Positions 1-64,000 of a stretch of DNA of 64,000 nt are shown here, piece by piece (positions within the stretch are counted from its first letter, which is position 1; each line of letters begins with the position of its first letter). Source of the DNA: Paraburkholderia sp. Tr-20389 (GTDB lineage: Bacteria > Pseudomonadota > Gammaproteobacteria > Burkholderiales > Burkholderiaceae); NCBI RefSeq assembly GCF_017104565.1, contig NZ_JAAGPD010000001.1:310001-374000 (forward strand), given 5' to 3'. The notes below the pieces were generated by a model that worked only from the letters and a program-made list of their open reading frames with translations, did no database searches and was not told the origin of the DNA. The position numbers and the translations under genes are program-made.

Positions 1-239
1 ACTGCCATCAGCGTTGCGGCGCGGTAGCGAACGATGCGGGCCTGCAGTCCTATCAATGCACCAAGCCCGGCGGAGGCGCCTACAGCCAACAGGGCGATGG
101 GCGCGGCGTCGGCGATGTTCAGATGAAGCACAAACAGCAGCAATGGCACTGCGAGGATGGCGCCCCCTGCCCCCGTGAGTGCGAGGATGAGCCCGACGAC
201 AAGCCCGAGTGCAGCGCTGCTGGCAATCACGTGTTCCAT
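1..239 (-). CDS. TauE/SafE-family sulfite/organosulfur exporter (partial, C-terminus outside window)
   Basis: The leftward frame starting with ATG at 239 encodes MEHVIASSAALGLVVGLIL followed by more hydrophobic glycine- and alanine-rich helices, including the pattern LTGAGGAILAVPLL. That pattern is characteristic of TSUP (TauE/SafE, formerly DUF81) membrane exporters. The start is preceded by AGAGG at 7 nt. About 79 residues are visible before the window edge. It is the last visible gene of a leftward operon headed by a BigR-like repressor and two YeeE/YedE proteins, the usual company of this exporter in bigR-type operons. The likely role is moving sulfite or a related sulfur anion across the inner membrane. 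Substrate is inferred from context only. Confidence 0.8.
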   Translation of the reverse strand, partial: MEHVIASSAALGLVVGLILALTGAGGAILAVPLLLFVLHLNIADAAPIALLAVGASAGLGALIGLQARIVRYRAATLMA

Positions 240-294
240 CGGACAACCTCTGTTTATTCAACTGCGTGACTTTCGCGGGTAGCGCAGATTGCAC

Positions 295-747
295 TCACGC
301 GCGTTGCATCGTGGCTTTCGTCCGCTCGATCAGCTCGAAGACGGCCATGCCGGCAACCATTGCCGCCACGAAACCGAAGGCCTTGGGGTAGCCAGCGCCC
401 AGTGCAACGAGCGCGGGGCCCGGGCAGAACCCGGCCATCCCCCAACCGATGCCGAACATGGCGCTACCCAAAACCAGTCTCGGCGTGATGGCCGTGCTGA
501 CGGGAAGTTGCATCGGCAAGTCGAGGTATGACCTGTCACGGCGTCTGGCTGCGAAAAATGCGAGTGAGCCGACCGCAATGGCGCCCGCCATCACGAAGGC
601 GAGTGATGGGTCCCACCGGCCAGCCAGATCGAGAAAACCCAGCACCTTCGCCGGATTCGCCATGCCTGACACCATCAGGCCGACCCCGAAAAGAAGGCCG
701 GCGAGCAATGCCGTAACCGGCGCAGGCGTTGTCTTGAGGGCTGCCAT
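295..747 (-). CDS. YeeE/YedE half-transporter, DUF6691 type (PmpB-like)
   Basis: This 150-residue membrane protein has about four hydrophobic segments and the motif GMAGFCPGPALVALG, with the conserved Cys of the YeeE/YedE sulfur-transport family. It is half the length of full YeeE, and the gene before it encodes the other half, so the pair probably forms one heteromeric channel as in split PmpA/PmpB-type systems. The start ATG lies 1 nt after the stop of the upstream gene and has GGAGG 5 nt before it, which argues for translational coupling. Known YeeE proteins import thiosulfate; here the substrate (thiosulfate or another sulfur species) is inferred. Confidence 0.85.
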   Translation of the reverse strand: MAALKTTPAPVTALLAGLLFGVGLMVSGMANPAKVLGFLDLAGRWDPSLAFVMAGAIAVGSLAFFAARRRDRSYLDLPMQLPVSTAITPRLVLGSAMFGIGWGMAGFCPGPALVALGAGYPKAFGFVAAMVAGMAVFELIERTKATMQRA

Positions 748-748
748 A

Positions 749-1183
749 TCAGCCTCCGATCAGGTGACGTTGTACAAAGACAGTGAGAAATCCTGCGGCC
801 ATGAAGGTTGCGGTAGCGACCAGCGAGCGCACGGACCCTCTGGAGAGACCACATACGCCGTGGCCGCTGGTGCAGCCGCTGGCATAGCGGGTACCCATGC
901 CGACAAGAAATCCGGCCGCAAGGATCGCGCCCCAGCTCGCCTTAATCTCCGCCTGTGCAGGCTTACCCAGCAGTCCCGCGATGACGGGTGCGCCCACGAG
1001 CCCTGCCAGAAACGCTAGACGCCAGTTGACGTCGTCGCGCGGCCAGCTCAACAGGGCGCCGAGGATGCCGCTGATCCCGGCGACGCGTCCGTTGAACAGT
1101 ATCAGCACGGCAGCCGCGGCTCCGATCACGAGGCCGCCTGTCAACGAGAGGCCAGGCGTGAAGTGTCCAAGGTCGACCAGCAT
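749..1183 (-). CDS. YeeE/YedE half-transporter (PmpA-like)
   Basis: The 144-residue membrane protein contains the YeeE signature [16 protein letters not shown] near residues 107-122, with conserved Cys residues that relay sulfur ions in the YeeE family. I chose the ATG at 1183 because it has an AGGAG site 8 nt upstream; a GTG at 1198 overlaps the stop of the repressor gene and would add five residues. It sits between the ArsR-type repressor and the second YeeE half. The split two-gene form rather than one long YeeE is common in bigR-linked operons. Function is sulfur-compound transport across the inner membrane, exact substrate unknown. Confidence 0.87.
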
Positions 1184-1194
1184 GATGCGTCTCC

Positions 1195-1515
1195 TCACTG
1201 CTTTGGGCAGAACTGTTCATAAAGTACCGCCATCACGGCGAGCGCCTCTGGACTCGCCACCGAATAAAAGATGTTCTTGCCTTCCCTGCGAGTGGCGACG
1301 AGGTCGTTTTCCCGCAATACCCCCAGTTGCTGCGACAGCGTGGGCTGACGGATGCCAAGCTGCTCCTCGAGCTCGCCGACCGACATCTCGCCTTGCGAAA
1401 GCTGGCACATCAGCAGCAGGCGGTCAGGATTGGCGAGCACCTTCAGCAGGGCGCATGCATTCGCAGCGCCGGCCTGCATCGTGACAAGGTCGATGGTTAG
1501 ACGAGATTTTTTCAT
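1195..1515 (-). CDS. bigR: BigR/SqrR-like ArsR-family persulfide-responsive repressor
   Basis: This 106-residue winged-helix protein has an ArsR-type recognition region (VGELEEQLGIRQPTLSQQLG, then a wing with RREGKNIFYSV). It carries Cys37 and Cys103, 66 residues apart, the same separation as Cys42 and Cys108 of characterised BigR, which form a sulfide/persulfide-responsive disulfide or polysulfide link. No metal-site CVC motif of arsenic or cadmium sensors is seen. The gene heads the leftward transport operon and diverges from the persulfide dioxygenase gene 84 bp away, so one operator region probably controls both directions, with derepression by reactive sulfur species. Family assignment is strong; the inducer is inferred from the Cys pair and neighbours. 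Confidence 0.88.
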   Translation of the reverse strand: MKKSRLTIDLVTMQAGAANACALLKVLANPDRLLLMCQLSQGEMSVGELEEQLGIRQPTLSQQLGVLRENDLVATRREGKNIFYSVASPEALAVMAVLYEQFCPKQ

Positions 1516-1599
1516 GGCCGATATTCAATCTACATCAACATAGTATATTGAAAAATAGATTGTATGTGAATAGAATGTTTTCATTCCTGGAGATTAGAC
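1516..1599. promoter_or_regulatory. Divergent bigR / persulfide dioxygenase promoter with nested inverted repeats
   Basis: This AT-rich 84 bp spacer separates the repressor from the dioxygenase gene. It holds CAATCTA at 1526-1532 matched by TAGATTG at 1556-1562, and a nested TTCAAT (1524-1529) / ATTGAA (1547-1552) pair. ArsR-family BigR repressors bind AT-rich imperfect palindromes overlapping the promoter, so this is the expected operator. TAGTATATT near 1541 could supply a -10 element, but I cannot fix the start sites. The rightward gene has a GGAG site 6 nt before its ATG. Confidence 0.6.
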
Positions 1600-2460
1600 A
1601 TGCAGCCGATCATTCATCCCTTCTTTGACCCCGCCACCTGGACCGTGACTTACGTGGTGTTTGCAGAGGGCCATGCCGGGTGCGCCATCATCGATCCCGT
1701 GCTGGACTACGATCCCAAGGCAGGGCGGACGTCGACGGCCAGCGCCGACAAGGTGATCGATTTCGTGCGTGAGCGTGCTTTGGGTGTCGAATGGATACTG
1801 GAGACACATGCACACGCCGACCATCTTTCTGCTGCCGCCTATCTCAAGCGCAAACTGGGTGGTCGTATCGCGATCGGCCAGCACATCCGGCGCGTGCAGG
1901 GTGTGTTCAAGGCGCTCTTCAACCTCGATCCGTCGTTCCGTCTGGACGGATCGCAGTTCGATCACCTGTTCGAGGATGGCGAGATGTTCGCCATCGGTGG
2001 TCTGACGGGCAGGGCTATGCATGTGCCCGGGCACACCCCGGCCGATATGGCGTATCAGATCGGGGACGCCGTGTTTGTCGGAGACACGCTTTTCATGCCC
2101 GATGTGGGCACTGCACGGTGCGACTTCCCGGGCGGTGATGCGCATGAACTGTATCGCTCTATACGCAAGCTGTTGAACCTTCCGGCGGACATGCGGCTAT
2201 TCATGTGCCATGACTATCCGCCCGAGGGACGCGCACCCGCATGGGAAACGACGGTGCGGGAACAGCGGGAGCGCAATATTCACGTGCACGACGGCGTAAG
2301 CGAAGAGCAGTTTGTCGCCATGCGCCAGGCACGCGACGCGACCCTCGCCATGCCCACGCTGATCCTGCCAGCGGTGCAGGTCAATGTCCGCGCCGGTGAG
2401 TTTCCGCCGCCGGAAGCGAATGGAGTGCGGTACCTCAAGATCCCTCTGAATGCCGTGTGA
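1600..2460 (+). CDS. blh: Persulfide dioxygenase (MBL-fold, Blh/PDO2 type)
   Basis: The 286-residue protein is a metallo-beta-lactamase-fold hydrolase of the ETHE1-like persulfide dioxygenase group. The motif THAHADH (His70, His72, Asp74, His75), then VPGHTPADM, VGDTLF and MCHDYPPEGR, supplies the mononuclear iron site and substrate loop of this group. The stretch DVGTARCDFPGGDAHELYRS is diagnostic for PDOs rather than glyoxalase II. The enzyme oxidises glutathione persulfide to sulfite. It is divergent from bigR and followed by a sulfide:quinone oxidoreductase, its normal metabolic partner: SQR makes persulfide, the dioxygenase makes sulfite, and the transporters and SoeABC deal with the sulfite. 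Confidence 0.93.
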   Translation: MQPIIHPFFDPATWTVTYVVFAEGHAGCAIIDPVLDYDPKAGRTSTASADKVIDFVRERALGVEWILETHAHADHLSAAAYLKRKLGGRIAIGQHIRRVQGVFKALFNLDPSFRLDGSQFDHLFEDGEMFAIGGLTGRAMHVPGHTPADMAYQIGDAVFVGDTLFMPDVGTARCDFPGGDAHELYRSIRKLLNLPADMRLFMCHDYPPEGRAPAWETTVREQRERNIHVHDGVSEEQFVAMRQARDATLAMPTLILPAVQVNVRAGEFPPPEANGVRYLKIPLNAV

Positions 2461-2544
2461 CGTGATACCGCTCAAGTACGTATTCAGTGGAGGGGCGTGC
2501 CGGGCGGTCATCGGTCAGCCGTTAACGATTCCAGGATGCAGCCC

Positions 2545-4215
2545 ATGAATGTGTGTTCTCTTACCGCAGATATTTCGGTTTCCCCGCAGATTGCCCCTAC
2601 TGACGTAGCGACACTACTGACGCTGGGATTCAGGTCTATCGTCTGTCATCGGCCAGATGCAGAGGCGCCCGACCAGCCCAATTTCGAGGAAATCGCGCAG
2701 GCTGCGACGGCCGCCGGTCTCAAGGCAGTTCATCAGCCCGTGCCGGCAGGTCAAGCTTCGGATAGACAGGCGGCCGCCTTTGCCACGCTCCTCGCAGAAC
2801 TGCCCAAACCTGTGCTCGCTTATTGCCGCACGGGAACGCGGTCTGCGACGTTATGGGCGCTGTCGCAAACCGACAAGCTAAGCGTAGTGGAAATCGAGCG
2901 CGCGTTAGCGAACGCGGGTTACGACCTCAAAGCAGTCGTGCGACGTATTTCGAATGCGCGGGTAGCATCGCTGGACGTTGTGGATGCGGAGCATACTGTA
3001 GTAATTGTCGGCGCCGGTGCTGCTGGTATCGCAGTAGCCTCGAGCCTGCGTACCCGTGATCCTTCGCTGGATATCGCAATCATCGATCCCGCCGACGTGC
3101 ACTACTATCAGCCCGGTTGGACGCTCGTGGGCGCTGGCATCTTTGCCGCGGCTGACACGGCACGCACGATGGCGTCGCGCGTGCCCCGAGGCGTACATTG
3201 GCTCAAGGCCGCGGTAGTGGGATTTGAACCGGACAGACATGTCGTGGTGCTCGAGGGATGTCGGAAAGTGCGCTATCAGCGGCTCGTCGTTTGCCCGGGC
3301 ATCAAGGTTGACTGGCATGGTGTCGAAGGCCTCGTCGAGACACTGGGGCACAACGGCGTGACGTCGAACTACCGTTTCGACCTCGCGCCGTATACGGCGG
3401 AACTGGTCAGGGCGCTGCGCGGTGGCAAGGCACTGTTTACGCAGCCGCCGATGCCGATCAAGTGTGCTGGCGCCCCGCAGAAGGCCATGTATCTCTCGTG
3501 TGATACGTGGCGCCGAAACGGGACCTTGGACAAGACGCAGGTGCAGTTCTTCAACGCGGGCGCGGCGCTGTTCGGCGTGCCGGATTACGTACCAGCACTG
3601 ATGGAGTATGTGGAAGCGTACGGCATTGATCTGAAGTTCAGCCACACGTTGAAACGTATCGATGGTGCCCAGCGGCGCGCCGTCTTTGATCGCGCGTTGC
3701 CGGACGGCAGCACGGACACCGTCGAAACCGACTTTGACATGATTCATGTGGTGCCGCCGCAGACGGCTCCGGACTTTGTTCGCGCAAGTCCGCTTGTCAA
3801 CGTTGCCGGTTGGATCGATGTCGACCCCGGCACGTTGTGCCACAAGAGCCATGAGCACATCTATGCGCTGGGCGATGCAACGAGCACGACAAATGCCAAG
3901 ACGGCCGCAGCCGCGCGGAAACAGGCGCCTGTCGTCGCGCATAACGTGCTGGCGAGTCTTGGTCGCGTCGGCGGAACGGCCACTTACGATGGCTACGGTT
4001 CGTGTCCGCTCACGGTCGAGCGCGGCAAGGTGGTACTCGCCGAGTTTCTTTATGGCGGCAAGGTCGCGCCCAGCTTTCCTGCGTGGCTGCTCGACGGCAA
4101 ACGACCGTCGCGTCTTGCCTGGTTTCTCAAGGAGCGGATCCTGCCGCCGCTCTACTGGGACGCCATGCTCAAGGGGCGCGAGTGGATGGCGCGACCCGCA
4201 CTTGCTGATGGCTAA
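2545..4215 (+). CDS. sqr: Sulfide:quinone oxidoreductase (type II) with N-terminal DUF442 phosphatase/rhodanese-like domain
   Basis: This fusion protein has 556 residues. Residues about 1-115 match the DUF442 'beta-lactamase hydrolase-like phosphatase' domain, with the loop YCRTGTRS around Cys94. From about residue 150 a Rossmann FAD motif VVIVGAGAAGIAVASSL begins a type II SQR of the human SQOR kind, with PIKCAGAPQKAMYLS and a second Cys in PGTLCHKSHEHIYALGDA; those two Cys form the sulfur-relay disulfide in known SQRs. The enzyme oxidises sulfide and reduces quinone at the membrane. I chose ATG 2545 because MNVCSLTADISVSPQI aligns with the usual start of DUF442 proteins; ATG 2536 and GTG 2497 are alternatives. 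It is 84 bp downstream of the dioxygenase gene and probably cotranscribed. Confidence 0.92.
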   Translation: MNVCSLTADISVSPQIAPTDVATLLTLGFRSIVCHRPDAEAPDQPNFEEIAQAATAAGLKAVHQPVPAGQASDRQAAAFATLLAELPKPVLAYCRTGTRSATLWALSQTDKLSVVEIERALANAGYDLKAVVRRISNARVASLDVVDAEHTVVIVGAGAAGIAVASSLRTRDPSLDIAIIDPADVHYYQPGWTLVGAGIFAAADTARTMASRVPRGVHWLKAAVVGFEPDRHVVVLEGCRKVRYQRLVVCPGIKVDWHGVEGLVETLGHNGVTSNYRFDLAPYTAELVRALRGGKALFTQPPMPIKCAGAPQKAMYLSCDTWRRNGTLDKTQVQFFNAGAALFGVPDYVPALMEYVEAYGIDLKFSHTLKRIDGAQRRAVFDRALPDGSTDTVETDFDMIHVVPPQTAPDFVRASPLVNVAGWIDVDPGTLCHKSHEHIYALGDATSTTNAKTAAAARKQAPVVAHNVLASLGRVGGTATYDGYGSCPLTVERGKVVLAEFLYGGKVAPSFPAWLLDGKRPSRLAWFLKERILPPLYWDAMLKGREWMARPALADG

Positions 4216-4380
4216 CGCGACTGGAGAAAGCCGTGCATGGAAAGGATAGCGCCCCCATCGTCGTCCGATGCCCAAATCGCCCTTCGAAACAGGCAGCCAG
4301 GCGCAATGGCGCCGTTGCTGAGTGCACTGCATTCCGCCGGTTTTGCCGATGGTATTTGACTCGAGCGCCGCGCGAACAAT

Positions 4381-4944
4381 TCAACCACGATCGCTCGTTG
4401 GCATCTTGTGCTCGACGCGCCTGGGAAAAGGCAGTATCCGGGGAAGAATGTTTTCCGACTTGAATACCCGGTGCGCTAGCGCCCCCAGTACATGCAATCC
4501 GACCAGTGCAGCCAGCCCATAGGCCGCCAGCGCATGCAGTTCCCCCAACCAGTGCGACAATTCGTGGCTTTTCGGCACCAGCGTTGGCAGCGAGAAGAGC
4601 CCGAAGCAACTGGCCACGTGTCCGGCCGCATTGGTCTTCACCCAACCGAGCAGGGGAATGGCGAGCATCAGCACGTAGAGCAGGTGATGGGCGGTCTTCT
4701 CGGCAAGGTAAGCGGGCGTTCCGGCCGGATTGGTCGACGGCGGCAGCCGACGCCGCACGCGCAAGCGGTTCGCGACACGGATCGACACCAGCCCGAGGAT
4801 GACGATGCCGATCGACTTGTGTAGTCCAAGCAGATTCTCGCTATCGTCGAGCATCCAGCCGATGATCAGATTGCCGATCAGCGCGACGGCCAGCAGCCAG
4901 TGCAGCAGGCTGATTGAGAAAGGGTAGCGGGGCGCGTGTTTCAT
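4381..4944 (-). CDS. Cytochrome b561 family di-haem membrane protein
   Basis: The 187-residue protein has four hydrophobic helices and the His pattern of bacterial cytochrome b561: ISLLHWLLA near residue 15, LGLHKSIG near 42, then ELHALAAYG and VGLHVLGAL in the last two helices. These bind two b haems and shuttle electrons between the quinone pool and periplasmic partners. The next gene on the same strand upstream encodes a cytochrome b562-like soluble protein, a plausible redox partner. It converges with the SQR gene, with about 165 bp between them that holds no recognisable gene. The physiological substrate is not evident. Confidence 0.88.
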   Translation of the reverse strand: MKHAPRYPFSISLLHWLLAVALIGNLIIGWMLDDSENLLGLHKSIGIVILGLVSIRVANRLRVRRRLPPSTNPAGTPAYLAEKTAHHLLYVLMLAIPLLGWVKTNAAGHVASCFGLFSLPTLVPKSHELSHWLGELHALAAYGLAALVGLHVLGALAHRVFKSENILPRILPFPRRVEHKMPTSDRG

Positions 4945-4980
4945 GCTACGGGGTTCCTTTTTAAATGCTTTTCAGGTTCG

Positions 4981-5361
4981 TCAGCTCAGCAGGTCGTGAT
5001 AGTGCTTCCTCGTACCGTTAATCCGGTGCAATGCGCGCTTGGCGGCGTTCATGTCGTCTGCCTGGATAGCACGGTCGACCTCGGTCAATTCCTGCCGCAG
5101 CGACTGCATGCCTTCGTCGTAGGTGGATTGATCGCTGCGATAAGGCTGCCGGCTGGCCCGCTGCGCGTCGCTTTCGAGCCTGGCCACGTAGCCGCGCAGC
5201 TCGGGCATCGTGGTACTGGACATCGCGCCCTGCATCGCCAACTTCATGTCCTTCATCAGTGTCTTGATCTCGCCTGCATGGGCTAGCGGCGCGGCCACAA
5301 GCAGCGAGACGCACAGCAACGTACGGAAATGGGGGTGGAACGGCAGCATGGCCATGGGCAT
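4981..5361 (-). CDS. Cytochrome b562-like periplasmic four-helix protein
   Basis: The 126-residue product begins with a signal peptide (LLCVSLLVAAPLAHA, cleavage likely after AHA) and continues as a helical bundle. A methionine-rich first helix (MKDMKLAMQGAM) and a C-terminal helix ending RKHYHDLLS correspond to the Met and His haem ligands of cytochrome b562. Starts at 5361 or at the ATG 5349 are both possible; the second gives a more typical signal peptide length. It lies 36 bp upstream of cytochrome b561 on the same strand and diverges from the two-component operon. A role in periplasmic electron transfer is inferred; the family also contains haemless stress proteins. Confidence 0.75.
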   Translation of the reverse strand: MPMAMLPFHPHFRTLLCVSLLVAAPLAHAGEIKTLMKDMKLAMQGAMSSTTMPELRGYVARLESDAQRASRQPYRSDQSTYDEGMQSLRQELTEVDRAIQADDMNAAKRALHRINGTRKHYHDLLS

Positions 5362-5407
5362 TGATCCTGTAAGGACAGTGAATGCCCGCGAGAATAGTCA
5401 GGTCAGG

Positions 5408-5424
5408 TTAACGGAATCTTAACG
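5408..5424. promoter_or_regulatory. Tandem TTAACG repeats, candidate response-regulator box
   Basis: TTAACG at 5408-5413 is repeated exactly at 5419-5424, an 11 bp period. OmpR/PhoB-family dimers bind such head-to-tail repeats one helical turn apart, and the sites resemble the PmrA-type half-site (YTTAAK-N5-YTTAAK). It lies in the 147 bp divergent spacer between cytochrome b562 and the OmpR-type regulator gene, so it may serve autoregulation, control of the cytochromes, or both. Confidence 0.5.
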
Positions 5425-5508
5425 ACAAGCCACGGCGACGCACGGGCTTGATACACGTCGGTGTAAGCGGTTATCGTTGCCGCCAGGAGCGAACAGGAGC
5501 ACGGCGCG

Positions 5509-6171
5509 ATGCGCGTATTACTCGTCGAGGACGACAGGCTTATTGGCAGCGGTGTGGAAGACGGCCTGATCGAGGCGGGCATGACGGTCGATTGGGCGTG
5601 CGACGGCAAGCACGCGCAACTGGCACTTGAAACCACGCCATACGATCTGGTCGTGCTCGATCTTGGCCTTCCCCGCATGTCGGGCGACGAACTGCTCGAC
5701 TGGATTCGCAAGCGCCGTGACCATATTCCGGTGCTTGTCATGACCGCGCGCGACACCGTCGCCGACCGGGTGAGTGGCCTGAGCGCCGGTGCCGATGACT
5801 ATCTCGGCAAGCCGTTCGACCTGACTGAACTGGTCGCGCGTTGTCGTGCGCTCGTGAGGCGCTCGCAGGGTCGAAGCACCGACACGATCGAATACGGCGA
5901 CCTGCTGGTCGATCCTGGGAGCCTCACGGTCATGCGCGGAAGCGAGCGCATCGCGCTCAGCTCGCGCGAGTGCGCATTGCTGGTGGAATTGCTGGCGAAT
6001 CAGGGCCGTCCTCTTTCCCGCGCGCGTCTCCAGGACAGCCTATACGGCTGGAACGAGGAGATCGAAAGCAATGCGATCGAGGTGCATATCTCGAACCTGC
6101 GCAAGAAGCTGGGCGCCCAGCTGATCCGGACGATCCGCGGTGTCGGGTATGTGGTGGAGAAGGCAACGTGA
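5509..6171 (+). CDS. OmpR-family response regulator (QseB/PmrA-like)
   Basis: This protein has 220 residues: a receiver domain (acidic pair Asp8/Asp9, phosphoacceptor Asp51 in VVLDLGLP, Lys in GKPFD) and a C-terminal winged helix (SNLRKKLGAQLIRTIRGVGYVV). It overlaps the histidine kinase start by 3 nt (GTGA junction), so the two are a translationally coupled pair. The tandem TTAACG repeats just upstream are a plausible self-binding site. Close relatives in the QseB/PmrA/TctD group respond to metals, cationic peptides or carboxylates. The local target is probably the divergent cytochrome b562/b561 operon; the signal cannot be read from the sequence. Confidence 0.93.
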   Translation: MRVLLVEDDRLIGSGVEDGLIEAGMTVDWACDGKHAQLALETTPYDLVVLDLGLPRMSGDELLDWIRKRRDHIPVLVMTARDTVADRVSGLSAGADDYLGKPFDLTELVARCRALVRRSQGRSTDTIEYGDLLVDPGSLTVMRGSERIALSSRECALLVELLANQGRPLSRARLQDSLYGWNEEIESNAIEVHISNLRKKLGAQLIRTIRGVGYVVEKAT

Positions 6172-7517
6172 GGCGGTCGATCCGCCGACGCCTGACCTTG
6201 CTGATGTTGTCTGGCATCGTGCTGGTGTGGTTGTACTCGCTCTATTCGAGCTATCGTCAGGCAGTCCACGAAGTCGAGGAATGGGACGAAACACGTATCG
6301 AGCAGGTCGCCCGTGCGTTGCTCGTGCTTGACGTGCGCGATCTTTCGGCTTTTGCAGGCGCAAGCCTCACACCCCGTGACGACGACGGCGACAACGATAC
6401 GGCGATGCTGCTCTATGAGGTGACTGCTGCAGACGGACGGGCACTCGCCGCCAGCCCCGGCTTGTCCTTGCTCGGCCTGCCGGCACGTCCGGCCCATGCA
6501 TCTGGCCTGCTGCGGGCAGACGACGCGAAGTGGCGCATCTATGTGCTTGGCGACGCCGCGCGCGGCCGTACCGTGCGAATCTTCGAGCCGCGCACGCATC
6601 GCTCAGAGTTCTCCACGATGGTTGCGCAGCGCATCGCGCGCCCACTTGCGATTGCGTTGCCCGTGCTGGCCATCCTGGTCTGGCTTGCGATCGGCAGCAG
6701 CCTGACGCCCTTGCGTACGCTGTCGGAGGCCATCGAGGCACGATCGCCCGACAGTCTCGATGCCGTCTCGCTGAAGAGTGTTCCCGACGAAGTTTTTCCG
6801 CTCGTCGCTGCGCTCAATACGCTGTTGCAACGCCTGCGCCAGTCGCTCGATCGCGAGCGCGCGTTTACCGGCGACGCGGCGCACGAACTCAAGACCCCGC
6901 TCGCCGCCATCAAGGTTCAGGCACAAGTCGCGCTCACCGCGAGTGATCCGGAACGTCAACGTCGCGCGATGCAACGCGTAGTCGAAGCCGTGGACCGAAG
7001 TACGCACCTGGCCGACCAGCTGCTCGCGCTGGCGCGGCTTGAGGAAAGCACGCCGCTTCCCGGTGCGCGGGTCGATCTCGCGGACATGGCCAAAGCATGC
7101 ATCGTCGACCAGCATGCCCAGGCGGACCACAAGCAGATGTCGCTGATGCTGCGGGCCGATGGAGCGACCACCCTGTGCGCGCCGCCCACGCTGGTGCGCA
7201 TACTGCTCGACAATCTCGTCGATAATGCAATCAAGTACGGCCGCGCACAGGGGCACATAGAAATCGCTATCTGGAGCGATGCCGACACGAGGTTTCTTGA
7301 GGTGCGAGACGACGGTCCTGGTGTCGCGGAGGCGGACCTGTCACGCCTGCAGAACCGCTTCTTCCGTGGCGCGAACCACGTTGAGAAGGGAAGCGGGTTG
7401 GGCCTTTCGATCGTCGCACGCATCGTGGCCCAATTGCGGGGGAGGATCGAGTACACGACGGGAATAGATGGGCGGGGCTTCGGTGTGCGCGTCGGGTTGC
7501 CCTTACCTATGCGCTAG
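6168..7517 (+). CDS. Sensor histidine kinase (QseC/TctE-like)
   Basis: The 449-residue membrane kinase starts at GTG 6168 overlapping the regulator stop. It has one TM helix near residues 9-26, a periplasmic region of roughly 130 residues, and a second TM near 160-180 (ALPVLAILVWLAIGSSL). HAMP-like and dimerisation segments follow, with the H box GDAAHELKTPLAAIK. The ATPase core has the N box NLVDNAIKYG, G1 box RDDGPGV and G2 box KGSGLGLSIV, so it looks active. The periplasmic domain does not carry a motif I can tie to a ligand. Partner is the preceding response regulator. Confidence 0.93.
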   Translation: MRRSIRRRLTLLMLSGIVLVWLYSLYSSYRQAVHEVEEWDETRIEQVARALLVLDVRDLSAFAGASLTPRDDDGDNDTAMLLYEVTAADGRALAASPGLSLLGLPARPAHASGLLRADDAKWRIYVLGDAARGRTVRIFEPRTHRSEFSTMVAQRIARPLAIALPVLAILVWLAIGSSLTPLRTLSEAIEARSPDSLDAVSLKSVPDEVFPLVAALNTLLQRLRQSLDRERAFTGDAAHELKTPLAAIKVQAQVALTASDPERQRRAMQRVVEAVDRSTHLADQLLALARLEESTPLPGARVDLADMAKACIVDQHAQADHKQMSLMLRADGATTLCAPPTLVRILLDNLVDNAIKYGRAQGHIEIAIWSDADTRFLEVRDDGPGVAEADLSRLQNRFFRGANHVEKGSGLGLSIVARIVAQLRGRIEYTTGIDGRGFGVRVGLPLPMR

Positions 7518-8106
7518 TCGACTGGAGGGAGGAGGAGAACGGCTCCTGACACTATCTGGCCGCGACATCTGCTGAGGCCACGAATCGCGCGGCCACACGA
7601 AAGAAAAGGGGAGTCTCCTCCGTGTCGCGGAGGAAACGATTCGCGAGCGAGCGCCGTTCGAACTATTGAGCCAACTGGGCGGGCGCGATCGGCTGTGCTT
7701 GATACACGGATTTGGCGATGGGTTTGGCACGGGCGCCTGGTTTTCATCTGTGCCCCCGCCTGTCCCATGTTCGTGACCGTCGACTCTACGTCCCCCGTAG
7801 GCACGACGTCCCACCACAACTTGTCAGGATCACCGATCGCGCTGTCAGTCTTGATCGCGACTGCTCGTTGCAATTGGGCGCGCACGTCAACCGCACACCA
7901 TCAGGAGGCGACCTGTCTCAATGACGTACCGTCATACGATCGCCCCAGGTCTTTGGCAATCGTCACCGCAAGGATCCAGCGGACGGGAAAATTGCCAATG
8001 CATCAGCGCTTGCGATATTTTAGATCGGAAATTGCGATTTTCTTTGTGCGGAGCCGCCGTCTAGGATGAGCGGATTGTTACAGGACTCTCCGGATGGAGG
8101 CGCGCG
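7518..8106. promoter_or_regulatory. Intergenic region upstream of soeABC with two inverted repeats
   Basis: I find no convincing gene in this 589 bp stretch. It contains a perfect 7 bp hairpin TCCTCCG/CGGAGGA with a 5 nt loop at 7616-7634, possibly the end of the two-component transcript although no T run follows. It also contains a perfect 6 bp inverted repeat ATGACG-TAC-CGTCAT at 7921-7935, about 170 bp before soeA, a plausible regulator site. The last 60 bp before soeA are more AT-rich and GGAGG lies 8-12 bases before the soeA ATG. Confidence 0.4.
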
Positions 8107-11046
8107 ATGGAGCACAAGGCACGAACCCAGAATGAGCAACTGGAAGTCAAGACGACGACGTGCTACATGTGCGCCTGTCGGTGCGGCATTCGCGTGCATC
8201 TGCGCGATGGCGAGGTGCGTTATATCGACGGCAATCCGGAGCATCCGCTCAATCAAGGTGTGATCTGCGCGAAAGGCTCGTCGGGCATCATGAAGCAGTA
8301 CTCGCCTGCGCGCCTCACGCAGCCGTTGATGCGCAAGCCGGATGCGTTGCGCGGCACGGCGCAGTTCGAGCCCGTCTCGTGGGAGGTCGCGTTCGACGCG
8401 CTTGAAAAGCGCCTCGCGCACCTGCGCGCGACCGACCCGAAGAAGTTTGCGCTCTTCACCGGCCGCGACCAGATGCAGGCGCTGACGGGCCTGTTCGCGA
8501 GGCAGTTCGGCACGCCCAACTACGCGGCGCACGGCGGCTTCTGCTCGGTGAACATGGCCGCCGGCATGATCTATACGATGGGTGGCTCGTTCTGGGAATT
8601 CGGCGGCCCGGATCTCGATCGCGCCAGGCTCTTCTTCATGATCGGCACCGCGGAGGATCACCATTCGAATCCGCTGAAGATCGCGATCTCGAAGTTCAAG
8701 CGTGCGGGCGGCCGCTTCATTGCGATCAATCCGGTGCGCACCGGCTACGCGGCGATTGCGGACGAATGGGTGCCCATCCGTCCCGGCACCGACGGCGCGC
8801 TCTTCATGGCGCTGATGCGTGAGCTGATCGAAAGCAATGCGTATGACCGCGAGTTCGTTGAGCGCTTCACGAATGCGGGCGAGTTGCTCGACATGCGCGA
8901 AGACAACGACACGTACGGTCTGTTCGTGCGCAACGAACAGGCGGAAGAGCACAATGCGCTGTTCCCGCAGAATCATCTCTGGTGGGATCCGGTCGCCCAG
9001 CGCGAAGTGCTGCATCACGCGCCGGGCGTGCGTCCCGCGCTCGAAGGCCGCTACACGCTTGCGGACGGCACGCCTGTTGCACCGTCGTTTGCCCTGCTGC
9101 GCGAGCAGGTGGCGAACTGCACGCCCGAATGGGCGTCGGAGATCACGGGCATTCCCGCCGATACGATCCGCCGTCTCGCGCGCGAGATGGCCGATGTCGC
9201 CCACGACCAGAAGATCACGCTGCCGATTCCGTGGACCGACTCGTGGGGCGAAACGCACGACACCGTGACGGGCGCGCCGATCGCCTTTCACGCGATGCGC
9301 GGCCTTGCCGGTCATTCGAACGGCTTCCAGACGATCCGTGCGCTCGCCGTGCTGATGTCGCTGCTCGGCACCATCGACCGCCCGGGTGGCTTCCGCCACA
9401 AGCCGCCGTATCCGCGCGCGGTGCCGCCGTCGGCGAAACCGCCGAACAGTCCCGACGATGTGAAGCCGAACACGCCGCTGTCGAATGGTCCGCTCGGCTG
9501 GCCGGCCGGTCCCGAAGACCTGTTCATCCACGATAACGGCGACCCCGTGCGAATCGACAAGGCGTTCTCGTGGGAATACCCGCTCGCCGTGCACGGCCTG
9601 ATGCACAGCGTGATCACCAACGCATGGCGCGGCGATCCTTATCCGATCGACACGCTGCTGATCTTCATGGCCAACATGGCCTGGAACTCGTCGATGAATA
9701 CCGTCGAGGTCCGCAAGATGCTCGCGGACCGCCACGAAAACGGCGAGTACAAAATCCCGTTCATCGTGGTGTGCGATGCGTTCCAGTCGGAGATGACGGC
9801 GTTCGCCGATCTGATCCTCCCCGACACGACGTACCTCGAACGCTACGACGCGATGTCGATGCTCGATCGCCCGATCTCCGAGTTCGATGGTCCCGTCGAT
9901 TCCGTACGCGTGCCCGTCGTGCCGCCGACAGGCGAATGCAAGCCGTTCCAGGAAGTACTCGTCGAACTGGCGAGCCGCCTGAAGCTGCCTGCCTTCACGA
10001 CGCCCGAGGGGACGCGCCGGTATCGCGGTTATACCGATTTCATCGTCAACCATCAGACCGCTCCGGGCTCGGGCGTCGGTTTCCTGATGGGCTGGCGCGG
10101 CAGGGACGGCACGGATGCGCTCGTCGGCGAGCCGAATCCGAAGCAATGGGAAGAGTACGCGAAGCACAACTGCGTCTATCACTACGCGCTGCCCGAGACG
10201 TTGCAGTACATGCGCAACAGCAACGGGCCGTACCTGAAATTCGCGGTCGAGAAGGGCATGCGCAAGTTCGACACGCCGATCGTGATCGCCCTCTACTCGG
10301 ACGTGATGCAGAAATTCAGGCTCGCCGCGCAGGGCAGGACAAAAGGGCGGCAGCCGCCCGATCATCTGCGCGCACGCATCGAGCGGTATTTCGATCCGCT
10401 GCCGGTGTGGTACCCGCCGCTCGAACACGACACGACCGATCACGCGCGCTTTCCACTCGCGGCCATCACGCAGCGGCCGATGGCGATGTATCACTCGTGG
10501 GACTCGCAGAACGCATGGCTGCGCCAGATTCACGGCGAGAACTATCTTTACATGAATCCGCGCACGGCCGCCGCACAAGGTATCGAGGACGGCGGCTGGA
10601 TCTACGTCGAATCGCAATGGGGCAAGGTGCGGTGTCTCGCGCGCTATAGCGAAGCCGTCGAGCCGGGCACCGTGTGGACGTGGAATGCAATCGGCAAGGC
10701 GGCTGGCGCGTGGAATCTCGGTCCGGACGCGAACGAATCGCGACGCGGCTTCCTGCTCAATCACGTGATCACGGATGAGATTCCCGTCAGCAATCCGGCT
10801 TACCCGCGCACGTCGAATTCCGATCCCGTGACGGGGCAGGCCGCGTGGTACGACGTGCGCGTGCGTATCTTTCCGGCAGAGCGCGACGCCGATCACACGC
10901 TGCCGCAGTTCGCGCCGATGCCCGCGGAGATGCCGGGTGTGGTGGGCGCGAGCCTGGGCGACCGGATCCACCGCGTCGTGCAGACGTATTTCGCGGGGCG
11001 CGGCGAGTTCGTGGCGCGGCTGCGCAAGCCGACACAACGCAACTGA
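8107..11046 (+). CDS. soeA: Molybdopterin oxidoreductase, probable sulfite dehydrogenase catalytic subunit SoeA
   Basis: This 979-residue DMSO-reductase-superfamily enzyme has an N-terminal [4Fe-4S] motif C-x2-C-x3-C-x27-C (Cys19, Cys22, Cys26, Cys54). Cys146 in HGGFCSVNMAAG is a candidate molybdenum ligand. Bis-MGD-binding segments and a C-terminal molydop_binding region follow. No twin-arginine signal peptide is present, so it should stay in the cytoplasm, which separates it from periplasmic PsrA/PhsA/TtrA relatives and fits SoeA. The next two genes encode the four-cluster iron-sulfur and DmsC-type membrane subunits. SoeABC oxidises sulfite to sulfate and passes electrons to quinone. The persulfide dioxygenase and SQR nearby generate sulfite, which supports the call; a thiosulfate or polysulfide reductase remains possible. 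Confidence 0.82.
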   Translation: MEHKARTQNEQLEVKTTTCYMCACRCGIRVHLRDGEVRYIDGNPEHPLNQGVICAKGSSGIMKQYSPARLTQPLMRKPDALRGTAQFEPVSWEVAFDALEKRLAHLRATDPKKFALFTGRDQMQALTGLFARQFGTPNYAAHGGFCSVNMAAGMIYTMGGSFWEFGGPDLDRARLFFMIGTAEDHHSNPLKIAISKFKRAGGRFIAINPVRTGYAAIADEWVPIRPGTDGALFMALMRELIESNAYDREFVERFTNAGELLDMREDNDTYGLFVRNEQAEEHNALFPQNHLWWDPVAQREVLHHAPGVRPALEGRYTLADGTPVAPSFALLREQVANCTPEWASEITGIPADTIRRLAREMADVAHDQKITLPIPWTDSWGETHDTVTGAPIAFHAMRGLAGHSNGFQTIRALAVLMSLLGTIDRPGGFRHKPPYPRAVPPSAKPPNSPDDVKPNTPLSNGPLGWPAGPEDLFIHDNGDPVRIDKAFSWEYPLAVHGLMHSVITNAWRGDPYPIDTLLIFMANMAWNSSMNTVEVRKMLADRHENGEYKIPFIVVCDAFQSEMTAFADLILPDTTYLERYDAMSMLDRPISEFDGPVDSVRVPVVPPTGECKPFQEVLVELASRLKLPAFTTPEGTRRYRGYTDFIVNHQTAPGSGVGFLMGWRGRDGTDALVGEPNPKQWEEYAKHNCVYHYALPETLQYMRNSNGPYLKFAVEKGMRKFDTPIVIALYSDVMQKFRLAAQGRTKGRQPPDHLRARIERYFDPLPVWYPPLEHDTTDHARFPLAAITQRPMAMYHSWDSQNAWLRQIHGENYLYMNPRTAAAQGIEDGGWIYVESQWGKVRCLARYSEAVEPGTVWTWNAIGKAAGAWNLGPDANESRRGFLLNHVITDEIPVSNPAYPRTSNSDPVTGQAAWYDVRVRIFPAERDADHTLPQFAPMPAEMPGVVGASLGDRIHRVVQTYFAGRGEFVARLRKPTQRN

Positions 11047-11070
11047 AGAGACTGGAGCGGGGAGCATCGT

Positions 11071-11814
11071 ATGACACAGATGGCGCTCGTTATCGATCTG
11101 AACGTCTGCGTGGGTTGCCATGCCTGCGTGACGAGCTGCAAGGAATGGAACACGTCCGGTGAAGCGGGCAGTCTCGCGGATTTCCGTCCGTATGACGCGG
11201 ACCCTTCCGGCACGTTCTTCAACCGCGTTCAGACCTTTGAGGCCGGCGAGTTTCCGCTCGCCGACACGATCCATTTTCCGAAGTCGTGCCTGCACTGCGA
11301 GGATCCGCCGTGCGTGCCCGTCTGTCCGACGGGGGCGAGCTACAAACGCAAGGAAGACGGCCTGGTGCTGGTCGATTACGACCGCTGCATCGGCTGCAAG
11401 TACTGTGCGTGGGCCTGTCCCTACGGCGCGCGCGAGATCGACGAAAAGCGCAAGGAGATGACCAAGTGCACGCTGTGCTCGGACCGTATCTATAACGAGG
11501 CGCTGCCCGAGCGCGATCGCAAGCCCGCGTGCGTGCTCGCGTGTCCGACGTCGGCGCGGCTCTTCGGCGATATCCACGACCCGGAGTCGGTCGTGTCGAA
11601 GGCGATCAGGGAGCGTGGCGGCTATCAACTGATGCCGGAGTGGGGCACACGGCCCTCGAATCATTATCTGCCGCGCCAGAAGGTGACGTCATGCGGGGGC
11701 GGTTCGTGTTCGTGCAAGACGGCGTCCGGCGGTGACGAAGCCGGGACTGCATCTGTTGAAGTGCAGGCGGAGCGGGGCGAACTGCATCTCGCCTCGATTG
11801 CGACGCGAATTTGA
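11071..11814 (+). CDS. soeB: Four-cluster ferredoxin subunit, probable SoeB
   Basis: The 247-residue protein carries four ferredoxin-type Cys clusters: CVGCHACVTSC, CLHCEDPPCVPVCP, CIGCKYCAWACP, and CTLC completed by CVLACP. This is the electron-wire subunit of complex iron-sulfur molybdoenzymes. A short Cys-rich tail (CGGGSCSCK) near residue 211 is unusual for DmsB-type proteins. It begins 24 bp after soeA with GGAG before the ATG and is followed by the membrane subunit, so the three form one operon. It moves electrons from the molybdenum site to quinone through SoeC. Confidence 0.87.
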   Translation: MTQMALVIDLNVCVGCHACVTSCKEWNTSGEAGSLADFRPYDADPSGTFFNRVQTFEAGEFPLADTIHFPKSCLHCEDPPCVPVCPTGASYKRKEDGLVLVDYDRCIGCKYCAWACPYGAREIDEKRKEMTKCTLCSDRIYNEALPERDRKPACVLACPTSARLFGDIHDPESVVSKAIRERGGYQLMPEWGTRPSNHYLPRQKVTSCGGGSCSCKTASGGDEAGTASVEVQAERGELHLASIATRI

Positions 11815-11886
11815 GTCAACAGGCTGAGTCAACTGACGATCGGAACAGGGTCCGGTCAGAGTCAAGGCACGATAAGGGAGACGCAC

Positions 11887-12840
11887 ATGAATCCGGCTTT
11901 TTCAGTGGTGTTTCTTACGACACTTAGCGGCGCCGGGCAGGGCCTGCTGATCGCGCTTGTCGGCGTCGAGGCGGCGACGCGGTTCGGCCTGTTCAACGCC
12001 GGCGCGGTGCCGCCGATGTTCTACGTGATTGGCGCGGCGTTGTCGTGCGTGCTCGGAGCATTGGGGCTGCTCGCATCGTTCTTCCACCTCGGACACCCCG
12101 AGCGCGCCTGGCGTGCGATTGCGATGTGGCGCACGTCATGGCTCTCGCGTGAATGCCTGGCGCTGCCGTTGTTTCTGGCGAGCACGTTCGCTTATGGCCT
12201 CGCGCATGCGTTTGCATCGGCATACACGCTTGAGGTTGGCGTTGTTGCGGTGGTCGCGAGCACAGTGCTGTTCGTCTGCACGGGGATGATCTACGCGTGT
12301 CTCCGCTTCCTGCAGGAGTGGGCGACTCCGCTCACGCTCGTCAATTTCGTGCTGCTGGGCTGCGCATCGGGCTTCACGCTCGCGACGGCAAGCGCAGCCG
12401 TGCTGGCGACGACACTCGTGCCGTCGCTGGCCGTCGCGGCCTGTGTGCTGACGTTGGCGGGTTTCGTGTCGCGCAGCGCCTCGCTTGCGCGCAACGCGCG
12501 GCTCAGGCCGAGATCGACGGTGCAGAGCGCAACGGGTATTCACGCCGCGCGGGTGGAGCAGAAGTCACGCGGCTTTACGGCTGGCGCCTTCAATCTGCGC
12601 GAGTTCTTCCACGGCAAGACGCCTGAGACACTCCGGCGTATCAAGTGGACCTTCATCGTCGCCGCGTTTATCGTGCCGTTTGGCCTCGTCGCGTTCGGTG
12701 GAAGTGTCCGCTCTATCGGAGTGTCGTCCGTGCTACTGTGCGCGGCGTCGGCGATCCAGTATGCGGGGCTCGTGGCAGAGCGGTGGTTCTTTTTTGCAGA
12801 GGCGCGGCATCCGCAGAATCTCTATTACCGGCAGGCCTGA
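11887..12840 (+). CDS. soeC: DmsC-family membrane anchor, probable SoeC
   Basis: This 317-residue integral membrane protein has about eight hydrophobic helices and an N-terminal segment (NPAFSVVFLTTLSGAGQGLL) typical of DmsC-type anchors, which bind quinone and hold the catalytic pair at the inner membrane. It belongs to the DmsC rather than the NrfD group, as SoeC of purple sulfur bacteria does. Position 72 bp after soeB on the same strand supports an operon. It ends facing the type VI secretion cluster, which is transcribed toward it. Confidence 0.84.
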   Translation: MNPAFSVVFLTTLSGAGQGLLIALVGVEAATRFGLFNAGAVPPMFYVIGAALSCVLGALGLLASFFHLGHPERAWRAIAMWRTSWLSRECLALPLFLASTFAYGLAHAFASAYTLEVGVVAVVASTVLFVCTGMIYACLRFLQEWATPLTLVNFVLLGCASGFTLATASAAVLATTLVPSLAVAACVLTLAGFVSRSASLARNARLRPRSTVQSATGIHAARVEQKSRGFTAGAFNLREFFHGKTPETLRRIKWTFIVAAFIVPFGLVAFGGSVRSIGVSSVLLCAASAIQYAGLVAERWFFFAEARHPQNLYYRQA

Positions 12841-13012
12841 TCCGCCCTCTGCACGATAAGCATGATAAAGACCGCCGAAGGTCGATTTGCAAAGAACGTA
12901 ACCCGTGTGATCGCAAAAGCCTCAACCGGCCGTTTTTTGGGGATCGCCGGGCACAGGCAATACCGCGCATTGTCCGCGGTCATGCGCGGCACCTTGAGGC
13001 CATGGCGATCCG

Positions 13013-13444
13013 TTACCGGTTGCGATCCGGATTGGTGAGCCTTTCGACACGCATGCGTCCTGGCGGCTCGAAATACGTCCCGAAGCGGACGAGCCCTGCT
13101 TTTCGCAGGTGACAGACCATCGTGAAGCTCACGAGCAGGCCCGGGTCGCGGTTGTCATTGATTTCGATTCCGACTGAACGCAGGCGCGGCTCGAACTTCA
13201 ATAGCGTGCCTTCCATCTCGTTGCGCAGATCGTGGACGGAGGCCGGAAGATTCTTGTAGACCTCGGTGAGATCTGGCAGGCCGTAGTCTGGGACATGCTT
13301 TAGCGCCCCGGCGCGCGTGTTGAGGATGCGCCGGATGTTCGCCTGGACGCTTAGGATTTCGAGCGTGTTGTCGTCGTGATCTTCGAGCGTCTCGCCATCG
13401 ATGTGGCCGAGCAGCATGTCGTACAGGGACGGTCCCGTGGGCAT
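13013..13444 (-). CDS. tssE: T6SS baseplate protein TssE (gp25-like)
   Basis: The 143-residue protein belongs to the gp25/lysozyme-like family. It shows the conserved core region (IRRILNTRAGALKHVPDYGL, then a EPRLRSVGIEI-type strand). TssE forms the baseplate wedge with TssF and TssG and triggers sheath polymerisation. It is the last gene of the leftward T6SS arm, 13 bp beyond clpV, and faces soeC with about 170 bp between. That spacer holds CGGCCG followed by TTTTTT (about 12929-12939), a weak terminator candidate. Confidence 0.93.
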   Translation of the reverse strand: MPTGPSLYDMLLGHIDGETLEDHDDNTLEILSVQANIRRILNTRAGALKHVPDYGLPDLTEVYKNLPASVHDLRNEMEGTLLKFEPRLRSVGIEINDNRDPGLLVSFTMVCHLRKAGLVRFGTYFEPPGRMRVERLTNPDRNR

Positions 13445-13457
13445 CGTGCAGTTCTCC

Positions 13458-16190
13458 TCAAGCGAAAGACGTTTCAGTCGCCGTTTCCGCGGCAGCCGGC
13501 GAGTCGTGGTCGAAGAAGTCGATCGTCAGGCTGCCTTCGGCCGAGCTGGACAGCGAGATTTTCGCCGGTGCCTTACTGCTGGCCAAGCGCGTCAGCAGTT
13601 CGCGCGAGACTGCCGGAAGGATGCGCTGGTTGAGGAACGCATCGACGTTGCGCGCGCCGGATTCCCGCGCGAGGCAGAGTTCAGCCATTGCGGCGACCAG
13701 TGAATCGTCGCAAGCCAGTTCGACATCATGCTGCCGGCGCAGTCGTTCAGCGACCTTCGCCAGTTTCAGGCGGACAATCTCAGCGAGCGCGGCTGCGTCG
13801 AGCGGCCGATAGACGAGCGTCTGGAAACGTGCGAGCAGGGCGGGCTGGAAATGGGCGACCAGTTGCGGATGAATGGCCTCAAGAAGCCCCGCCTGCGCGA
13901 TATCCGGAGTGTCAGACGTGACCTCGTCAATCTGTGCGCTTCCGAGATTCGAGGTCATCAGGATCACGCAGTTGCGGAAGTTGATCTCGCGTCCTTCACC
14001 GTCGCGCATCGTGCCGCGGTCGAACACCTGGTAGAAGATGTCGAGCACGTCGCGGTGCGCCTTTTCCACCTCATCAAGCAACACGACACTGTATGGGCGC
14101 TGACGCACGGCCTCGGTCAGCATGCCACCGCGGCCGTATCCGACGTAGCCCGGAGGCGACCCCTTGAGCTGCGATACGGTGTGCGATTCCTGATATTCAG
14201 ACATGTTGATTATGGTCAAGGCTGCCTCGCCGCCGAAGAGCAGGTCCGCGAGCGCGAGCGCGGTCTCGGTCTTGCCGACACCCGACGGGCCTGCGAGCAG
14301 GAACACGCCGAGTGGCGCATGTTCGTTCTTCAGGCCCGCTTTCGCCGTGCGCAGGCTTTCCGCGAGCGCGCCGAGCGCATCGTCTTGTGCGACGACGCGT
14401 TTCGCGAGTTCGGTTTCAAGGGTGAGCAGCCCCTTCAGTTCATCTTCGAGCAGGTTGCCTACCGGCACGCCCGTCCATTCCGCCACCACCCGCGCGACCG
14501 CCTGGGCGTCCACATCCGCGAAAATCAGGGGCGCCTTGCCCTGCGCGTGCGCGAGTGCTTCACGTGTCCCTGCCAGGGTGGTGTTGTCCCCTGCAGTGAC
14601 CCTAGTCGCAGCTTCACGTTGCAGGAGCAGTGACTGCACGAGGGCGAGTTCCTGGCCATATCGCTGTTGCAGCGTCTCCATCCGGGTTCGCACTTCGGTG
14701 AGTGCGGTCGCGAGCGCGTCGCGGCGCTCCTGCACATCGCCGATACCGGCACGCGCGTCGTCTTCAATCGTTGCGAGTTCGAGTTCAATGGCTGAGACTG
14801 CGGCTTTTGCGCGCTGCAGTTCCGCCGGCGGCGATTCGAGCCCTACGCGCACGCGTGCTGCCGCCGTGTCGATCAGGTCGACGGCCTTGTCCGGCAACTG
14901 CCGCGCGGGGATATAGCGCCGCGAGAGCTTGACTGCGGCCACCAGCGCTTGATCACGGATGTGCACATTGTGATATTTCGCGTAACGCTCCTTCAAGCCA
15001 CGCAGCATCAGGCAGGCTGCGTCGTCATCCGGCTCATCGACCTTGATCATCTGAAAGCGCCGTTCGAGCGCTGCATCGCGCTCGAAGTATTCCTTGTACT
15101 CCGACCACGTTGTTGCGGCGATCGTACGCAGCTCGCCCCGCGCGAGCGCCGGCTTAAGCAGGTTGGCCGCATCGGCGCCGCCCACTGTATTACCGGCGCC
15201 AATCAGCGTGTGGGCTTCGTCAATGAAGAGCAGGATCGGCACGCTGGATGCCTGCACCTCGTCGATCACATTCTTCAGTCGCTGCTCGAACTCGCCCTTC
15301 ACGCCCGCGCCCGCCTGCAGTAGACCCATATCCAGCGTGAGGATCCGCACGTCCCGGATTGCATTGGGCACGGTGCCTTCTGTCACGCGCAGTGCGAGCC
15401 CTTCGACGAGGGCGGTCTTGCCTACGCCGGGCTCGCCCACCAGGATAGGGTTGTTCTTGCGGCGCCGCGCCAGCACGTCGACCATCTGCTGGATTTCGCG
15501 ATCGCGGCCAAAGACGGGATCGATTTCACCACGATGTGCCTTTTCGGTCAGGTCAATGGCGAAGCGGGCGAGGGCGTCTCCTTCTACGCTGCGTGGCCGC
15601 GCCTGTACTGTCTTCTGTGCGGAAGCGGCAGCCGCACCGGTTTGCGTTGTCGCCGCCGTTTCGCCCCTTACTGTTTGCGGCACTTCAGGTTCGTTCTCGC
15701 ATGAACGTTGCCCAAGGCGCGGCAGCAGACGCTGGATCTGCGCGCTACTGACCGTCATCAACTGCCATGTCTTCGGCGTGCGAAGAACATGCGGCGCATC
15801 AACGATCGCCTGAAGGACATGCCCCGAACGGATGGCCGGATTGCCGGCGTCGGCAGACGAGTGAAACCAGGCTTCCTGCAGGACGTGTGCGAGTTGCTGG
15901 GAGAGGCTGGGACGGCCACGCAGGTTGCGCGGGGTGCGCTCGATCGCCGCGAGCAGGGCATCCCACACCGCGTCCACATCCAGATCGTAGTCATTCAGGA
16001 TGGCGGGGATATCGCCGTCTCCACTCTCGATCAGCTTGAGCAGCCAGTGCTCGACCGAGATCTCTTCCGCGAGCCGTGTCTGGCACAGGCTCGCTGCAGC
16101 TTCAAGCGCCTTGGCGCAGTGTGAATTGAGCCGGCGCAGAAGCTGGCTGGTGTCGCGGGCAGAGCTGCTCAGGTCGTGGCGCATGGGCAT
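13458..16190 (-). CDS. clpV: T6SS AAA+ ATPase ClpV (TssH)
   Basis: This 910-residue ClpB-like disaggregase recycles contracted TssB/TssC sheaths. It has an N-terminal Clp-N domain, AAA1 with Walker A GEPGVGKTALVEG, a coiled middle domain, and AAA2 with Walker A GPSGVGKTETALAL and Walker B VVLLDEVEKAH. I take the ATG at 16190 (MPMRHDLSSSARDT); a GTG at 16226 would add 12 residues rich in arginine that look unrelated to the family. An alanine-, threonine- and glutamine-rich linker sits between Clp-N and AAA1. About 160 bp separate it from hcp. Confidence 0.95.
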   Translation of the reverse strand: MPMRHDLSSSARDTSQLLRRLNSHCAKALEAAASLCQTRLAEEISVEHWLLKLIESGDGDIPAILNDYDLDVDAVWDALLAAIERTPRNLRGRPSLSQQLAHVLQEAWFHSSADAGNPAIRSGHVLQAIVDAPHVLRTPKTWQLMTVSSAQIQRLLPRLGQRSCENEPEVPQTVRGETAATTQTGAAAASAQKTVQARPRSVEGDALARFAIDLTEKAHRGEIDPVFGRDREIQQMVDVLARRRKNNPILVGEPGVGKTALVEGLALRVTEGTVPNAIRDVRILTLDMGLLQAGAGVKGEFEQRLKNVIDEVQASSVPILLFIDEAHTLIGAGNTVGGADAANLLKPALARGELRTIAATTWSEYKEYFERDAALERRFQMIKVDEPDDDAACLMLRGLKERYAKYHNVHIRDQALVAAVKLSRRYIPARQLPDKAVDLIDTAAARVRVGLESPPAELQRAKAAVSAIELELATIEDDARAGIGDVQERRDALATALTEVRTRMETLQQRYGQELALVQSLLLQREAATRVTAGDNTTLAGTREALAHAQGKAPLIFADVDAQAVARVVAEWTGVPVGNLLEDELKGLLTLETELAKRVVAQDDALGALAESLRTAKAGLKNEHAPLGVFLLAGPSGVGKTETALALADLLFGGEAALTIINMSEYQESHTVSQLKGSPPGYVGYGRGGMLTEAVRQRPYSVVLLDEVEKAHRDVLDIFYQVFDRGTMRDGEGREINFRNCVILMTSNLGSAQIDEVTSDTPDIAQAGLLEAIHPQLVAHFQPALLARFQTLVYRPLDAAALAEIVRLKLAKVAERLRRQHDVELACDDSLVAAMAELCLARESGARNVDAFLNQRILPAVSRELLTRLASSKAPAKISLSSSAEGSLTIDFFDHDSPAAAETATETSFA

Positions 16191-16353
16191 GTTCGGGCTG
16201 TTCGCACGTCTTAAGAGGGAGCGCACCCGCTATGAGCGAGCCGTCCTTGGCAATCAAAAGGCCAGTCCGCGCAGGCAGACCGGAAAAGGAAGGCCGGCGA
16301 TTCCCAGAGAGAAGCACACCGGGGAGATGGTCCGTCCTTCAGACCAAGGGTGA

Positions 16354-16839
16354 TCAGGAACGCTCGTTCCAGGTATCCTTGTGGATGATGTTGCCGTCCT
16401 TGTACGACCAGGTGATCGTCTCGTAGCGCAGCTCGACTTCCTCGAGGTGGTTGTGCTTTTCGAAGTCGGGGATCTTGATGTCGAGCATCTTCGGGCGCAC
16501 CGCGACTATCTTCACGTTCTCGAGCTTGGTGTTGAAGTATTCCTTTTCCTTGCCCGCGTCGTCGATCTTGTACCACTTGATCTCGGCGGACTTAAGCGTT
16601 TGTCCGCTGGTCACGGCCTTGTACAGATACGGTGTCGAGGCGTCGGTTTCCTTGATGAGCTTGATCGGGGCGTGAACACGTGTTCCCGTCAGCTTGCCAG
16701 TGTTGTTGTCCGTCGGAATGTGCAGATCATGCTCGAACGCGGTGATCTCGACGCTGCCTTCGCGGTTCTGTACCGTCACCGAACCCTTGATGTCGGCGCC
16801 GCCATCGTCCTTGAGCCACATGTATGCCGGAATTGCCAT
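16354..16839 (-). CDS. hcp: T6SS inner-tube protein Hcp (TssD)
   Basis: The 161-residue protein starts MAIPAYMWLKDDGG, followed by GSVEITAFEHDLHIPTD and a C-terminal YETITWSYKDGN, all typical of Hcp. Hexamers stack as the expelled tube and double as a secreted effector carrier. I chose ATG 16839 because GGGAG lies 8 nt upstream; an upstream start at 16857 is less likely. A strong hairpin precedes it on the transcript (see 16899-16918), and about 160 bp separate it from clpV downstream, consistent with separate tuning of hcp mRNA. Confidence 0.96.
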   Translation of the reverse strand: MAIPAYMWLKDDGGADIKGSVTVQNREGSVEITAFEHDLHIPTDNNTGKLTGTRVHAPIKLIKETDASTPYLYKAVTSGQTLKSAEIKWYKIDDAGKEKEYFNTKLENVKIVAVRPKMLDIKIPDFEKHNHLEEVELRYETITWSYKDGNIIHKDTWNERS

Positions 16840-16898
16840 TTCTAAAACTCCCTTCATTACTGCGACAATCGCCCGGAGTCGGTGACCGGGCTTCCTAT

Positions 16899-16918
16899 CC
16901 CGAAGCCTGTGCTTCGGG
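16899..16918 (-). other. Perfect 8 bp hairpin between ompA-like gene and hcp
   Basis: CCCGAAGC and GCTTCGGG flank a 4 nt loop (CTGT). There is no T run on either side, so it is a poor intrinsic terminator. In the hcp-proximal position it could protect or process the mRNA. Confidence 0.45.
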
Positions 16919-16933
16919 GGCTAAAGCAGTGCC

Positions 16934-18673
16934 TCACTTCACCTGGGCTTTGGGCGCGGCCGGTCCCGGGGCACGAGGCGGTGCAGCGTCCGGTACGAGC
17001 GTGATCTCCACACGGCGGTTCCTCGCACGTCCCTCATCCGTGTCGTTGCTGGCGATCGGACGCGTATCGCCATAGCCCTGGATGGCGAACTGCGTTGACG
17101 CAATGCCCGAGGCCTCAATCAGCCAGTCACGCACGGCTTCGGCGCGCGCAGTCGACAGTTTCAGGTTGCTGGCGGGGTCGCCCACGTTGTCGGTGTAGCC
17201 AGCCACCAGGATCCGCTTGTCGGAATGTGCCTTGATCAATTCGAGCGCGTTGACCATGACGCGCGTCGAACCGTCTTTGAGCTGGGCCTTGCCGCTGTCG
17301 AAGAGCGACATACTGTCGAGCGTCACGACTGAGGGCGGTGGTGGCGGTGGCTGATAGGACGCGATTGCGCTGTTGAGTGCCGGGACCAGCCGCGCACCCC
17401 TGTACATGCCAAACGAAAGCCGCAGGGGCACGCCGGTGCGCTGGTATTCCAGAAGCCTGTCACGATCGGCAACCAGCGCCTTGAGGGCATCCTGTCGCGC
17501 GACGTCATGGTCGGCCGGCATCACCGCGTAACGTCCGAGGTCCGCGCCGATTTGGTCCAGCAATGCGTGATTGCTTCGCCCGGCAGCCCAGAACGCGATC
17601 ATGGCGAGGCATCCCGCAATGCTGAGCACATGCGCGAGCGCCCGCAGTCTCGGGGAAACCCATAGCTTTCGTGGCGCGGCTTCGACGATGGGCTGCGGTA
17701 GCGGCCACGGCGCGGGTGTTGCGTCCAGTACCGGCGCGACGAGCCGCGTGCGCATCGCGACGGCGGCTTTCCACGCACTCTGCCCGGTGTCCTGCGGTCC
17801 GCAGTTGATCCACCCAATGCCATACAGGTTCCAGCGGGTGGCCGGATGATGACGGTCGTGTAGTGGCCCAATGACAGCACGCTGTGTCCAGTCGACCAGC
17901 GATGCGAGTTCCGCGGCCCGCCAGGCGGGTGTGCTGTCGTCTTCCGACTGCCATGCGGTGCGCTCCGCCGCACGAACCACGGTTTCAAACCGGGACACGT
18001 CCTCGAAAGGCGTCGCGCTGGAAACGCCGTACCAGCGTGGAGTCGGGATCGGCTGGTTGGGGGCACCCAGCCGCTGATAGATCGCCACGTAACCTGGCAG
18101 ACGGGCACCGACGAACTTCGATGCATCGCTGACCGCCTGACGGATCAACCTCAGCTTCTGCGCAAGCGCATCGTCGTCTGCGTATGCCGCCGGGGTGAGT
18201 GTCAGCACGACCCCTTCCGGGGCGCGGCCATCACGCCACCGTCGCACAGCATCCGCGATTCGTGGCAGGCTTTGTGGATTGCCGATGCGCAGCCAGATTG
18301 CCCCGTCGCCCACCCACGCAAGCTGCTCTCTTCCATTCTCCCGGTCAAAGATCTGTGCAAGACCGTCGCCCGTGACGAGGAATACGGGCATGCGCGTACG
18401 CATGTTTGCGGGAAAGTCCGATGTCGTGCTGCCGAGTGCGGCCATGACGGCCTGCTGTTCGTCCTCGCGTTCGCGCAGTCGCCATGTGCGAAACAGCACG
18501 AATGCCGCACCGAGAACAAGCGATCCGGCCGCAATCCACCACGCGAGTGCACGGTCGACGGGAAGCACCGCGAGCGCAAGTGCGATGACCAGCACGGTCG
18601 TTATCCCCGCCACTCTGCGATAGGGATAACCGCCGTGAAAGATTCGCCATGAGGCTTCGGATCCCGCGAGCAT
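16934..18673 (-). CDS. T6SS-associated OmpA/MotB-domain membrane protein
   Basis: The 579-residue protein has two N-terminal TM helices (about residues 20-55) and another near 355-375 (LSIAGCLAMIAFWAAG). Its C-terminal OmpA domain includes SMSLFDSGKAQLKDGS, VAGYTDNVGDPASNLKLS and GYGDTRPIASNDTDEGRARNRRVEI, which binds peptidoglycan. The start overlaps the tssL stop (TGATG). TssL here lacks its own peptidoglycan-binding domain, so this partner probably anchors the TssJLM complex to the cell wall. The central region of about 300 residues has no motif I recognise. A proline run (PPPPPP) precedes the OmpA domain. Confidence 0.88.
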   Translation of the reverse strand: MLAGSEASWRIFHGGYPYRRVAGITTVLVIALALAVLPVDRALAWWIAAGSLVLGAAFVLFRTWRLREREDEQQAVMAALGSTTSDFPANMRTRMPVFLVTGDGLAQIFDRENGREQLAWVGDGAIWLRIGNPQSLPRIADAVRRWRDGRAPEGVVLTLTPAAYADDDALAQKLRLIRQAVSDASKFVGARLPGYVAIYQRLGAPNQPIPTPRWYGVSSATPFEDVSRFETVVRAAERTAWQSEDDSTPAWRAAELASLVDWTQRAVIGPLHDRHHPATRWNLYGIGWINCGPQDTGQSAWKAAVAMRTRLVAPVLDATPAPWPLPQPIVEAAPRKLWVSPRLRALAHVLSIAGCLAMIAFWAAGRSNHALLDQIGADLGRYAVMPADHDVARQDALKALVADRDRLLEYQRTGVPLRLSFGMYRGARLVPALNSAIASYQPPPPPPSVVTLDSMSLFDSGKAQLKDGSTRVMVNALELIKAHSDKRILVAGYTDNVGDPASNLKLSTARAEAVRDWLIEASGIASTQFAIQGYGDTRPIASNDTDEGRARNRRVEITLVPDAAPPRAPGPAAPKAQVK

Positions 18674-19338
18674 CAGGTCTTCGCCGACAGCAGATGGGAG
18701 ACCTGCAAATCGAGGCCTTGCCCGATCAGCACGAAGACGATGGCGCCGGCCGCACACGCGAGCCCGGCGATAGCCCATGGCGAGAGGCGGTAGAACCAGT
18801 CGAAGCGGTGCATACGCGTTGCATCAACCACCAGCCCTGAATTCCGCGACGGAACCCGCTTCTCCAGGCGCTCATTGAGTGAGCGGATGATGGCTGCACG
18901 CTGCTGGGCACCTTCGCGCGCATACCGTCCCTGGAAGCCCAGGCCGAGTACAGTCGCGTAGCACTCGAGCAGTTCCACGTTCGCCGGTGTTTCACGCATG
19001 CGCGTCGCCAGGCGGCTGTACACCTGTTCGCCAGCATCGTGTTCGCCGTAGCGCTCCACCTGCAACGGTGTCTGTTCCCAAAGCGAGCGGGTCTGCGCCG
19101 GCAGATGGGCGAGAACCGTTTCGTCGAGCAGACCGCATTGCATGTACAGCGCGTCGCGTGCGACGTCAGCGGGTACCTTGCGTGCGTCGAGGGTCGAAGC
19201 GAAGTCGTCGATCAGCGAGCGGCATTGTGCCCGCAGCTCCTCGGCGTCGTTCGTCGTCGCACCCTGTGCCAGCTGCGAGATTTCGAGCGCTGTATTACGA
19301 AGCAGGGCGAAGAGCGGAAGGGCGCTGCTGGTTGTCAT
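18673..19338 (-). CDS. tssL: T6SS membrane-complex protein TssL (DotU/IcmH)
   Basis: The 221-residue DotU-family protein has a cytoplasmic helical hook domain and one C-terminal TM helix (LSPWAIAGLACAAGAIVFVLIG, near residues 190-212). The segment ELLECYATVLGLGFQGRYA is a family hallmark. TssL pairs with TssM and TssJ in the trans-envelope complex. It overlaps tssK upstream by 4 nt and the OmpA-type gene downstream by 3 nt, so the three are translationally coupled. Confidence 0.95.
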   Translation of the reverse strand: MTTSSALPLFALLRNTALEISQLAQGATTNDAEELRAQCRSLIDDFASTLDARKVPADVARDALYMQCGLLDETVLAHLPAQTRSLWEQTPLQVERYGEHDAGEQVYSRLATRMRETPANVELLECYATVLGLGFQGRYAREGAQQRAAIIRSLNERLEKRVPSRNSGLVVDATRMHRFDWFYRLSPWAIAGLACAAGAIVFVLIGQGLDLQVSHLLSAKT

Positions 19339-20696
19339 TTGTTGCCCGGCGATGTCAGAGCGGCATAGAGTTCCAACGACGCGTCGGGCACGGTTCCCGG
19401 CAAATAGATCTGGCAGGTCCGCGCGGCAAGCATCCTGGCGAACATGGGGTCCGTCGCATCGAGCGCGAAATACTGGTTCTCAAGCCGTACCGGAATAGCC
19501 GCGGGGACGCGCTGTACCGCGCGAAGCCGTACGCCGGGGAGTGCAGAGTTGACGACATGGGCGATATCGTCCGGTGCGCCAATCTTGCAGAGCCGTGGAA
19601 TCGTCTCGACCAGATCGAAGGCCGGGACCGAGGCATTGACCGACAGATACCAGTCGGCGCTTTCGAGCAGGCGATCGTCGTGAATCTGGCCACTCCAGTA
19701 GGCCGGTCCTTTTTTCAGCAACCCGATCGGTACGACGCGTGACGGAATGACGGCGTTGAGCAGATCGCGGATCAGGTCTTCCAGCTTCGAGAACACCTCG
19801 TCCTGGCGGTCATGCTCGTACGCAGGGATCTCGGCGAGGTTCGTGCGTGTCGAAAATGTCATGAGCGCGCCTGTGAGTTGCGCCAGGACGTGATAGAACC
19901 GCTCGGGAGGCTGGTACGGGTGGCTCGCAAGAAAGCGCAGTTCAGGCCAGTGCGTGTTCAGGCAATGAAGGAGCCAGAAAAGCGAGACGTCCGCCACGCC
20001 GAATTCGGCGACGTCGTCCACGCGCTCGCTGCGGCGCGCAGCAAGCGCAATGCTTTTGGCCTGAATGATGTCAGCAATACGCGACACCCGCGCCTCATGC
20101 CGCGGGTGGCCGCATAGCGCGAGGCAGGGTGGCACCCAGTCGGGGTCCAGCGCGAATACCCCATGCTGCCCGCGCGCAAGCCGGAAGACCGGGCAGACCA
20201 GGTAGTCCGCATGCGATTCGAAATCGAACAGAAGCTGGAGGGAGTGGCGCTCGACAGCAAGCTCGGCGTCGGTCGTACCGAGCAGGTCCGGCACTTCTAC
20301 ATACTCCCGGAAGTAGCGGCGCGGGCGCGAGACCGTTTCGCCATCCACACGGCAGTTGTTCCCGACCGCGTCCAGCAACGGAAGGCAGACATAGACGATT
20401 ACGCTCTGAACGTCCGGCGCAACATCGCGTGCAAGATCGCGCGCCGGCGGCAGTACGTCAGCGACTGATGTATCGATAGGTGTGCCATCTGCGAAGCGCA
20501 GCTTGAGGGCGGTGGCCTTCACCCGTCCGTTGAGCAGTGTCTCCTCGTCGAGGCTCGCTTCCAGCACGCCCGATGGCTCGGCTATCGCAAGGCGAACGAC
20601 CTGTTGCTGGGAGAAGTTCCACCAGAGTTCCTGTTGCTGAAAGTGATGTGGCGAGAGCACAAGGCCCTCCTGCCAGAGCGGTTTGAATGTCCGCAT
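19335..20696 (-). CDS. tssK: T6SS baseplate-membrane connector TssK
   Basis: This 453-residue protein opens with MRTFKPLWQEGLVLSPHHFQQQE, the conserved TssK N terminus. It links the baseplate (TssEFG) to the TssLM membrane complex and is a receptor-binding-like trimer. ATG 20696 is chosen; an upstream TTG at 20711 would add five residues. It is the first gene of the leftward arm and its promoter lies in the AT-rich region to its right. Confidence 0.95.
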   Translation of the reverse strand: MRTFKPLWQEGLVLSPHHFQQQELWWNFSQQQVVRLAIAEPSGVLEASLDEETLLNGRVKATALKLRFADGTPIDTSVADVLPPARDLARDVAPDVQSVIVYVCLPLLDAVGNNCRVDGETVSRPRRYFREYVEVPDLLGTTDAELAVERHSLQLLFDFESHADYLVCPVFRLARGQHGVFALDPDWVPPCLALCGHPRHEARVSRIADIIQAKSIALAARRSERVDDVAEFGVADVSLFWLLHCLNTHWPELRFLASHPYQPPERFYHVLAQLTGALMTFSTRTNLAEIPAYEHDRQDEVFSKLEDLIRDLLNAVIPSRVVPIGLLKKGPAYWSGQIHDDRLLESADWYLSVNASVPAFDLVETIPRLCKIGAPDDIAHVVNSALPGVRLRAVQRVPAAIPVRLENQYFALDATDPMFARMLAARTCQIYLPGTVPDASLELYAALTSPGNK

Positions 20697-20711
20697 ATTT
20701 TTGTCAATCAA

Positions 20712-21262
20712 TCAGGTTTGCTTAATATCTTGTGGCGAATTTTAAACACAAACGGTCAGGTGTCGTCCAGCAATTAATGTTACATGCGTACCAATCGTGC
20801 ATGCAGTGAATTTTTCGTAAATCGGATATGCGAACAGTTATCTCAATTTAAAAGATTGACCCTTCTCAAATTAATTTGATTCCATACGAAAGTAATCACA
20901 AAAAAGCCTGTTGGCGGGATGCTCCGTGTCTTTTATTCCGTTAAATCAGAAAAGTCGTATCGTGCTCTTAAAAATACGTATATCAATGTCAATCAAACAA
21001 AACTAAATTTAACAAAGAATAACAAATGAAAATTCCGTGCAAGAGAATCCCCCTTTGACGAATTAAGTAATAAGGTTTCTAATGCAAAGCTCATATGACG
21101 GGCGACAGGCTTCGCCCGCTATATGACGAGAAGAGAAGGCGGTAGCATGAATAGGATTCCTATTGGTAGCAGTACTTGAACACCAGGGATGATAGGCACC
21201 CGCTGCGCCTGCCGGACGGCACCAGCTACGGTGGGTTTGAGTGACCACTTATTGGAAAAGGT
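20712..21262. promoter_or_regulatory. AT-rich divergent promoter region between the two T6SS arms
   Basis: This stretch of about 550 bp has no supportable gene. From about 20720 to 21060 it is conspicuously AT-rich (runs such as AATTTAACAAAGAATAACAA), unlike the GC-rich flanks. It must contain the promoters for tssK leftward and tssB rightward. Such AT-rich islands are typical targets of H-NS-like silencers. I looked for sigma-54 sites (GG-N10-GC) and did not find a convincing one. Confidence 0.6.
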
Positions 21263-21778
21263 ATGGCTGACAGCTTTCAGAAAGAAATTCCGTCAAGCAG
21301 AATTAACATTTCGGTCGATCTGCATACGGGTGGCGCGCAGAAAAAGATCGAACTCCCTCTGAAGCTTCTTGTGGCGGGAGACTTCAGTGCTGGCAAGGCA
21401 ACGGGTGCGCTGGGTGAGCGCAAGAAGGTTTCGGTCAACAAGAACAATTTTGATAGCGTCCTCGCTGAGTTCAATCCTGAACTGAAGATCGCCGCCGAGA
21501 ACACGCTGGCTGGTGACGGGACTGAACTCCCGGTGTCGCTGAATTTCCATTCGATGAAGGATTTTGAGCCGGAACAGGTTGCACGTCAAATCCCTGAATT
21601 GCAGGCCATGCTCGCCATGCGCAATCTGCTGCGTGACCTGAAATCGAACCTTCTGGATAACGGTACCTTCCGCCGTGAGTTCGAGAAAGTCCTGAAGGAT
21701 TCGGCATTGTCAGCACGTCTGCGCGAAGAACTGTCGCAGATCGCAACTGCGGCAATCCGCCCCGAAGGTCATGCCTGA
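21263..21778 (+). CDS. tssB: T6SS sheath small subunit TssB (VipA)
   Basis: The 171-residue protein shows the TssB pattern: SSRINISVDLHTGGAQKKIE, then LLVAGDFS, and NFHSMKDFEPEQVARQIPEL. It forms the contractile sheath with TssC. It is the first gene of the rightward arm, and the tssC start follows 70 bp later. GGAAAAGG precedes the ATG closely. Confidence 0.96.
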   Translation: MADSFQKEIPSSRINISVDLHTGGAQKKIELPLKLLVAGDFSAGKATGALGERKKVSVNKNNFDSVLAEFNPELKIAAENTLAGDGTELPVSLNFHSMKDFEPEQVARQIPELQAMLAMRNLLRDLKSNLLDNGTFRREFEKVLKDSALSARLREELSQIATAAIRPEGHA

Positions 21779-21848
21779 GGCAAAGCCTGAACGGGCCTTC
21801 ACTGCATTGCGAATCTCTCTGGCTGCAAGGCGGCCGACAGGACATCAC

Positions 21849-23399
21849 ATGGCACACAACGAATCCCAGCAGGCTGGCACGCGCGAAAGCGTTGTGCTGC
21901 ACGCTCCCGAAGCAGAGCATAACAGCGTCTATCAGGCTCTTTGCGAAAAGATCAATCTCAAACCGGTTCGCGAGGCGCGGCCGCTCGAGGCATTCCAGAA
22001 CAGCGACCTGCTTTCGGAGTCGTCGGCCAGCGAGCGTATCGCACGCGGCATGAGCGCGTTCCTCGAACTGGTCGGCAAAGGCGACAAGCCCGTTGAGCGG
22101 CTGGACAAGTCGCTGCTCGACTTCCATATCGGGCAGCTCGACGAGCAGATCAGCCGTCAGCTCGACGCTGTCATGCATCACCCCGAGTTCCAGGCACTGG
22201 AGTCGCGCTGGCGCGGCGTGAAGTTCAACATTGATCGCATCGATTTCCGCCGTAACGTGCGCGTCGAAATGCTCGATCTGTCGAAGGAAGGTCTTCTGCG
22301 TGATTTCGAGGACTGCGCTGAAATCATCCAGAGCGGTCTCTACCGGCATACCTATATCGACGAATACGATACGCCGGGCGGCCAGCCGATCAGCGCGATG
22401 ATCGCCGATTACCAGTTCACGAATTCGCCGCAGGACATCGCGCTTCTTCGCAACATCTCGAAGGTGGCTGCTGCCGCGCATATGCCGTTTATCGGTTCCG
22501 TCGGCCCGAGGTTCTTCGGCAAGCAGACGATGGAAGAAGTGGCCGCAATTCAGGACATCGGCAACTACTTCGATCGCGCCGAATACATCAAGTGGAAGAG
22601 CTTCCGCGATACCGACGATGCACGCTACATCGGACTGACGATGCCGCGTGTGCTCGGCCGTCTGCCGTACGGTCCCGACACGACGCCGGTGCGCAGCTTC
22701 AACTACCAGGAATCCGTGAAGGGCCCGGACCACGAGAAGTATCTGTGGGTCAACGCGGCGTTTGCCTTCTCGGCAAACATGGCGCGCAGCTTCATGGACA
22801 ATGGCTGGTGTGTCCAGGTGAGGGGACCCCAGGCGGGTGGAAAGGTCGAAGACCTGCCGGTTCATCTTTACGACCTCGGCACTGGTGTACAGCCCAAGAT
22901 CCCGACTGAAGTGTTGATTCCGGAGACGCGCGAGTTCGAGTTCGCCAACCTCGGTTTCATTCCGCTGTCGTTCTACAAGAATCACGACTACGCGTGCTTC
23001 TTCTCCGCCAATTCGGCCCAGAAGCCGGCGCTGTACGAGACCAGGGAAGCGACGGCCAACAGCCGCATCAACGCGCGCCTGCCGTACATCTTCCTGCTCT
23101 CGCGCATCGCGCATTACCTGAAGCTGATCCAGCGCGAGAACATCGGCACGACCAAGGACCGTCGTGTACTGGAGCTTGAGCTGAACAACTGGATCAAGGG
23201 GCTCGTGACCGAGATGAAGGATCCGGGCGACGAGCTCCAGGCTTCGCACCCGCTGCGTGAGGCCCGCGTCATGGTGGAGGATATTGAGGACAACCCGGGT
23301 TTCTTCCGCGTCAAGCTCTTCATCATCCCGCACTTCCAGATCGAGGGTATGGACATCGGCCTGTCGCTGGTGTCGCAGATGCCCAAGGCCAAGAACTGA
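21849..23399 (+). CDS. tssC: T6SS sheath large subunit TssC (VipB)
   Basis: This 516-residue sheath protein includes ALESRWRGVKFNIDRIDFRR, LIADYQF-like and VAAAAHMPFIGSVGP segments, and the conserved C-terminal half ending SLVSQMPKAKN. I chose ATG 21849 (MAHNESQQAG) with AGGA 6 nt upstream; the frame is open further left to 21771 but that part has no family similarity. It forms the contractile tube with TssB and is disassembled by ClpV. Confidence 0.95.
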   Translation: MAHNESQQAGTRESVVLHAPEAEHNSVYQALCEKINLKPVREARPLEAFQNSDLLSESSASERIARGMSAFLELVGKGDKPVERLDKSLLDFHIGQLDEQISRQLDAVMHHPEFQALESRWRGVKFNIDRIDFRRNVRVEMLDLSKEGLLRDFEDCAEIIQSGLYRHTYIDEYDTPGGQPISAMIADYQFTNSPQDIALLRNISKVAAAAHMPFIGSVGPRFFGKQTMEEVAAIQDIGNYFDRAEYIKWKSFRDTDDARYIGLTMPRVLGRLPYGPDTTPVRSFNYQESVKGPDHEKYLWVNAAFAFSANMARSFMDNGWCVQVRGPQAGGKVEDLPVHLYDLGTGVQPKIPTEVLIPETREFEFANLGFIPLSFYKNHDYACFFSANSAQKPALYETREATANSRINARLPYIFLLSRIAHYLKLIQRENIGTTKDRRVLELELNNWIKGLVTEMKDPGDELQASHPLREARVMVEDIEDNPGFFRVKLFIIPHFQIEGMDIGLSLVSQMPKAKN

Positions 23400-23509
23400 G
23401 GGCCGGTTGCCGGCGCGCACGAGCGTGCCGGCTCCCACTTGTCATTTGTCGGCCGCCGCGCATTCGCTGAAGTACTAACCGGTGCATTCGGCCGCAGGTC
23501 TTTCCGGGA

Positions 23510-26014
23510 GTGTCGAAGGTGGGCGTCAACAAAGCAATTGGATCCCTGAAGAGGGATAGCCTGCAGGCCTATTATCTTGATGTCACCGCCAGCAAGAACG
23601 CGCCGGGTTTCGACGTCGTGGAATTTACGGGTGTCGAGGAGGCGGGTGCGCCCACGCGCTTCAAGATGAAGCTGACCCACCGGGTCGCGGATCTGCCTGT
23701 CGACGATATCCTGACGAAGACGGCGGTCTTTTCCATCCGGCCGCCCACTCTGGCTGGCGTAGCCTTGCCAGCGGGCCCCGGCCGGCAGTTTCAGGGAGTC
23801 ATCACAGAGTTTAACCAGCTTTCCAGTAACAGGGACGCGACGACCTACGAGGCTGTGCTCGAGTCACGCATTGCGTTGCTGAGAAACGTCAAACGTTGCC
23901 GCATCTTCCTGGGTCAGACCGACCCAGAAATCATCGAGCAGATATTCCGCGAGCAGGGGTTCGGCGCCGGCACAAGTGACTTTGAATTCACGCTTCGTCG
24001 TGACTATCCGAAGCGCGACTTTGTGATGCAATGGAACGAGACGGACCTCCAGTTTTTTACCCGTCTCGCACGCCGCTCCGGCATCTGGTTTGTGGTTCGC
24101 CAAGGCGAATATGGCGAAGTGACGCACTTCGGTGATGACTTCACGCACTACGAGCGCAGTGACGCATTCGTCGCTCCCTTTCGGCCCGCCTCGGGTCTCG
24201 AAAGCACCGGTGCCGAGTCGGTTGAGAAGTTCGAAACCCGGACGAAGACGATCGCCCAGGCCGTAACGGTACGCCACTACAACCATCGCAAGGCGCCGCA
24301 ACCCATCGATGGGGAAGCTAACGCCGCCCCTGATGACAAGACCACGTGGGGCACGCCAGACGTATGGGCTGCCGGTCACCTGAGCGATGATCAGGCTGAG
24401 TGGGAGGCCCAGTTGCGGCACGAAGCTCTGCTGTGCGAAAAGATCGTCTATACGGGCGAGGGTAACGTGCTTTGCGTTGCGCCCGGTCGCGTATTCCGGT
24501 TCACCAATCGGACGCTGCCGGAGGCCGAGTATGGTCAGTTGATCACTCGGGTCGAGCACTGTGGATCGCGCGACAAGGCTTACCACAACACCTATACAGC
24601 GGTCCCGTCACACCTGATCTACCGCATGCCGCTGATCGAGGAGACGTGGCCCAAAATCCACGGCACCATCAGCGGTCGTATCACGTCTCCCAACCGATAC
24701 AAGTACAGCTACGTCAACAAGGACGGCCACTATATGGTCTCGTTCGATTTCGACCGCGAAGAGCGTGCGGGCGGGTTGACGAGTTGCTGGATGCGTATCG
24801 CCAAGTCCTTTGCGGGTCCCAGGACCACCGGAAATCATTACCCGGCGTTAGACGGCTCGGGAGTCGAAGTCGCCTTTGAGAACGGCAATCCGGATTTCCC
24901 GTATATCGCTCACGTGATGCACGACAGCGTGAATCCGGATGTGATCACGAGCGACGATCGCTGGATGACGCGCAACGTTATCAGGACACAATCGAATAAT
25001 ACCCTTCAGATGGAGGACTTTGAAGGGGAAGAGCACATCAAGCTCGCGACCGAAGGTGGTGGCAAGAGCCAGCTTAACCTTGGGAATATCGTCAACGCTA
25101 GCCGCGACAAGCGAGGTAGCGGAGTTGAGCTGCGTAGTGATGACCATGTAGCCGTTCGCGGTGGCAAAGGCGTGCTGATCTCTGGCGACGAGCAGACGCG
25201 AGCGAGCGGACAGCAGCTCGATAATCGCGAAGCCATGAAACAGTTGCAAACAGCCCTCGACGACGCGACCACACTCCGCGCTATTGCTCAAGCCGCACAG
25301 GCCGAACTGGCAGACGTGAAATCCCAGCAAACAAGGCTGGAAAGTGCCTACAAAGAGCTCAAACAGTCCATCATCATGCTTTCGGCGCCGCATGGAATCG
25401 TCGGTGCAACGCCCGAGGACATCCAGTTCTCAAGCGGTCGTCATCTCACATCAACGGCCGGCGGTAACGCCGAATTTAGCATAGCGAAGAAGTTCATCGT
25501 CGGCGCGGGCGAAGTCGTGTCGATTCTCGCTCAGAAACTTGGCATTCTTCTGTTCGCCATCAAGGGCAAGATCCAGATTCAGGCTCAGGCTGGTCCGATC
25601 GAGATGACTGCAAGTGGTGACGTCATCATCAAGGGGAAACGTGTCATTCTCGCGGGCCAGGACGAGGTGTTGATCTCTAGTGGCGGCGGTGCGTACTACA
25701 AGGTCGCTGGCAGCGTGCCTGAAGTCGGTGGCACAAGTAATCTGACCGTCAAAACACCATCAATTTCGAAGGCGGGCGCTGCGAGTGTTTCAAACGCAAT
25801 GCCGAAGTTTCAACAGGGTTCTTTTGCCCGAAAATTCTTTCTACACCCAGAAGGCGATCCCGACACGCCACTTTCGGGTCAACGCTTCCGCCTTCACATG
25901 TCTGATGGTTCGACGACGGAAGGCATAACTGACGCGAACGGAACAAGTACGCTGTTCAACCGCAACGACATCGAAAATCTTCGAATTGAAGTTTTGGGAC
26001 CCACCCATGGCTGA
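23510..26014 (+). CDS. vgrG: T6SS spike protein VgrG (TssI) with C-terminal adaptor domain
   Basis: The 834-residue protein starts at GTG 23510. It has a gp27-like region (to about 390), a gp5-like OB fold (about 395-480, including TSCWMRIAKSFAGPRTTGNHY), and a DUF2345-type beta-prism/helical extension with a coiled segment near 580-630. A short C-terminal beta domain of about 50 residues (GQRFRLHMSDGSTTEGITDA) follows, resembling the transthyretin-like adaptors by which VgrGs hold lipase effectors. Its last 8 nt overlap the Tle3 gene, so tip and cargo are made together. No enzymatic extension is visible. Confidence 0.95.
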   Translation: MSKVGVNKAIGSLKRDSLQAYYLDVTASKNAPGFDVVEFTGVEEAGAPTRFKMKLTHRVADLPVDDILTKTAVFSIRPPTLAGVALPAGPGRQFQGVITEFNQLSSNRDATTYEAVLESRIALLRNVKRCRIFLGQTDPEIIEQIFREQGFGAGTSDFEFTLRRDYPKRDFVMQWNETDLQFFTRLARRSGIWFVVRQGEYGEVTHFGDDFTHYERSDAFVAPFRPASGLESTGAESVEKFETRTKTIAQAVTVRHYNHRKAPQPIDGEANAAPDDKTTWGTPDVWAAGHLSDDQAEWEAQLRHEALLCEKIVYTGEGNVLCVAPGRVFRFTNRTLPEAEYGQLITRVEHCGSRDKAYHNTYTAVPSHLIYRMPLIEETWPKIHGTISGRITSPNRYKYSYVNKDGHYMVSFDFDREERAGGLTSCWMRIAKSFAGPRTTGNHYPALDGSGVEVAFENGNPDFPYIAHVMHDSVNPDVITSDDRWMTRNVIRTQSNNTLQMEDFEGEEHIKLATEGGGKSQLNLGNIVNASRDKRGSGVELRSDDHVAVRGGKGVLISGDEQTRASGQQLDNREAMKQLQTALDDATTLRAIAQAAQAELADVKSQQTRLESAYKELKQSIIMLSAPHGIVGATPEDIQFSSGRHLTSTAGGNAEFSIAKKFIVGAGEVVSILAQKLGILLFAIKGKIQIQAQAGPIEMTASGDVIIKGKRVILAGQDEVLISSGGGAYYKVAGSVPEVGGTSNLTVKTPSISKAGAASVSNAMPKFQQGSFARKFFLHPEGDPDTPLSGQRFRLHMSDGSTTEGITDANGTSTLFNRNDIENLRIEVLGPTHG

Positions 26015-28085
26015 TACAAAAACACCGAACAATACACTGCGAAATTCCAAACATGGCCAGGAGGCCATGCCGATGCCGGAAGGTAGTGGTGCCATGCTGA
26101 CCTGTAAGGTTCCGGTGAAACCCCCAATGCCTTGCGCCGTAATCGTGATTCACGGCGTAAATGATGACGGACAATTCTTTCCGGTGGTGGATCAGAATAT
26201 CTGTAGTGGATTGAACAAACGTCTCGGTCGCGATGATCTGTTTCCCCATAAATGGGAAAGCTGGACTCCTGAAGGCAAGGTGCCTTCGCTTGATACCACT
26301 GCCTCATCGTCCGACTGCATGACAAGGATTTCGGAGGAAGGACGCTCACCGGTCATTCCTTTCCACTGGGGCTATCATCCGGTTAACTTCCAGGAATATC
26401 ATCAAGACCAACTGCGTTATAAGGAGCAACTTGACGCTCGCAATGCGAACCCGGATCTTCCGTACAGCACGTATTACCTAGCCAACCAGGCCAAGTATGC
26501 GAACAAGGACAGCTTGGGAAACTGGCTGGACGGATCGCAGGCCAAGGAGGGTGGGCCATTTGCGAATGCGACTACGAACCTGATCGATATGTGGGGGCCG
26601 TCGGCAAACGGCGGCACATACGACGCGATCGCGTGGGCGAAGAGACAGTTCACCGACACATCGAGCCCGATGTATCCCAATCCACACCGCATCTACTACG
26701 TGCATGCTGCGCAACGGTTAGCCAATCTGATCCTCCGGATTCGTCGCGAAAAGAATGCAGGCCCAGACACGATTAACATCGTCGCCCACAGCCAGGGGAC
26801 CGAAATTTCCATGCTCGCCAACTTCCTCGTAGAGGAGGCTGGCGAGCGCCCAGTTGATTGCGTGATTATGTGTAACTCGCCGTATGCACTTGAGCCCGCC
26901 ACCGCTGAACTGGTGCTACCTGGTAAGCACCAGTCACGTAACGCGAGAGTGCAGACGCTGGTGAATTTCGCGAGCCTGATCTATGAAAACAGGAACCAAG
27001 AATCGGCAAAACAAGTTGTGTCAAAAGGGGTAGCCAATAAGCATGCGTGGAGTAATCCAGATCACGGCCGCGACAACTTCGGGCATGTTTATAATTACTT
27101 TTGCCCACAAGACGGGGTTGTATCCTTGCCTAACATCCAGGGCATCGGTTGGCAGGGTGTAGATGGTGAGGGGAAGCAAGCGATTGCTGCAAAAGCTCCA
27201 AGCTTTTTCCAGCGGGTGTTTTCAGATGGCCATGTAGTTGGTAGGGGGCCTGAATCATTCGCGTTTGGCAGTCAGGCGGAGTCCCCAATCGCCGGCTCTT
27301 TCATGTCCCGCGACAGGAGCAGAATGATAGATGGTCCGAAGTTGCCCGAGTCGTATGCATTTCGCACGCTGTCTAATGATCCGGACCACGCAGACCACGT
27401 CGGTGAGCATCTCGCCGGGACCACCCTTGCGCAGGAAGGTCCGCAAAAGCTACTGAGACTTGTGGATACGCGTACGGGAGCAGAATCGGTCTCGTCAATT
27501 GCTTACCCGTCCGGTATGCAGGCAAGCACTCAACAAGTACAGGACCAACTTACCGCCGCAGGTTACAAGAACCAGGTTCTTAAAGCGTGGTTCATGGGAA
27601 TTCCAACGTCAGAGCAAAACCAGTATCTGGTCCAACGATATGAGAAACCGGATGAAGCCGTGGCTCGACTTGGAAAGCGGACAGCGACATGGAGCCAACA
27701 CTCGGCGATCACTTTGCATGCCGAGACGATAGCGAAATGCATGGCCTACGATCTGGCAATTGGGCTGTGCGTGGCCTTCGACGATGAAAAGCTGTGGTGG
27801 GACCTGATACGTCAGGCCGACTGGCGCAATCCGAAAAGTCCTGACATCGATGCTGCGGCTTACTACACGAGCGGGAAGCTGCCCTTCGTAACGAAACGCC
27901 AGATGAGCAAACCAGAATTGCCGAAAGGCGTGATCAGCGAGGTCGTGACGGCTAGTGGTGATGTGGTGGGAAGCGTTCTGCGCGCGATTCCGGGCAGTGC
28001 ATTGGTCGAGGCTTGGCAGTCGGCGACTACGCCACCCGGTGGCGCAGGTCTGTGGCCGCTGCCGCAACCTGATGTGAGGGGGTGA
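26007..28085 (+). CDS. tle3: Tle3-like T6SS phospholipase effector
   Basis: The 692-residue alpha/beta-hydrolase shows an early strand-loop VIVIHGVNDDGQFFP and the nucleophile elbow INIVAHSQGTEISML, where the serine sits in AHSQG. Together with the downstream YFCPQDGVVSLPNIQG region and a C-terminal DUF3274-like domain, this matches the Tle3 lipase family, which hydrolyses membrane phospholipids of rival cells. There is no signal peptide, as expected for VgrG-borne cargo. ATG 26007 overlaps the vgrG stop; a start at 25986 is possible. The next gene encodes a probable immunity protein, which completes the module. Confidence 0.87.
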   Translation: MADTKTPNNTLRNSKHGQEAMPMPEGSGAMLTCKVPVKPPMPCAVIVIHGVNDDGQFFPVVDQNICSGLNKRLGRDDLFPHKWESWTPEGKVPSLDTTASSSDCMTRISEEGRSPVIPFHWGYHPVNFQEYHQDQLRYKEQLDARNANPDLPYSTYYLANQAKYANKDSLGNWLDGSQAKEGGPFANATTNLIDMWGPSANGGTYDAIAWAKRQFTDTSSPMYPNPHRIYYVHAAQRLANLILRIRREKNAGPDTINIVAHSQGTEISMLANFLVEEAGERPVDCVIMCNSPYALEPATAELVLPGKHQSRNARVQTLVNFASLIYENRNQESAKQVVSKGVANKHAWSNPDHGRDNFGHVYNYFCPQDGVVSLPNIQGIGWQGVDGEGKQAIAAKAPSFFQRVFSDGHVVGRGPESFAFGSQAESPIAGSFMSRDRSRMIDGPKLPESYAFRTLSNDPDHADHVGEHLAGTTLAQEGPQKLLRLVDTRTGAESVSSIAYPSGMQASTQQVQDQLTAAGYKNQVLKAWFMGIPTSEQNQYLVQRYEKPDEAVARLGKRTATWSQHSAITLHAETIAKCMAYDLAIGLCVAFDDEKLWWDLIRQADWRNPKSPDIDAAAYYTSGKLPFVTKRQMSKPELPKGVISEVVTASGDVVGSVLRAIPGSALVEAWQSATTPPGGAGLWPLPQPDVRG

Positions 28086-28086
28086 T

Positions 28087-28965
28087 ATGGGTGAACCTCT
28101 CTGGTCGGCAGTCTGGTGGCTGGTTCCGCTATGGAGCGTGGGGCTGATTGTTTACGTCGCCGTGAGATTGCGAAAGCGTGTAGGCGGAAGGCAATGGTCA
28201 ATCGCTATGGCGGCGCTGGCATTAATTGCCGCAATCCCCTTGTTTCCAGCTCTGGCCGCCCAGCGTATCCAAGCCCCGCCAACCCAGGTGGTGTATCGAT
28301 TTGACGATCACCGTTGGCTGGAAGTGACGGGCTGGATGTGTGAAGGGGCATTGACATACGTGGATGCCAAACAGGGCATCCGGACGGAAGCCGCGGCTCA
28401 GTTCTACCGCATCGTGTTCTTTCCGTATATCCATCCATCGGAACGCTATATAGCCATTCCGGTCGAGGATTTGAGTGAATTTTTGATCTCGCGCGACGGT
28501 GGCCGGACGTTTGGACCTGCGGACGGACAAATAGCTATTGGCTTTAGGAACCGTTATGGGGAATCCCGTCCACTTGTTGAAGACGTGAAACAGTTCGTGG
28601 TGGCTGACGACCGTGGTTTTCTTGAAACGAAGAATGGACGCGTCCTTCAAAGTTCGTTGCCGATTGGTGAGTATTGGGGTCTAACCTACATTGACTATCC
28701 GCTAGCGCCGAGCGACGAGACCATGACGTACTACGATGAACCAGGCTTCCAGGATATGAAGCCCAAAGCTCCCGAGGTCAAAGATTACAAGGGATGGACG
28801 CACATGCAATGCGATCCTAACGCAGGAATCGTGCCGCCGAAAACCAGCTTGTTGGGGGCGCCAGGATTGATCTATTCGGCGGAGGCGTACACGATCGGAG
28901 CACCAATATATTTCGGCTGGCGCATATACACGCACCTACGTGGATCGAGATCAAGCGCGATATGA
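28087..28965 (+). CDS. tli3: Tli3-like immunity protein, membrane-anchored
   Basis: The 292-residue product begins 1 nt after the effector stop. It has two N-terminal hydrophobic helices (about 9-28 and 37-56), followed by a soluble domain with beta-rich segments such as ISRDGGRTFGP. Position after Tle3 and overall form fit the Tli3 immunity family, which binds the lipase in the periplasm to prevent self-intoxication. Codon use is less GC-rich than in the structural tss genes, as usual for horizontally exchanged effector-immunity pairs. The function is inferred from position and weak family resemblance. Confidence 0.68.
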   Translation: MGEPLWSAVWWLVPLWSVGLIVYVAVRLRKRVGGRQWSIAMAALALIAAIPLFPALAAQRIQAPPTQVVYRFDDHRWLEVTGWMCEGALTYVDAKQGIRTEAAAQFYRIVFFPYIHPSERYIAIPVEDLSEFLISRDGGRTFGPADGQIAIGFRNRYGESRPLVEDVKQFVVADDRGFLETKNGRVLQSSLPIGEYWGLTYIDYPLAPSDETMTYYDEPGFQDMKPKAPEVKDYKGWTHMQCDPNAGIVPPKTSLLGAPGLIYSAEAYTIGAPIYFGWRIYTHLRGSRSSAI

Positions 28966-29342
28966 CCAACGGACAAGTGCCCTATAGATGCATTGCGGTT
29001 GACGACAATCGAATGCGGGGATTCTTTTGGGCTGTTGCCTTTGGAATCGTTCAAGTCATCGCGCTTTGTTGTGCCGCGCTATTTTGGTCATGGCAGGCTG
29101 GCTTTGGGTTGCGCATGGATTGGGGTTTCCTATTCGGCCAACGCCCGCTGCAGATTGCGGCGTGCCTCATTGTTCTGGCACCAATCGCAATTGCCTCGAG
29201 AAGGATGGCTCGCTCCTCGATTCGAAAACGCAATGTATTCATCGTGACACAAGTCGTGTTTTGGCTATTAATCGTGTTGACTGCACTAATTGATTTTGTG
29301 ATGGGTCTCATGAGCGCCCTTTCTCTTGCTGGACATTCATGA
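28962..29342 (+). CDS. Small multi-pass membrane protein of the effector module
   Basis: I do not recognise a family. The 126-residue protein has three or four hydrophobic segments (for example FFWAVAFGIVQVIALCCAAL and LQIAACLIVLAPIAIA) and a basic loop (SRRMARSSIRKR). Its ATG overlaps the immunity gene stop by 4 nt, so it is translated with it. It may be a second immunity factor or a helper of Tli3. Codon use matches the rest of the effector island. Confidence 0.6.
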   Translation: MTNGQVPYRCIAVDDNRMRGFFWAVAFGIVQVIALCCAALFWSWQAGFGLRMDWGFLFGQRPLQIAACLIVLAPIAIASRRMARSSIRKRNVFIVTQVVFWLLIVLTALIDFVMGLMSALSLAGHS

Positions 29343-29404
29343 CGGCGCAGGACTCAAGTGCCTAGTTCAACGACCGATAGACATGATCCTTGATTTGGGA
29401 ACCC

Positions 29405-29596
29405 ATGAAGAAACTTCTAGGATCGTTTGCTGGGTGCGTTCTCGGAGCTTTAATTGCAGTCGTTGTGCTGACCTGCGGTTCTGATGGAGGCCCTTATCGA
29501 GCCATCGGACCGGCCTACGCATTTGTCTTTTTTGTTCCCCCGGCAGCGCTGCTTGGCGCGATTGTCGGGGGGGTGATTGCTCACAAGAGCTTCTGA
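29405..29596 (+). CDS. Small hydrophobic protein, effector module
   Basis: This 63-residue protein has two TM helices (LLGSFAGCVLGALIAVVVL and YAFVFFVPPAALLGAIVGGV) separated by a short loop with CGSDGG. The start at 29405 is preceded only by a weak purine stretch. It lies between the immunity gene and the PAAR gene. No family is recognised. A role in immunity is a guess from position. Confidence 0.45.
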   Translation: MKKLLGSFAGCVLGALIAVVVLTCGSDGGPYRAIGPAYAFVFFVPPAALLGAIVGGVIAHKSF

Positions 29597-29605
29597 GTTG
29601 GAAAC

Positions 29606-29875
29606 ATGAAAAAATCACCCGTCAGATACAACGATGTTTCAACTCACGATGGGCAGGACAACGGGCGAGTGGTCACGGCCTCATCAACGCTCATTATCGA
29701 CAATCGTGCTGCAGCACTCGACGGCGATTTCGTCGACTGCCCGAAGCACGGAAAGGTCCAGCTGGTAGGGGGCAACGATGGCTATGTCGAAAACGGACGC
29801 TACCTGATTGTCCACCGCTGCAAGACCACGTGCGGCGCTGAGGTCCTTGCAAGTACTGACGAATTCGAGATCTAG
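29606..29875 (+). CDS. PAAR-like spike-tip protein
   Basis: The 89-residue protein has a PAAR-type beta-cone pattern: an N-terminal GRVVTASSTLIIDNRAAALDGD and paired metal ligands in DCPKHG and VHRCKTTCG. PAAR proteins cap the VgrG spike and coordinate zinc near the tip. It is a stand-alone PAAR without effector extension. It starts 9 bp after the preceding small gene and ends 3 bp before the next. Confidence 0.82.
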   Translation: MKKSPVRYNDVSTHDGQDNGRVVTASSTLIIDNRAAALDGDFVDCPKHGKVQLVGGNDGYVENGRYLIVHRCKTTCGAEVLASTDEFEI

Positions 29876-29878
29876 CCG

Positions 29879-31315
29879 ATGGGTTGGCCAATTCCGTGCA
29901 TTTCTGCGGCCCGTGAATCGAAGGCGCCTTCGGGGTGGCTGGTTATTGGGCTTTGTGTTGTTTGTTTTGTTGTCGGTGCAGTACTGACGCTACTTCTATG
30001 GCCTTCTGCCAGCGGAACCGCCCGAAATCCGCGGTTCTGGGCATGCATCGTCGGCGCACCGACGGTAGCTGTGGTCGTGCTGGTGGCCGTCATCTTTCAT
30101 TGGTATTTGATGGATGTGTTTTATTGGGCGTTCTGGAGTGTGAAGAGGCTTGTGATCGATCTCGCGTGGCGTCGCTGGGCGAGGGCAAACCTTGCGATTA
30201 CGGCATTCAGAACGCTAACGCCGGAGCCGGAGCTGGCAGAGCGAATTGCTGGTCTTGCAGGCAAGGCGCCATCAAACAAATTAGAAATAGAGACCCTTCA
30301 AGGGTTCGATGCGGATTTGCACGCAAATCGTACTGAAGTAGTGATCAAACGGCTGCTCGATGAGCTGAGGCCTACGCTCGATCAGATGGGTTCCCGGCAA
30401 GTTTTGCGCGTGGTCGTATGCGGCGGGAGAAGCGATGAGTCGCAGGATCTTGGAGACGCAGTTGACCGGCACTGGCGTTCGAATTCTATTCTTCCTCATG
30501 CCCAGGTAGAGGTAGTGTCGGAGGTGTCGTGGCTCGGTGTCGAGCGTTACGTTCGGCAGCAACGCGGCGCACTGCTTCTGCTTTGTGCGCAGCTTCACGA
30601 CGCGGGTGAAGAGGAACGACGGTTTACCGAAACTGCCGTTGGACTTCTTTTCGAACCCGTTACGTCGGCTCGTCGCCCGGGTACTACGCCGGTACGCCTT
30701 TTTCGATCAATGCCGACCGCGATTGAGTCCATGGCGGCTGATCTACGCCAGCTCGGCGATGCTGGTGCGGTGGAACTTGCGAAGCTGCGCATGGGCTGGA
30801 CCTGCGGGTTGGGCAAGCCTGAGAAATACGCCCTGACTCAGGGGATTACTGACTGCGGGCTCGCGCTCAAGGGCGGGGCTAATGGCCTTATCAATCTCGA
30901 CGACTGTATCGGTCCGGTAGGCCCGATCAGTCCGTGGATCTCACTGGCACTAGTTGCCGAACTCGCAAGTTACGGACAGGGTGCGCAACTGATCGCCCTT
31001 CACGAAGCGAACACCGTACGTCTCGCCGTTGCAGCGCTCGCAGGCACATCGGTAGCGTTGGAAGCACCCGGGGAAGCAAGTCGCAATCTTGGCGCGGCTG
31101 CAGTTTTGGTGTGCATGTCGCCATGGGTCGCTGCGCTGCTCGCGGCAATCGTGAATCCAGCGAACGCTTTTTTCTGGATTCTTGGCGGAATCGGCGCAGC
31201 AGGATTGCTTGCCATTTTGCTGATGTTCATTCACCCATTGATCGTGCAGACGAGAGTAGAGCGCGACATTCAGGACGCGGGCGGTCGCATGCCCACCGAC
31301 GCCATCGAAGCATGA
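29879..31315 (+). CDS. Conserved T6SS-linked membrane protein of unknown function
   Basis: This 478-residue protein has two N-terminal TM helices (about 20-42 and 58-80) and two near the C terminus (about 408-450). The central cytosolic domain of about 300 residues includes VLRVVVCGGRSDES and LISLDD-like segments. It resembles an alpha/beta enzyme fold loosely (possibly thiolase-like), but I see no certain catalytic motif. It sits directly before tssM and after the PAAR gene, so it probably assists the membrane complex or cargo loading. Function unknown. Confidence 0.65.
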   Translation: MGWPIPCISAARESKAPSGWLVIGLCVVCFVVGAVLTLLLWPSASGTARNPRFWACIVGAPTVAVVVLVAVIFHWYLMDVFYWAFWSVKRLVIDLAWRRWARANLAITAFRTLTPEPELAERIAGLAGKAPSNKLEIETLQGFDADLHANRTEVVIKRLLDELRPTLDQMGSRQVLRVVVCGGRSDESQDLGDAVDRHWRSNSILPHAQVEVVSEVSWLGVERYVRQQRGALLLLCAQLHDAGEEERRFTETAVGLLFEPVTSARRPGTTPVRLFRSMPTAIESMAADLRQLGDAGAVELAKLRMGWTCGLGKPEKYALTQGITDCGLALKGGANGLINLDDCIGPVGPISPWISLALVAELASYGQGAQLIALHEANTVRLAVAALAGTSVALEAPGEASRNLGAAAVLVCMSPWVAALLAAIVNPANAFFWILGGIGAAGLLAILLMFIHPLIVQTRVERDIQDAGGRMPTDAIEA

Positions 31316-31391
31316 AGACAATGTCGACCCCAAGAAAGCAAAATATTTGCACCATGTGTGTGATGTCCGCGACATGGTGGCGGGTGGCACG

Positions 31392-34300
31392 ATGACTACG
31401 ACTCAACGTAAGAATCTATCTTTCAGAGTGTTGGTCTGGTTCTTCGTCGCCCTGCTCTGTACCGCGTGTATCTTCTGGATCGCTGGAAAGCAACTCGGCT
31501 GGAACGACAATCAGTTGCTGATCGTAGAGCTCGGTTTTCTCTGCGTCATGTTGCTCGCAGTCGTTGGCTATCTCATCGCGAATCGATTGTCCGCTGACAC
31601 ATACGGCGCCACGTCGAGCGAGGCGCCAGGCGTTGCGAGTGCAACACGGATGGATGAAGGAGCGCTAACACAGCAACCGATGACGCTTGCTGATCTCGCA
31701 AAGCGATTGCGTTTGAAACACGGCTGCTTCTGGAAGTATCGGGAATCGTGGCTGCTTCTCGTCGGACCGGCCCGGTCCGTTGCCGCACATATTCCGAATC
31801 TTGCGACGCAGGACTGGTACGTCGAGGGAGAAGCGGTGTTGCTGCATTGCCCGGTTAATGCGAGCGGCCAGCCCGACAGCGACTGGCTCCGGCAACTCGC
31901 AAAGCTCAGGCGGCATCGCCCGATCGATGGTGTCGTCCTGTTCAGTGACGCCATGAGCGACATGCCAGCTGCGCAGCGAGCCGTGCTCGCTGCGAGACCG
32001 GTGCTCTCGCAAATCACAGTGGGGCTTCACTGGTCCGCGCCAGTGCACATCGTGACTGAGACCGGTCTAGCCGCGACGGGACGCGATGTCGATGCTGTTA
32101 TCGGTTGCTCTCTACCTCGGCGGGAGGATGAGTCTACGACGATTGATGCGCTCTCTGTCCTCGGGAATCGTCTCGCGGTGTCGGGTACCAAAGCCCTGGG
32201 CGAGAACAAGCGAAACAAGTATTTCGCAGAGCTTTCCAGGAATCTGGAGACATGGTCTGCGCCGCTCGCGCGGTTCGTCTTGGGTCTCGCGTCGACGCAT
32301 CGACTGCCACTCGAAGTCAGAGGCACGTGGTTTGTACCGGCGGATCCTGCGCGTAAAGCTGCACAGTCCTACGATAATGTCCCATCTGCATTGTGGCAAC
32401 ACGTCGGTGCATCCAGTCGACGAGCTACAGGCCGTCGGGTCGGCTTTCACCCTGGTACCGTCGGCGCGTCGATAGTCATCGCGTGCGCGTGCATCTGGAT
32501 TGCGGGCATGTTCGTTTCTGGCGGATCCAACACGCGTGAACTCGTCTATGCAAACCAGTTGGCTCGACAGCAGACGTCGGCGGCCGACAGTCGCTCAGGC
32601 CTGCATGCACTACTTGATCTCCAGCACGATATCGAGCGTTTCGAATATCGTGCGTCGGCAGGCGCGCCCTGGTATTCACGCTTCGGCCTGAACCGTGACA
32701 AGGCGATTCTTGCGGGGCTTTGGCAGGCCTACACGCCCGCCAGTCGACGTCTGCTCGTCTCACCGACGCAGCAGGGACTCGAATCGTCGTTGACCCATGT
32801 AGCCGCGATGCGTACGGATGTTTCGGACGAGGCAACGAGCAAGCAGGCGCTCGCTGGGCACAAGACCCTACTCACTTACCTGATGCTGGCAGAACCGAAG
32901 CGCGCCGATGCGAAGGTGATGGTCCCTGAGCTCACGTGGAACTGGATCACGAACGCCAGCCTGACCGTCGGCGAGCGGCAGGACCTCGCTCACCAGTTTT
33001 TCCCGTTCTTTGCGCAACATCTCGCGGCTCACCCGGAATGGGCGATCCAGCCCAGAACTGATCTCGTGAACAACACGCGACAGGTGCTGCTCGCGCTGAT
33101 TGGCACCAGCAATTCGACGGATACGATCTATCACTCGATCCTGGACGCAGCGACCGGAAAGTATGGAGATCAGTCACTGGCCACGCTCCTGGCCGAGACC
33201 GACGCCCGGGGCCTGTTCCGCACGGGCGCAAGAGTGCCGGGCATCTACACACGACAGGCGTGGGATGGTCAGATCTCGCAGGCAATCGATGACGCAGCCA
33301 AACGCCAGAACGTGACGACCGACTGGGTGTTGAACGTTTCCGCGTCTGCCCAACCCACGCAATCAGTCGATGCGCTTCGCAAGGCGTTGCGCGACATGTA
33401 CTTCGACGAATACGCTCGCCAGTGGCAGGCGTTCGCCAACTCGATCGGGTGGGTGAGTGCGCCGACGTTGCCCGTGATCGCTGAGCAGCTTCGTCTCTTT
33501 GCCGACTCACGCCAGTCGCCCATACTCGCGCTGATGAAGGCGCTCGAGTATCAGGGCCGCGCCGGGGAAAACATCGCTTCGCTTTCCGATAACCTCGTCG
33601 CCAAGGCGCAGAGCCTGATCGGCAACCACGCGAACGCCGGCGTCGTCGAAGGTGCGGCACAGGGCGTCATTCCGCCGGCGCCACTGGATGCATCCTTCGG
33701 ACCGGTACTGCGGCTCGTGAGCGCTGCCCAGCCGCAAGGCAAAGTTGCTGACTCGAACATCAGCCTGCAGCGCTATCTCGATGCCATTACGTCGCTACGC
33801 CTGAAGATCGAGGCGATGACCAACAGCGGCGGTATGGATGACCAGGCCCGGCAGGTCGCGCAGGCGCAGTTTCAGGGCAAGCGCTCCGAGTTGTCCGATA
33901 CGCGCACGTACGCAAGCCTCGTCGCCGCGAGCCTTGGTGAGCAGTGGTCCGGACTCGGGGAATCCCTCTTCCTGCGTCCCGTCGATCAGGCCATGCAGGC
34001 AGTGATGCAACCGGCGCAGGCAAGCCTGAACGATGCATGGCGGCAGACCATCGTCGAGCCATGGACGCGTGCGTTCCAGGGCCGTTATCCGTTCGCATCA
34101 AGCGACGACGACGCCTCCTTCCCGGAGCTTGTGCGTTTCCTGCGCGATCAAACCGGCCTCGTTCCGGCGTTTATCAACCAGCAGCTCGCCGGCGCGCTCG
34201 AACTGCATGGCGATCGCTGGGTGCCTGGTAGTGCTGGCGCGGGGCTGCGCTTCGATCCGTCCTTCCTGAAGGCGATCGATGTGCTGCAGGGCATCGCGTC

Positions 34301-34979
34301 ACACATGCTCGCTTCGGGCGCTGCGCAGTACCGCTTCGACCTGATGCCGCAACCGAGTGCTGATGTGACGGAATCACAGTTGACTGTCGACGGACAGACG
34401 CTGAAATACCTGAACACGGCCGATCGCTGGCAGCCGTTCGTCTGGCCGGGCAATGACCTCCTCGTCACCGGCACCCGCCTGGAGTGGCAGACCGTGCAGT
34501 CGGGACTGAACAAGGGCTTCGAGCGGCACGGACGCTGGGCTTTTGTGCGCATGCTGGCGTCGGCCAACGTCGAACCGCTCTCGGATACGCGATACAAGCT
34601 GACGTGGATCGCCACACCGGGCCCTCTGCCAACTGCTCCGGCGGCCGCCGCCGTTACGTCCACGCCGGCCTCGGCTGCGGCATCCACAATGGCGAGCGAC
34701 CCGACGACGCTGACAGCGAAAACGCCTGAGACGGCGGTGCCGAAGAACGTGACACATCCGCTCACCTGGGTGATGCGCACCGACGCGGGCAGGGGCCCGC
34801 TGGAACTGCTCGCCCTGCGTGGTTTTGTGATGCCGACGAGAATATTCGCGCCGGCGGCAGCACCGGGTGCAGGCGGGACGCAGAACGCGGGCCCGCCGCC
34901 TCTGCCAGCATCGGCAGTCGCCGCAGCCCGCCATGCCGCAATTTCACTTCCCCATGGCGCTCTGCGGGATACCGAATGA
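31392..34979 (+). CDS. tssM: T6SS membrane-complex protein TssM (IcmF/VasK)
   Basis: The 1195-residue protein has two N-terminal TM helices (about 9-27 and 37-56), a cytosolic domain, a third TM near 360-378 (SIVIACACIWIAGMFVSG), and a long periplasmic part ending in the TssJ-binding beta domain. The usual P-loop position reads LLLVGPARSVAAHIPNL, without the GKT/S of Walker A, so ATP hydrolysis by this TssM is unlikely. A low-complexity Ala/Thr/Pro segment precedes the C terminus. ATG 31392 is chosen over an upstream start at 31347. It overlaps tssA by 4 nt. Confidence 0.94.
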   Translation: MTTTQRKNLSFRVLVWFFVALLCTACIFWIAGKQLGWNDNQLLIVELGFLCVMLLAVVGYLIANRLSADTYGATSSEAPGVASATRMDEGALTQQPMTLADLAKRLRLKHGCFWKYRESWLLLVGPARSVAAHIPNLATQDWYVEGEAVLLHCPVNASGQPDSDWLRQLAKLRRHRPIDGVVLFSDAMSDMPAAQRAVLAARPVLSQITVGLHWSAPVHIVTETGLAATGRDVDAVIGCSLPRREDESTTIDALSVLGNRLAVSGTKALGENKRNKYFAELSRNLETWSAPLARFVLGLASTHRLPLEVRGTWFVPADPARKAAQSYDNVPSALWQHVGASSRRATGRRVGFHPGTVGASIVIACACIWIAGMFVSGGSNTRELVYANQLARQQTSAADSRSGLHALLDLQHDIERFEYRASAGAPWYSRFGLNRDKAILAGLWQAYTPASRRLLVSPTQQGLESSLTHVAAMRTDVSDEATSKQALAGHKTLLTYLMLAEPKRADAKVMVPELTWNWITNASLTVGERQDLAHQFFPFFAQHLAAHPEWAIQPRTDLVNNTRQVLLALIGTSNSTDTIYHSILDAATGKYGDQSLATLLAETDARGLFRTGARVPGIYTRQAWDGQISQAIDDAAKRQNVTTDWVLNVSASAQPTQSVDALRKALRDMYFDEYARQWQAFANSIGWVSAPTLPVIAEQLRLFADSRQSPILALMKALEYQGRAGENIASLSDNLVAKAQSLIGNHANAGVVEGAAQGVIPPAPLDASFGPVLRLVSAAQPQGKVADSNISLQRYLDAITSLRLKIEAMTNSGGMDDQARQVAQAQFQGKRSELSDTRTYASLVAASLGEQWSGLGESLFLRPVDQAMQAVMQPAQASLNDAWRQTIVEPWTRAFQGRYPFASSDDDASFPELVRFLRDQTGLVPAFINQQLAGALELHGDRWVPGSAGAGLRFDPSFLKAIDVLQGIASHMLASGAAQYRFDLMPQPSADVTESQLTVDGQTLKYLNTADRWQPFVWPGNDLLVTGTRLEWQTVQSGLNKGFERHGRWAFVRMLASANVEPLSDTRYKLTWIATPGPLPTAPAAAAVTSTPASAAASTMASDPTTLTAKTPETAVPKNVTHPLTWVMRTDAGRGPLELLALRGFVMPTRIFAPAAAPGAGGTQNAGPPPLPASAVAAARHAAISLPHGALRDTE

Positions 34980-36571
34980 ACATGTTTGCCAATTTCATCA
35001 AGCAACGCTTCGGCACGCGCAACCCGGATGATCTCGCACGCGAGCGGTTCAGTGCATGGGAAGACTGGCTCAAGCCCCTGTCGTCTGCGGAGGGTAAGGG
35101 CGTGGGCCGCGACCCCGCATACGACGACGCCTTCATCACGGTCAAGGAGGAGATCGGCAAGCTCTCCGGTATTGACGACGCCCTGATCGTCCAGTCCTGC
35201 AAGCAGATCCTCTGCGAAGTCGGCAAGGATTTGCGCCTCGCGGGTTATTACGCGTTCGCGCGGGTTCGTCAAGATGGTGCGGCAGGTCTTGCCGACGGTC
35301 TCGAACTTCTTGCTGCGCTCGTCGATCGTTTTGGACATGCGCTGCTGCCTGGCCGCGACGAAGCAAAGCGCTCGGCGATCGAATGGGTGGCCACGGCACG
35401 CGTACTGGAACAGCTTGATCGCCACGGCGAGTTTGCGCCTACGGAGCTCGAGCGGGCCATGGCGGCATTGAACCTGCTGATCGGTAAAACCGCAGACTGG
35501 CCGGAGGCGGCCCACCCGAACCTCCAGGCGCTGGTTTCCCGTTTCGAAGGCGGCGAAGACGTCGTGCGACCGGTAACGGAAAGCTCAACGGCAATGCCGG
35601 GCGGATCGGCCTTGCTCTCCACTGGCGTCACGACAATCGCCTCGACCCGTGACGCGCTCGAGTACACCCGCGTGCTGGCGAAATATCTGCGCGATGAGGA
35701 GCATGGCTATCTGCCCGCTGCGCGTCTTGTGCGCTGCATGCGCTGGGATACCGTTCATGAGGTGCCACCGGCCGATCCGAAGGGGTACACGCGTCTCGCG
35801 CCACCGCGCACCGAGCTGCGCCAGCAGTTCAAACGGCTCGTGCTGCAGAAGCAGTGGCCAGAACTGCTCGAGCGCGTCGAAGGCGCATACATGGAAGGTG
35901 TCAACCACCTGTGGCTCGACCTGCAGTACTACCAGCACGTCGCGCTCGATCACGCCGGCTCGCCATACACGGAATGGCGGGACATCCTGAAGACCGATTT
36001 CGCACTCTTCCTCGACCGCATGCCAGGCATCCAGCGGCTCGCCTTCCATGACGGCACCCCGTTCGCTGACGATGCGACGCTCGAATGGATCGCAAGCAAT
36101 GCGGTCGTGCGCAATCTTGACCAGGGCGAAGCGCTCGCAGCGTTGCCGGTATCCACCGACGATGAAGATGGCGCCGTCGCAAACTGGCAGGAAATGGAAG
36201 CACAGGCGCGCGAGCTTGCACAGTCACAGGGCATCGAAGCGGCCTTTGCGTGGATTGACGGGCTGCCCGGAATCCGCACGGATCGCCAGCGCTACCTGCA
36301 GCGTTGGGTCATGGCGCGCGTGGCAGACAATGCCGGCCGACCGGACATCTGCCTTCGCCTGCTGGCCGAGCTGGACGCCGGCGGCCCGCAGTTCCGCCTC
36401 GCCGGATGGGAGCCATCGCTGACGTTCGAGGTCAAGCACCACCTGCTCAAGACGCTCAAGGCATCCATGAACCGCAAGGATGCCGACAGACCGGCCATCA
36501 CCCGCCAGATCGAAAAGCTCGGCCATGAAATGACCGTCCTCGATCCTGCCCGGGCCGTCGCCGTTCTGTAA
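34976..36571 (+). CDS. tssA: T6SS protein TssA (ImpA-N domain, VasJ-like C terminus)
   Basis: The 531-residue protein has an N-terminal ImpA-type domain (about 55-180, including DLRLAGYYAFARVR and GLADGLELLAALVDRFG) and a longer C-terminal region resembling the VasJ/TssA cap domain. TssA primes tail tube and sheath assembly at the baseplate or the distal cap. It is translationally coupled to tssM through ATGA. Confidence 0.9.
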   Translation: MNMFANFIKQRFGTRNPDDLARERFSAWEDWLKPLSSAEGKGVGRDPAYDDAFITVKEEIGKLSGIDDALIVQSCKQILCEVGKDLRLAGYYAFARVRQDGAAGLADGLELLAALVDRFGHALLPGRDEAKRSAIEWVATARVLEQLDRHGEFAPTELERAMAALNLLIGKTADWPEAAHPNLQALVSRFEGGEDVVRPVTESSTAMPGGSALLSTGVTTIASTRDALEYTRVLAKYLRDEEHGYLPAARLVRCMRWDTVHEVPPADPKGYTRLAPPRTELRQQFKRLVLQKQWPELLERVEGAYMEGVNHLWLDLQYYQHVALDHAGSPYTEWRDILKTDFALFLDRMPGIQRLAFHDGTPFADDATLEWIASNAVVRNLDQGEALAALPVSTDDEDGAVANWQEMEAQARELAQSQGIEAAFAWIDGLPGIRTDRQRYLQRWVMARVADNAGRPDICLRLLAELDAGGPQFRLAGWEPSLTFEVKHHLLKTLKASMNRKDADRPAITRQIEKLGHEMTVLDPARAVAVL

Positions 36572-36593
36572 AAAGATACCCAGGAATAATTGC

Positions 36594-38372
36594 ATGGACG
36601 ACGATCCAACGCTGCGCTATTACGAATCCGAGATGCGCTATCTGACCGAAGCCGGTCGGGAGTTCGCGAAAGCCAATCCGGATCGTGCACGGATGCTCAA
36701 TCTCGATCGCGTGGGCGAACGCGACCCTTACGTCGAACGGCTGTTCGAAGGCTTCGCATTTTTGATCGGGCGCCTGCGCCAGAAACTCGATGACGAACTG
36801 CCGGAGATCACCGAGGCACTGGTGAGCCTGCTCTGGCCACACTATCTGCGCACGCTCCCGTCGCTCTCGATCCTTGAGCTCGTCCCCGACTTTGGCACGC
36901 TGCAGAAGCGCGAGACGATTCCGGCAGACATCGAGGTGCGTTCCGATCCGATCGGCCCGGAAGGCACCCGGTGCACCTACCGCACGACGTGGCCAGTGGA
37001 CCTGCTGCCGCTGCACCTGAAGTCGGCCAGTGCCGGCATGCGGGAAGACGGGCGCTCGACCATTCGCCTGACGTTCCAGATCGAAGCCCAGTCGCGCCAG
37101 AACACGCTCAGTGTTCCTCACCTGAGACTCTATCTGAATGCCGACCGGCCGGTGGCCACGGCCCTGCATCTCGCGCTGACCCGTCATGTCGACGACATCC
37201 TGTTGCGCCTGCCTTCCGTGCGTGATGGCGAACCGCGTTCGCTGCCTGACGCGCACTTCGCGACGGCCGGATTCGCGGCTGACGAGCGCCTGTGGCCCAA
37301 GGCGGATAATTCCTTTGGCGGCTATCAGCTGCTTCTCGAATATTTCAGCTTTCCCGAGAAGTTCCTTTTCATTGACCTCCACGGCATTGATCTCGCTGCG
37401 CTTGCGCCGAGCGTGACCGAGTTCGAAGTCGAAGTGGTGCTGAACCAGACCTATCCGTCCGATCTGCGTTTCTCGGAAAAGAACATCCGGTTGTTCTGCA
37501 CGCCGATCATCAACCTGTTCCGCATGGACGCCGAGCCGATCCGCGTCGACCATCACGCGACGTCCTATGTCGTGCGGCCACGGCTGCGTCACGGCGAACA
37601 CGTGGAAACGTACTCGGTCGATGCGGTGGATGCGCACGATCACGCAACGGGTGACCGCGTCGAATACGTGCCGTTCTCCAGCTTCAAGCACCGCGGCGGC
37701 ATGCTCCGGCACGAAGCGCCTGAGCGCTATTACCATACGCGTGTCCTGCAGGGCGTGAAAGGGCTCTACGAAACGTGGCTGGTGCTGGGCGGCCAGGCTT
37801 GGGAAAACGCCGAGACGCTGCCGCGCGAAACGCTGTCGCTGCGCGTCACCGGCACGAACGGCATGCTGCCTCGAAAGGGCCTGCGTGAAGCCGGCATCAA
37901 CGAGATGGGCAAGGGGATCTCGAACGTCGCACGCGTTCGCAATCTCGTTTCGCCCACGCTGCCACTGCATCCGCCAAAGGGCGATCGCTATCAATGGCGC
38001 ATTCTTTCCCATCTCGCCCCGAACTACCTGTCGCAGCTCGACGCGGAAATCCTGCGCGGCACACTCGCGCTGTATGACTGGACGAACGGCGAGATGAACC
38101 GTCGGCGCCTCGACGGCATTCAGAAGGTCACCCGCAAGGGCCTTCGCAAGGTCATGCAGGGCGCCGTGGAGCGGGGCACGTTGATCGAGGTGACGCTCGA
38201 CAGCCATGCGTTTGCCGGTGAGGGTGACATGATGCTCTTCGGCGAAATGCTGCACCGCTTTTTCGAACTCTATGCCGACGTGAATCACTTCACGCAACTC
38301 GTGATCGTCAGCCTCCCCACCCAGGAGCGCATTGAGTGGCCGGCGAGCAAGTCACAGAGGTCGCCGCTATGA
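36594..38372 (+). CDS. tssF: T6SS baseplate protein TssF
   Basis: This 592-residue protein starts MDDDPTLRYYESEMRYLTEAG and has the conserved DDELPEITEALVSLLWPHYLR segment near residues 65-85, both hallmarks of TssF (VasA/ImpG). TssF and TssG build the baseplate wedge around the VgrG spike with TssE. GGAAT 7 nt before the ATG is a weak ribosome site. Confidence 0.95.
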   Translation: MDDDPTLRYYESEMRYLTEAGREFAKANPDRARMLNLDRVGERDPYVERLFEGFAFLIGRLRQKLDDELPEITEALVSLLWPHYLRTLPSLSILELVPDFGTLQKRETIPADIEVRSDPIGPEGTRCTYRTTWPVDLLPLHLKSASAGMREDGRSTIRLTFQIEAQSRQNTLSVPHLRLYLNADRPVATALHLALTRHVDDILLRLPSVRDGEPRSLPDAHFATAGFAADERLWPKADNSFGGYQLLLEYFSFPEKFLFIDLHGIDLAALAPSVTEFEVEVVLNQTYPSDLRFSEKNIRLFCTPIINLFRMDAEPIRVDHHATSYVVRPRLRHGEHVETYSVDAVDAHDHATGDRVEYVPFSSFKHRGGMLRHEAPERYYHTRVLQGVKGLYETWLVLGGQAWENAETLPRETLSLRVTGTNGMLPRKGLREAGINEMGKGISNVARVRNLVSPTLPLHPPKGDRYQWRILSHLAPNYLSQLDAEILRGTLALYDWTNGEMNRRRLDGIQKVTRKGLRKVMQGAVERGTLIEVTLDSHAFAGEGDMMLFGEMLHRFFELYADVNHFTQLVIVSLPTQERIEWPASKSQRSPL

Positions 38373-39451
38373 GTGAGATGGATGCCATGCGGATCCGTCG
38401 GCCAGGACTCGCGCCGTTTGTCCGCGCGCTGCTGTCCGCGGCACCGCAGATGAATGTGTTCCAGCTGCTGCGCCTGCTAGAACTGCGCACGCCCGATAAG
38501 CCCGGCTTCGGTACTCAGGACACACCGGAGCATGAGCCGGTGCGCTTCCAGCCGCGCGCGAGGGTAGGGTTCCCAGGGTCCGAAGTCGCCGGCGTAGCGT
38601 TCGATGAGGAGGATGAGGACGCACCTCCGTCGGTGCAGACCACTTTTCTTGGCCTCTATGGCGTGGATGCGGCGATGCCACCGCACCTGATCGACGACAT
38701 CGTGCTGCGCAAGGAAGGGCACGAGAAGGTGACGGCCTTTCTCGACATCTTCAACCATCGGATCGTCACTCTGCTCTACCGCGCGTGGCTCAAGTATCAC
38801 TATCCGGTCAACTTCCGCCCGGGCGGTACCGACGAAATCTCGAAGTACCTCCTGTCTCTCGCGGGTCTGGGTATTGGGGATCCCGCCGGCAAATCCAGCC
38901 TGGCACCATCACGGCTTCTGGCGCTGGTGGGGCTCTTCATGCAGCGCACGCGCCCAGCAGAGGGCGTGAAGGGCGTCGTCACTCATCTTCTTGATGGGGC
39001 AGGCGTCACGGTGCGAGAGTTCTACGCGCAGTGGACGCCTGTCGGGCACCAGCAGGGACTGGTCGCGAGGCCGCGGGCCCGTGGGACTAGCGGGCCCGCC
39101 TTGAGCGGTCTGGGTGATGGCCATGTAGTGGGCTCCCGCGTGCTCGACCGCTCGCAGGCGATCCTCGTGACCATCCGGCCGCTCGATACCGCGCAAGCGC
39201 ACGCGCTGCTACCGGGCGAGGTGCTCCATGAGGATCTGATTCGTCTGGTGGGCCTCTATCTCGGCAACAAGGCCGACGCGGTGTTGCGCATGGAGATTCC
39301 CGCATCCGCAGCGCCCACGCTTTCCCTGACGTCGGGTGCCGCGCCGAAGGGCGCGCACCGGCCACGCCTTGCCTGGACCACACTGCTCACGCCTGCGGCC
39401 AACCAGACAGTCACGATCAATCTGGGTCGCTACGACTCATCGAATGCATGA
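38369..39451 (+). CDS. tssG: T6SS baseplate protein TssG
   Basis: The 360-residue protein matches TssG (VasB/ImpH): NVFQLLRLLELRT near the N terminus, VRFQPRARVGFPGSEVAGV, TTFLGLYGVDAAMPPHL and FNHRIVTLLYRAWLKYHY. I chose ATG 38369, which overlaps the tssF stop (ATGA); a GTG at 38336 would give a longer overlap. It forms the wedge with TssF. Confidence 0.95.
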   Translation: MSEMDAMRIRRPGLAPFVRALLSAAPQMNVFQLLRLLELRTPDKPGFGTQDTPEHEPVRFQPRARVGFPGSEVAGVAFDEEDEDAPPSVQTTFLGLYGVDAAMPPHLIDDIVLRKEGHEKVTAFLDIFNHRIVTLLYRAWLKYHYPVNFRPGGTDEISKYLLSLAGLGIGDPAGKSSLAPSRLLALVGLFMQRTRPAEGVKGVVTHLLDGAGVTVREFYAQWTPVGHQQGLVARPRARGTSGPALSGLGDGHVVGSRVLDRSQAILVTIRPLDTAQAHALLPGEVLHEDLIRLVGLYLGNKADAVLRMEIPASAAPTLSLTSGAAPKGAHRPRLAWTTLLTPAANQTVTINLGRYDSSNA

Positions 39452-39999
39452 ATCACGGAGGAACCGTGCGAATATTTTCTGTAATGGCCACAGCAGGCTT
39501 GTGTCTCGCGCTGTCGGCATGTGGTGCGTGGCAATCCGTGTCGGACGGCACCGCGAGCGCGTACAACGCGGTGTTCCACAAGACGGTCAAAACGCTCAAT
39601 GTGGACCTGAGCGCACACTCATCCCTGAACAGTACCTCCGGTACCCAACCGTTCTCGGTTGCGGTGCGGATCTACCAGCTCAGGGACTATAAGGGCCTGG
39701 ATGCAGCGTCCTACTACGATCTGCTGGACAACGATCGTACGGTGCTCGGCGCAGACCTGCAGGATATGGCCAGCGTCATTGTTTCCCCAGGCGGGGCGAT
39801 AAATGTCACGCAGCCGATGAAGGCCGACACGCAGTACGTCGCTATAGTGGCGTTTTTCCGGGATCCGACGGGCGGTACGACCTGGCGCCGTGTGTTTCCG
39901 AAAAAGGCGCTGTCGGCCGACGATCCACTGAAGCTTGAGCTTGTGGGGAATGACCTCGTTACTGCCGGCGACACGCAGAAAACGCGGCCCGCTCCGTAA
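39448..39999 (+). CDS. tssJ: T6SS outer-membrane lipoprotein TssJ
   Basis: The protein has a lipobox (LALSAC) after a short signal peptide and a C-terminal transthyretin-like beta domain typical of TssJ. It anchors TssM to the outer membrane. The ATG at 39448 overlaps the tssG stop; GTG 39466 has GGAGG 4 nt upstream and yields a 19-residue signal sequence, so it may be the true start. It is the last gene of the rightward arm. Confidence 0.93.
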   Translation: MNHGGTVRIFSVMATAGLCLALSACGAWQSVSDGTASAYNAVFHKTVKTLNVDLSAHSSLNSTSGTQPFSVAVRIYQLRDYKGLDAASYYDLLDNDRTVLGADLQDMASVIVSPGGAINVTQPMKADTQYVAIVAFFRDPTGGTTWRRVFPKKALSADDPLKLELVGNDLVTAGDTQKTRPAP

Positions 40000-40083
40000 G
40001 CGTCACGCGGCTCTTGCAATTACCCACATCTCCAGCGCGAAACCTGGTAACCGTGCATACGTCACGTTCCATACGCACGCGGG

Positions 40084-40990
40084 ATGGCCGGTAAGCGACA
40101 CGCGGATGATCGTTCGTGGCTTGATCTGGAAGTCCAGGAAGCGAATTCCAGGACACCAGGCTGCGTCGCCGCTTCGCAAGCCTGCTCGAGAAGCTGTGGG
40201 ACGGCATGGGGCAGACGATCCCGTTCGCCTGTCAGGACTGGGCTTCGACCAAGGCTGCGTACCGGTTTCTGTCCAATCACCGCGTCAGCGAACACGATAT
40301 CCTGAGCGGACATTTCCAGGCGAGCGCCGAGCGTGTGAGGGCCACCGATGGGCCAGTGCTTATGCTGCAGGACACGACCGCATTCTCGTACCAGCGCGAG
40401 CGTCCTGACCTCATCGGCTACACGGGCAAGACGACCCTGCGCACGGGGAAGAACGGCATGAGACCGCGACGACCGCTCACGCAATGCGGCATCCTGATGC
40501 ATTCGAGTCTTGCTGTTACTGCCGATGGATTGCCACTTGGCCTCGCTGCTGTGAAATTCTGGATAAGAAAGCGGTTCAAGGGGGGCTTCTGAACTCAAGC
40601 GTCATATCAATCCCACGCGCGTACCGATTGAGGAAAAGGAAAGCTGGCACTGGCTGGAAAATATGCGCCAGTCGACTGAGCTTCTCGACGATCCTGTGCG
40701 TTGCATTCACATCGGTGACTGGGAAAGCGACATCTACGCGCTGTTTTGCACCGCATATGATCTTTCCACCTACTTCCTCGTGCGTACCTGTGTCGACAGG
40801 CTCGCGGGAGAGGGTCAGCACACGATCTCCAAAGCCATGTGGCAGGTTCAAGTAAAGGGACTCCATCGCGTCGAGCTTCGCGATGCGAAGGGCCGTCCGA
40901 TGACCGCGACGCTCGAACTGCGCTATGCGCCAATGACTGTTCTGCCGCCCATCGGCAAGCAGAGCCGCTACCCCGCGGATTGTTGTGAGC
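40084..40990 (+). pseudogene. Decayed IS4-family transposase
   Basis: Three consecutive frames read as one IS4-type transposase. Frame one gives DDRSWLDLEVQEA from 40084. Frame two continues RLRRRFASLLEKLWDGM and PFACQDWASTKAAYRFLSNH up to a stop near 40592. Frame three resumes KRHINPTRVPIEEKESWHW and CIHIGDWESDIYALF. The frameshifts fall near 40141 and 40575, and similarity fades near 40985 before the last catalytic region. D...D pairs of the DDE triad are still readable. It sits just beyond tssJ and marks the edge of the T6SS block. Confidence 0.8.
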
Positions 40991-41267
40991 CTGAATCGTC
41001 ACCATGCGTCCAGACGCGAACGCTTCGTACGCTACGCACTCGATCCGGCCGTTTGGCTTGTGCTCCGACGGCCGTCATGTTGCTTCACCATGCCGTTCCC
41101 GACATATAAGCTGTGATGCGTATACGCCAAACGATGCGCCATCAAATAGTCGCCCTGGACCATGCTTTTCCCGCTTGATTATCAGGTCAGGGAAAGTAAG
41201 CAATCGCGGTAATTTGCAAGTGGGCTTCGCAGTTCGAGCGCGCATGCGATGACAGGCACAATGCGCT

Positions 41268-41612
41268 TCAGGTGATCGCTCGCGGATACCACGCGTCGGT
41301 CAGCGGGGCAACGTCGACCACAGAAAACTCAGACCGTCCGTCGAGCCATAAACGCACCGTCTCGCGCTGCTCGTCTGTCGCTGATCCACGCTTCTGCATC
41401 GACACGGCAAAGCCGCTCAAGTCATCGTTCAATCCACCACCAAAGCCCAGGTCGCTCGGCTCGATACACTGCTCGATAAACAGATCGAGCAACTTGTCGC
41501 GTTCTTCGCTCGACAGAGGTGACGCGAGCCGCGCGACGACTTCGAAGCCGAATTCCTGAAACTCTCCGATGTGCAGCTTTTTGCGCAGCCGCCTGGTGCG
41601 ATTTCTTGCCAT
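41268..41612 (-). CDS. yggL: YggL family ribosome-associated protein (DUF469)
   Basis: This 114-residue protein opens MARNRTRRLRKKLHIGEFQE and contains FGGGLNDDLSGF and WYPRA-like ends, the YggL pattern. YggL binds the 50S subunit in E. coli. The frame is open upstream to 41798, but the family start is the ATG at 41612. It is 37 bp downstream of another small gene on the same strand. Confidence 0.9.
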   Translation of the reverse strand: MARNRTRRLRKKLHIGEFQEFGFEVVARLASPLSSEERDKLLDLFIEQCIEPSDLGFGGGLNDDLSGFAVSMQKRGSATDEQRETVRLWLDGRSEFSVVDVAPLTDAWYPRAIT

Positions 41613-41649
41613 TGTTCTCTTCTTAAATGTAAGAGTTATGCCCGTGAAG

Positions 41650-41955
41650 TCAGCCGGACCGATCGGCCGACCCATCCGGGGCGGCCGGAATCTCTGAACG
41701 CTGAGTCCACAGCCGGGATCGCTCAGTTTCCATGATGATGCGAAGCTTTTCCAGCGCAACGAGCTGCCCGCGCGCTTCTTCACGCCAGCACTGTTCAACC
41801 ACGACCCGGTATGCCTCGATCTCCACGAACAAGCGGCGTATCCGCTCTATCCCAAGCATCAGCCGGCGCAGCGCAGGATCCGGGTGTTGGCGCCAAAGAC
41901 GCGGCAGCTCGGCGGTCGTCGGCGTCTCGAATTCTGGAAAGGATTTGTGCCCCAT
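41650..41955 (-). CDS. Conserved small helical protein, unknown function
   Basis: The 101-residue protein (MGHKSFPEFETPTTAELPRL start) is predicted mostly helical and charged, with RRLMLGIERIRRLFVEIEAYR as a likely amphipathic helix. An alternative ATG at 41997 adds 14 residues. It lies just upstream of yggL on the same strand and may be cotranscribed. No family is recognised. Confidence 0.5.
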   Translation of the reverse strand: MGHKSFPEFETPTTAELPRLWRQHPDPALRRLMLGIERIRRLFVEIEAYRVVVEQCWREEARGQLVALEKLRIIMETERSRLWTQRSEIPAAPDGSADRSG

Positions 41956-42319
41956 GATCTGATAAATACTGTGTGCATATGCAGTATCCCGGTTCATTGG
42001 GTGCAGGCAAGCCTTCTATCGTGCGGACACCCGTTGCCGGCGCTCGCCGACGTTCAAGTTTCAGCATTGACATCGCGGGTGCTCTGACAAAACTGACGAA
42101 AGGAAGCGGCTCAGGCGGAATGAAATCCGCCGTCGGCGAGAAACTCGTCGCCAGGCATCAATATTTCGCGCCTCGATGGCCCCTTTCCGTTGCAGTCCCT
42201 GCTGGGTGCTGCCGCCTCGAATCGTGCGGTACGCCACATTCGAGCGTCGCAGATGCTAGAAGAACGAATTCGCGCTGTCTATCGTGTTTCGAAGCGCTCG
42301 ACTACCCGCCGTCATCGCC

Positions 42320-43594
42320 ATGTGGACGATTCTTCATTATGCGATTCTGCTTGCTGTCGGAGTGATCCTGGCCGTTCCAGCTATGGTAATAGTCATTCCG
42401 CTTGGCAAGCTGCTGTCCTTTGCCATGAACACGTTGGCTGACAGGCTTGGCGTTGTTCTCTCGCTTCTGCTGACACCCCTGTTCCATGTTCCATCCTTGA
42501 TCCGTGGCGCTGGCGTTTTCATCTTGGTGCCTTGGATTCTCTGGCGCTATCCACTTTCTATCTTCGCCTATGTATACGGCGGATCGATATTAGTTACCTG
42601 TTTTATGTTCTATGCGCACCTTGCGCACCGCTATCATTCGATGCAGGGATGGGCTCTGTTGATACTCGGCTCGACTTTCCTGGCGGACCTTTTCTTCGAA
42701 TTATCGGGGCGCCTCACGGGTGTCATATTTTTTCGGGTCATCATTACCTTGATGATTGCTCCCGTGCCCACCTACCTGCTGACGTCCATGTATCGGGCGT
42801 TCGTCACAAAGACACACCAGCAGGCTCAGTCGCGCAGACACGCGTACGCTCGCAAGATTTATCGCCTCATCTACCAAGGCAAGGGGGCACCATCGTATTG
42901 CCTGTACTTAAGAGCATTCGTCCTGGATCGCGAGTTCGGCCCTCCATTGGCGAATTGGGACGTTAATGGATGGGGATTGGGTCCAAGTCTTGACGTTAGG
43001 TGGGGGGCGAATTACGACTCGCGGGAGGGACGACGCAAGGGAGGTGATATCTCTCTCAATTTTCTGGAGGACGTACTGATCCGATCGATTCGAAGAAAGT
43101 TGGGCGCACTCGTCGCGGTCGGGCAACCGGACAAATCATTTGGAGCCGGAAGAGTAGAGGCTACCGATGAAAATTGGAGGACCGTGGTAGCCGATCTGAT
43201 GGAGCATGCAAACATCATCTTCGTTGCCCCTGCGGACAGACGCGGCACGATCTGGGAGATCGTGCACCTGGTAAGAAGTGGCTACCTGAATAAGACCGTC
43301 TTCATTTTTGACACTGATGCCGGCTCTGGTGTTTCCCATCGCTCATGGGAATCCGCTCGACAAATACTCAACGGAATAATCGAACTCCCTGAAGCACAAG
43401 ACAAGGCAGGCTTCTTTATGCAAAAGCCAACGGGAGAGTTCGCGTTCGCAGAAGCATGCTGGACGGATGGTGGAGTACTCGCTTCGGTATTCACGCGCAA
43501 AAGCCTGCTCGGCTTATTCGAGACTTGCCACACTCCTATTGATAGGAGGCTTCGCCCGTTGGACGGCGAAGAGGTATCGCGCATTGAGGCGTGA
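42320..43594 (+). CDS. Membrane protein with C-terminal Rossmann/TIR-like cytosolic domain
   Basis: The first 190 residues or so carry about five TM helices. The cytosolic part reads YCLYLRAFVLDREFGPP, then IRRKLGALVAVGQPD, SFGAGRVEATDENWRTVVADL, HANIIFVAPADRRGTIWEIVHLVRSG. This Arg/Ala-Phe, G-x-P, GAGR, Trp and WE order is found in a group of uncharacterised bacterial membrane proteins and looks like a nucleotide-handling or TIR-like Rossmann domain, which I cannot prove. A GTG at 42284 is an alternative start. Codon use is less GC-rich than in neighbours, and it lies between an IS relic and a plasmid-type repressor, so recent acquisition is likely. Confidence 0.6.
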   Translation: MWTILHYAILLAVGVILAVPAMVIVIPLGKLLSFAMNTLADRLGVVLSLLLTPLFHVPSLIRGAGVFILVPWILWRYPLSIFAYVYGGSILVTCFMFYAHLAHRYHSMQGWALLILGSTFLADLFFELSGRLTGVIFFRVIITLMIAPVPTYLLTSMYRAFVTKTHQQAQSRRHAYARKIYRLIYQGKGAPSYCLYLRAFVLDREFGPPLANWDVNGWGLGPSLDVRWGANYDSREGRRKGGDISLNFLEDVLIRSIRRKLGALVAVGQPDKSFGAGRVEATDENWRTVVADLMEHANIIFVAPADRRGTIWEIVHLVRSGYLNKTVFIFDTDAGSGVSHRSWESARQILNGIIELPEAQDKAGFFMQKPTGEFAFAEACWTDGGVLASVFTRKSLLGLFETCHTPIDRRLRPLDGEEVSRIEA

Positions 43595-43882
43595 GCCAAA
43601 CTCAAACCGACAGAACTCGTGCGCTACGCCTTTGGACCGGCTCGTATGCCACGGGAAAACGTACGGAACACAAAACTAAACGATGAACAACAGTTGAGAG
43701 ATACTCTATTGATTTTCCGCGTTGACATGTAAGGAAGAGACGCACGGTGGACAATCGGCGCGTCTGCACAATGCTGATCCGTCACGACCAGTCGTTGATC
43801 CTTGATGAACCCACAGAGATAATGGACCACCCGTCCGAGACGAAGCGATCCCGACATGCCACGAAGACCAGCAGGAAAGTTA

Positions 43883-44179
43883 ATGAGCGCGAGAGAGTTC
43901 AAGACGCTGTCTCCACGCCTGAAGCGGATGACGCTGGGCAACGTGGAGATTGCGCGCCGGGTCCTGGTGGATGGGGTAGCGCAGAACGAGGCCGCACTCG
44001 AGTGCGGCCTGACAGCACAGCGCGTGAACTTTATCGTGAAGACCGTACTGGCCACCGCACGGGATATCCCGCAGGGTTGGCAGCAGGTCGAGGTCTGGTT
44101 ACCGCCGGAGTTGGCTGCGCGGGTGCGTGAAATGGAACGCAAGGCGCGCGCGAAGGCTGATCGGGAGAATAACGTGTGA
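43883..44179 (+). CDS. korA: KorA/TrfB-like plasmid-type transcriptional repressor
   Basis: This 98-residue protein resembles KorA (TrfB) of IncP plasmids: it has VEIARRVLVDGVAQNEAALE, a helix-turn-helix through ECGLTAQRVNFIVKTVL, and then IPQGWQQVEVWLPPELAARV, in the same order and spacing. KorA represses plasmid replication and partition operons. The ATG has AGGA 6 nt upstream. No plasmid replication or transfer genes are in the window, so it is an orphan on a chromosome or megaplasmid. A second small frame overlaps its stop (GTGA). Confidence 0.75.
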   Translation: MSAREFKTLSPRLKRMTLGNVEIARRVLVDGVAQNEAALECGLTAQRVNFIVKTVLATARDIPQGWQQVEVWLPPELAARVREMERKARAKADRENNV

Positions 44180-44361
44180 CACCGAAGTACGCGCAAAGCA
44201 TGCCCGCGATGGGAATACCGAAGATCATGCGGCAGACCCGGCCTCATTCACTTGTCGCAGCCTTTGCTCTCGGCGCGCTTGTGAGCAAGTTGATCGGATC
44301 CCGTCTATATGCTCGTTCAGATTTGCGGGGATGTGCCACCTTGCAGTATTTTTGCAGGTGA
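44176..44361 (+). CDS. Possible small protein coupled to korA
   Basis: A GTG overlapping the korA stop opens a 61-residue frame (TPKYAQSMPAMGIPKIMRQ start) with a modest hydrophobic stretch SLVAAFALGALVSKLIG. The overlap suggests translation with korA, but I recognise no family and the length is easily reached by chance. Confidence 0.3.
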   Translation: MTPKYAQSMPAMGIPKIMRQTRPHSLVAAFALGALVSKLIGSRLYARSDLRGCATLQYFCR

Positions 44362-45086
44362 GGTGAAGGCGTTCCCGGTGCGGGCGGAACATACGACCGA
44401 ATCCGAAGAGGCACCGTGCTTCGTCGGCCGTGAGATCAGCTGGCTCGACGAGGAGCGTTTCACGTACGGCATGGGCCGAAATTGCCCCTCTAGGCGCCGC
44501 ACGAACTTCCGGGCTGGAGTCGGATTACAAAACCGGCTCTCCTTGCCTAAGACAAGGCAGAACCTACGTCGCCGCCGCCGCCGTGCCGCATATACTCGGC
44601 TAGTCGAGCCACACATGCCCGTTCGACAATGGGCCGTCAATACGCGAACGGAAACGGTTCAACATAGCAGACGACCATCCTGCAGCGATTACCGAGAAGT
44701 ACGAGCGCGACAGCTTTCGAATAATTTTCCATATTAAAAATAGAATCGCATTCCGAACTATGCTAATAAGCCAACTGGTCAGTCGTTAGCTAACCCGCAG
44801 GAACACTGATCTTGGTTTGGTTACGACCCGAAGGCATGAGGTTCCGCCTGGCGTGACCGCGCCAGTGCGCACGGAAATGTGATCCTCGGCGGGAGAGTGA
44901 CTCCGCGTTCGACGACAGCGGCCGCGAGACCGGGTGACCCTTGAGGCGCGCTAGCGCGAAACGAGCCGCAGACAGCGCCCGCTTACCTATGATCGTCCGA
45001 ACAAACGTGCCGAACCTGTTACGGAAAGAAAAGGTTGCGGCGTTACGATATTTAGCTGGGGTTCATTTTTAAGGATTCGCCAAAAC
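44362..45086. other. Intergenic stretch without a supportable gene
   Basis: About 725 bp between the korA region and the acyltransferase gene. A rightward frame of 142 residues covers 44309-44737 but has no recognisable motif and unusual composition (a run of seven arginines near residue 90). A near-palindrome GCGCGCTAGCGCG lies near 44950. Nothing else is supportable. Confidence 0.4.
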
Positions 45087-45965
45087 TTGGGCACTCTGGA
45101 CACATTTGACGAACGTGCCTACGATCCACAGCACGTTCAGTTCTCTTATGCGGGGCAAGTCACCACGCCGTTCAGGCGCTTCGTGATCGGAACCGTCGAG
45201 CGTTTGACTGCCCGATCGAAGCTCGAACAGCTGTACGGGCAAAATCGTATGCATCCGGTCGCAGGCGAGAGTTTCTGGTCCGCCGCCGTTCGTTTGCTCG
45301 AACTGGATATCCGGTTCGATGCCGCCGCGCTCGCGAACGCACCTGCGCAAGGTCCACTTGTGGTGGTCGCCAACCACCCGTATGGCGTGCTGGATGGCGT
45401 CACACTTTGCTGGCTCGTTGAGCGTTTGCGCTCCGATTTCCGGTTGTTGGCGAGTTCGGTGCTCACACAGGCGCCTGAGTTGCAGCCCTGGCTGCTTCCG
45501 GTCGACCTTTCGACTCGCGAGTCTGCACGCGACATGAACGTCGCCACACGGCGCAAGGCGCTCGATCACGTGCGCGAAGGCGGAGCGCTAATTGTCTTTC
45601 CCGCCGGGCTGATCTCCGTCTCGCCCGATCGCGCCGGACGGCGGCGCGCGATCGATCCCCCGTGGGGTACCTTTGCCGCCCAGATTGCGCGCCGTACGGA
45701 CGCTACGGTATTGCCTGTCTATTTCCATGGACAGAATAGCCGGCTCTTTCAGATCGCCAGTCACATCGACAGAACGCTCAAACTCGCACTCATTTTTCGT
45801 GAGGTGGGCGCGCGCATCGGTTCGTCCGTCACTGCAAGCATCGGTGCACCTGTGCCTTTCGAGCACCTTGCCAATGGTCGGGGCGATCGCGCACTGACCG
45901 ACGACTTGCGTGAGCGCACTTACTCGCTGCGCGAAGACGGTGCAAAAAAAAGCGCGTGCACCTGA
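45087..45965 (+). CDS. Lysophospholipid acyltransferase family protein (PlsC/hemolysin-like)
   Basis: The 292-residue protein has the acyltransferase block NHPYGVLDG near residue 92 (H..D catalytic pair) and VFPAGLISVSPD near residue 172, the two key motifs of the PlsC-type fold. It should transfer an acyl chain to a glycerolipid or other hydroxyl/amine acceptor at the inner membrane. The start is a TTG at 45087 because no ATG lies before the conserved N-terminal segment; it is the least certain point of the call. It converges with the P450 gene 41 bp away and belongs by position to the lipid locus that follows. Confidence 0.82.
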   Translation: MGTLDTFDERAYDPQHVQFSYAGQVTTPFRRFVIGTVERLTARSKLEQLYGQNRMHPVAGESFWSAAVRLLELDIRFDAAALANAPAQGPLVVVANHPYGVLDGVTLCWLVERLRSDFRLLASSVLTQAPELQPWLLPVDLSTRESARDMNVATRRKALDHVREGGALIVFPAGLISVSPDRAGRRRAIDPPWGTFAAQIARRTDATVLPVYFHGQNSRLFQIASHIDRTLKLALIFREVGARIGSSVTASIGAPVPFEHLANGRGDRALTDDLRERTYSLREDGAKKSACT

Positions 45966-46006
45966 TGGCGAGTGCGAGAGAACTGGAACGAACGTAGGTT
46001 TTGCCC

Positions 46007-47401
46007 CTACGGATGGCCTGCCTCGCGTTGGCTGACGCGCATCATCATGCCGTACTGCGGACGGATGGCCACGCGGACCTGGGGCACGACGCGATGACCT
46101 GGAACCAGATCGAAGCGAAACCGGCCGAGCAGGCAGCGCAGGACCATCAGCATCTCGGTCATCGCAAAGCTCATGCCGATGCATACGCGCGCGCCCGCGC
46201 CAAACGGAATATACGCATGGCGTTCGATCCTTTCGCGCGCGGCGCCCAGGAATCGCTCGGGGTCGAAGGCATGTGGGTCGCTCCAGAGCGTCTGATGCCG
46301 ATGCAGCACATACGGTGCCACGGTGACAATCGTGCCTGCCGTAATCGCAACGCCAGACAACACGTCGTCGTTGCGCGCGACCCGGCTCATCATGGGAATG
46401 GGCGGATACAGGCGCAGGGTCTCCTCGATCACTGCACGCGTCACGGGCAGATCGGTGAACTCCGGGCCCTCGTGAGCGTGTGCGTCGATTTCGGTCTCCA
46501 CGCGCCTGCGCCAGGCGGGTGATCGTGCGAGCAGATAGAGTATCCATGTCAGCGCATTGGCACTCGTTTCGTGGCCAGCGCCGATGAACGTGACGATATT
46601 GTCGTGCAGTTCGCGCTCGCTCAGCGCTTGCCCCTCCGTGTCGCGTGCCGTTAGCAGTAGTGTGATCAGATCCTGGGGCGCGGGTGTGGCATGCTCGAGC
46701 AGCGCACGACGCTGCCTGATCATCTCGGTGACGACGCACGCCGCATGCTGCAGGGATTTGCGTCCCGTGAGGCGATTGAAGCGTGGCAGCCAGTCCGGCA
46801 AGCCGACAAGGTCGAAGTAGTCGAGCCGACCGAACGTTTCGAGGTAATGTGCGATGGCATGCTGGAACGCCGAGGGCTCGCATGCGAGTCCCTGGCCGAA
46901 CAGTGTGTGTTCGAGAATTTCGAGCGTGAGGCGGCCCATCTCCTTCGCGACGTCGAGCGTGTGACCGCTAATGTTGCGAGCGACATGATCGATGCGTTCC
47001 GCGCATTGCTGCGCCGCCGCGGCCTGTGGGACTGCGAACGCCTTGACCCGCTGCGGCGTAAAGAGCGGAGCTATCATCTGGCGCTGTCTGCGCCACGCCG
47101 TGCCGTTCGACGTAACAATGCCAACACCTAGTGCCGGGCGCAGCAGACGCAGCTGCAACTCGTTTTTCTCGTAGTTGCGCGCGTTGTCAACGAAGATACG
47201 GCGGACCGCGCCAGGGTCATTGACTAACGCACGTCGATCGACGATGGTCTTGCGCAACTGCATAGGCAGGCGGAAATCGTCTTCGCACCAGATCTCCAGA
47301 GGGTTGCGACGAAGCGTCAGCAGCAGCGCCAGTGGGCCGAGCGGAGATCTGTGCGGCGTGGGTGCGGGAGGGGAGAGACGAGTGGGCGAGGACAGGTTCA
47401 T
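46007..47401 (-). CDS. Cytochrome P450
   Basis: This 464-residue P450 has the I-helix oxygen-binding motif IGAGHETSANALTW near residue 273, the K-helix ETLR motif (VIEETLRLYPPIPM), and the haem-binding loop YIPFGAGARVCIGMSFA with the Cys thiolate. The N-terminal region lacks a TM helix, so the enzyme is soluble. It resembles bacterial CYP families that hydroxylate fatty acids or terpenoids. It lies 18 bp after the sterol-desaturase-like hydroxylase on the same strand, so the two form a leftward operon. Electron partners are not in the window. Confidence 0.94.
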   Translation of the reverse strand: MNLSSPTRLSPPAPTPHRSPLGPLALLLTLRRNPLEIWCEDDFRLPMQLRKTIVDRRALVNDPGAVRRIFVDNARNYEKNELQLRLLRPALGVGIVTSNGTAWRRQRQMIAPLFTPQRVKAFAVPQAAAAQQCAERIDHVARNISGHTLDVAKEMGRLTLEILEHTLFGQGLACEPSAFQHAIAHYLETFGRLDYFDLVGLPDWLPRFNRLTGRKSLQHAACVVTEMIRQRRALLEHATPAPQDLITLLLTARDTEGQALSERELHDNIVTFIGAGHETSANALTWILYLLARSPAWRRRVETEIDAHAHEGPEFTDLPVTRAVIEETLRLYPPIPMMSRVARNDDVLSGVAITAGTIVTVAPYVLHRHQTLWSDPHAFDPERFLGAARERIERHAYIPFGAGARVCIGMSFAMTEMLMVLRCLLGRFRFDLVPGHRVVPQVRVAIRPQYGMMMRVSQREAGHP

Positions 47402-47419
47402 CTACGAAGGCGAAAGCAT

Positions 47420-48544
47420 TCAGCGCTGAGGCAGTCGGGAGGGTGATGCCACGCTGCGCGCGAACTGGATTATGCCGAAGACACCATGAATGGCGAACAG
47501 CACAAGCACCGCGGCGGGCACCGCATCACTCACGGTGCGATCGCCGTGCAGCACCACGGGTACTGCGAACGCCAGCGAGCACCAGGTGGGCAGCGCCCAG
47601 CGCTTGCCGTCGCAATGGGCGCCGAGCGCGATCGTTCCGGCCAGCGTACAGCCCATCAGCATCCAGCGCGGGTCGGGGTGGGCGCCGTGCTGCGTGTTGA
47701 GCCAGCAAATGAGCAGGCCGTAAAGGAGGAGGGCACCGGTGGTCACGAAGGCTGCGCTCGCTCGTGCTGACGGGCAACGCTCAACGTCGGGCCACCTCAC
47801 GCCCACGAGTCGCAGCAGCGGTTCGTGAGTCGCGCGCAGCGGATTGCGGCTGTTCTCAATGCCATCGACCCCGTAACGGGCATGGACGTGACCGTCGTCG
47901 GGCGGAGTGAAGGTGCGGAAGAACTTGTCCCACAGAAGAAAAGTCCCGCCGAAGTTGCGGTTGAAAAACTGCGGCTCGGCGCGATGATGCACGCGGTGAT
48001 ATCGCGGTGTTACCAGAAAGCGGTCCAGTACGCCAGGCGACCGCACCAGGCCACTATGGTTGAAAAACTGGACAGCATAGTGGAAAGATGAAACGGCGAC
48101 GTAGATATCGAGCGGCAACCCCAGAACGGCGAGCACGCCGATGAACGGGAGGTCGGTGAGCGACGCATACCAGGAATTGCGGTTGCACAGCGAGAGATTG
48201 AAGTGCTCGCCCTGATGATGAACGATATGCACGGCCCAGAGCAGACCGAATCTGTGATGCGTGCGATGCCGCCAATAGAAGCAGAGATCCCATGCGAACA
48301 GCGCGAATATCCACTGTGCCATGCGCGGCAGACGGTCGACCCAGTGCAGGTTGAGATGCGCGAAGACGGCGGCGTAGACCGCGATTTCGACACCGCGGAA
48401 CGCCCACATGAGGATATGGCCGGAATTGAGGTTAAAGACGAGTTCAGGCCAGACCGTGCGTTCGCGGCGCACCATTCTCAGAAGGAGCGCTTCCGCGAGG
48501 ATCAGGCCGCCGCCCACGGCGCAGGCTATGGCGGATGGAGTCAT
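47420..48544 (-). CDS. Sterol desaturase/fatty acid hydroxylase superfamily protein (paralogue 1)
   Basis: The 374-residue membrane protein has three His clusters typical of the diiron hydroxylase family: YWRHRTHHRFG, VHIVHHQGEHFN and YHRVHHRAEP. About six TM helices surround them. The long C-terminal hydrophobic tail (about 110 residues) is extra compared with short family members. ATG 48544 is chosen; a TTG at 48553 would add three residues. A second gene with the same architecture lies at 55111-56247 in the opposite-strand operon, with nearly the same motifs (HRLHH, VHHEGEH, HRVHH). The substrate is probably an acyl chain or a lipid made by this locus. Confidence 0.9.
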   Translation of the reverse strand: MTPSAIACAVGGGLILAEALLLRMVRRERTVWPELVFNLNSGHILMWAFRGVEIAVYAAVFAHLNLHWVDRLPRMAQWIFALFAWDLCFYWRHRTHHRFGLLWAVHIVHHQGEHFNLSLCNRNSWYASLTDLPFIGVLAVLGLPLDIYVAVSSFHYAVQFFNHSGLVRSPGVLDRFLVTPRYHRVHHRAEPQFFNRNFGGTFLLWDKFFRTFTPPDDGHVHARYGVDGIENSRNPLRATHEPLLRLVGVRWPDVERCPSARASAAFVTTGALLLYGLLICWLNTQHGAHPDPRWMLMGCTLAGTIALGAHCDGKRWALPTWCSLAFAVPVVLHGDRTVSDAVPAAVLVLFAIHGVFGIIQFARSVASPSRLPQR

Positions 48545-49280
48545 TCTGGACAACTCTTCAGTGGTTGGAAACGTTCTGGCTTGACGAAATGCCGCAGTGA
48601 TGGCGCTTGACGGGCATGGTGCGATGTATGTTTACGAGGCGTCGGGGCCTGCATTAGTGGACCGCGATCATATGCAACCAGGCTTTGGAAACGGCAGGAC
48701 TTCATGATTGCCGCGCTGGAATCGCCCCCCACGACTTTGTTGCAGAAATCTGCTGCTGCGTCTGAAGTCCGGCCTCGATGGCGTAGTCCAACACTTTAGC
48801 GTAGTCCGCTCTGTTTTCGGAATATCCTTACGTATAACTAACCAGTACATGAATAAACTTCGATCGGCTGCTTGCAGAATTGTTGCAAACGACGAAGGTT
48901 GAGTTGGGCATCAGCCCCGCGGCGCCGTCAGCTGTTCGAACCGTGAAGAGTCTCCGTTGCTCCAGGCAACGGATAGCCGGAGGACCGGCTCCGGCGCCCT
49001 GGGCGACCGGAATAGTTGTTCTGTGCCGGTCGCTCTTGCCCCCGCAGTGGCGCGCCACTTCAGGCGCTTGTGTGAATGATTGTCAATCTTTGACCGGTTC
49101 GATTGTGTGGGCGGACAACATATGTTGTTATGACATCCCTCGATATTGTCCGGGTTTTACCCCATACGCTCGCCACTAATGACTTCGCGCAGACACCGCT
49201 CCGTCGCCTTGCGTTGCTCCCGGCGGCCGGGCTGTGGTGGTGAGCCGCCGCATTCGCGAAGTATCGCGAACCCTTGATCC
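48545..49280. promoter_or_regulatory. Divergent promoter region of the lipid locus
   Basis: I see no supportable gene in these 736 bp between the leftward hydroxylase-P450 pair and the rightward eight-gene operon. It contains a perfect 14 bp palindrome ACAACATATGTTGT at 49115-49128, about 150 bp before the desaturase ATG. The rest has no clear structure. The desaturase ATG has no strong ribosome site. Confidence 0.45.
49115..49128. promoter_or_regulatory. Perfect 14 bp palindrome, candidate operator
   Basis: ACAACAT is followed directly by its reverse complement ATGTTGT. The size and position suit a dimeric repressor such as TetR or MarR type, but no regulator gene lies in the locus, so the binding protein would be encoded elsewhere. 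Confidence 0.4.
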
Positions 49281-50390
49281 ATGAAGAATGATTTCTGCGA
49301 AATCCGTCCCGCGTTTCTGACGAGCCGGCATTCCCCGTTCGCCAGGGAACTTCGCGCGGCTGCCGAGGCGTACCTCAAAGACCACGAAGATCATCGTTAC
49401 GGCAATGCTGCCACTGCGTTCAAAGTTGTGACGCTTGCCATCCTGACCTGTGCGCTTTTCGCCGCGTCTCTGAATTCGACCGGCGAGATCTCCTTCATGT
49501 GCCTGTACATAGCGTTTCTCGCTTCGGCCGTACTGCTGTCAGCAAATGTCTCCCACGATGCCTCTCACGGCGCGCTATTTCGGTCTCGCTTGCTCAACGC
49601 GATTGCGATGCGCGCCGTCACCGTGCCGCTTGGCGTCGAGCCGGTCTACTGGCAAGTGCGCCATGTGCGCTATCACCATCCCAATGCGAACATCGAGCAT
49701 CACGACCTCGACACCGCCGCGAACCGGTTTCTGCGTCAGACGCCGTTCCAGCCCTGGTTCCCACAGTTCCGGTTCCAGCAGTACTACTGGCCAGTCGTCG
49801 CGGGGTTGTCGATGCCGTATATCGCGTGGATCTATGACTGGTCAGATCGGCTCGGGCTGACGCCGCTCGCGCGAGATCGACTGCTGCCGGGACCGGCGGG
49901 CTGGTTGTGCTTCGTGGGCTCGAAGCTGGCACATCTGGGTTTATGTCTGGTCGTCCCGCTCGCCGTGGTCGGCCATGGCACGGGATACGGACCGGTCATC
50001 GCCGCGTATGCATTGGGTCAGATGGTCGCGTCCTGTCTGCTGCTCACGCTGATCCTGGGCACGCATTGGGCCGATACCGAATTCTATGACGTGAGCGACG
50101 GAGCACCGTTACCGCATACGCGGGAAGAACACGCGTTTCTGACCTGTTGCGACTGGGTTCCGCGTCCGCGCCTGCTAAACGGCTTGCTGGGCGGCCTGAA
50201 TCATCATCTGACGCATCACCTCTTCCCGTACTACAACCACCGGCACTATCCCGCACTTGCGTCGATCGTAGAGCAACTCGCCCTACGCCACGGCCTGCCT
50301 TATCGCTGCCTGCACTACCGGGAACTGTTGCGCGCGCAACGTCGTTTTCTCGAATCAATGGGCAAGCGGCCCAATTCTTCCGATGTCTGA
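49281..50390 (+). CDS. Membrane fatty acid desaturase
   Basis: The 369-residue protein has the three His boxes of acyl desaturases: HDASH near residue 93, HVRYHHPN near 127 and NHHLTHHLFP near 313, with four hydrophobic spans between. It would introduce a double bond in an acyl-lipid or acyl-thioester using a diiron centre. It is the first gene of the rightward operon; the KAS III start lies inside its last 8 nt. Confidence 0.9.
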   Translation: MKNDFCEIRPAFLTSRHSPFARELRAAAEAYLKDHEDHRYGNAATAFKVVTLAILTCALFAASLNSTGEISFMCLYIAFLASAVLLSANVSHDASHGALFRSRLLNAIAMRAVTVPLGVEPVYWQVRHVRYHHPNANIEHHDLDTAANRFLRQTPFQPWFPQFRFQQYYWPVVAGLSMPYIAWIYDWSDRLGLTPLARDRLLPGPAGWLCFVGSKLAHLGLCLVVPLAVVGHGTGYGPVIAAYALGQMVASCLLLTLILGTHWADTEFYDVSDGAPLPHTREEHAFLTCCDWVPRPRLLNGLLGGLNHHLTHHLFPYYNHRHYPALASIVEQLALRHGLPYRCLHYRELLRAQRRFLESMGKRPNSSDV

Positions 50391-51384
50391 TACAACGAAA
50401 CCTGCCATCCTGCCCGTCAGGATCCTGTCTTCTGGCAAGGCCCTGCCGGGCCGCAAGGTTACCTCCCACGAACTCGATGTCCGGCTGTCGAAACCTTCGG
50501 GCTGGGTTCAGAAGCGCTCTGGCATTGCGTATCGCTTTCATGCGCACGACTGTGAGAGCCAGTCCGACATCGCCGCGCAGGCGCTGCATGACGCGTTCGC
50601 AAATGGCGGCATCGATCCCGGTTCGATCGATTTGCTGATTTCCGCCTCGGGCGTGATGGAACAGTCGCTGCCGTCGACAGCGTCGCTGATTCTCCATCAT
50701 GCGGGGTTGCGCCCTGGTACGCCGGGCTTCGACGTCAACGCAAGCTGTTTCAGCTTTCCCGTCGCGCTCCATGTCGCGGCAAGCCTGCTCAACACATCAG
50801 CGTATCGACGCATTGCAATCGTGGCTTCGGATCTTGCGTCGCGCGGCATCGACTGGGACAGTGCCGAAACTTCGCTGATCTTCGGCGACGGGGCGGCGGC
50901 TATCATCGTCGAACGCGGCGATGGTACATGCGGCATCGAAGGTTACAGGCTCCGAACCTATCCCGAAGGCAAGGCCTACTGCGAAATCCGCGCAGGCACG
51001 TTGCGCAATCCGCGCCTTGGGGCGTGCCCGTCGGACTTTCTGTTCCAGATGGACGGCAAACGTGTTTTCAGGCTCGCGGCGAGCGAAATGGACGGCCTGC
51101 TCACTGACGTGCTCGATGACGCACACCTGTCGCTCGATCATATCGACACTGTCGTTCCACACCAGGCAAGTCACCTGGGCATGCGTCACGTTGCCGAGCG
51201 GCTGCGCGTGCCAACAGGGAAGATCGTCGATATCTACAAGACGCACGGCAACCAGGTCGCGGCATCCATCCCTACTGCGTTGCACGAGGCTTTCGTCACG
51301 GGACGCGCGCAGCCCGGCCGACGTGTGATGTTAATCGGCACGGCGGCGGGCGTGAGCGTGGGCGGATTGATTCTCAAGTTATGA
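50383..51384 (+). CDS. Ketoacyl-ACP synthase III-like condensing enzyme
   Basis: This 333-residue thiolase-fold enzyme has the catalytic triad pattern of KAS III: Cys122 in DVNASCFSFP, His in TVVPHQASHLGM and Asn in KTHGNQVAASIPTAL. It condenses an acyl thioester with malonyl-ACP or with another acyl unit. Typical FabH has AAACAGF around the Cys; the NASCFSF variant suggests a specialised substrate. No fabD, fabG or acpP lies beside it, which argues against housekeeping FabH. It overlaps the desaturase upstream and the reductase downstream. Confidence 0.88.
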   Translation: MSDTTKPAILPVRILSSGKALPGRKVTSHELDVRLSKPSGWVQKRSGIAYRFHAHDCESQSDIAAQALHDAFANGGIDPGSIDLLISASGVMEQSLPSTASLILHHAGLRPGTPGFDVNASCFSFPVALHVAASLLNTSAYRRIAIVASDLASRGIDWDSAETSLIFGDGAAAIIVERGDGTCGIEGYRLRTYPEGKAYCEIRAGTLRNPRLGACPSDFLFQMDGKRVFRLAASEMDGLLTDVLDDAHLSLDHIDTVVPHQASHLGMRHVAERLRVPTGKIVDIYKTHGNQVAASIPTALHEAFVTGRAQPGRRVMLIGTAAGVSVGGLILKL

Positions 51385-52394
51385 AGACTCTCGTGACGGG
51401 TGCCACCAGCGGACTCGGCAGAAACGCTGCAGCTTTCCTCGCCGCGGAAGGGCAGGCGGTACGTGGTACGGGACGAGACTTGCGCGCGGGCGATTCGCTG
51501 CGCGCGCACGGCATCGAATTTATTCCTGCTGATCTCACGACTGCGGACGCACGCGAACTCGACCGCCTGTTCGACGGCATCGACACCGTCTGGCATTGCG
51601 CCGCGCTCTCGTCTCCCTGGGGGCGGTATCACGACTTCCATGCGGCGAATGTGATTGCAACGAGGCGGCTCGCAGAGGCGGCTGCACGGCACGGCGTGCG
51701 CCGGTTCGTCCACATCTCCACGCCGTCCCTCTATTTCGACTACCGGCATCGCACGGACATTCCTGAAACGTTTCGCCCTGTGCGCTACGTTAACCACTAC
51801 GCAAGCACCAAGGCTCAGGCTGAAGAGTCGATCCGCGCCATCGCCGCGCATCATCCTGCGACGATCTTTGTCGTGCTGCGGCCACGCGGGATATTCGGCC
51901 CGCACGATCGCGTGCTGTTGCCGCGCATCCTTCGGATCGTGCGCGAGCGGCATGGCCGGCTACCTTTACCGCGAGGGGGCGTTGCACGATTCGATCTGAC
52001 GTATGTGGAAAACGTCGTACACGCGATGCAACTGGCAACGACCCGTGAAAGTCTTCCCAGTGGCGAGGCCTTCAACATCACAAACGGTGAACCTGTCGTC
52101 CTGCGGGACCTGCTCGAAGCGATGTTCGCAGCCGTGAAGGTTTCCTGCCGCATCGTCGGAGTTCCATATGCCGTCCTCGATGCCGCTGCGCGCGTGATGG
52201 AGGCCGGCGCTACCGTCAGCGGCAGGGAACCTGCACTCACACGCTACAGCATCGGCGCACTGCATTACGACATGACACTGGATATCACACAGGCCCACCG
52301 CGTGCTCGGCTATCGGCCGATCGTATCGCTCGCGGACGGCATCGATTCGACTGTTCAATGGATCCAGTCACGTGGCCACGATTACGGTCTTTGA
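51381..52394 (+). CDS. NAD(P)-dependent epimerase/3-beta-HSD-type reductase
   Basis: The 337-residue extended SDR has the cofactor motif TGATSGLGRN at the N terminus and the catalytic YASTK near residue 138. Its best structural analogue in function is the 2-alkyl-3-oxoalkanoate reductase OleD of olefin synthesis, which follows a condensing enzyme as here; 3-beta-hydroxysteroid dehydrogenase-like proteins share the fold. It starts within the KAS III stop (ATGA) and overlaps the next gene by 23 nt. Likely reaction: reduction of the keto group formed by the KAS III enzyme. The OleD comparison is inference. Confidence 0.82.
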   Translation: MKTLVTGATSGLGRNAAAFLAAEGQAVRGTGRDLRAGDSLRAHGIEFIPADLTTADARELDRLFDGIDTVWHCAALSSPWGRYHDFHAANVIATRRLAEAAARHGVRRFVHISTPSLYFDYRHRTDIPETFRPVRYVNHYASTKAQAEESIRAIAAHHPATIFVVLRPRGIFGPHDRVLLPRILRIVRERHGRLPLPRGGVARFDLTYVENVVHAMQLATTRESLPSGEAFNITNGEPVVLRDLLEAMFAAVKVSCRIVGVPYAVLDAAARVMEAGATVSGREPALTRYSIGALHYDMTLDITQAHRVLGYRPIVSLADGIDSTVQWIQSRGHDYGL

Positions 52395-53178
52395 GGCTGG
52401 GTACTGCACGCACGCAGCGTGCATGGCGTTGCGCGGCGCCGGCATTAGAGTCTGCCGCTTTCCCGCGCGCGCGTACCTGATCGAAACGGCGCACGGCCGC
52501 TGGCTGTGGGATACGGGTTACGCGTCGCATTTCATCGACAGCACACGCAGCGGCATATTCGCATGGTACCGGCGCGTGACGCCCGTGCATTTCAATGAGA
52601 GTGAAGCGGTCGTGCAGCAGTTGCGCGACCGTGGGATCCGCGCAACCGATCTCAACGCCGTGATCCTGTCGCACTTCCACGGTGATCACATCGCGGGGCT
52701 GCGGGATCTGCGGGAAACGCCAACCTGGTTATCGGGAACGGGCTGGGCAGTCACGCGCTCGCTGCGCGGGATCGGGGCGCTACGCCAGGGATTCGTGCCT
52801 GGCCTGATTCCACCCGATTTCGAATCGTCGGTGACCGCAGTCGAGAGCTTCGATCGGGTCGAACTGCCTGCCGAACTCGCACCGTTCACACACGCATACG
52901 CAGCGCCCGGCGCGGACGGCGAACTGTTGATCGTCAATCTGCCCGGACATGCCGCCGGACATCTGGGTGCGTTCGTGGCAACAGGGCAGGGCTGGGTCCT
53001 GCTGGCCTCCGACGCCGCCTGGTCGCCCACGAGCTATCGCGAACTGGTCGGCCCGTCGCGGATTGCGCACGCCGTCATGGACGCCCCGTCCCGATACTAC
53101 GAGACGCTAGGCAAGCTGAACAGGCTTTATCAGGGGGGACGTGTGCGCATTCACCTCACTCATGAGGGCTCCCTGTGA
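52372..53178 (+). CDS. MBL-fold metallo-hydrolase
   Basis: This 268-residue metallo-beta-lactamase-fold protein has SHFHGDHIAGL (H-x-H-x-D-H) near residue 104, LPGHAAGHLG near 184 and an Asp in LLASDAAW near 206. These ligands fit a dinuclear zinc or iron site, and the arrangement resembles lactonases of the AiiA type more than lactamases. It could hydrolyse an ester, thioester or lactone intermediate. GTG 52372 is chosen and overlaps the reductase gene by 23 nt; the downstream adenylating enzyme overlaps its stop (GTGA). Confidence 0.85.
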   Translation: MATITVFEAGYCTHAACMALRGAGIRVCRFPARAYLIETAHGRWLWDTGYASHFIDSTRSGIFAWYRRVTPVHFNESEAVVQQLRDRGIRATDLNAVILSHFHGDHIAGLRDLRETPTWLSGTGWAVTRSLRGIGALRQGFVPGLIPPDFESSVTAVESFDRVELPAELAPFTHAYAAPGADGELLIVNLPGHAAGHLGAFVATGQGWVLLASDAAWSPTSYRELVGPSRIAHAVMDAPSRYYETLGKLNRLYQGGRVRIHLTHEGSL

Positions 53179-54464
53179 CGCGTCTTATGAACGTGCTCTG
53201 GTCGTACTGGCAGGCAAAGCGGCTCCGGTTCGACAGCCGTGGGGCACTCGAACATCATCAGCGGCGCAGGCTGCGCGAGTTTGCTACGAGGACCCTCACG
53301 CGCAGTCCGTATTTCGCGCCCTATGTGAACCAGCCGCTTCACACCTGGCCGACGATGAACAAGGCAGTGATGATGGCGCACTTCGACCGGATCAACACCG
53401 CGCAACTCAAGCTCGCCGAAGTCCTCGCATGTGCATTGGATGCCGAACGATCCCGCGATTTCTCGCAGACAGTGAAGGGCTACAGCGTCGGACTCTCATC
53501 GGGCACATCCGGCTCGCGCGGCGTGTTCGTGGTGAGCCCTGCAGAGCAGGCCGTCTGGGCCGGGATCATGCTTGCGAGGCTGCTCCCGGGTCGACTCTTT
53601 GCTGGGGAACGCGTGGCGTTGTTCCTGCGCGCGAACAACAACCTTTACGCGGCCGTGCGTAGTCCGTGGCTTTCATTCGAATATTTCGATCTGATGACGC
53701 CGCTGACGGAGCAATTCGGGCGCCTCGAACGATATGCGCCGACCACCGTGGTCGGTCCTGCGCAGGCCTTGCGGGCGCTTGCCGGGGCGACCCTGGAAAA
53801 TCGACTTGCGATCCGGCCACGCAAGGTCATTTCAGGCGCGGAAGTCCTGGAGCCGTTCGATCGCGAGTTCCTTGCCCAGTCACTCGCACCTGTTGGCGAG
53901 GTCTATCAGGCGACGGAAGGCTTTCTTGCTTCGACGTGCACGCACGGAACGCTGCATCTGAACGAGGCGCACATTCATGTCGAACCGCAGTGGCTCGATG
54001 AACATCGCTTTGTGCCCCTGATCACCGATTTCACGCGTACGACACAGCCTGTCGTGCGATATCGGCTCGACGATATTCTCGTGAAACGCGTCGCCCCTTG
54101 CCCGTGTGGCAGCCACGAAATGGCGATCGAGCGCATCGAAGGTCGCTGCGACGATCTGCTCCAGCTACCTGGGCGTGACGGCGGAACGATTGAGATTTTT
54201 GCCGACGCACTCTCGCGTGCAATCGCGCAGGTGCTGCCGATCACGGCCGACTACCGCATCGTGCAGACGGGTAAAACGCAGCTCGCACTTTACGTCGAGG
54301 GCGCAAGCGATGCACTGGATGCCGGCCGGGCGCATATCGAGCGCTTCCTCGCGCATCAGGGCGTGAAGACATCGTCACTCGCGTGGACGCTGGGGCACGC
54401 ATTGCCTGATGTCGATCTCGGCGCCAAACGGCGCCGCATCATCCGGCGCGAGGCACCCCAATGA
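53175..54464 (+). CDS. F390 synthetase-related adenylate-forming enzyme (PaaK-like)
   Basis: The 429-residue member of the ANL adenylating superfamily has the P-loop SSGTSGSRGVF near residue 112, an aromatic-TEG motif VYQATEGF near 244, RYRLDDIL near 295 and a CPCGSHE zinc-like pair. These match phenylacetate-CoA ligase and coenzyme F390 synthetase-like proteins; methanogen F390 is not expected here. It would activate a carboxylate as an acyl-AMP and pass it to CoA, an amine or a hydroxyl. Its place in this operon recalls OleC of the olefin pathway, but the protein is shorter and from the PaaK branch. Confidence 0.85.
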   Translation: MTRLMNVLWSYWQAKRLRFDSRGALEHHQRRRLREFATRTLTRSPYFAPYVNQPLHTWPTMNKAVMMAHFDRINTAQLKLAEVLACALDAERSRDFSQTVKGYSVGLSSGTSGSRGVFVVSPAEQAVWAGIMLARLLPGRLFAGERVALFLRANNNLYAAVRSPWLSFEYFDLMTPLTEQFGRLERYAPTTVVGPAQALRALAGATLENRLAIRPRKVISGAEVLEPFDREFLAQSLAPVGEVYQATEGFLASTCTHGTLHLNEAHIHVEPQWLDEHRFVPLITDFTRTTQPVVRYRLDDILVKRVAPCPCGSHEMAIERIEGRCDDLLQLPGRDGGTIEIFADALSRAIAQVLPITADYRIVQTGKTQLALYVEGASDALDAGRAHIERFLAHQGVKTSSLAWTLGHALPDVDLGAKRRRIIRREAPQ

Positions 54465-55114
54465 AGCCCGATTACCCGCGGGCCCGCCTGCACACGCGAA
54501 TCGGCCTGATGCTGGCAGGCTGGGGAACCGTCGGGCTATGCTACTCGGTCGGTCGCCTGACACCGCACGTGGCACATGTGCTGAATGAAGGCATCCTCGA
54601 CACGCTCGTGCCGTTCGACGCATCGGCAGTCTGGCTGTATCTCTCGTTCTTCCTGCTTGTTCCCGCCGCCTATCTGTTCGCTGCGCCGGATCGGCTCACA
54701 CCGCTCACACGATCGATGCAGCTTTCGGCCGCTGTTGCGGGCGCCGTCTTCCTCGCGTGGCCGACGACGATTGTGTATCCAGCGATTCCGCCCGCAACGA
54801 TAGGCGGCACCGTGCTGACTGCGCTCGCCGGCGCGGATTCTCCACGCAACTGCCTGCCGTCGCTGCATGGCGCACTCACGTTGCTATGCGTCGTTGCGCT
54901 ATGGGAGCGAAAGCGGCCCTGGCGCAACGCCGCCGTGCTCGTGTGGGGACTCGCGGTCATGTGGTCGGTGGTCGCAGCACGGCGACATTTGTCCATCGAT
55001 CTTGGTGCGGGCGTGATGCTCGGCGCGGTTTGCTCATGGTTCGCCACGAGGCAGCGCGCCGTCGAGGTGCCGACCGAAATCGAATTCAACTCAAGTCCGG
55101 AGAATCATCCGTGA
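54461..55114 (+). CDS. PAP2-superfamily membrane phosphatase/transferase
   Basis: This 217-residue protein has about six TM helices. It carries NCLPSLHGALT near residue 127 and RRHLSIDLGAG near 173, the second and third motifs of the PAP2 phosphatase family; the classical first KxxxxxxRP motif is not obvious. The PSLH form is common in the branch that includes inositol phosphorylceramide synthases and lipid phosphotransferases. It may dephosphorylate or transfer a lipid head group in the locus. Overlaps on both sides: ATGA with the adenylating enzyme and GTGA with the second hydroxylase. Confidence 0.8.
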   Translation: MKPDYPRARLHTRIGLMLAGWGTVGLCYSVGRLTPHVAHVLNEGILDTLVPFDASAVWLYLSFFLLVPAAYLFAAPDRLTPLTRSMQLSAAVAGAVFLAWPTTIVYPAIPPATIGGTVLTALAGADSPRNCLPSLHGALTLLCVVALWERKRPWRNAAVLVWGLAVMWSVVAARRHLSIDLGAGVMLGAVCSWFATRQRAVEVPTEIEFNSSPENHP

Positions 55115-56247
55115 ACGCAATGGCATTACCGCTGCTCGGCATGCTCGCCTGCATGCTCGCAGAACTGCTTGTCGTCCAGAGGTGGCGTGGCCGTCGGGCT
55201 CCGTGGCGCGACCTCGTGCTGAACCTCGATTCAGGTCACATACTCATGTGGCTTTTTCGCGGCGTCGAAATTTCCGTCTATGCGTGGGTGGTTGAGCATG
55301 CCAATCTTCACTGGGCCGACCATTGGTCGCCACTCTTGCTCTGGGGGAGTGCGCTGCTTGCGTGGGATCTCGGGTTTTACTGGATGCATCGGCTGCATCA
55401 CGTGCTCCCCGCGTTGTGGAGCGTACATGTCGTCCATCACGAAGGCGAGCACTTCAATCTTTCTCTGGGAGTCCGCAACGCCTGGCTATCGTCGCTGACA
55501 ACACTCCCATTCACGTCAATTCCGCTCGCACTCGTCGGTGTGCCAGTGCCGGTATTCGTCGCGGTGTCGACCTTGCATTACACGGTACAGTTCTACAATC
55601 ACAATAGCATCGTTGGTCGATCCGGTTGGCTCGAACGCTTCTTCGTCACGCCGTCGCATCACCGTGTGCATCACGGACAGAACCGCGAGTATCGCGATCG
55701 AAACTACGGCGGCACGTTTCTCATCTGGGACAAGCTGTTCGGCTCATTCCAGCGGGAGCTGCCGGATGTGCCGGTTCGTTACGGGGTAGCCCGACCGACA
55801 GCATCGACGAATCCGTTTTGGGCCAACATCGTTCCGCTGCTGCGCTACGCTGGTGCGCGTGTGCCGGGCTTCAGGCACGACGAGCGCCGCAAAACCAGGT
55901 CGGACATTACGATCGGCACCGGCGGAGCGCTCCTCTTCTGCGTCGCCGCCTATTACATTCATCGTGACGGGACGTGGCCCGCGTGGGGGCAACCCCTGTT
56001 CTTCATGCTGATCTTCGCCTTGACGCTTGCGCTAGGCGGAATGTCAGATGGACGGCCGTGGGGACTACCGTGCTGGCTTTTCCTTGGATGCACAGGGATC
56101 GTGATCTTGCCACTGCTATTTGGCCTCAATGATCCGATTGGCCTGGTCGCGCTTGCACTTTTGCCGCTTCATGGAGTGATGACCTCGCTGTTCGATCGTG
56201 CCGATTCGGTGGCCGCCTCGAGCAGTTCGGATGGCGCCGGTCCGTGA
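55111..56247 (+). CDS. Sterol desaturase/fatty acid hydroxylase superfamily protein (paralogue 2)
   Basis: The 378-residue membrane protein has the diiron hydroxylase His clusters YWMHRLHH, VHVVHHEGEHFN and SHHRVHHGQNR, and the same long C-terminal hydrophobic tail as the paralogue at 47420-48544. The match extends over most of the length, including NLDSGHILMWLFRGVEISVY against NLNSGHILMWAFRGVEIAVY. GTG 55111 overlaps the PAP2 stop; ATG 55120 is an alternative. The frame is open far upstream but that part lies inside the PAP2 gene. Two copies on opposite strands suggest two oxidations on related sites of the same product. Confidence 0.9.
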   Translation: MNAMALPLLGMLACMLAELLVVQRWRGRRAPWRDLVLNLDSGHILMWLFRGVEISVYAWVVEHANLHWADHWSPLLLWGSALLAWDLGFYWMHRLHHVLPALWSVHVVHHEGEHFNLSLGVRNAWLSSLTTLPFTSIPLALVGVPVPVFVAVSTLHYTVQFYNHNSIVGRSGWLERFFVTPSHHRVHHGQNREYRDRNYGGTFLIWDKLFGSFQRELPDVPVRYGVARPTASTNPFWANIVPLLRYAGARVPGFRHDERRKTRSDITIGTGGALLFCVAAYYIHRDGTWPAWGQPLFFMLIFALTLALGGMSDGRPWGLPCWLFLGCTGIVILPLLFGLNDPIGLVALALLPLHGVMTSLFDRADSVAASSSSDGAGP

Positions 56248-57107
56248 TGACGATGCTTCCGATGACCTCGCCACCTTCCACGCCTCTGCATCGCCGCGAC
56301 ATCGATTTCAATATGGGCGCGCCGATTCCCGCACACTGGCTTGCTGGCCATTGCCATCTCACGCGCTTCTATGACGCGATGTCCATCATGTTTCCAGAGG
56401 GCGAACGGGCGTTTATCGAAACCGTACGTCACTATCGCGACCGGATTGGTAGCGACGCCGACCTCGCGCACGCAGTGAAAGAGTTCATCGCTCAGGAAGC
56501 ACTGCACAGCCGCGAGCACGTACGATACAACCGTCGGATGCAGGAGCAGGGTGCGCCGGTGGAGCGACTTGAACGCATTGTCGCCTCGCAACAGGCGTTT
56601 GCACGCCGCTATCTGCCTCCAGTTGCGCGTCTCGCCATAACCGTGTGCCTCGAACATTTCACGGCCATGTTCGCAGACCAGATCCTGCGCGACCCGCGCT
56701 GCCTGGAAGGCGCCCATCCGGCAATGGCCGATATCTGGCACTGGCATGCCCTGGAAGAGACCGAACACAAGGCCGTTGCCTTCGACGTGTTCACCGCAGC
56801 GATACGTGCTCCGCTGCGCCGGTACGTGCTGCGTTGTGTGACGATGCCGTTCGTCAGCATCATCTTCTCGACGCTTCTGTGGCGTTTTACGTGCCACCTG
56901 GTTCGGCACGACGGGCGCGGCACCGACGTACGAGGCTGGCTGCATTTGCTGCGTGTTCAGTTCATGCGTCCGGGGCCGCTTATGCGGATGTTGCCATACT
57001 GGTTAGCATGGTTCCGGCCATGCTTTCATCCGTGGCAGCACGACAACCATGGGGTGATGGAGCGTTTCAGGCAGCGCTTTGACCGTGAGAGCAGTGGGGG
57101 CGGTTGA
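56244..57107 (+). CDS. Metal-dependent hydrolase family protein, ferritin-like (PF10118 type)
   Basis: This 287-residue helical protein has metal-ligand patterns spread over four helices: FPEGERAFIE near residue 46, FIAQEALHSREH near 77, TVCLEHFTAMF near 137 and HALEETEHKAVAFDV near 170. The E, ExxH, E, ExxH order is that of carboxylate-bridged diiron proteins, so an oxidase or oxygenase role is as likely as the 'hydrolase' of its family name. It is the last gene of the coupled operon and overlaps the second hydroxylase by 4 nt. Confidence 0.82.
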   Translation: MMTMLPMTSPPSTPLHRRDIDFNMGAPIPAHWLAGHCHLTRFYDAMSIMFPEGERAFIETVRHYRDRIGSDADLAHAVKEFIAQEALHSREHVRYNRRMQEQGAPVERLERIVASQQAFARRYLPPVARLAITVCLEHFTAMFADQILRDPRCLEGAHPAMADIWHWHALEETEHKAVAFDVFTAAIRAPLRRYVLRCVTMPFVSIIFSTLLWRFTCHLVRHDGRGTDVRGWLHLLRVQFMRPGPLMRMLPYWLAWFRPCFHPWQHDNHGVMERFRQRFDRESSGGG

Positions 57108-57429
57108 ACGCAAACCGGACTGCACACTCTATCGAGGCCGCGCGTGGGCGACGGGCGACTGCGCGGGCCATTGAGCAATGCGGCTGGTGCCTCTGCAAAC
57201 TGCATATGTCAGCGGTATGCCGCTATCAGAACATGCGAATTCCCATGCTGTGCACTCCGTGGTCGATAACGTTCCGACCTCGGTGCTTGACACCGAGTGG
57301 TCCAGCTTCGATGACCGTGCTTATGCCGCGCGAGTGCAATTTACGGTTTTCTTCTGAGTATCTAATTTTACATAATACAAATTATCAACCTTTTGTTTGT
57401 AGGTCCCAAATAGAAATGTCGGGTTTCCG
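57108..57429. other. Region downstream of the lipid operon with hairpin and short direct repeats
   Basis: No gene is supportable here. A perfect 7 bp hairpin CTCGGTG/CACCGAG with 5 nt loop lies at 57279-57297 and might end the operon transcript, though no T run follows. The sequence then turns AT-rich at 57360-57400 and runs into the repeats at 57408. Confidence 0.4.
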
Positions 57430-57445
57430 CTAAATAGAAATGTCG
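57408..57445. repeat. Direct repeat AAATAGAAATGTCG x2
   Basis: The 14 bp unit occurs at 57408-57421 and again at 57432-57445, 24 bp apart. Repeated units of this kind are found at the ends of some insertion sequences, and IS3-type transposase debris lies just to the right, so this is probably an IS terminus. Confidence 0.5.
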
Positions 57446-57749
57446 TGTTTTAGGTAGTTTGAGCGCCGGACAGCCATCAGGGAGCGCCGGCGATGAACGC
57501 GACTGGGACGATCACGATGAGTCAGTTCGATGCGTGTTGCTGGTGAGCGGCGAGCCGCGCATTGAGGATGCTGTTGTAGTTCCGTAACGCCTGCGAGTCG
57601 CCGTGACGGGATGCGTCGCAGACGGCTTGTGCCGGGGTCACAACAGCGAAAAAGCCGCTGATCCGACCCATGCTGACGCAGCAGTTGCAAATACCTCAAG
57701 CCATGCATTCGAAGCCCGCGTCCACCAGAAGCCCTACGGCCGCCGTTGC

Positions 57750-58262
57750 GGGGATGCGATTCGTTGTAGTGGTCAAACGCGATGGCCAGGTATTGCAGTG
57801 CGGTTCTGACGTCAGGCTTGGGCATTCCATGAAACGTAGTCTCGCGTTATCGTTTTGACGAAACTTTCGTCCATCCCATTGCTCTGCGGACTTCTTGCCG
57901 GGGTCGTGACGGGCTTCAAACCGATTGTCCGCGAGAACGTCAGCGGTTCCTCGGCAATGTAGAAGGAACCGTTATCGCTGAGCCACTCGATTTCGCTGTC
58001 GGCCTTAAGCGCGCCGTTGAAACGGTTCTCCACCGCCTGAAGCATCACGTCGCGTACCATGTCCCCGGTGTAACCCCCCGTCGTCGCCGCCCAGCTTATG
58101 GCTTCCCGGTCGCAGCAGTCGAGCGCAAAGACGACGCACAACGGCGCGCCATCATCGCAACGGAATTCGAAGCCGTCCAAACACCAGCGGGCATTGCTCC
58201 TGCCCACCGCGACCTTGCCGTCGTGTCGCCGCGAAGACGGCTCTACCCGTTTCCGCCATCGT
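57750..58262 (-). pseudogene. Broken IS3-family transposase (OrfB, DDE integrase core)
   Basis: Leftward frames read [43 protein letters not shown] and [14 protein letters not shown], which cover the D, D and E catalytic residues of an IS3-type OrfB. A frameshift near 57825 moves the continuation [20 protein letters not shown] into another frame, and the C terminus is lost after about 57750. The N-terminal half and OrfA are absent. It is inactive debris next to the repeat pair. Confidence 0.8.
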
Positions 58263-58541
58263 CAGCAAACATCCAGTCCCGGCGCGACTTGCAGACAAAT
58301 TCGATCACCCTCGAATACCCGCAACAAGTTGCTCGCGACGGAACAGTGAAGACATCGAAGAACGCCTATTGCCGAACGTAGCTCCCATCGGCACGCCTTC
58401 TTGAAAGCACCCCTAACAGTCAATTTTTGCAAATTCGACTTATCCCAATTTTGGAGCGTCAACGTCAGACCAGATAAGACGTTTCTAGGAGGTCCGGTGA
58501 ATGCCGCTAAATGACAGTTGTCTCTAAGGACCCAAGGAACC

Positions 58542-58733
58542 ATGAAGAAAACAATCCTCGCCGTACTGACCGGCTTGCTCTCAATCAGTGCGTTCGCGCA
58601 GATGTCAGCGCCTATGGCTGCACCCGCTGATAACGCAGCACCGATGATGCACCACCGCCACCACCAGCATATGCACAAGCATCATCACCGTCATACCGTC
58701 ACCGCCCAACGTGCCGAGGTCGTCAAGCCGTAA
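58542..58733 (+). CDS. Small secreted histidine-rich protein
   Basis: The 63-residue product begins with a signal peptide (KKTILAVLTGLLSISAFA, cleavage after AFA) and continues as a short chain with a His cluster (MMHHRHHQHMHKHHHRHT) of about ten His in 18 residues. Such peptides bind nickel, copper or zinc in the periplasm. The mature part is about 44 residues. The ATG at 58542 is preceded by AAGGAACC, a good ribosome site. No neighbour explains the metal. Confidence 0.7.
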   Translation: MKKTILAVLTGLLSISAFAQMSAPMAAPADNAAPMMHHRHHQHMHKHHHRHTVTAQRAEVVKP

Positions 58734-58818
58734 TCTCGATACAGGGCGGGTGAAATGCAGTGCATAGCGACAGTGCGCTGCGTTCCACCGAACACCCTTC
58801 TACTGGAATGGTGCAGTG

Positions 58819-59093
58819 AGTATGCAACGACCCGGCCGAAACATCCCGGCGAAATGGCTTCTTCTCCCGCTGCGGGCATGTTCACTCGGACTTGGCGCAT
58901 GCGTCTATAAGCCGAGTTCACCAGACATCTATCAGGCACGGCAGGCACAGCGAGAGGCAACGGTGCGTGTCGCGACGGTAGAAAGTGTACGAACGGTAGA
59001 AACCCGTGCCAACAACGGTAAGCCCAGCGGACTGGGGGCAGTCGGCGGTGCGGCGTGCAGCTGCTTTCGGCCAACGGGGCCACGCGGGTGACG
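58819..59093 (+). pseudogene. Broken SlyB/Pcp-like glycine-zipper outer-membrane lipoprotein
   Basis: The 5' part encodes a lipoprotein start (LGACVYKPSSPDIYQ with lipobox Cys) and RVATVESVRTVET up to GKPSGLGAVGGAA, the start of a SlyB-like glycine zipper. The expected zipper and middle domain are missing. In another frame the typical C-terminal end VQLLSANGATRVTPL follows immediately. An internal deletion with frameshift is the simplest reading, so the gene is nonfunctional. A remnant of repeats or another gene downstream is not seen. Confidence 0.65.
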
Positions 59094-59385
59094 CCCCTCG
59101 TCGCGAGGGGTACGCGTTACCAGACTTCGATGAGCAGTTCAGATCAGGTGCGCAACCTACTCATGACCGTCCATTCCGTCGGGTAAATCTGCGCATATTG
59201 TGCGCGTCGCGCGCATACCATCTCGCGTCTTCTTTCGCCTCGTGGTCGCAGCCGGTACCGCACCCAGTGTGTGCAGCAAATGCTGAGGCCCCGATGCGCT
59301 GATCAATTAAACAATTTCTCGATTAAACGTATTGGGACATAGAGCTGGCCCAGTACGAGCAAATCCTTACGCGTTACCGGGCAAT

Positions 59386-60426
59386 ATGAAAACGTTTCGC
59401 CAGCCACTTTTTTGGTCCATTGTCGGGGTCCCCAACCTCGTTTGCTTCATTTACTTTCTTCTGATCGCGTCTCCGATCTATGTCTCAACGGCTTCCCTCA
59501 TCGTATACAAGCCTGTTCAAGCCTCGGAAAGCCTCACGTCGATGCTTTCCGGTGCAGGCGGCGGTGGCTCGACTGAGGGTGCGTACATTGTTAAAGACTA
59601 TGTCGGTTCCTGGGATGAGTACCGAAACGTGACAAGGTCGCTAGACTTTCCCGGACACTATGGCCAGGGCGATATCGTCAGCCGCTTTGGTGGATTCTCG
59701 ACACTCTTTGGAAAAAGCGACGTTGCCCTGTGGCACTACTACCAGAATCGCGTGAGTGCCGCGATTGACCAGAACAGTGGGATCGTCTCCTTGTCGGTTG
59801 AGGGATATTCCCCCGCCCTTGCCGCAACGATTGCGGGAAAGGTTCTGAACGATGCGGTTCATCATATCGACGAAATGAACCTGCAACAGGAAACCGACTA
59901 CATCAAGAATGCGGTTGATCGGCGAACCTCGATCGAGGCCAGGTTGAAAAGCGACGAAGCTGCACTCGCCGCATACCGCACTTCGACGGGCATGCACGAC
60001 CCGTCCGAGTTGTACAACTCCAAGCTGGCGCTTCTGAACTCGCTGAACGAGCAAACGACGCGTATGTCTGCGCAGTACGACGCAATCTCCGCGGCAACAC
60101 CCAACAATCCCGTCGCCAAGAATTTGCTTTTTGCAAAGGGCGCTTTCCAGGCCGAGATCGCTAGCACGGAGAAAGATGGGAAGACGCTTTCTCGCCAGGC
60201 TGCGCGCTATGAAGAACTGACGGTGGCGCGCGACAGCGACATATCCCTATTGCACGACGTTGAAGCTGCTGTCCAGCAGGCACAACTGAACGCGATGAAG
60301 AACAAGTATTACCTGAATATCATCAGCGCTCCCTCCAGCCCGCACTCGCCCGAGCTACCGCGGCGTCTGGAATGGACCGCTGGTGTACTGCTTGCCACTC
60401 TCGTTCTGTGGGGACTTCTCCGATGA
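59386..60426 (+). CDS. Polysaccharide export inner-membrane protein (Wzz/KpsE family)
   Basis: The 346-residue protein has an N-terminal TM helix (FWSIVGVPNLVCFIYFLLIAS), a periplasmic region with a long coiled coil (about residues 160-300), and a C-terminal TM helix (TAGVLLATLVLWGLL). This is the KpsE/CtrB-like chain-length and export architecture without a kinase domain. ATG 59386 is chosen. It overlaps the outer-membrane exporter gene by 4 nt. It would span the periplasm with that exporter in capsule or exopolysaccharide secretion. Confidence 0.87.
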   Translation: MKTFRQPLFWSIVGVPNLVCFIYFLLIASPIYVSTASLIVYKPVQASESLTSMLSGAGGGGSTEGAYIVKDYVGSWDEYRNVTRSLDFPGHYGQGDIVSRFGGFSTLFGKSDVALWHYYQNRVSAAIDQNSGIVSLSVEGYSPALAATIAGKVLNDAVHHIDEMNLQQETDYIKNAVDRRTSIEARLKSDEAALAAYRTSTGMHDPSELYNSKLALLNSLNEQTTRMSAQYDAISAATPNNPVAKNLLFAKGAFQAEIASTEKDGKTLSRQAARYEELTVARDSDISLLHDVEAAVQQAQLNAMKNKYYLNIISAPSSPHSPELPRRLEWTAGVLLATLVLWGLLR

Positions 60427-61553
60427 AGCACTTTTCTCGAGCCACTCGCCTCGGGCTCGTAAGTACTGCCCTGGCGCTGTCCGCGTGCGGCACGCTACCG
60501 TCTTCGGGTCCCTCGGTATCCTCGGTTAAATCGAGCCCCGACGTCGACATCGTGAACGTCACCCCCGTCATTGCCCAACAACGAGCGGCGACGGAAGCGT
60601 TACGCCATCAAACTGCGCTTCAGCAGTCGCTGGCGTCCCTATCGGAGGAGGAACACCGTGCAGGGTTCACCTTTGCGCCTGGCGATGCGTTGCACCTTCA
60701 GGTATGGACGATTTCTCCCTGGTCTGGCTCGGATTCGCAGCAGGGCGCATCGAACGTCCCATCCCCGATTGATCTCGGCGATTACACGGTCTCGGAGAGT
60801 GGGACGATCGAACTTCCCTACCTCGGCTCGACATCGATTCGAGGCCTAACGCTTGATGCCGCGCAGACCACGATTGCGCGTCGGTATGCAGCCCTCGGCA
60901 TTCTGCAGAGTCCCTCGGTAAAAATCTCCGTCACCTCGTCGTCTCAGGGCAGCATCCTCGTCACGGGGGCCATCGGCGCACCCAAGATTCTCCCGTGGAC
61001 ACCGGCCGGGCACTCCCTCGCGTCTGCCTTGACCCAGTCCCTGGGAAATGGCTCCGACCTCATCGGATCAACGAATGGCCAAAGCGATAACAGCGTCGCG
61101 ACGCAGGTGACAGTCCTTCGGAAAGACGAATCCATAACATTGCCTCTTGATGAAGCCTTAGCTCAGCAGATTGCCTTGGCGCCAGGCGACCGGGTCCTGG
61201 TCAAACGGGCTCCGGTCGTGCGGGTAACGGTGGTTGGTGGGGGGGTTCACAAGAACAGCGAGCTTGACTTCGCGCACGTGCCCACGTTGGCTGAGGTATT
61301 GGCGTCGGCGTCCGGCCTGGATGCCAACGCCGCGGACGATCACGCAGTGTTTGTGCTCGAAGAAACCCCGCAGGATAAGCGTCCCGTTCTCTACAATTTC
61401 GCGTGGAACAAACTCGATGGACTTGTCGCGTCGCATCGTTTCCCGATCAAGGACGGGGACATGATATACGTGGCTGAAGCTCCGATCGTCCCTGTTGAGC
61501 GCGCGGTCAACATTCTGTTCCAGCTTGCGGTCCCCATCCAAGCCATCAAGTGA
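60423..61553 (+). CDS. Outer-membrane polysaccharide exporter (Wza/KpsD-like OPX lipoprotein)
   Basis: This 376-residue lipoprotein has a lipobox LALSACG. Its polysaccharide-export domain spans about residues 85-180 (FAPGDALHLQVW then DYTVSESGTIELPYLGSTSIRG), followed by SLBB-type repeats (SILVTGAIGAPK and RVTVVGGGVHKNSELDF). It forms the outer-membrane channel of a polysaccharide export machine. ATG 60423 overlaps the preceding gene, and the glucosyltransferase ATG follows its stop by 1 nt. Confidence 0.9.
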   Translation: MKHFSRATRLGLVSTALALSACGTLPSSGPSVSSVKSSPDVDIVNVTPVIAQQRAATEALRHQTALQQSLASLSEEEHRAGFTFAPGDALHLQVWTISPWSGSDSQQGASNVPSPIDLGDYTVSESGTIELPYLGSTSIRGLTLDAAQTTIARRYAALGILQSPSVKISVTSSSQGSILVTGAIGAPKILPWTPAGHSLASALTQSLGNGSDLIGSTNGQSDNSVATQVTVLRKDESITLPLDEALAQQIALAPGDRVLVKRAPVVRVTVVGGGVHKNSELDFAHVPTLAEVLASASGLDANAADDHAVFVLEETPQDKRPVLYNFAWNKLDGLVASHRFPIKDGDMIYVAEAPIVPVERAVNILFQLAVPIQAIK

Positions 61554-61554
61554 T

Positions 61555-63876
61555 ATGACATTTGATGCCTACATTGATCGGTTGGGCCTCCCAGGCGAGG
61601 AGGCCGATCGACTTCGCACTTCAGTTCGCACATGGGACGACCTCCATGCGTGGCTTGAGGCCAACCAGGAGTCGGTCATCCAGCCCAAGCCGGAGCGGAT
61701 CACCGTCGCCCCTCCCACGCTGAATGTCTCGTGGAAACACAACGTGTGGCGCCGCTTCCGGCGCTCACATGACCTGCACGCGCCAATCGGCCAGCCGCCG
61801 GGGTGGGAAACTGTCGTCGAGTATCGGCGTAAGGTTACGCTTGCCCTGACCTTGGTCACCACAGTCATGATTCTGCTGCTGTCGGATTACACGCTGCGGG
61901 CACAGCAGATGCCCGAAATCACGACCAAGATCTACCTCGTGATCTACGGGATCATGACTTGGTTCCTGGCGTCTAATTTTTTCAAGCTGCTGCTTGGGAC
62001 CTGGCACACGCTTCGAGGGCCAGGCAACAACCCATGGCACCCGTCGAAGTCAGCTTGCGAGCCGCGAAAGGAAGCGAAGGTCGCCATCGTCTATCCGGTC
62101 TATCACGAGGACGTCCCTCGGGTTGCGGCTGGAATAGCGGCGACATGGGAATCGATCGCCCGGGAGTTTCCGGAATACGCTCACCATTTTGACAATTTCC
62201 TCCTGTCTGACAGTCGCAAGCTTGAGTACAACATCGTTGAACAGAGCGCCGTGCATACACTGCGGGAACGATTTCCACAAGGTCGTTTTTTCTACCGCCG
62301 TCGCCCTGTTAATCTGAATGCCAAGCTCGGCAACGTCACTGATTTTTGCCGTCGATGGGGAAAAAAGTACGACTACATGCTGGTCATGGATGCAGACAGC
62401 ATCATGGACGGCAAGGCGATCCTTGAACTCCTCCGCATGATGGAGGGCAACCAGCGGATCGGTATCCTGCAGACCAATCCCAAGCCGGTGCTGCGGCGCA
62501 GTCTGTTCGGTCGGATGCAGCAATTTGCCGCCCGACTTTACGGCTCTGTCTTCTCGTACAGTCTGCAAGCCATGTTCATGGGGCACGCGTCCTACATTGG
62601 ACACAACGCGATGATCCGGATGAAGCCGTTCATCAAGCATTGCATTCTCCCTGAACTACCTGGCAAAGCCCCGTGGGGCGGTAAGCCGCTCAGTCACGAC
62701 ATCATCGAATCCGCGATGATGGCGCGCGCCGGCTATGAGGTCTGGTTCCTCCCCGAGCTTGAAGGAAGTTACGAAGAGATCCCAGCCAATCTTTTGGGAT
62801 TCCTGATCCGTGAACGCCGGTGGATGCAGGGCAATATGCAGCACCTGCGCTTCCTGTTTATCGACGGACTTCGGTCCGTTCACCGCGAGACTTTTCTCAA
62901 CGGGTCGGTGGGCTACCTTGCCGCCCCGCTCTGGGCAACGTTCCTTGTCGTATCGGCGTACGGCATGGTGCATTTTTTGAGCAACGGAGTCCTCTTGATC
63001 GGTTCCATCCGGCTTTTGGAAGTGCCGATGATGATGCTCCTGATCTCGTCGCTGGTCTTCCTGTTCATGCCGCGCATTCTGGCGTTCATCGTGCACATCA
63101 AGAGCGATCGTGCTCGCGGGTTCGGCGGAAAGGATAAGCTCGCCTGGTCGTTGCTGCTTGAAACGGTTTTCTCCTTCTTTTTCTCGCCAATCATGATGAT
63201 CTACGTCACTCGGTTCGTGTGGCTATGGTTAATGCGGAAAAGTATCTCGTGGGGTACCCAGCAGCGTGACGATGAACCCCTCCCTTGGTCTGACTGTTTC
63301 CGACACTTCGGCTGGGTCAGCGTGACTGGAATCATCTGCTGGGTGTCCATGGCCTATGCAGTGGATGGGATCTCGAATGGTCGCGCTCTCGTGATCGAAG
63401 CCCTCTCGAAAAAATGGGTGACGCCAAGCGACATCATGCTCTGGTTCTTTCCGATCCTGGCCGGATTCACGGGAAGCGTCTGGATTGCCCGCTTTACCAG
63501 CCTTTCCATTGACGCGATACAGGCTCGCAAACTTTTCACCATTCCGGAAGAGACGTACAAGCCCCAGGTCATTGAAGACACGGTCCGCTGGGAGCGAGAC
63601 CTTCGTCACACCCTGCCCGACACCGAAGATCCAGAGGCTGTCATGGAGTATGCGACGCAAGACATCGGTTTCTACATCAAGCATCGACCTGAGACCCGCG
63701 TTAGACCTCATGTTGCCCATCGCCTTCTTCCAATGATCATGGACGGCAAGCAACTGACCGGCAAGAACATGCTGCTCGCGCTGAGCGAACGGGGCTGTTT
63801 CGATGCGCTCCACATAAAGGCGAACGGGGGACTCTGTCCGGCGGAAGCCCCTGCCCCACAGGAGGCGACCCAGTGA
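61555..63876 (+). CDS. OpgH/MdoH-like membrane glycosyltransferase (GT2)
   Basis: This 773-residue processive-type glycosyltransferase has two TM helices in the N-terminal third (about 95-115 and 125-148), a GT2 catalytic domain with VMDADSIMDG near residue 279 and RERRWMQGNMQH near 422 (the RW motif), and five or more C-terminal TM helices. The family makes beta-1,2-glucan backbones of osmoregulated periplasmic glucans, but opgG is not beside it and the two preceding genes are capsule-type exporters. It therefore more likely polymerises or starts a secreted polysaccharide. The stop overlaps the next gene by 4 nt (GTGA). Confidence 0.86.
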   Translation: MTFDAYIDRLGLPGEEADRLRTSVRTWDDLHAWLEANQESVIQPKPERITVAPPTLNVSWKHNVWRRFRRSHDLHAPIGQPPGWETVVEYRRKVTLALTLVTTVMILLLSDYTLRAQQMPEITTKIYLVIYGIMTWFLASNFFKLLLGTWHTLRGPGNNPWHPSKSACEPRKEAKVAIVYPVYHEDVPRVAAGIAATWESIAREFPEYAHHFDNFLLSDSRKLEYNIVEQSAVHTLRERFPQGRFFYRRRPVNLNAKLGNVTDFCRRWGKKYDYMLVMDADSIMDGKAILELLRMMEGNQRIGILQTNPKPVLRRSLFGRMQQFAARLYGSVFSYSLQAMFMGHASYIGHNAMIRMKPFIKHCILPELPGKAPWGGKPLSHDIIESAMMARAGYEVWFLPELEGSYEEIPANLLGFLIRERRWMQGNMQHLRFLFIDGLRSVHRETFLNGSVGYLAAPLWATFLVVSAYGMVHFLSNGVLLIGSIRLLEVPMMMLLISSLVFLFMPRILAFIVHIKSDRARGFGGKDKLAWSLLLETVFSFFFSPIMMIYVTRFVWLWLMRKSISWGTQQRDDEPLPWSDCFRHFGWVSVTGIICWVSMAYAVDGISNGRALVIEALSKKWVTPSDIMLWFFPILAGFTGSVWIARFTSLSIDAIQARKLFTIPEETYKPQVIEDTVRWERDLRHTLPDTEDPEAVMEYATQDIGFYIKHRPETRVRPHVAHRLLPMIMDGKQLTGKNMLLALSERGCFDALHIKANGGLCPAEAPAPQEATQ

Positions 63877-64000
63877 CCATCGATGTGCTTCGGACCTCGG
63901 GCATCTGGCTGATGGCAGCCCTGAGCTGCGTGGCATCTTTGTATGTACTTGTCGCAGCCTTAGCGATGCCCTCTCTCGGTTCCCGGGCGAAGGTCCGGGC
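63873..64000 (+). CDS. Start of a membrane protein gene, cut by the window edge
   Basis: GTG 63873 overlaps the glycosyltransferase stop. About 42 residues are visible, starting MTIDVLRTSGIWLMAALSCV and forming one TM helix (WLMAALSCVASLYVLVAALA) with a basic end SRAKVR. Position suggests the next enzyme of the polysaccharide operon, possibly another glycosyltransferase, but no catalytic motif is in view. Confidence 0.6.
   Translation, partial: MTIDVLRTSGIWLMAALSCVASLYVLVAALAMPSLGSRAKVR

Follow-up and report, generated by a model that had tools for sequence, protein, structure and literature searches.

The window, as we call the whole 64,000-nucleotide stretch of Paraburkholderia sp. Tr-20389 that was analysed, carries on its + strand (49281-57107) eight open reading frames, all open and in frame at the coordinates of Table 1, in the order DES-KAS-SDR-MBL-AMP-PAP2-FAH-DIH. 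The initial annotation had described eight genes overlapping by 4 to 23 nt at all seven junctions; recomputation bore this out, and Pfam and NCBIfam profile matches agree with its domain assignments. One of the overlaps, PAP2/FAH, depends on the GTG start of FAH at 55111, and with ATG 55120 instead it becomes a 5-nt gap. How much should one make of such overlaps? Singly they are ordinary, since in a 49-kb stretch of Escherichia coli CFT073 overlaps also occur at 7 of the 23 other junctions between CDS neighbours on one strand (RNA genes, a pseudogene and a 54-bp CDS being omitted from the count), but it is out of the ordinary for the run to be unbroken and conserved. An SDR/MBL overlap of exactly 23 nt is shared by E. 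coli, Burkholderia stagnalis, an Azoarcus MAG, Caballeronia glebae and genomes G004, G007, G009 and G027, and one of 8 nt occurs at four loci in other genomes of the same class, with starts in the relatives chosen by script as those closest to the start of the window protein. From the run of overlaps we infer matched production of the eight proteins. Promoter and terminator consensus scans gave nothing above shuffled sequence.

Table 1. Genes of the operon and of the neighbouring module in the window
Gene	Coordinates	Strand	Assignment	Evidence	Overlap with next gene (nt)
DES	49281..50390	+	membrane fatty acid desaturase, 8-His diiron motifs	PF00487	8
KAS	50383..51384	+	cassette-type KAS III condensing enzyme	PRK07204 match; Cys122-His260-Asn290 triad	4
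SDR	51381..52394	+	extended short-chain reductase, OleD/3beta-HSD-like	epimerase/3beta-HSD-type; OleD model best	23
MBL	52372..53178	+	metallo-beta-lactamase-fold hydrolase, lactonase-like	PF00753	4
AMP	53175..54464	+	adenylate-forming enzyme, F390 synthetase-related	TIGR02304	4
PAP2	54461..55114	+	PAP2-family membrane phosphatase or phosphotransferase	PF14378/PF01569, barely above cut-offs	4
FAH	55111..56247	+	FA_hydroxylase/sterol desaturase family membrane diiron enzyme	PF04116, 99 bits; GTG start, ATG 55120 alternative	4
DIH	56244..57107	+	PF10118 protein, ferritin-like diiron oxidase by predicted fold	PF10118	
FAH2	47420..48553	-	second FA_hydroxylase, divergent from operon	PF04116	
P450	46007..47401	-	cytochrome P450, neighbour module	PF00067, 262 bits	
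PlsC-like	45087..45965	+	PlsC-like acyltransferase, neighbour module	PF19576/PF01553	

Residue counts and trees were taken from alignments of 30 KAS, 29 SDR, 31 MBL and 32 AMP rows, window included, after omission of duplicate loci (L003, L004, L058 and L064) and of proteins with internal stops or at most 75% of the length of the window protein. The KAS triad is invariant in 30 of 30 rows, and the residue before its cysteine is S or T in every one of them, whereas six FabH-like paralogues have V or A there (QAVC in five, QAAC in one); the narrower motif N[AS][ST]C is common to the window, E. coli and CorB enzymes but is found in only 17 of the 30 cassette rows. KAS scores 324.3 bits against NCBIfam PRK07204 (cut-off 402) and 202.4 bits against the FabH model TIGR00747 (cut-off 292.1), and lacks the FabH motif. 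Among solved structures it aligns over nearly its full length with 4v2p (168 bits), 4ryb (163), CorB (159) and 1hn9 (122), and over residues 53-144 only, at about 47 bits, with 3row and 3s21, which we take to be OleA; no OleA model is among its 13 NCBIfam matches, from a library that may hold none. The window enzyme has the active site NASC, as do CorB and 4v2p, and CorB-type enzymes join two acyl chains. The active site of 4ryb is the FabH-like QAVC, and KAS stands about equally close to 4ryb and to CorB, which counts against any firm claim that it joins chains.

The remaining three core enzymes keep their expected residues just as strictly. SDR, with Tyr140 and Lys144 in 29 of 29 rows, finds its top NCBIfam match in OleD at 175.8 bits, under a cut-off of 580 (a likeness without membership), and also resembles 3beta-HSD and a sterol-4-carboxylate dehydrogenase. 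MBL retains HxHxDH, H193, D214 and H264 in 31 of 31 rows, the metal ligands of its fold. AMP, with D300 and K418 kept in all 32 rows, exceeds the curated cut-off of TIGR02304 (512.8 against 251.9 bits) and has no Pfam match at E 0.001; it is a predicted enzyme of the F390/PaaK side.

The initial annotation counted at least three non-haem diiron oxidations, and three such enzymes with ligand motifs are indeed predicted in DES, FAH and DIH, the last being the least sure. DES matches Pfam at 85 bits, over cut-off, and its eight histidines (H92, H96, H128, H132, H133, H309, H312 and H313) are invariant in 11 rows; the His boxes of FAH are invariant in 12, one row being the FAH2-type protein of locus L106. 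DIH reaches 276.1 bits against PF10118 (gathering score 33.2), and its structure model falls near ferritin-like diiron folds, which makes it a candidate for the CmlI/AurF kind of oxygenase, whose four-helix diiron fold has E/ExxH ligands. PAP2 keeps S134, H136, R175, H176 and D180 in 12 rows. A sequence search of the PDB to E 1 matched neither DIH nor PAP2 and gave FAH and DES one weak, unrelated match each. Beside the operon lies a PlsC-P450-FAH2 module, which in G027 stands about 2 kb from a Rieske cluster; P450 is linked to FAH2 in L106 and L141-L143, and the PlsC-like gene in L106, L142 and L143, with a partial match only in L141. We considered the module as part of the pathway and dropped it, because three of the four other genus genomes with FAH2 orthologues (55-73%) have no core; it is likely an optional neighbour.

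What, then, is the unit that evolution has kept together? The order and overlaps of the eight genes are real, but the eight-gene unit of the initial annotation is not what recurs. The heart of the operon is, judged by its predicted families, a KAS-SDR-MBL-AMP cassette that recurs with exchangeable neighbours, in alpha-, beta- and gammaproteobacteria, in Bacillota and, rearranged, in Fusobacteriota. Of the 13 plasmid-collection neighbourhoods examined, 8 have the four genes contiguous, overlapping or nearly so, as do most of the chromosomal ones; an intact cassette is not universal, however, since the core is scattered, rearranged or reduced at loci of Leaf58, P. amygdali, Fusobacterium and G884. 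AMP is patchy, being found in 8 of 145 genus genomes; it matches 61 plasmid-collection records and no phage record, and a scan of genome contigs gave 4 loci. One branch of the core, the window operon included, carries PAP2, FAH and desaturase, and other loci, such as L073-L075, L083, L084 and L087, have ATP-grasp, GNAT and/or Rieske genes; the search for partner genes covered 35 loci, the four duplicates and the window excluded. In all four core trees the lipid-branch rows form a single group together with L082, which has the core and in which PAP2, FAH and DES were undetected; support is 100/99 for KAS (10 rows), 100/100 for SDR (13), 100/99 for MBL (13) and 100/100 for AMP (13). Selection on the operon genes is purifying: dN/dS lies at 0.10-0.24 when the eight window genes are compared with G009, and at 0.09-0.17 between CFT073 and N96 for seven genes of E. 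coli.

Those seven genes answer the suggestion that the same order be sought elsewhere: among 5,426 complete genomes of E. coli, 671 contain seven of the operon's eight genes. In the four chromosomes examined, which include CFT073 (C_RS07890-C_RS07920) and Nissle 1917 (ECOLIN_RS07415-RS07445), they sit between narI and purU, in Nissle 1917 directly behind narGHJI.

Three Paraburkholderia genomes (G004, G007 and G027) carry the lipid operon without KAS. Each has one AMP over cut-off, one MBL and, elsewhere in the genome, one cassette-type KAS with ATP-grasp, GNAT and Rieske genes behind it, in a cluster that itself has no reductase, MBL or adenylating enzyme. These three kinds of gene are related, at 64-70% (58% for one Rieske piece), to their counterparts in G014, G520 and G531, which stand after a full core, and in the KAS tree the unlinked enzymes cluster with the KAS of the same three genomes at 100/100. 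The ATP-grasp gene occurs in 6 of the 145 genus genomes, each of them one of the eight that bear AMP. With KAS missing from the operon and present elsewhere in the genome, the two tailoring routes therefore appear, from gene content, to share one core in trans; the three genomes are closely related, so the split may be a single event.

The enzyme families support the initial annotation's reading of a lipid or fatty-acid-derived biosynthetic operon. We are confident that there is a cassette and that it has a lipid branch, and we hold, at somewhat better than even odds, that the operon is that lipid-tailoring branch, of a cassette matching no characterised system that we found. From the families we would propose, quite tentatively, the following order of steps. 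KAS would carry out a Claisen condensation on an acyl thioester drawn from primary metabolism and may in doing so link two acyl chains; SDR would reduce the new beta-keto group to beta-hydroxy; MBL, a putative thioesterase, although its closest solved structures are lactonases, would hydrolyse the thioester (or a lactone) to the free acid, and AMP would activate that acid again with ATP, as its adenylate or CoA ester. DES, FAH and DIH would afterwards oxidise the chain, and PAP2 would act on an intermediate among the membrane lipids, removing or transferring a phosphate. We predict as product a fatty-acyl lipid, or a lipid-like metabolite, that has been oxidised and hydroxylated, and elsewhere the same core would supply the ATP-grasp/GNAT/Rieske route.

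Other readings have to be weighed against this one. The first is a convergent Ole-like route in which a 2-alkyl-3-keto acid from KAS passes to SDR for reduction; AMP would then do the work of OleC and close a beta-lactone, and MBL would open or trim that ring, so that the product is either a beta-lactone or a 3-hydroxy acid with a branch. It draws on OleD as the best curated match of SDR, on the lactonase-like character of MBL and on the repeated OleA-D-C enzyme logic described in PMC7064751. We think it unlikely: KAS is FabH/CorB-like rather than OleA-like, AMP belongs to TIGR02304 and has no Pfam match, and a lactone-destroying enzyme within the operon would itself require explanation.

If MBL were instead a lactonase for self-resistance or turnover, the core could make a small acyl product that the membrane enzymes tailor for export, and we would be looking at a diffusible signal or antibiotic rather than a membrane lipid. 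MBL resembles AHL lactonase, and the patchy distribution and plasmid records of AMP would suit such a trade. We rate this reading as rather improbable, because MBL falls below every lactonase cut-off (56.4 against 375 bits for AiiA, an AHL lactonase, and lower for the other lactonase models), because it accompanies AMP at every AMP-bearing surveyed locus bar L062 and L078, which points to a pathway enzyme more than to resistance, and because Pfam assigns none of the eight genes to a transporter or regulator. Salvage or degradation of host or environmental lipids or sterols could be read into the sterol desaturase family of FAH, the sterol-enzyme likeness of SDR and a TIGR02304 enzyme that could be a CoA ligase; it seems very improbable beside a condensing enzyme whose intact triad is of the biosynthetic kind, eight genes with no beta-oxidation enzyme among them (Pfam), and a core that elsewhere keeps company with ATP-grasp and GNAT genes. 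That unrelated housekeeping lipid genes have clustered and overlap by chance, common as overlapping neighbours are, is scarcely credible and already contradicted by an order and exact overlap conserved across classes, congruent tree groups and purifying selection.

We return, then, to the lipid-tailoring branch of a shared cassette. If that reading holds, an organism that is common and easy to handle genetically has a biosynthetic operon that is complete and under selection and for which we found no product, and the split-core genomes are a natural complementation showing which four enzymes act together. A bolder version, to which we would give a little less than an even chance, is that an undescribed core of chain-joining ketosynthase, reductase, MBL thioesterase and TIGR02304 ligase makes a new acyl block for at least two chemistries, that some cells run both from a split core, and that part of E. 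coli makes an unnoticed oxidised lipid. Were it true, an acyl block common to two routes would be modular lipid chemistry of a new kind, and the TIGR02304 family, now named only by a distant F390 synthetase likeness, would be explained.

Has anyone met this operon before? For none of the eight proteins do we know of a product, a substrate or an activity. Open-licence full text yielded no paper on the operon or cassette among the matches listed, which is weak evidence of absence given limited phrases and E. coli genes that have no common name; it yielded no function for the E. coli operon, nor any relevant match to c1690-c1694, the presumed CFT073 locus tags. In the excerpts of PMC2649909, PMC5467263, PMC9823363 and PMC5501837 that mention F390 synthetase, the name occurs in annotations or expression data only; the first mentions an acyl-CoA-ligase-like gene of Desulfotalea, so annotated, beside FASII genes.

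The comparison with olefin, polyyne and resorcinol clusters proposed at the outset was run and gave no membership, and no characterised cluster was found to fit, just as the initial annotation could match no known pathway. Polyyne and resorcinol clusters have a fatty-acyl ligase, carrier protein and several desaturases, or a DarB-type ketosynthase; the operon has one desaturase, no space for a carrier protein gene within its run of overlaps, and a KAS at 27.7 bits against the StlD/DarB cut-off of 450. These readings, and that of a ladderane, were dropped, their marker genes being absent. FAH and FAH2 match a single NCBIfam model, the ornithine-lipid hydroxylase OlsE (NF052566), at 83.4 and 67 bits against a cut-off of 475.

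Like OleABCD and OleACD, the operon brings together a condensing enzyme, an OleD-like reductase and an adenylating enzyme, with acyl substrates expected; it differs in its TIGR02304 enzyme, its MBL and its four membrane or diiron tailoring genes. The parallel to OleA, OleD and OleC thus stands in its logic and in SDR and fails in kinship, KAS and AMP coming from other families. MBL does appear in place of OleB, which Pfam does not find among the eight genes, although the decarboxylase OleB is also absent in beta-lactone producers. With a KAS that is not OleA-like, no OleB and an AMP not of OleC type, the operon is, on its protein families, not an Ole pathway. CorB and 4v2p, which we take to be ketosynthases of alpha-pyrone antibiotics, share the active-site motif of KAS and match it at 159-168 bits, but the operon has no polyketide synthase or carrier protein, and we know of no counterparts of SDR, MBL and AMP in those pathways. 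The E. coli narI-purU locus shares seven of the eight genes, the core order and the 23-nt overlap, and differs in having the desaturase last rather than first and no PF10118 diiron gene; the ATP-grasp/GNAT/Rieske clusters have homologous KAS, SDR, MBL and AMP, in most of them in the same order, with ATP-grasp, GNAT and Rieske enzymes where the operon has PAP2, FAH and DES.

The eight-gene operon described in the initial annotation is confirmed, and the reading that accompanied it (Ole-like and diiron enzymes making an oxidised fatty-acid-derived metabolite or an unusual membrane lipid) is partly supported: the enzymes do belong to known families, but the real unit, a recurring core of four genes, had been missed. 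That core consists of a KAS III condensing enzyme (KAS), an OleD-like reductase (SDR), an MBL hydrolase (MBL) and a TIGR02304 adenylating enzyme (AMP). What we have, in other words, is known enzyme families in an arrangement for whose product we found no description in the literature searched. The distribution of TIGR02304 is rare and patchy, with matches above the cut-off in 8 of the 145 genus genomes, 7 of 398 sampled from the phylum and 2 of 369 sampled from the class, each count including the genome that holds the window (9.0 Mb, 129 contigs).

With AMP as a tblastn query, 61 records of a plasmid collection matched, 47 of them at 80% query coverage or more, and neighbourhoods were read for 13 of the 61 (three, lacking gene annotation, were mapped by tblastn). 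KAS, SDR, MBL and AMP are contiguous, with tight junctions, in 8 of the 13—Escherichia coli, B. stagnalis, Paraburkholderia PREW-6R, Ketogulonicigenium, Pseudomonas FeN3W, Paracoccus, Rhizobium and Shinella. Both Bacillota among those read, Pontibacillus and Paenibacillus, carry an ATP-grasp gene between KAS and SDR; the Fusobacterium locus places KAS after AMP, Pseudomonas sp. Leaf58 has the core genes scattered, and a P. amygdali plasmid yielded AMP as its sole core gene. On the Pseudomonas megaplasmids L059 and L062 (~0.9-1.0 Mb), the dispersed cassette genes, or AMP alone, stand amid many hypothetical genes.

The partners of the core change. One set, the lipid branch, adds a PAP2 protein, a hydroxylase (FAH) and a desaturase (DES). 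The complete eight-gene order occurs in the window, in Caballeronia glebae and in G009, whose proteins are 71-84% identical to those of the window; three further comparison genomes (G004, G007 and G027) keep that order minus KAS. E. coli and B. stagnalis have KAS-SDR-MBL-AMP-PAP2-FAH-DES, to which three genomes of the same class add a second desaturase, and the contig of an Azoarcus MAG ends within or just past PAP2. A 23-nt SDR/MBL overlap is common to the window, E. coli, B. stagnalis, Azoarcus, C. glebae, G004, G007, G009 and G027, despite an SDR identity of just 47% between window and E. coli. All four core trees unite the lipid-branch rows and one other locus, L082, in a single well supported group; support is weak at the deeper forks, and long branches lead to some of the rows.

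The seven-gene E. coli operon is present, at 80% query coverage or more, in 671 of 5,426 complete genomes (AMP searched alone, in 672), and 671 of its 673 places are chromosomal. Its surroundings were read on four chromosomes (CFT073, Nissle 1917, N96 and ST131 strain 5506); each has narI on one side of the operon and, on the other, the tRNA-Tyr gene(s) preceding purU. The strain KE48 record, filed as a plasmid, matches this order. To judge from dN/dS, the genes appear to be functional and held by purifying selection: 0.09-0.17 for every gene of the operon between CFT073 and N96 (a strain with 92% identity in AMP), 0.10-0.24 between the window and G009, and 0 to 0.31 between CFT073 and 5506, a pair with few changes. 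Near umuDC, the annotations of Nissle 1917 (L144) and CFT073 (L063) both give hemolysin E as a pseudogene, marked incomplete.

The other recurrent partners are ATP-grasp, GNAT and Rieske genes. ATP-grasp adjoins the core in 15 of 35 loci searched, with GNAT, Rieske or both in 12 of the 15; none of the three was found within the fetched stretch of the 11 loci with operon-type PAP2 and/or FAH, and the hydroxylase near the Rieske cluster of L106 is a second type, FAH2. DUF3419 with GNAT, and a divergent sulfotransferase, each stand beside the core in two loci. The Rieske gene of L074 (13137-14106) and the SDR gene of L077 (7994-8922) each match in two pieces, where a frameshift or misassembly is possible.

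In two of the three KAS-less operons, DES and SDR overlap by 4 nt; in the third, the script-chosen start leaves a gap of 11 nt, and an earlier start gives a 4-nt overlap. Each genome has one cassette-type KAS outside the operon (42-44% identity), its remaining KAS hits having 31-33% identity and the FabH motif. These unlinked KAS cluster with those of G014, G520 and G531 (support 100/100), and in both sets ATP-grasp, GNAT and Rieske genes follow, after KAS in the split genomes and after the full core in the others, at 64-70% identity between the sets (58% for one part of the Rieske match in G014). The 20 kb fetched around the unlinked KAS genes contain no match to SDR, MBL or AMP, and each split genome has one AMP over the cut-off and one MBL (E 1e-20). 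The ATP-grasp gene (E 1e-40) occurs in 6 of 145 genus genomes, all six among the 8 with AMP. That the three split genomes should all fall among the 5 with a lipid operon has a chance of 2e-5 if they were independent draws; they are close relatives, so the split may be a single event. One core serving two routes would be the simplest reading of these gene arrangements.

Features of the window near and beyond the operon
Feature	Coordinates	Remarks
PlsC-like acyltransferase + P450 + FAH2	45087-48553	P450/FAH2 divergent from operon; separate three-gene module
Tle3-type T6SS phospholipase effector	25986-28085	PF24322, 346 bits
Integrase core domain (rve)	57815-58207	directly downstream of operon
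Large molybdopterin oxidoreductase	8107-11046
Polysaccharide export protein	60372-61553	Poly_export, SLBB

FAH2 has orthologues (55-73%) in four other genus genomes. The core is absent from three of these (G505, G002 and G526, outside the eight AMP-bearing genomes); in the fourth, G027, FAH2 lies ~2 kb from the Rieske cluster. The PlsC-P450-FAH2 arrangement is the same in G027, G002 and G526, and in G505 apart from an acyltransferase that matches only in part; we treat the module as a putative optional partner of the operon. The rve domain is probably a transposase remnant, in keeping with a mobile island. Elsewhere, the surroundings of the Tle3-type effector look like type VI secretion genes, the ORFs after the molybdopterin oxidoreductase look, by eye, like iron-sulfur and membrane partners, and the export protein perhaps starts a capsule or exopolysaccharide region.

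Gene order, conservation, intact active sites and exchangeable tailoring can be read directly from the sequences. KAS Cys122-His260-Asn290 is kept in 30 of 30 rows, SDR Tyr140-Lys144 in 29 of 29, MBL HxHxDH, H193, D214 and H264 in 31 of 31, and AMP Asp300 and Lys418 in 32 of 32; MBL Trp217, at what we take to be the site of the lactonases' catalytic Tyr, is kept in 30 of 31. The DES and FAH His boxes and the PAP2 motif do not vary in 11-12 rows. From the families, the steps would be condensation, reduction, hydrolysis, re-activation and membrane oxidation. The window KAS has the active-site motif NASC, which, with PDB ranking, puts it near CorB and 4v2p, ketosynthases that join two chains; extension by malonyl is also possible, because the score is as high against 4ryb, whose motif is the FabH-type QAVC. 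The main rival is an OleC-like route to a beta-lactone (the Ole pathway as set out in PMC7064751). The pairing of an MBL hydrolase with an adenylating enzyme would fit acyl transfer, in which a thioester becomes a free acid and then an activated acid again.
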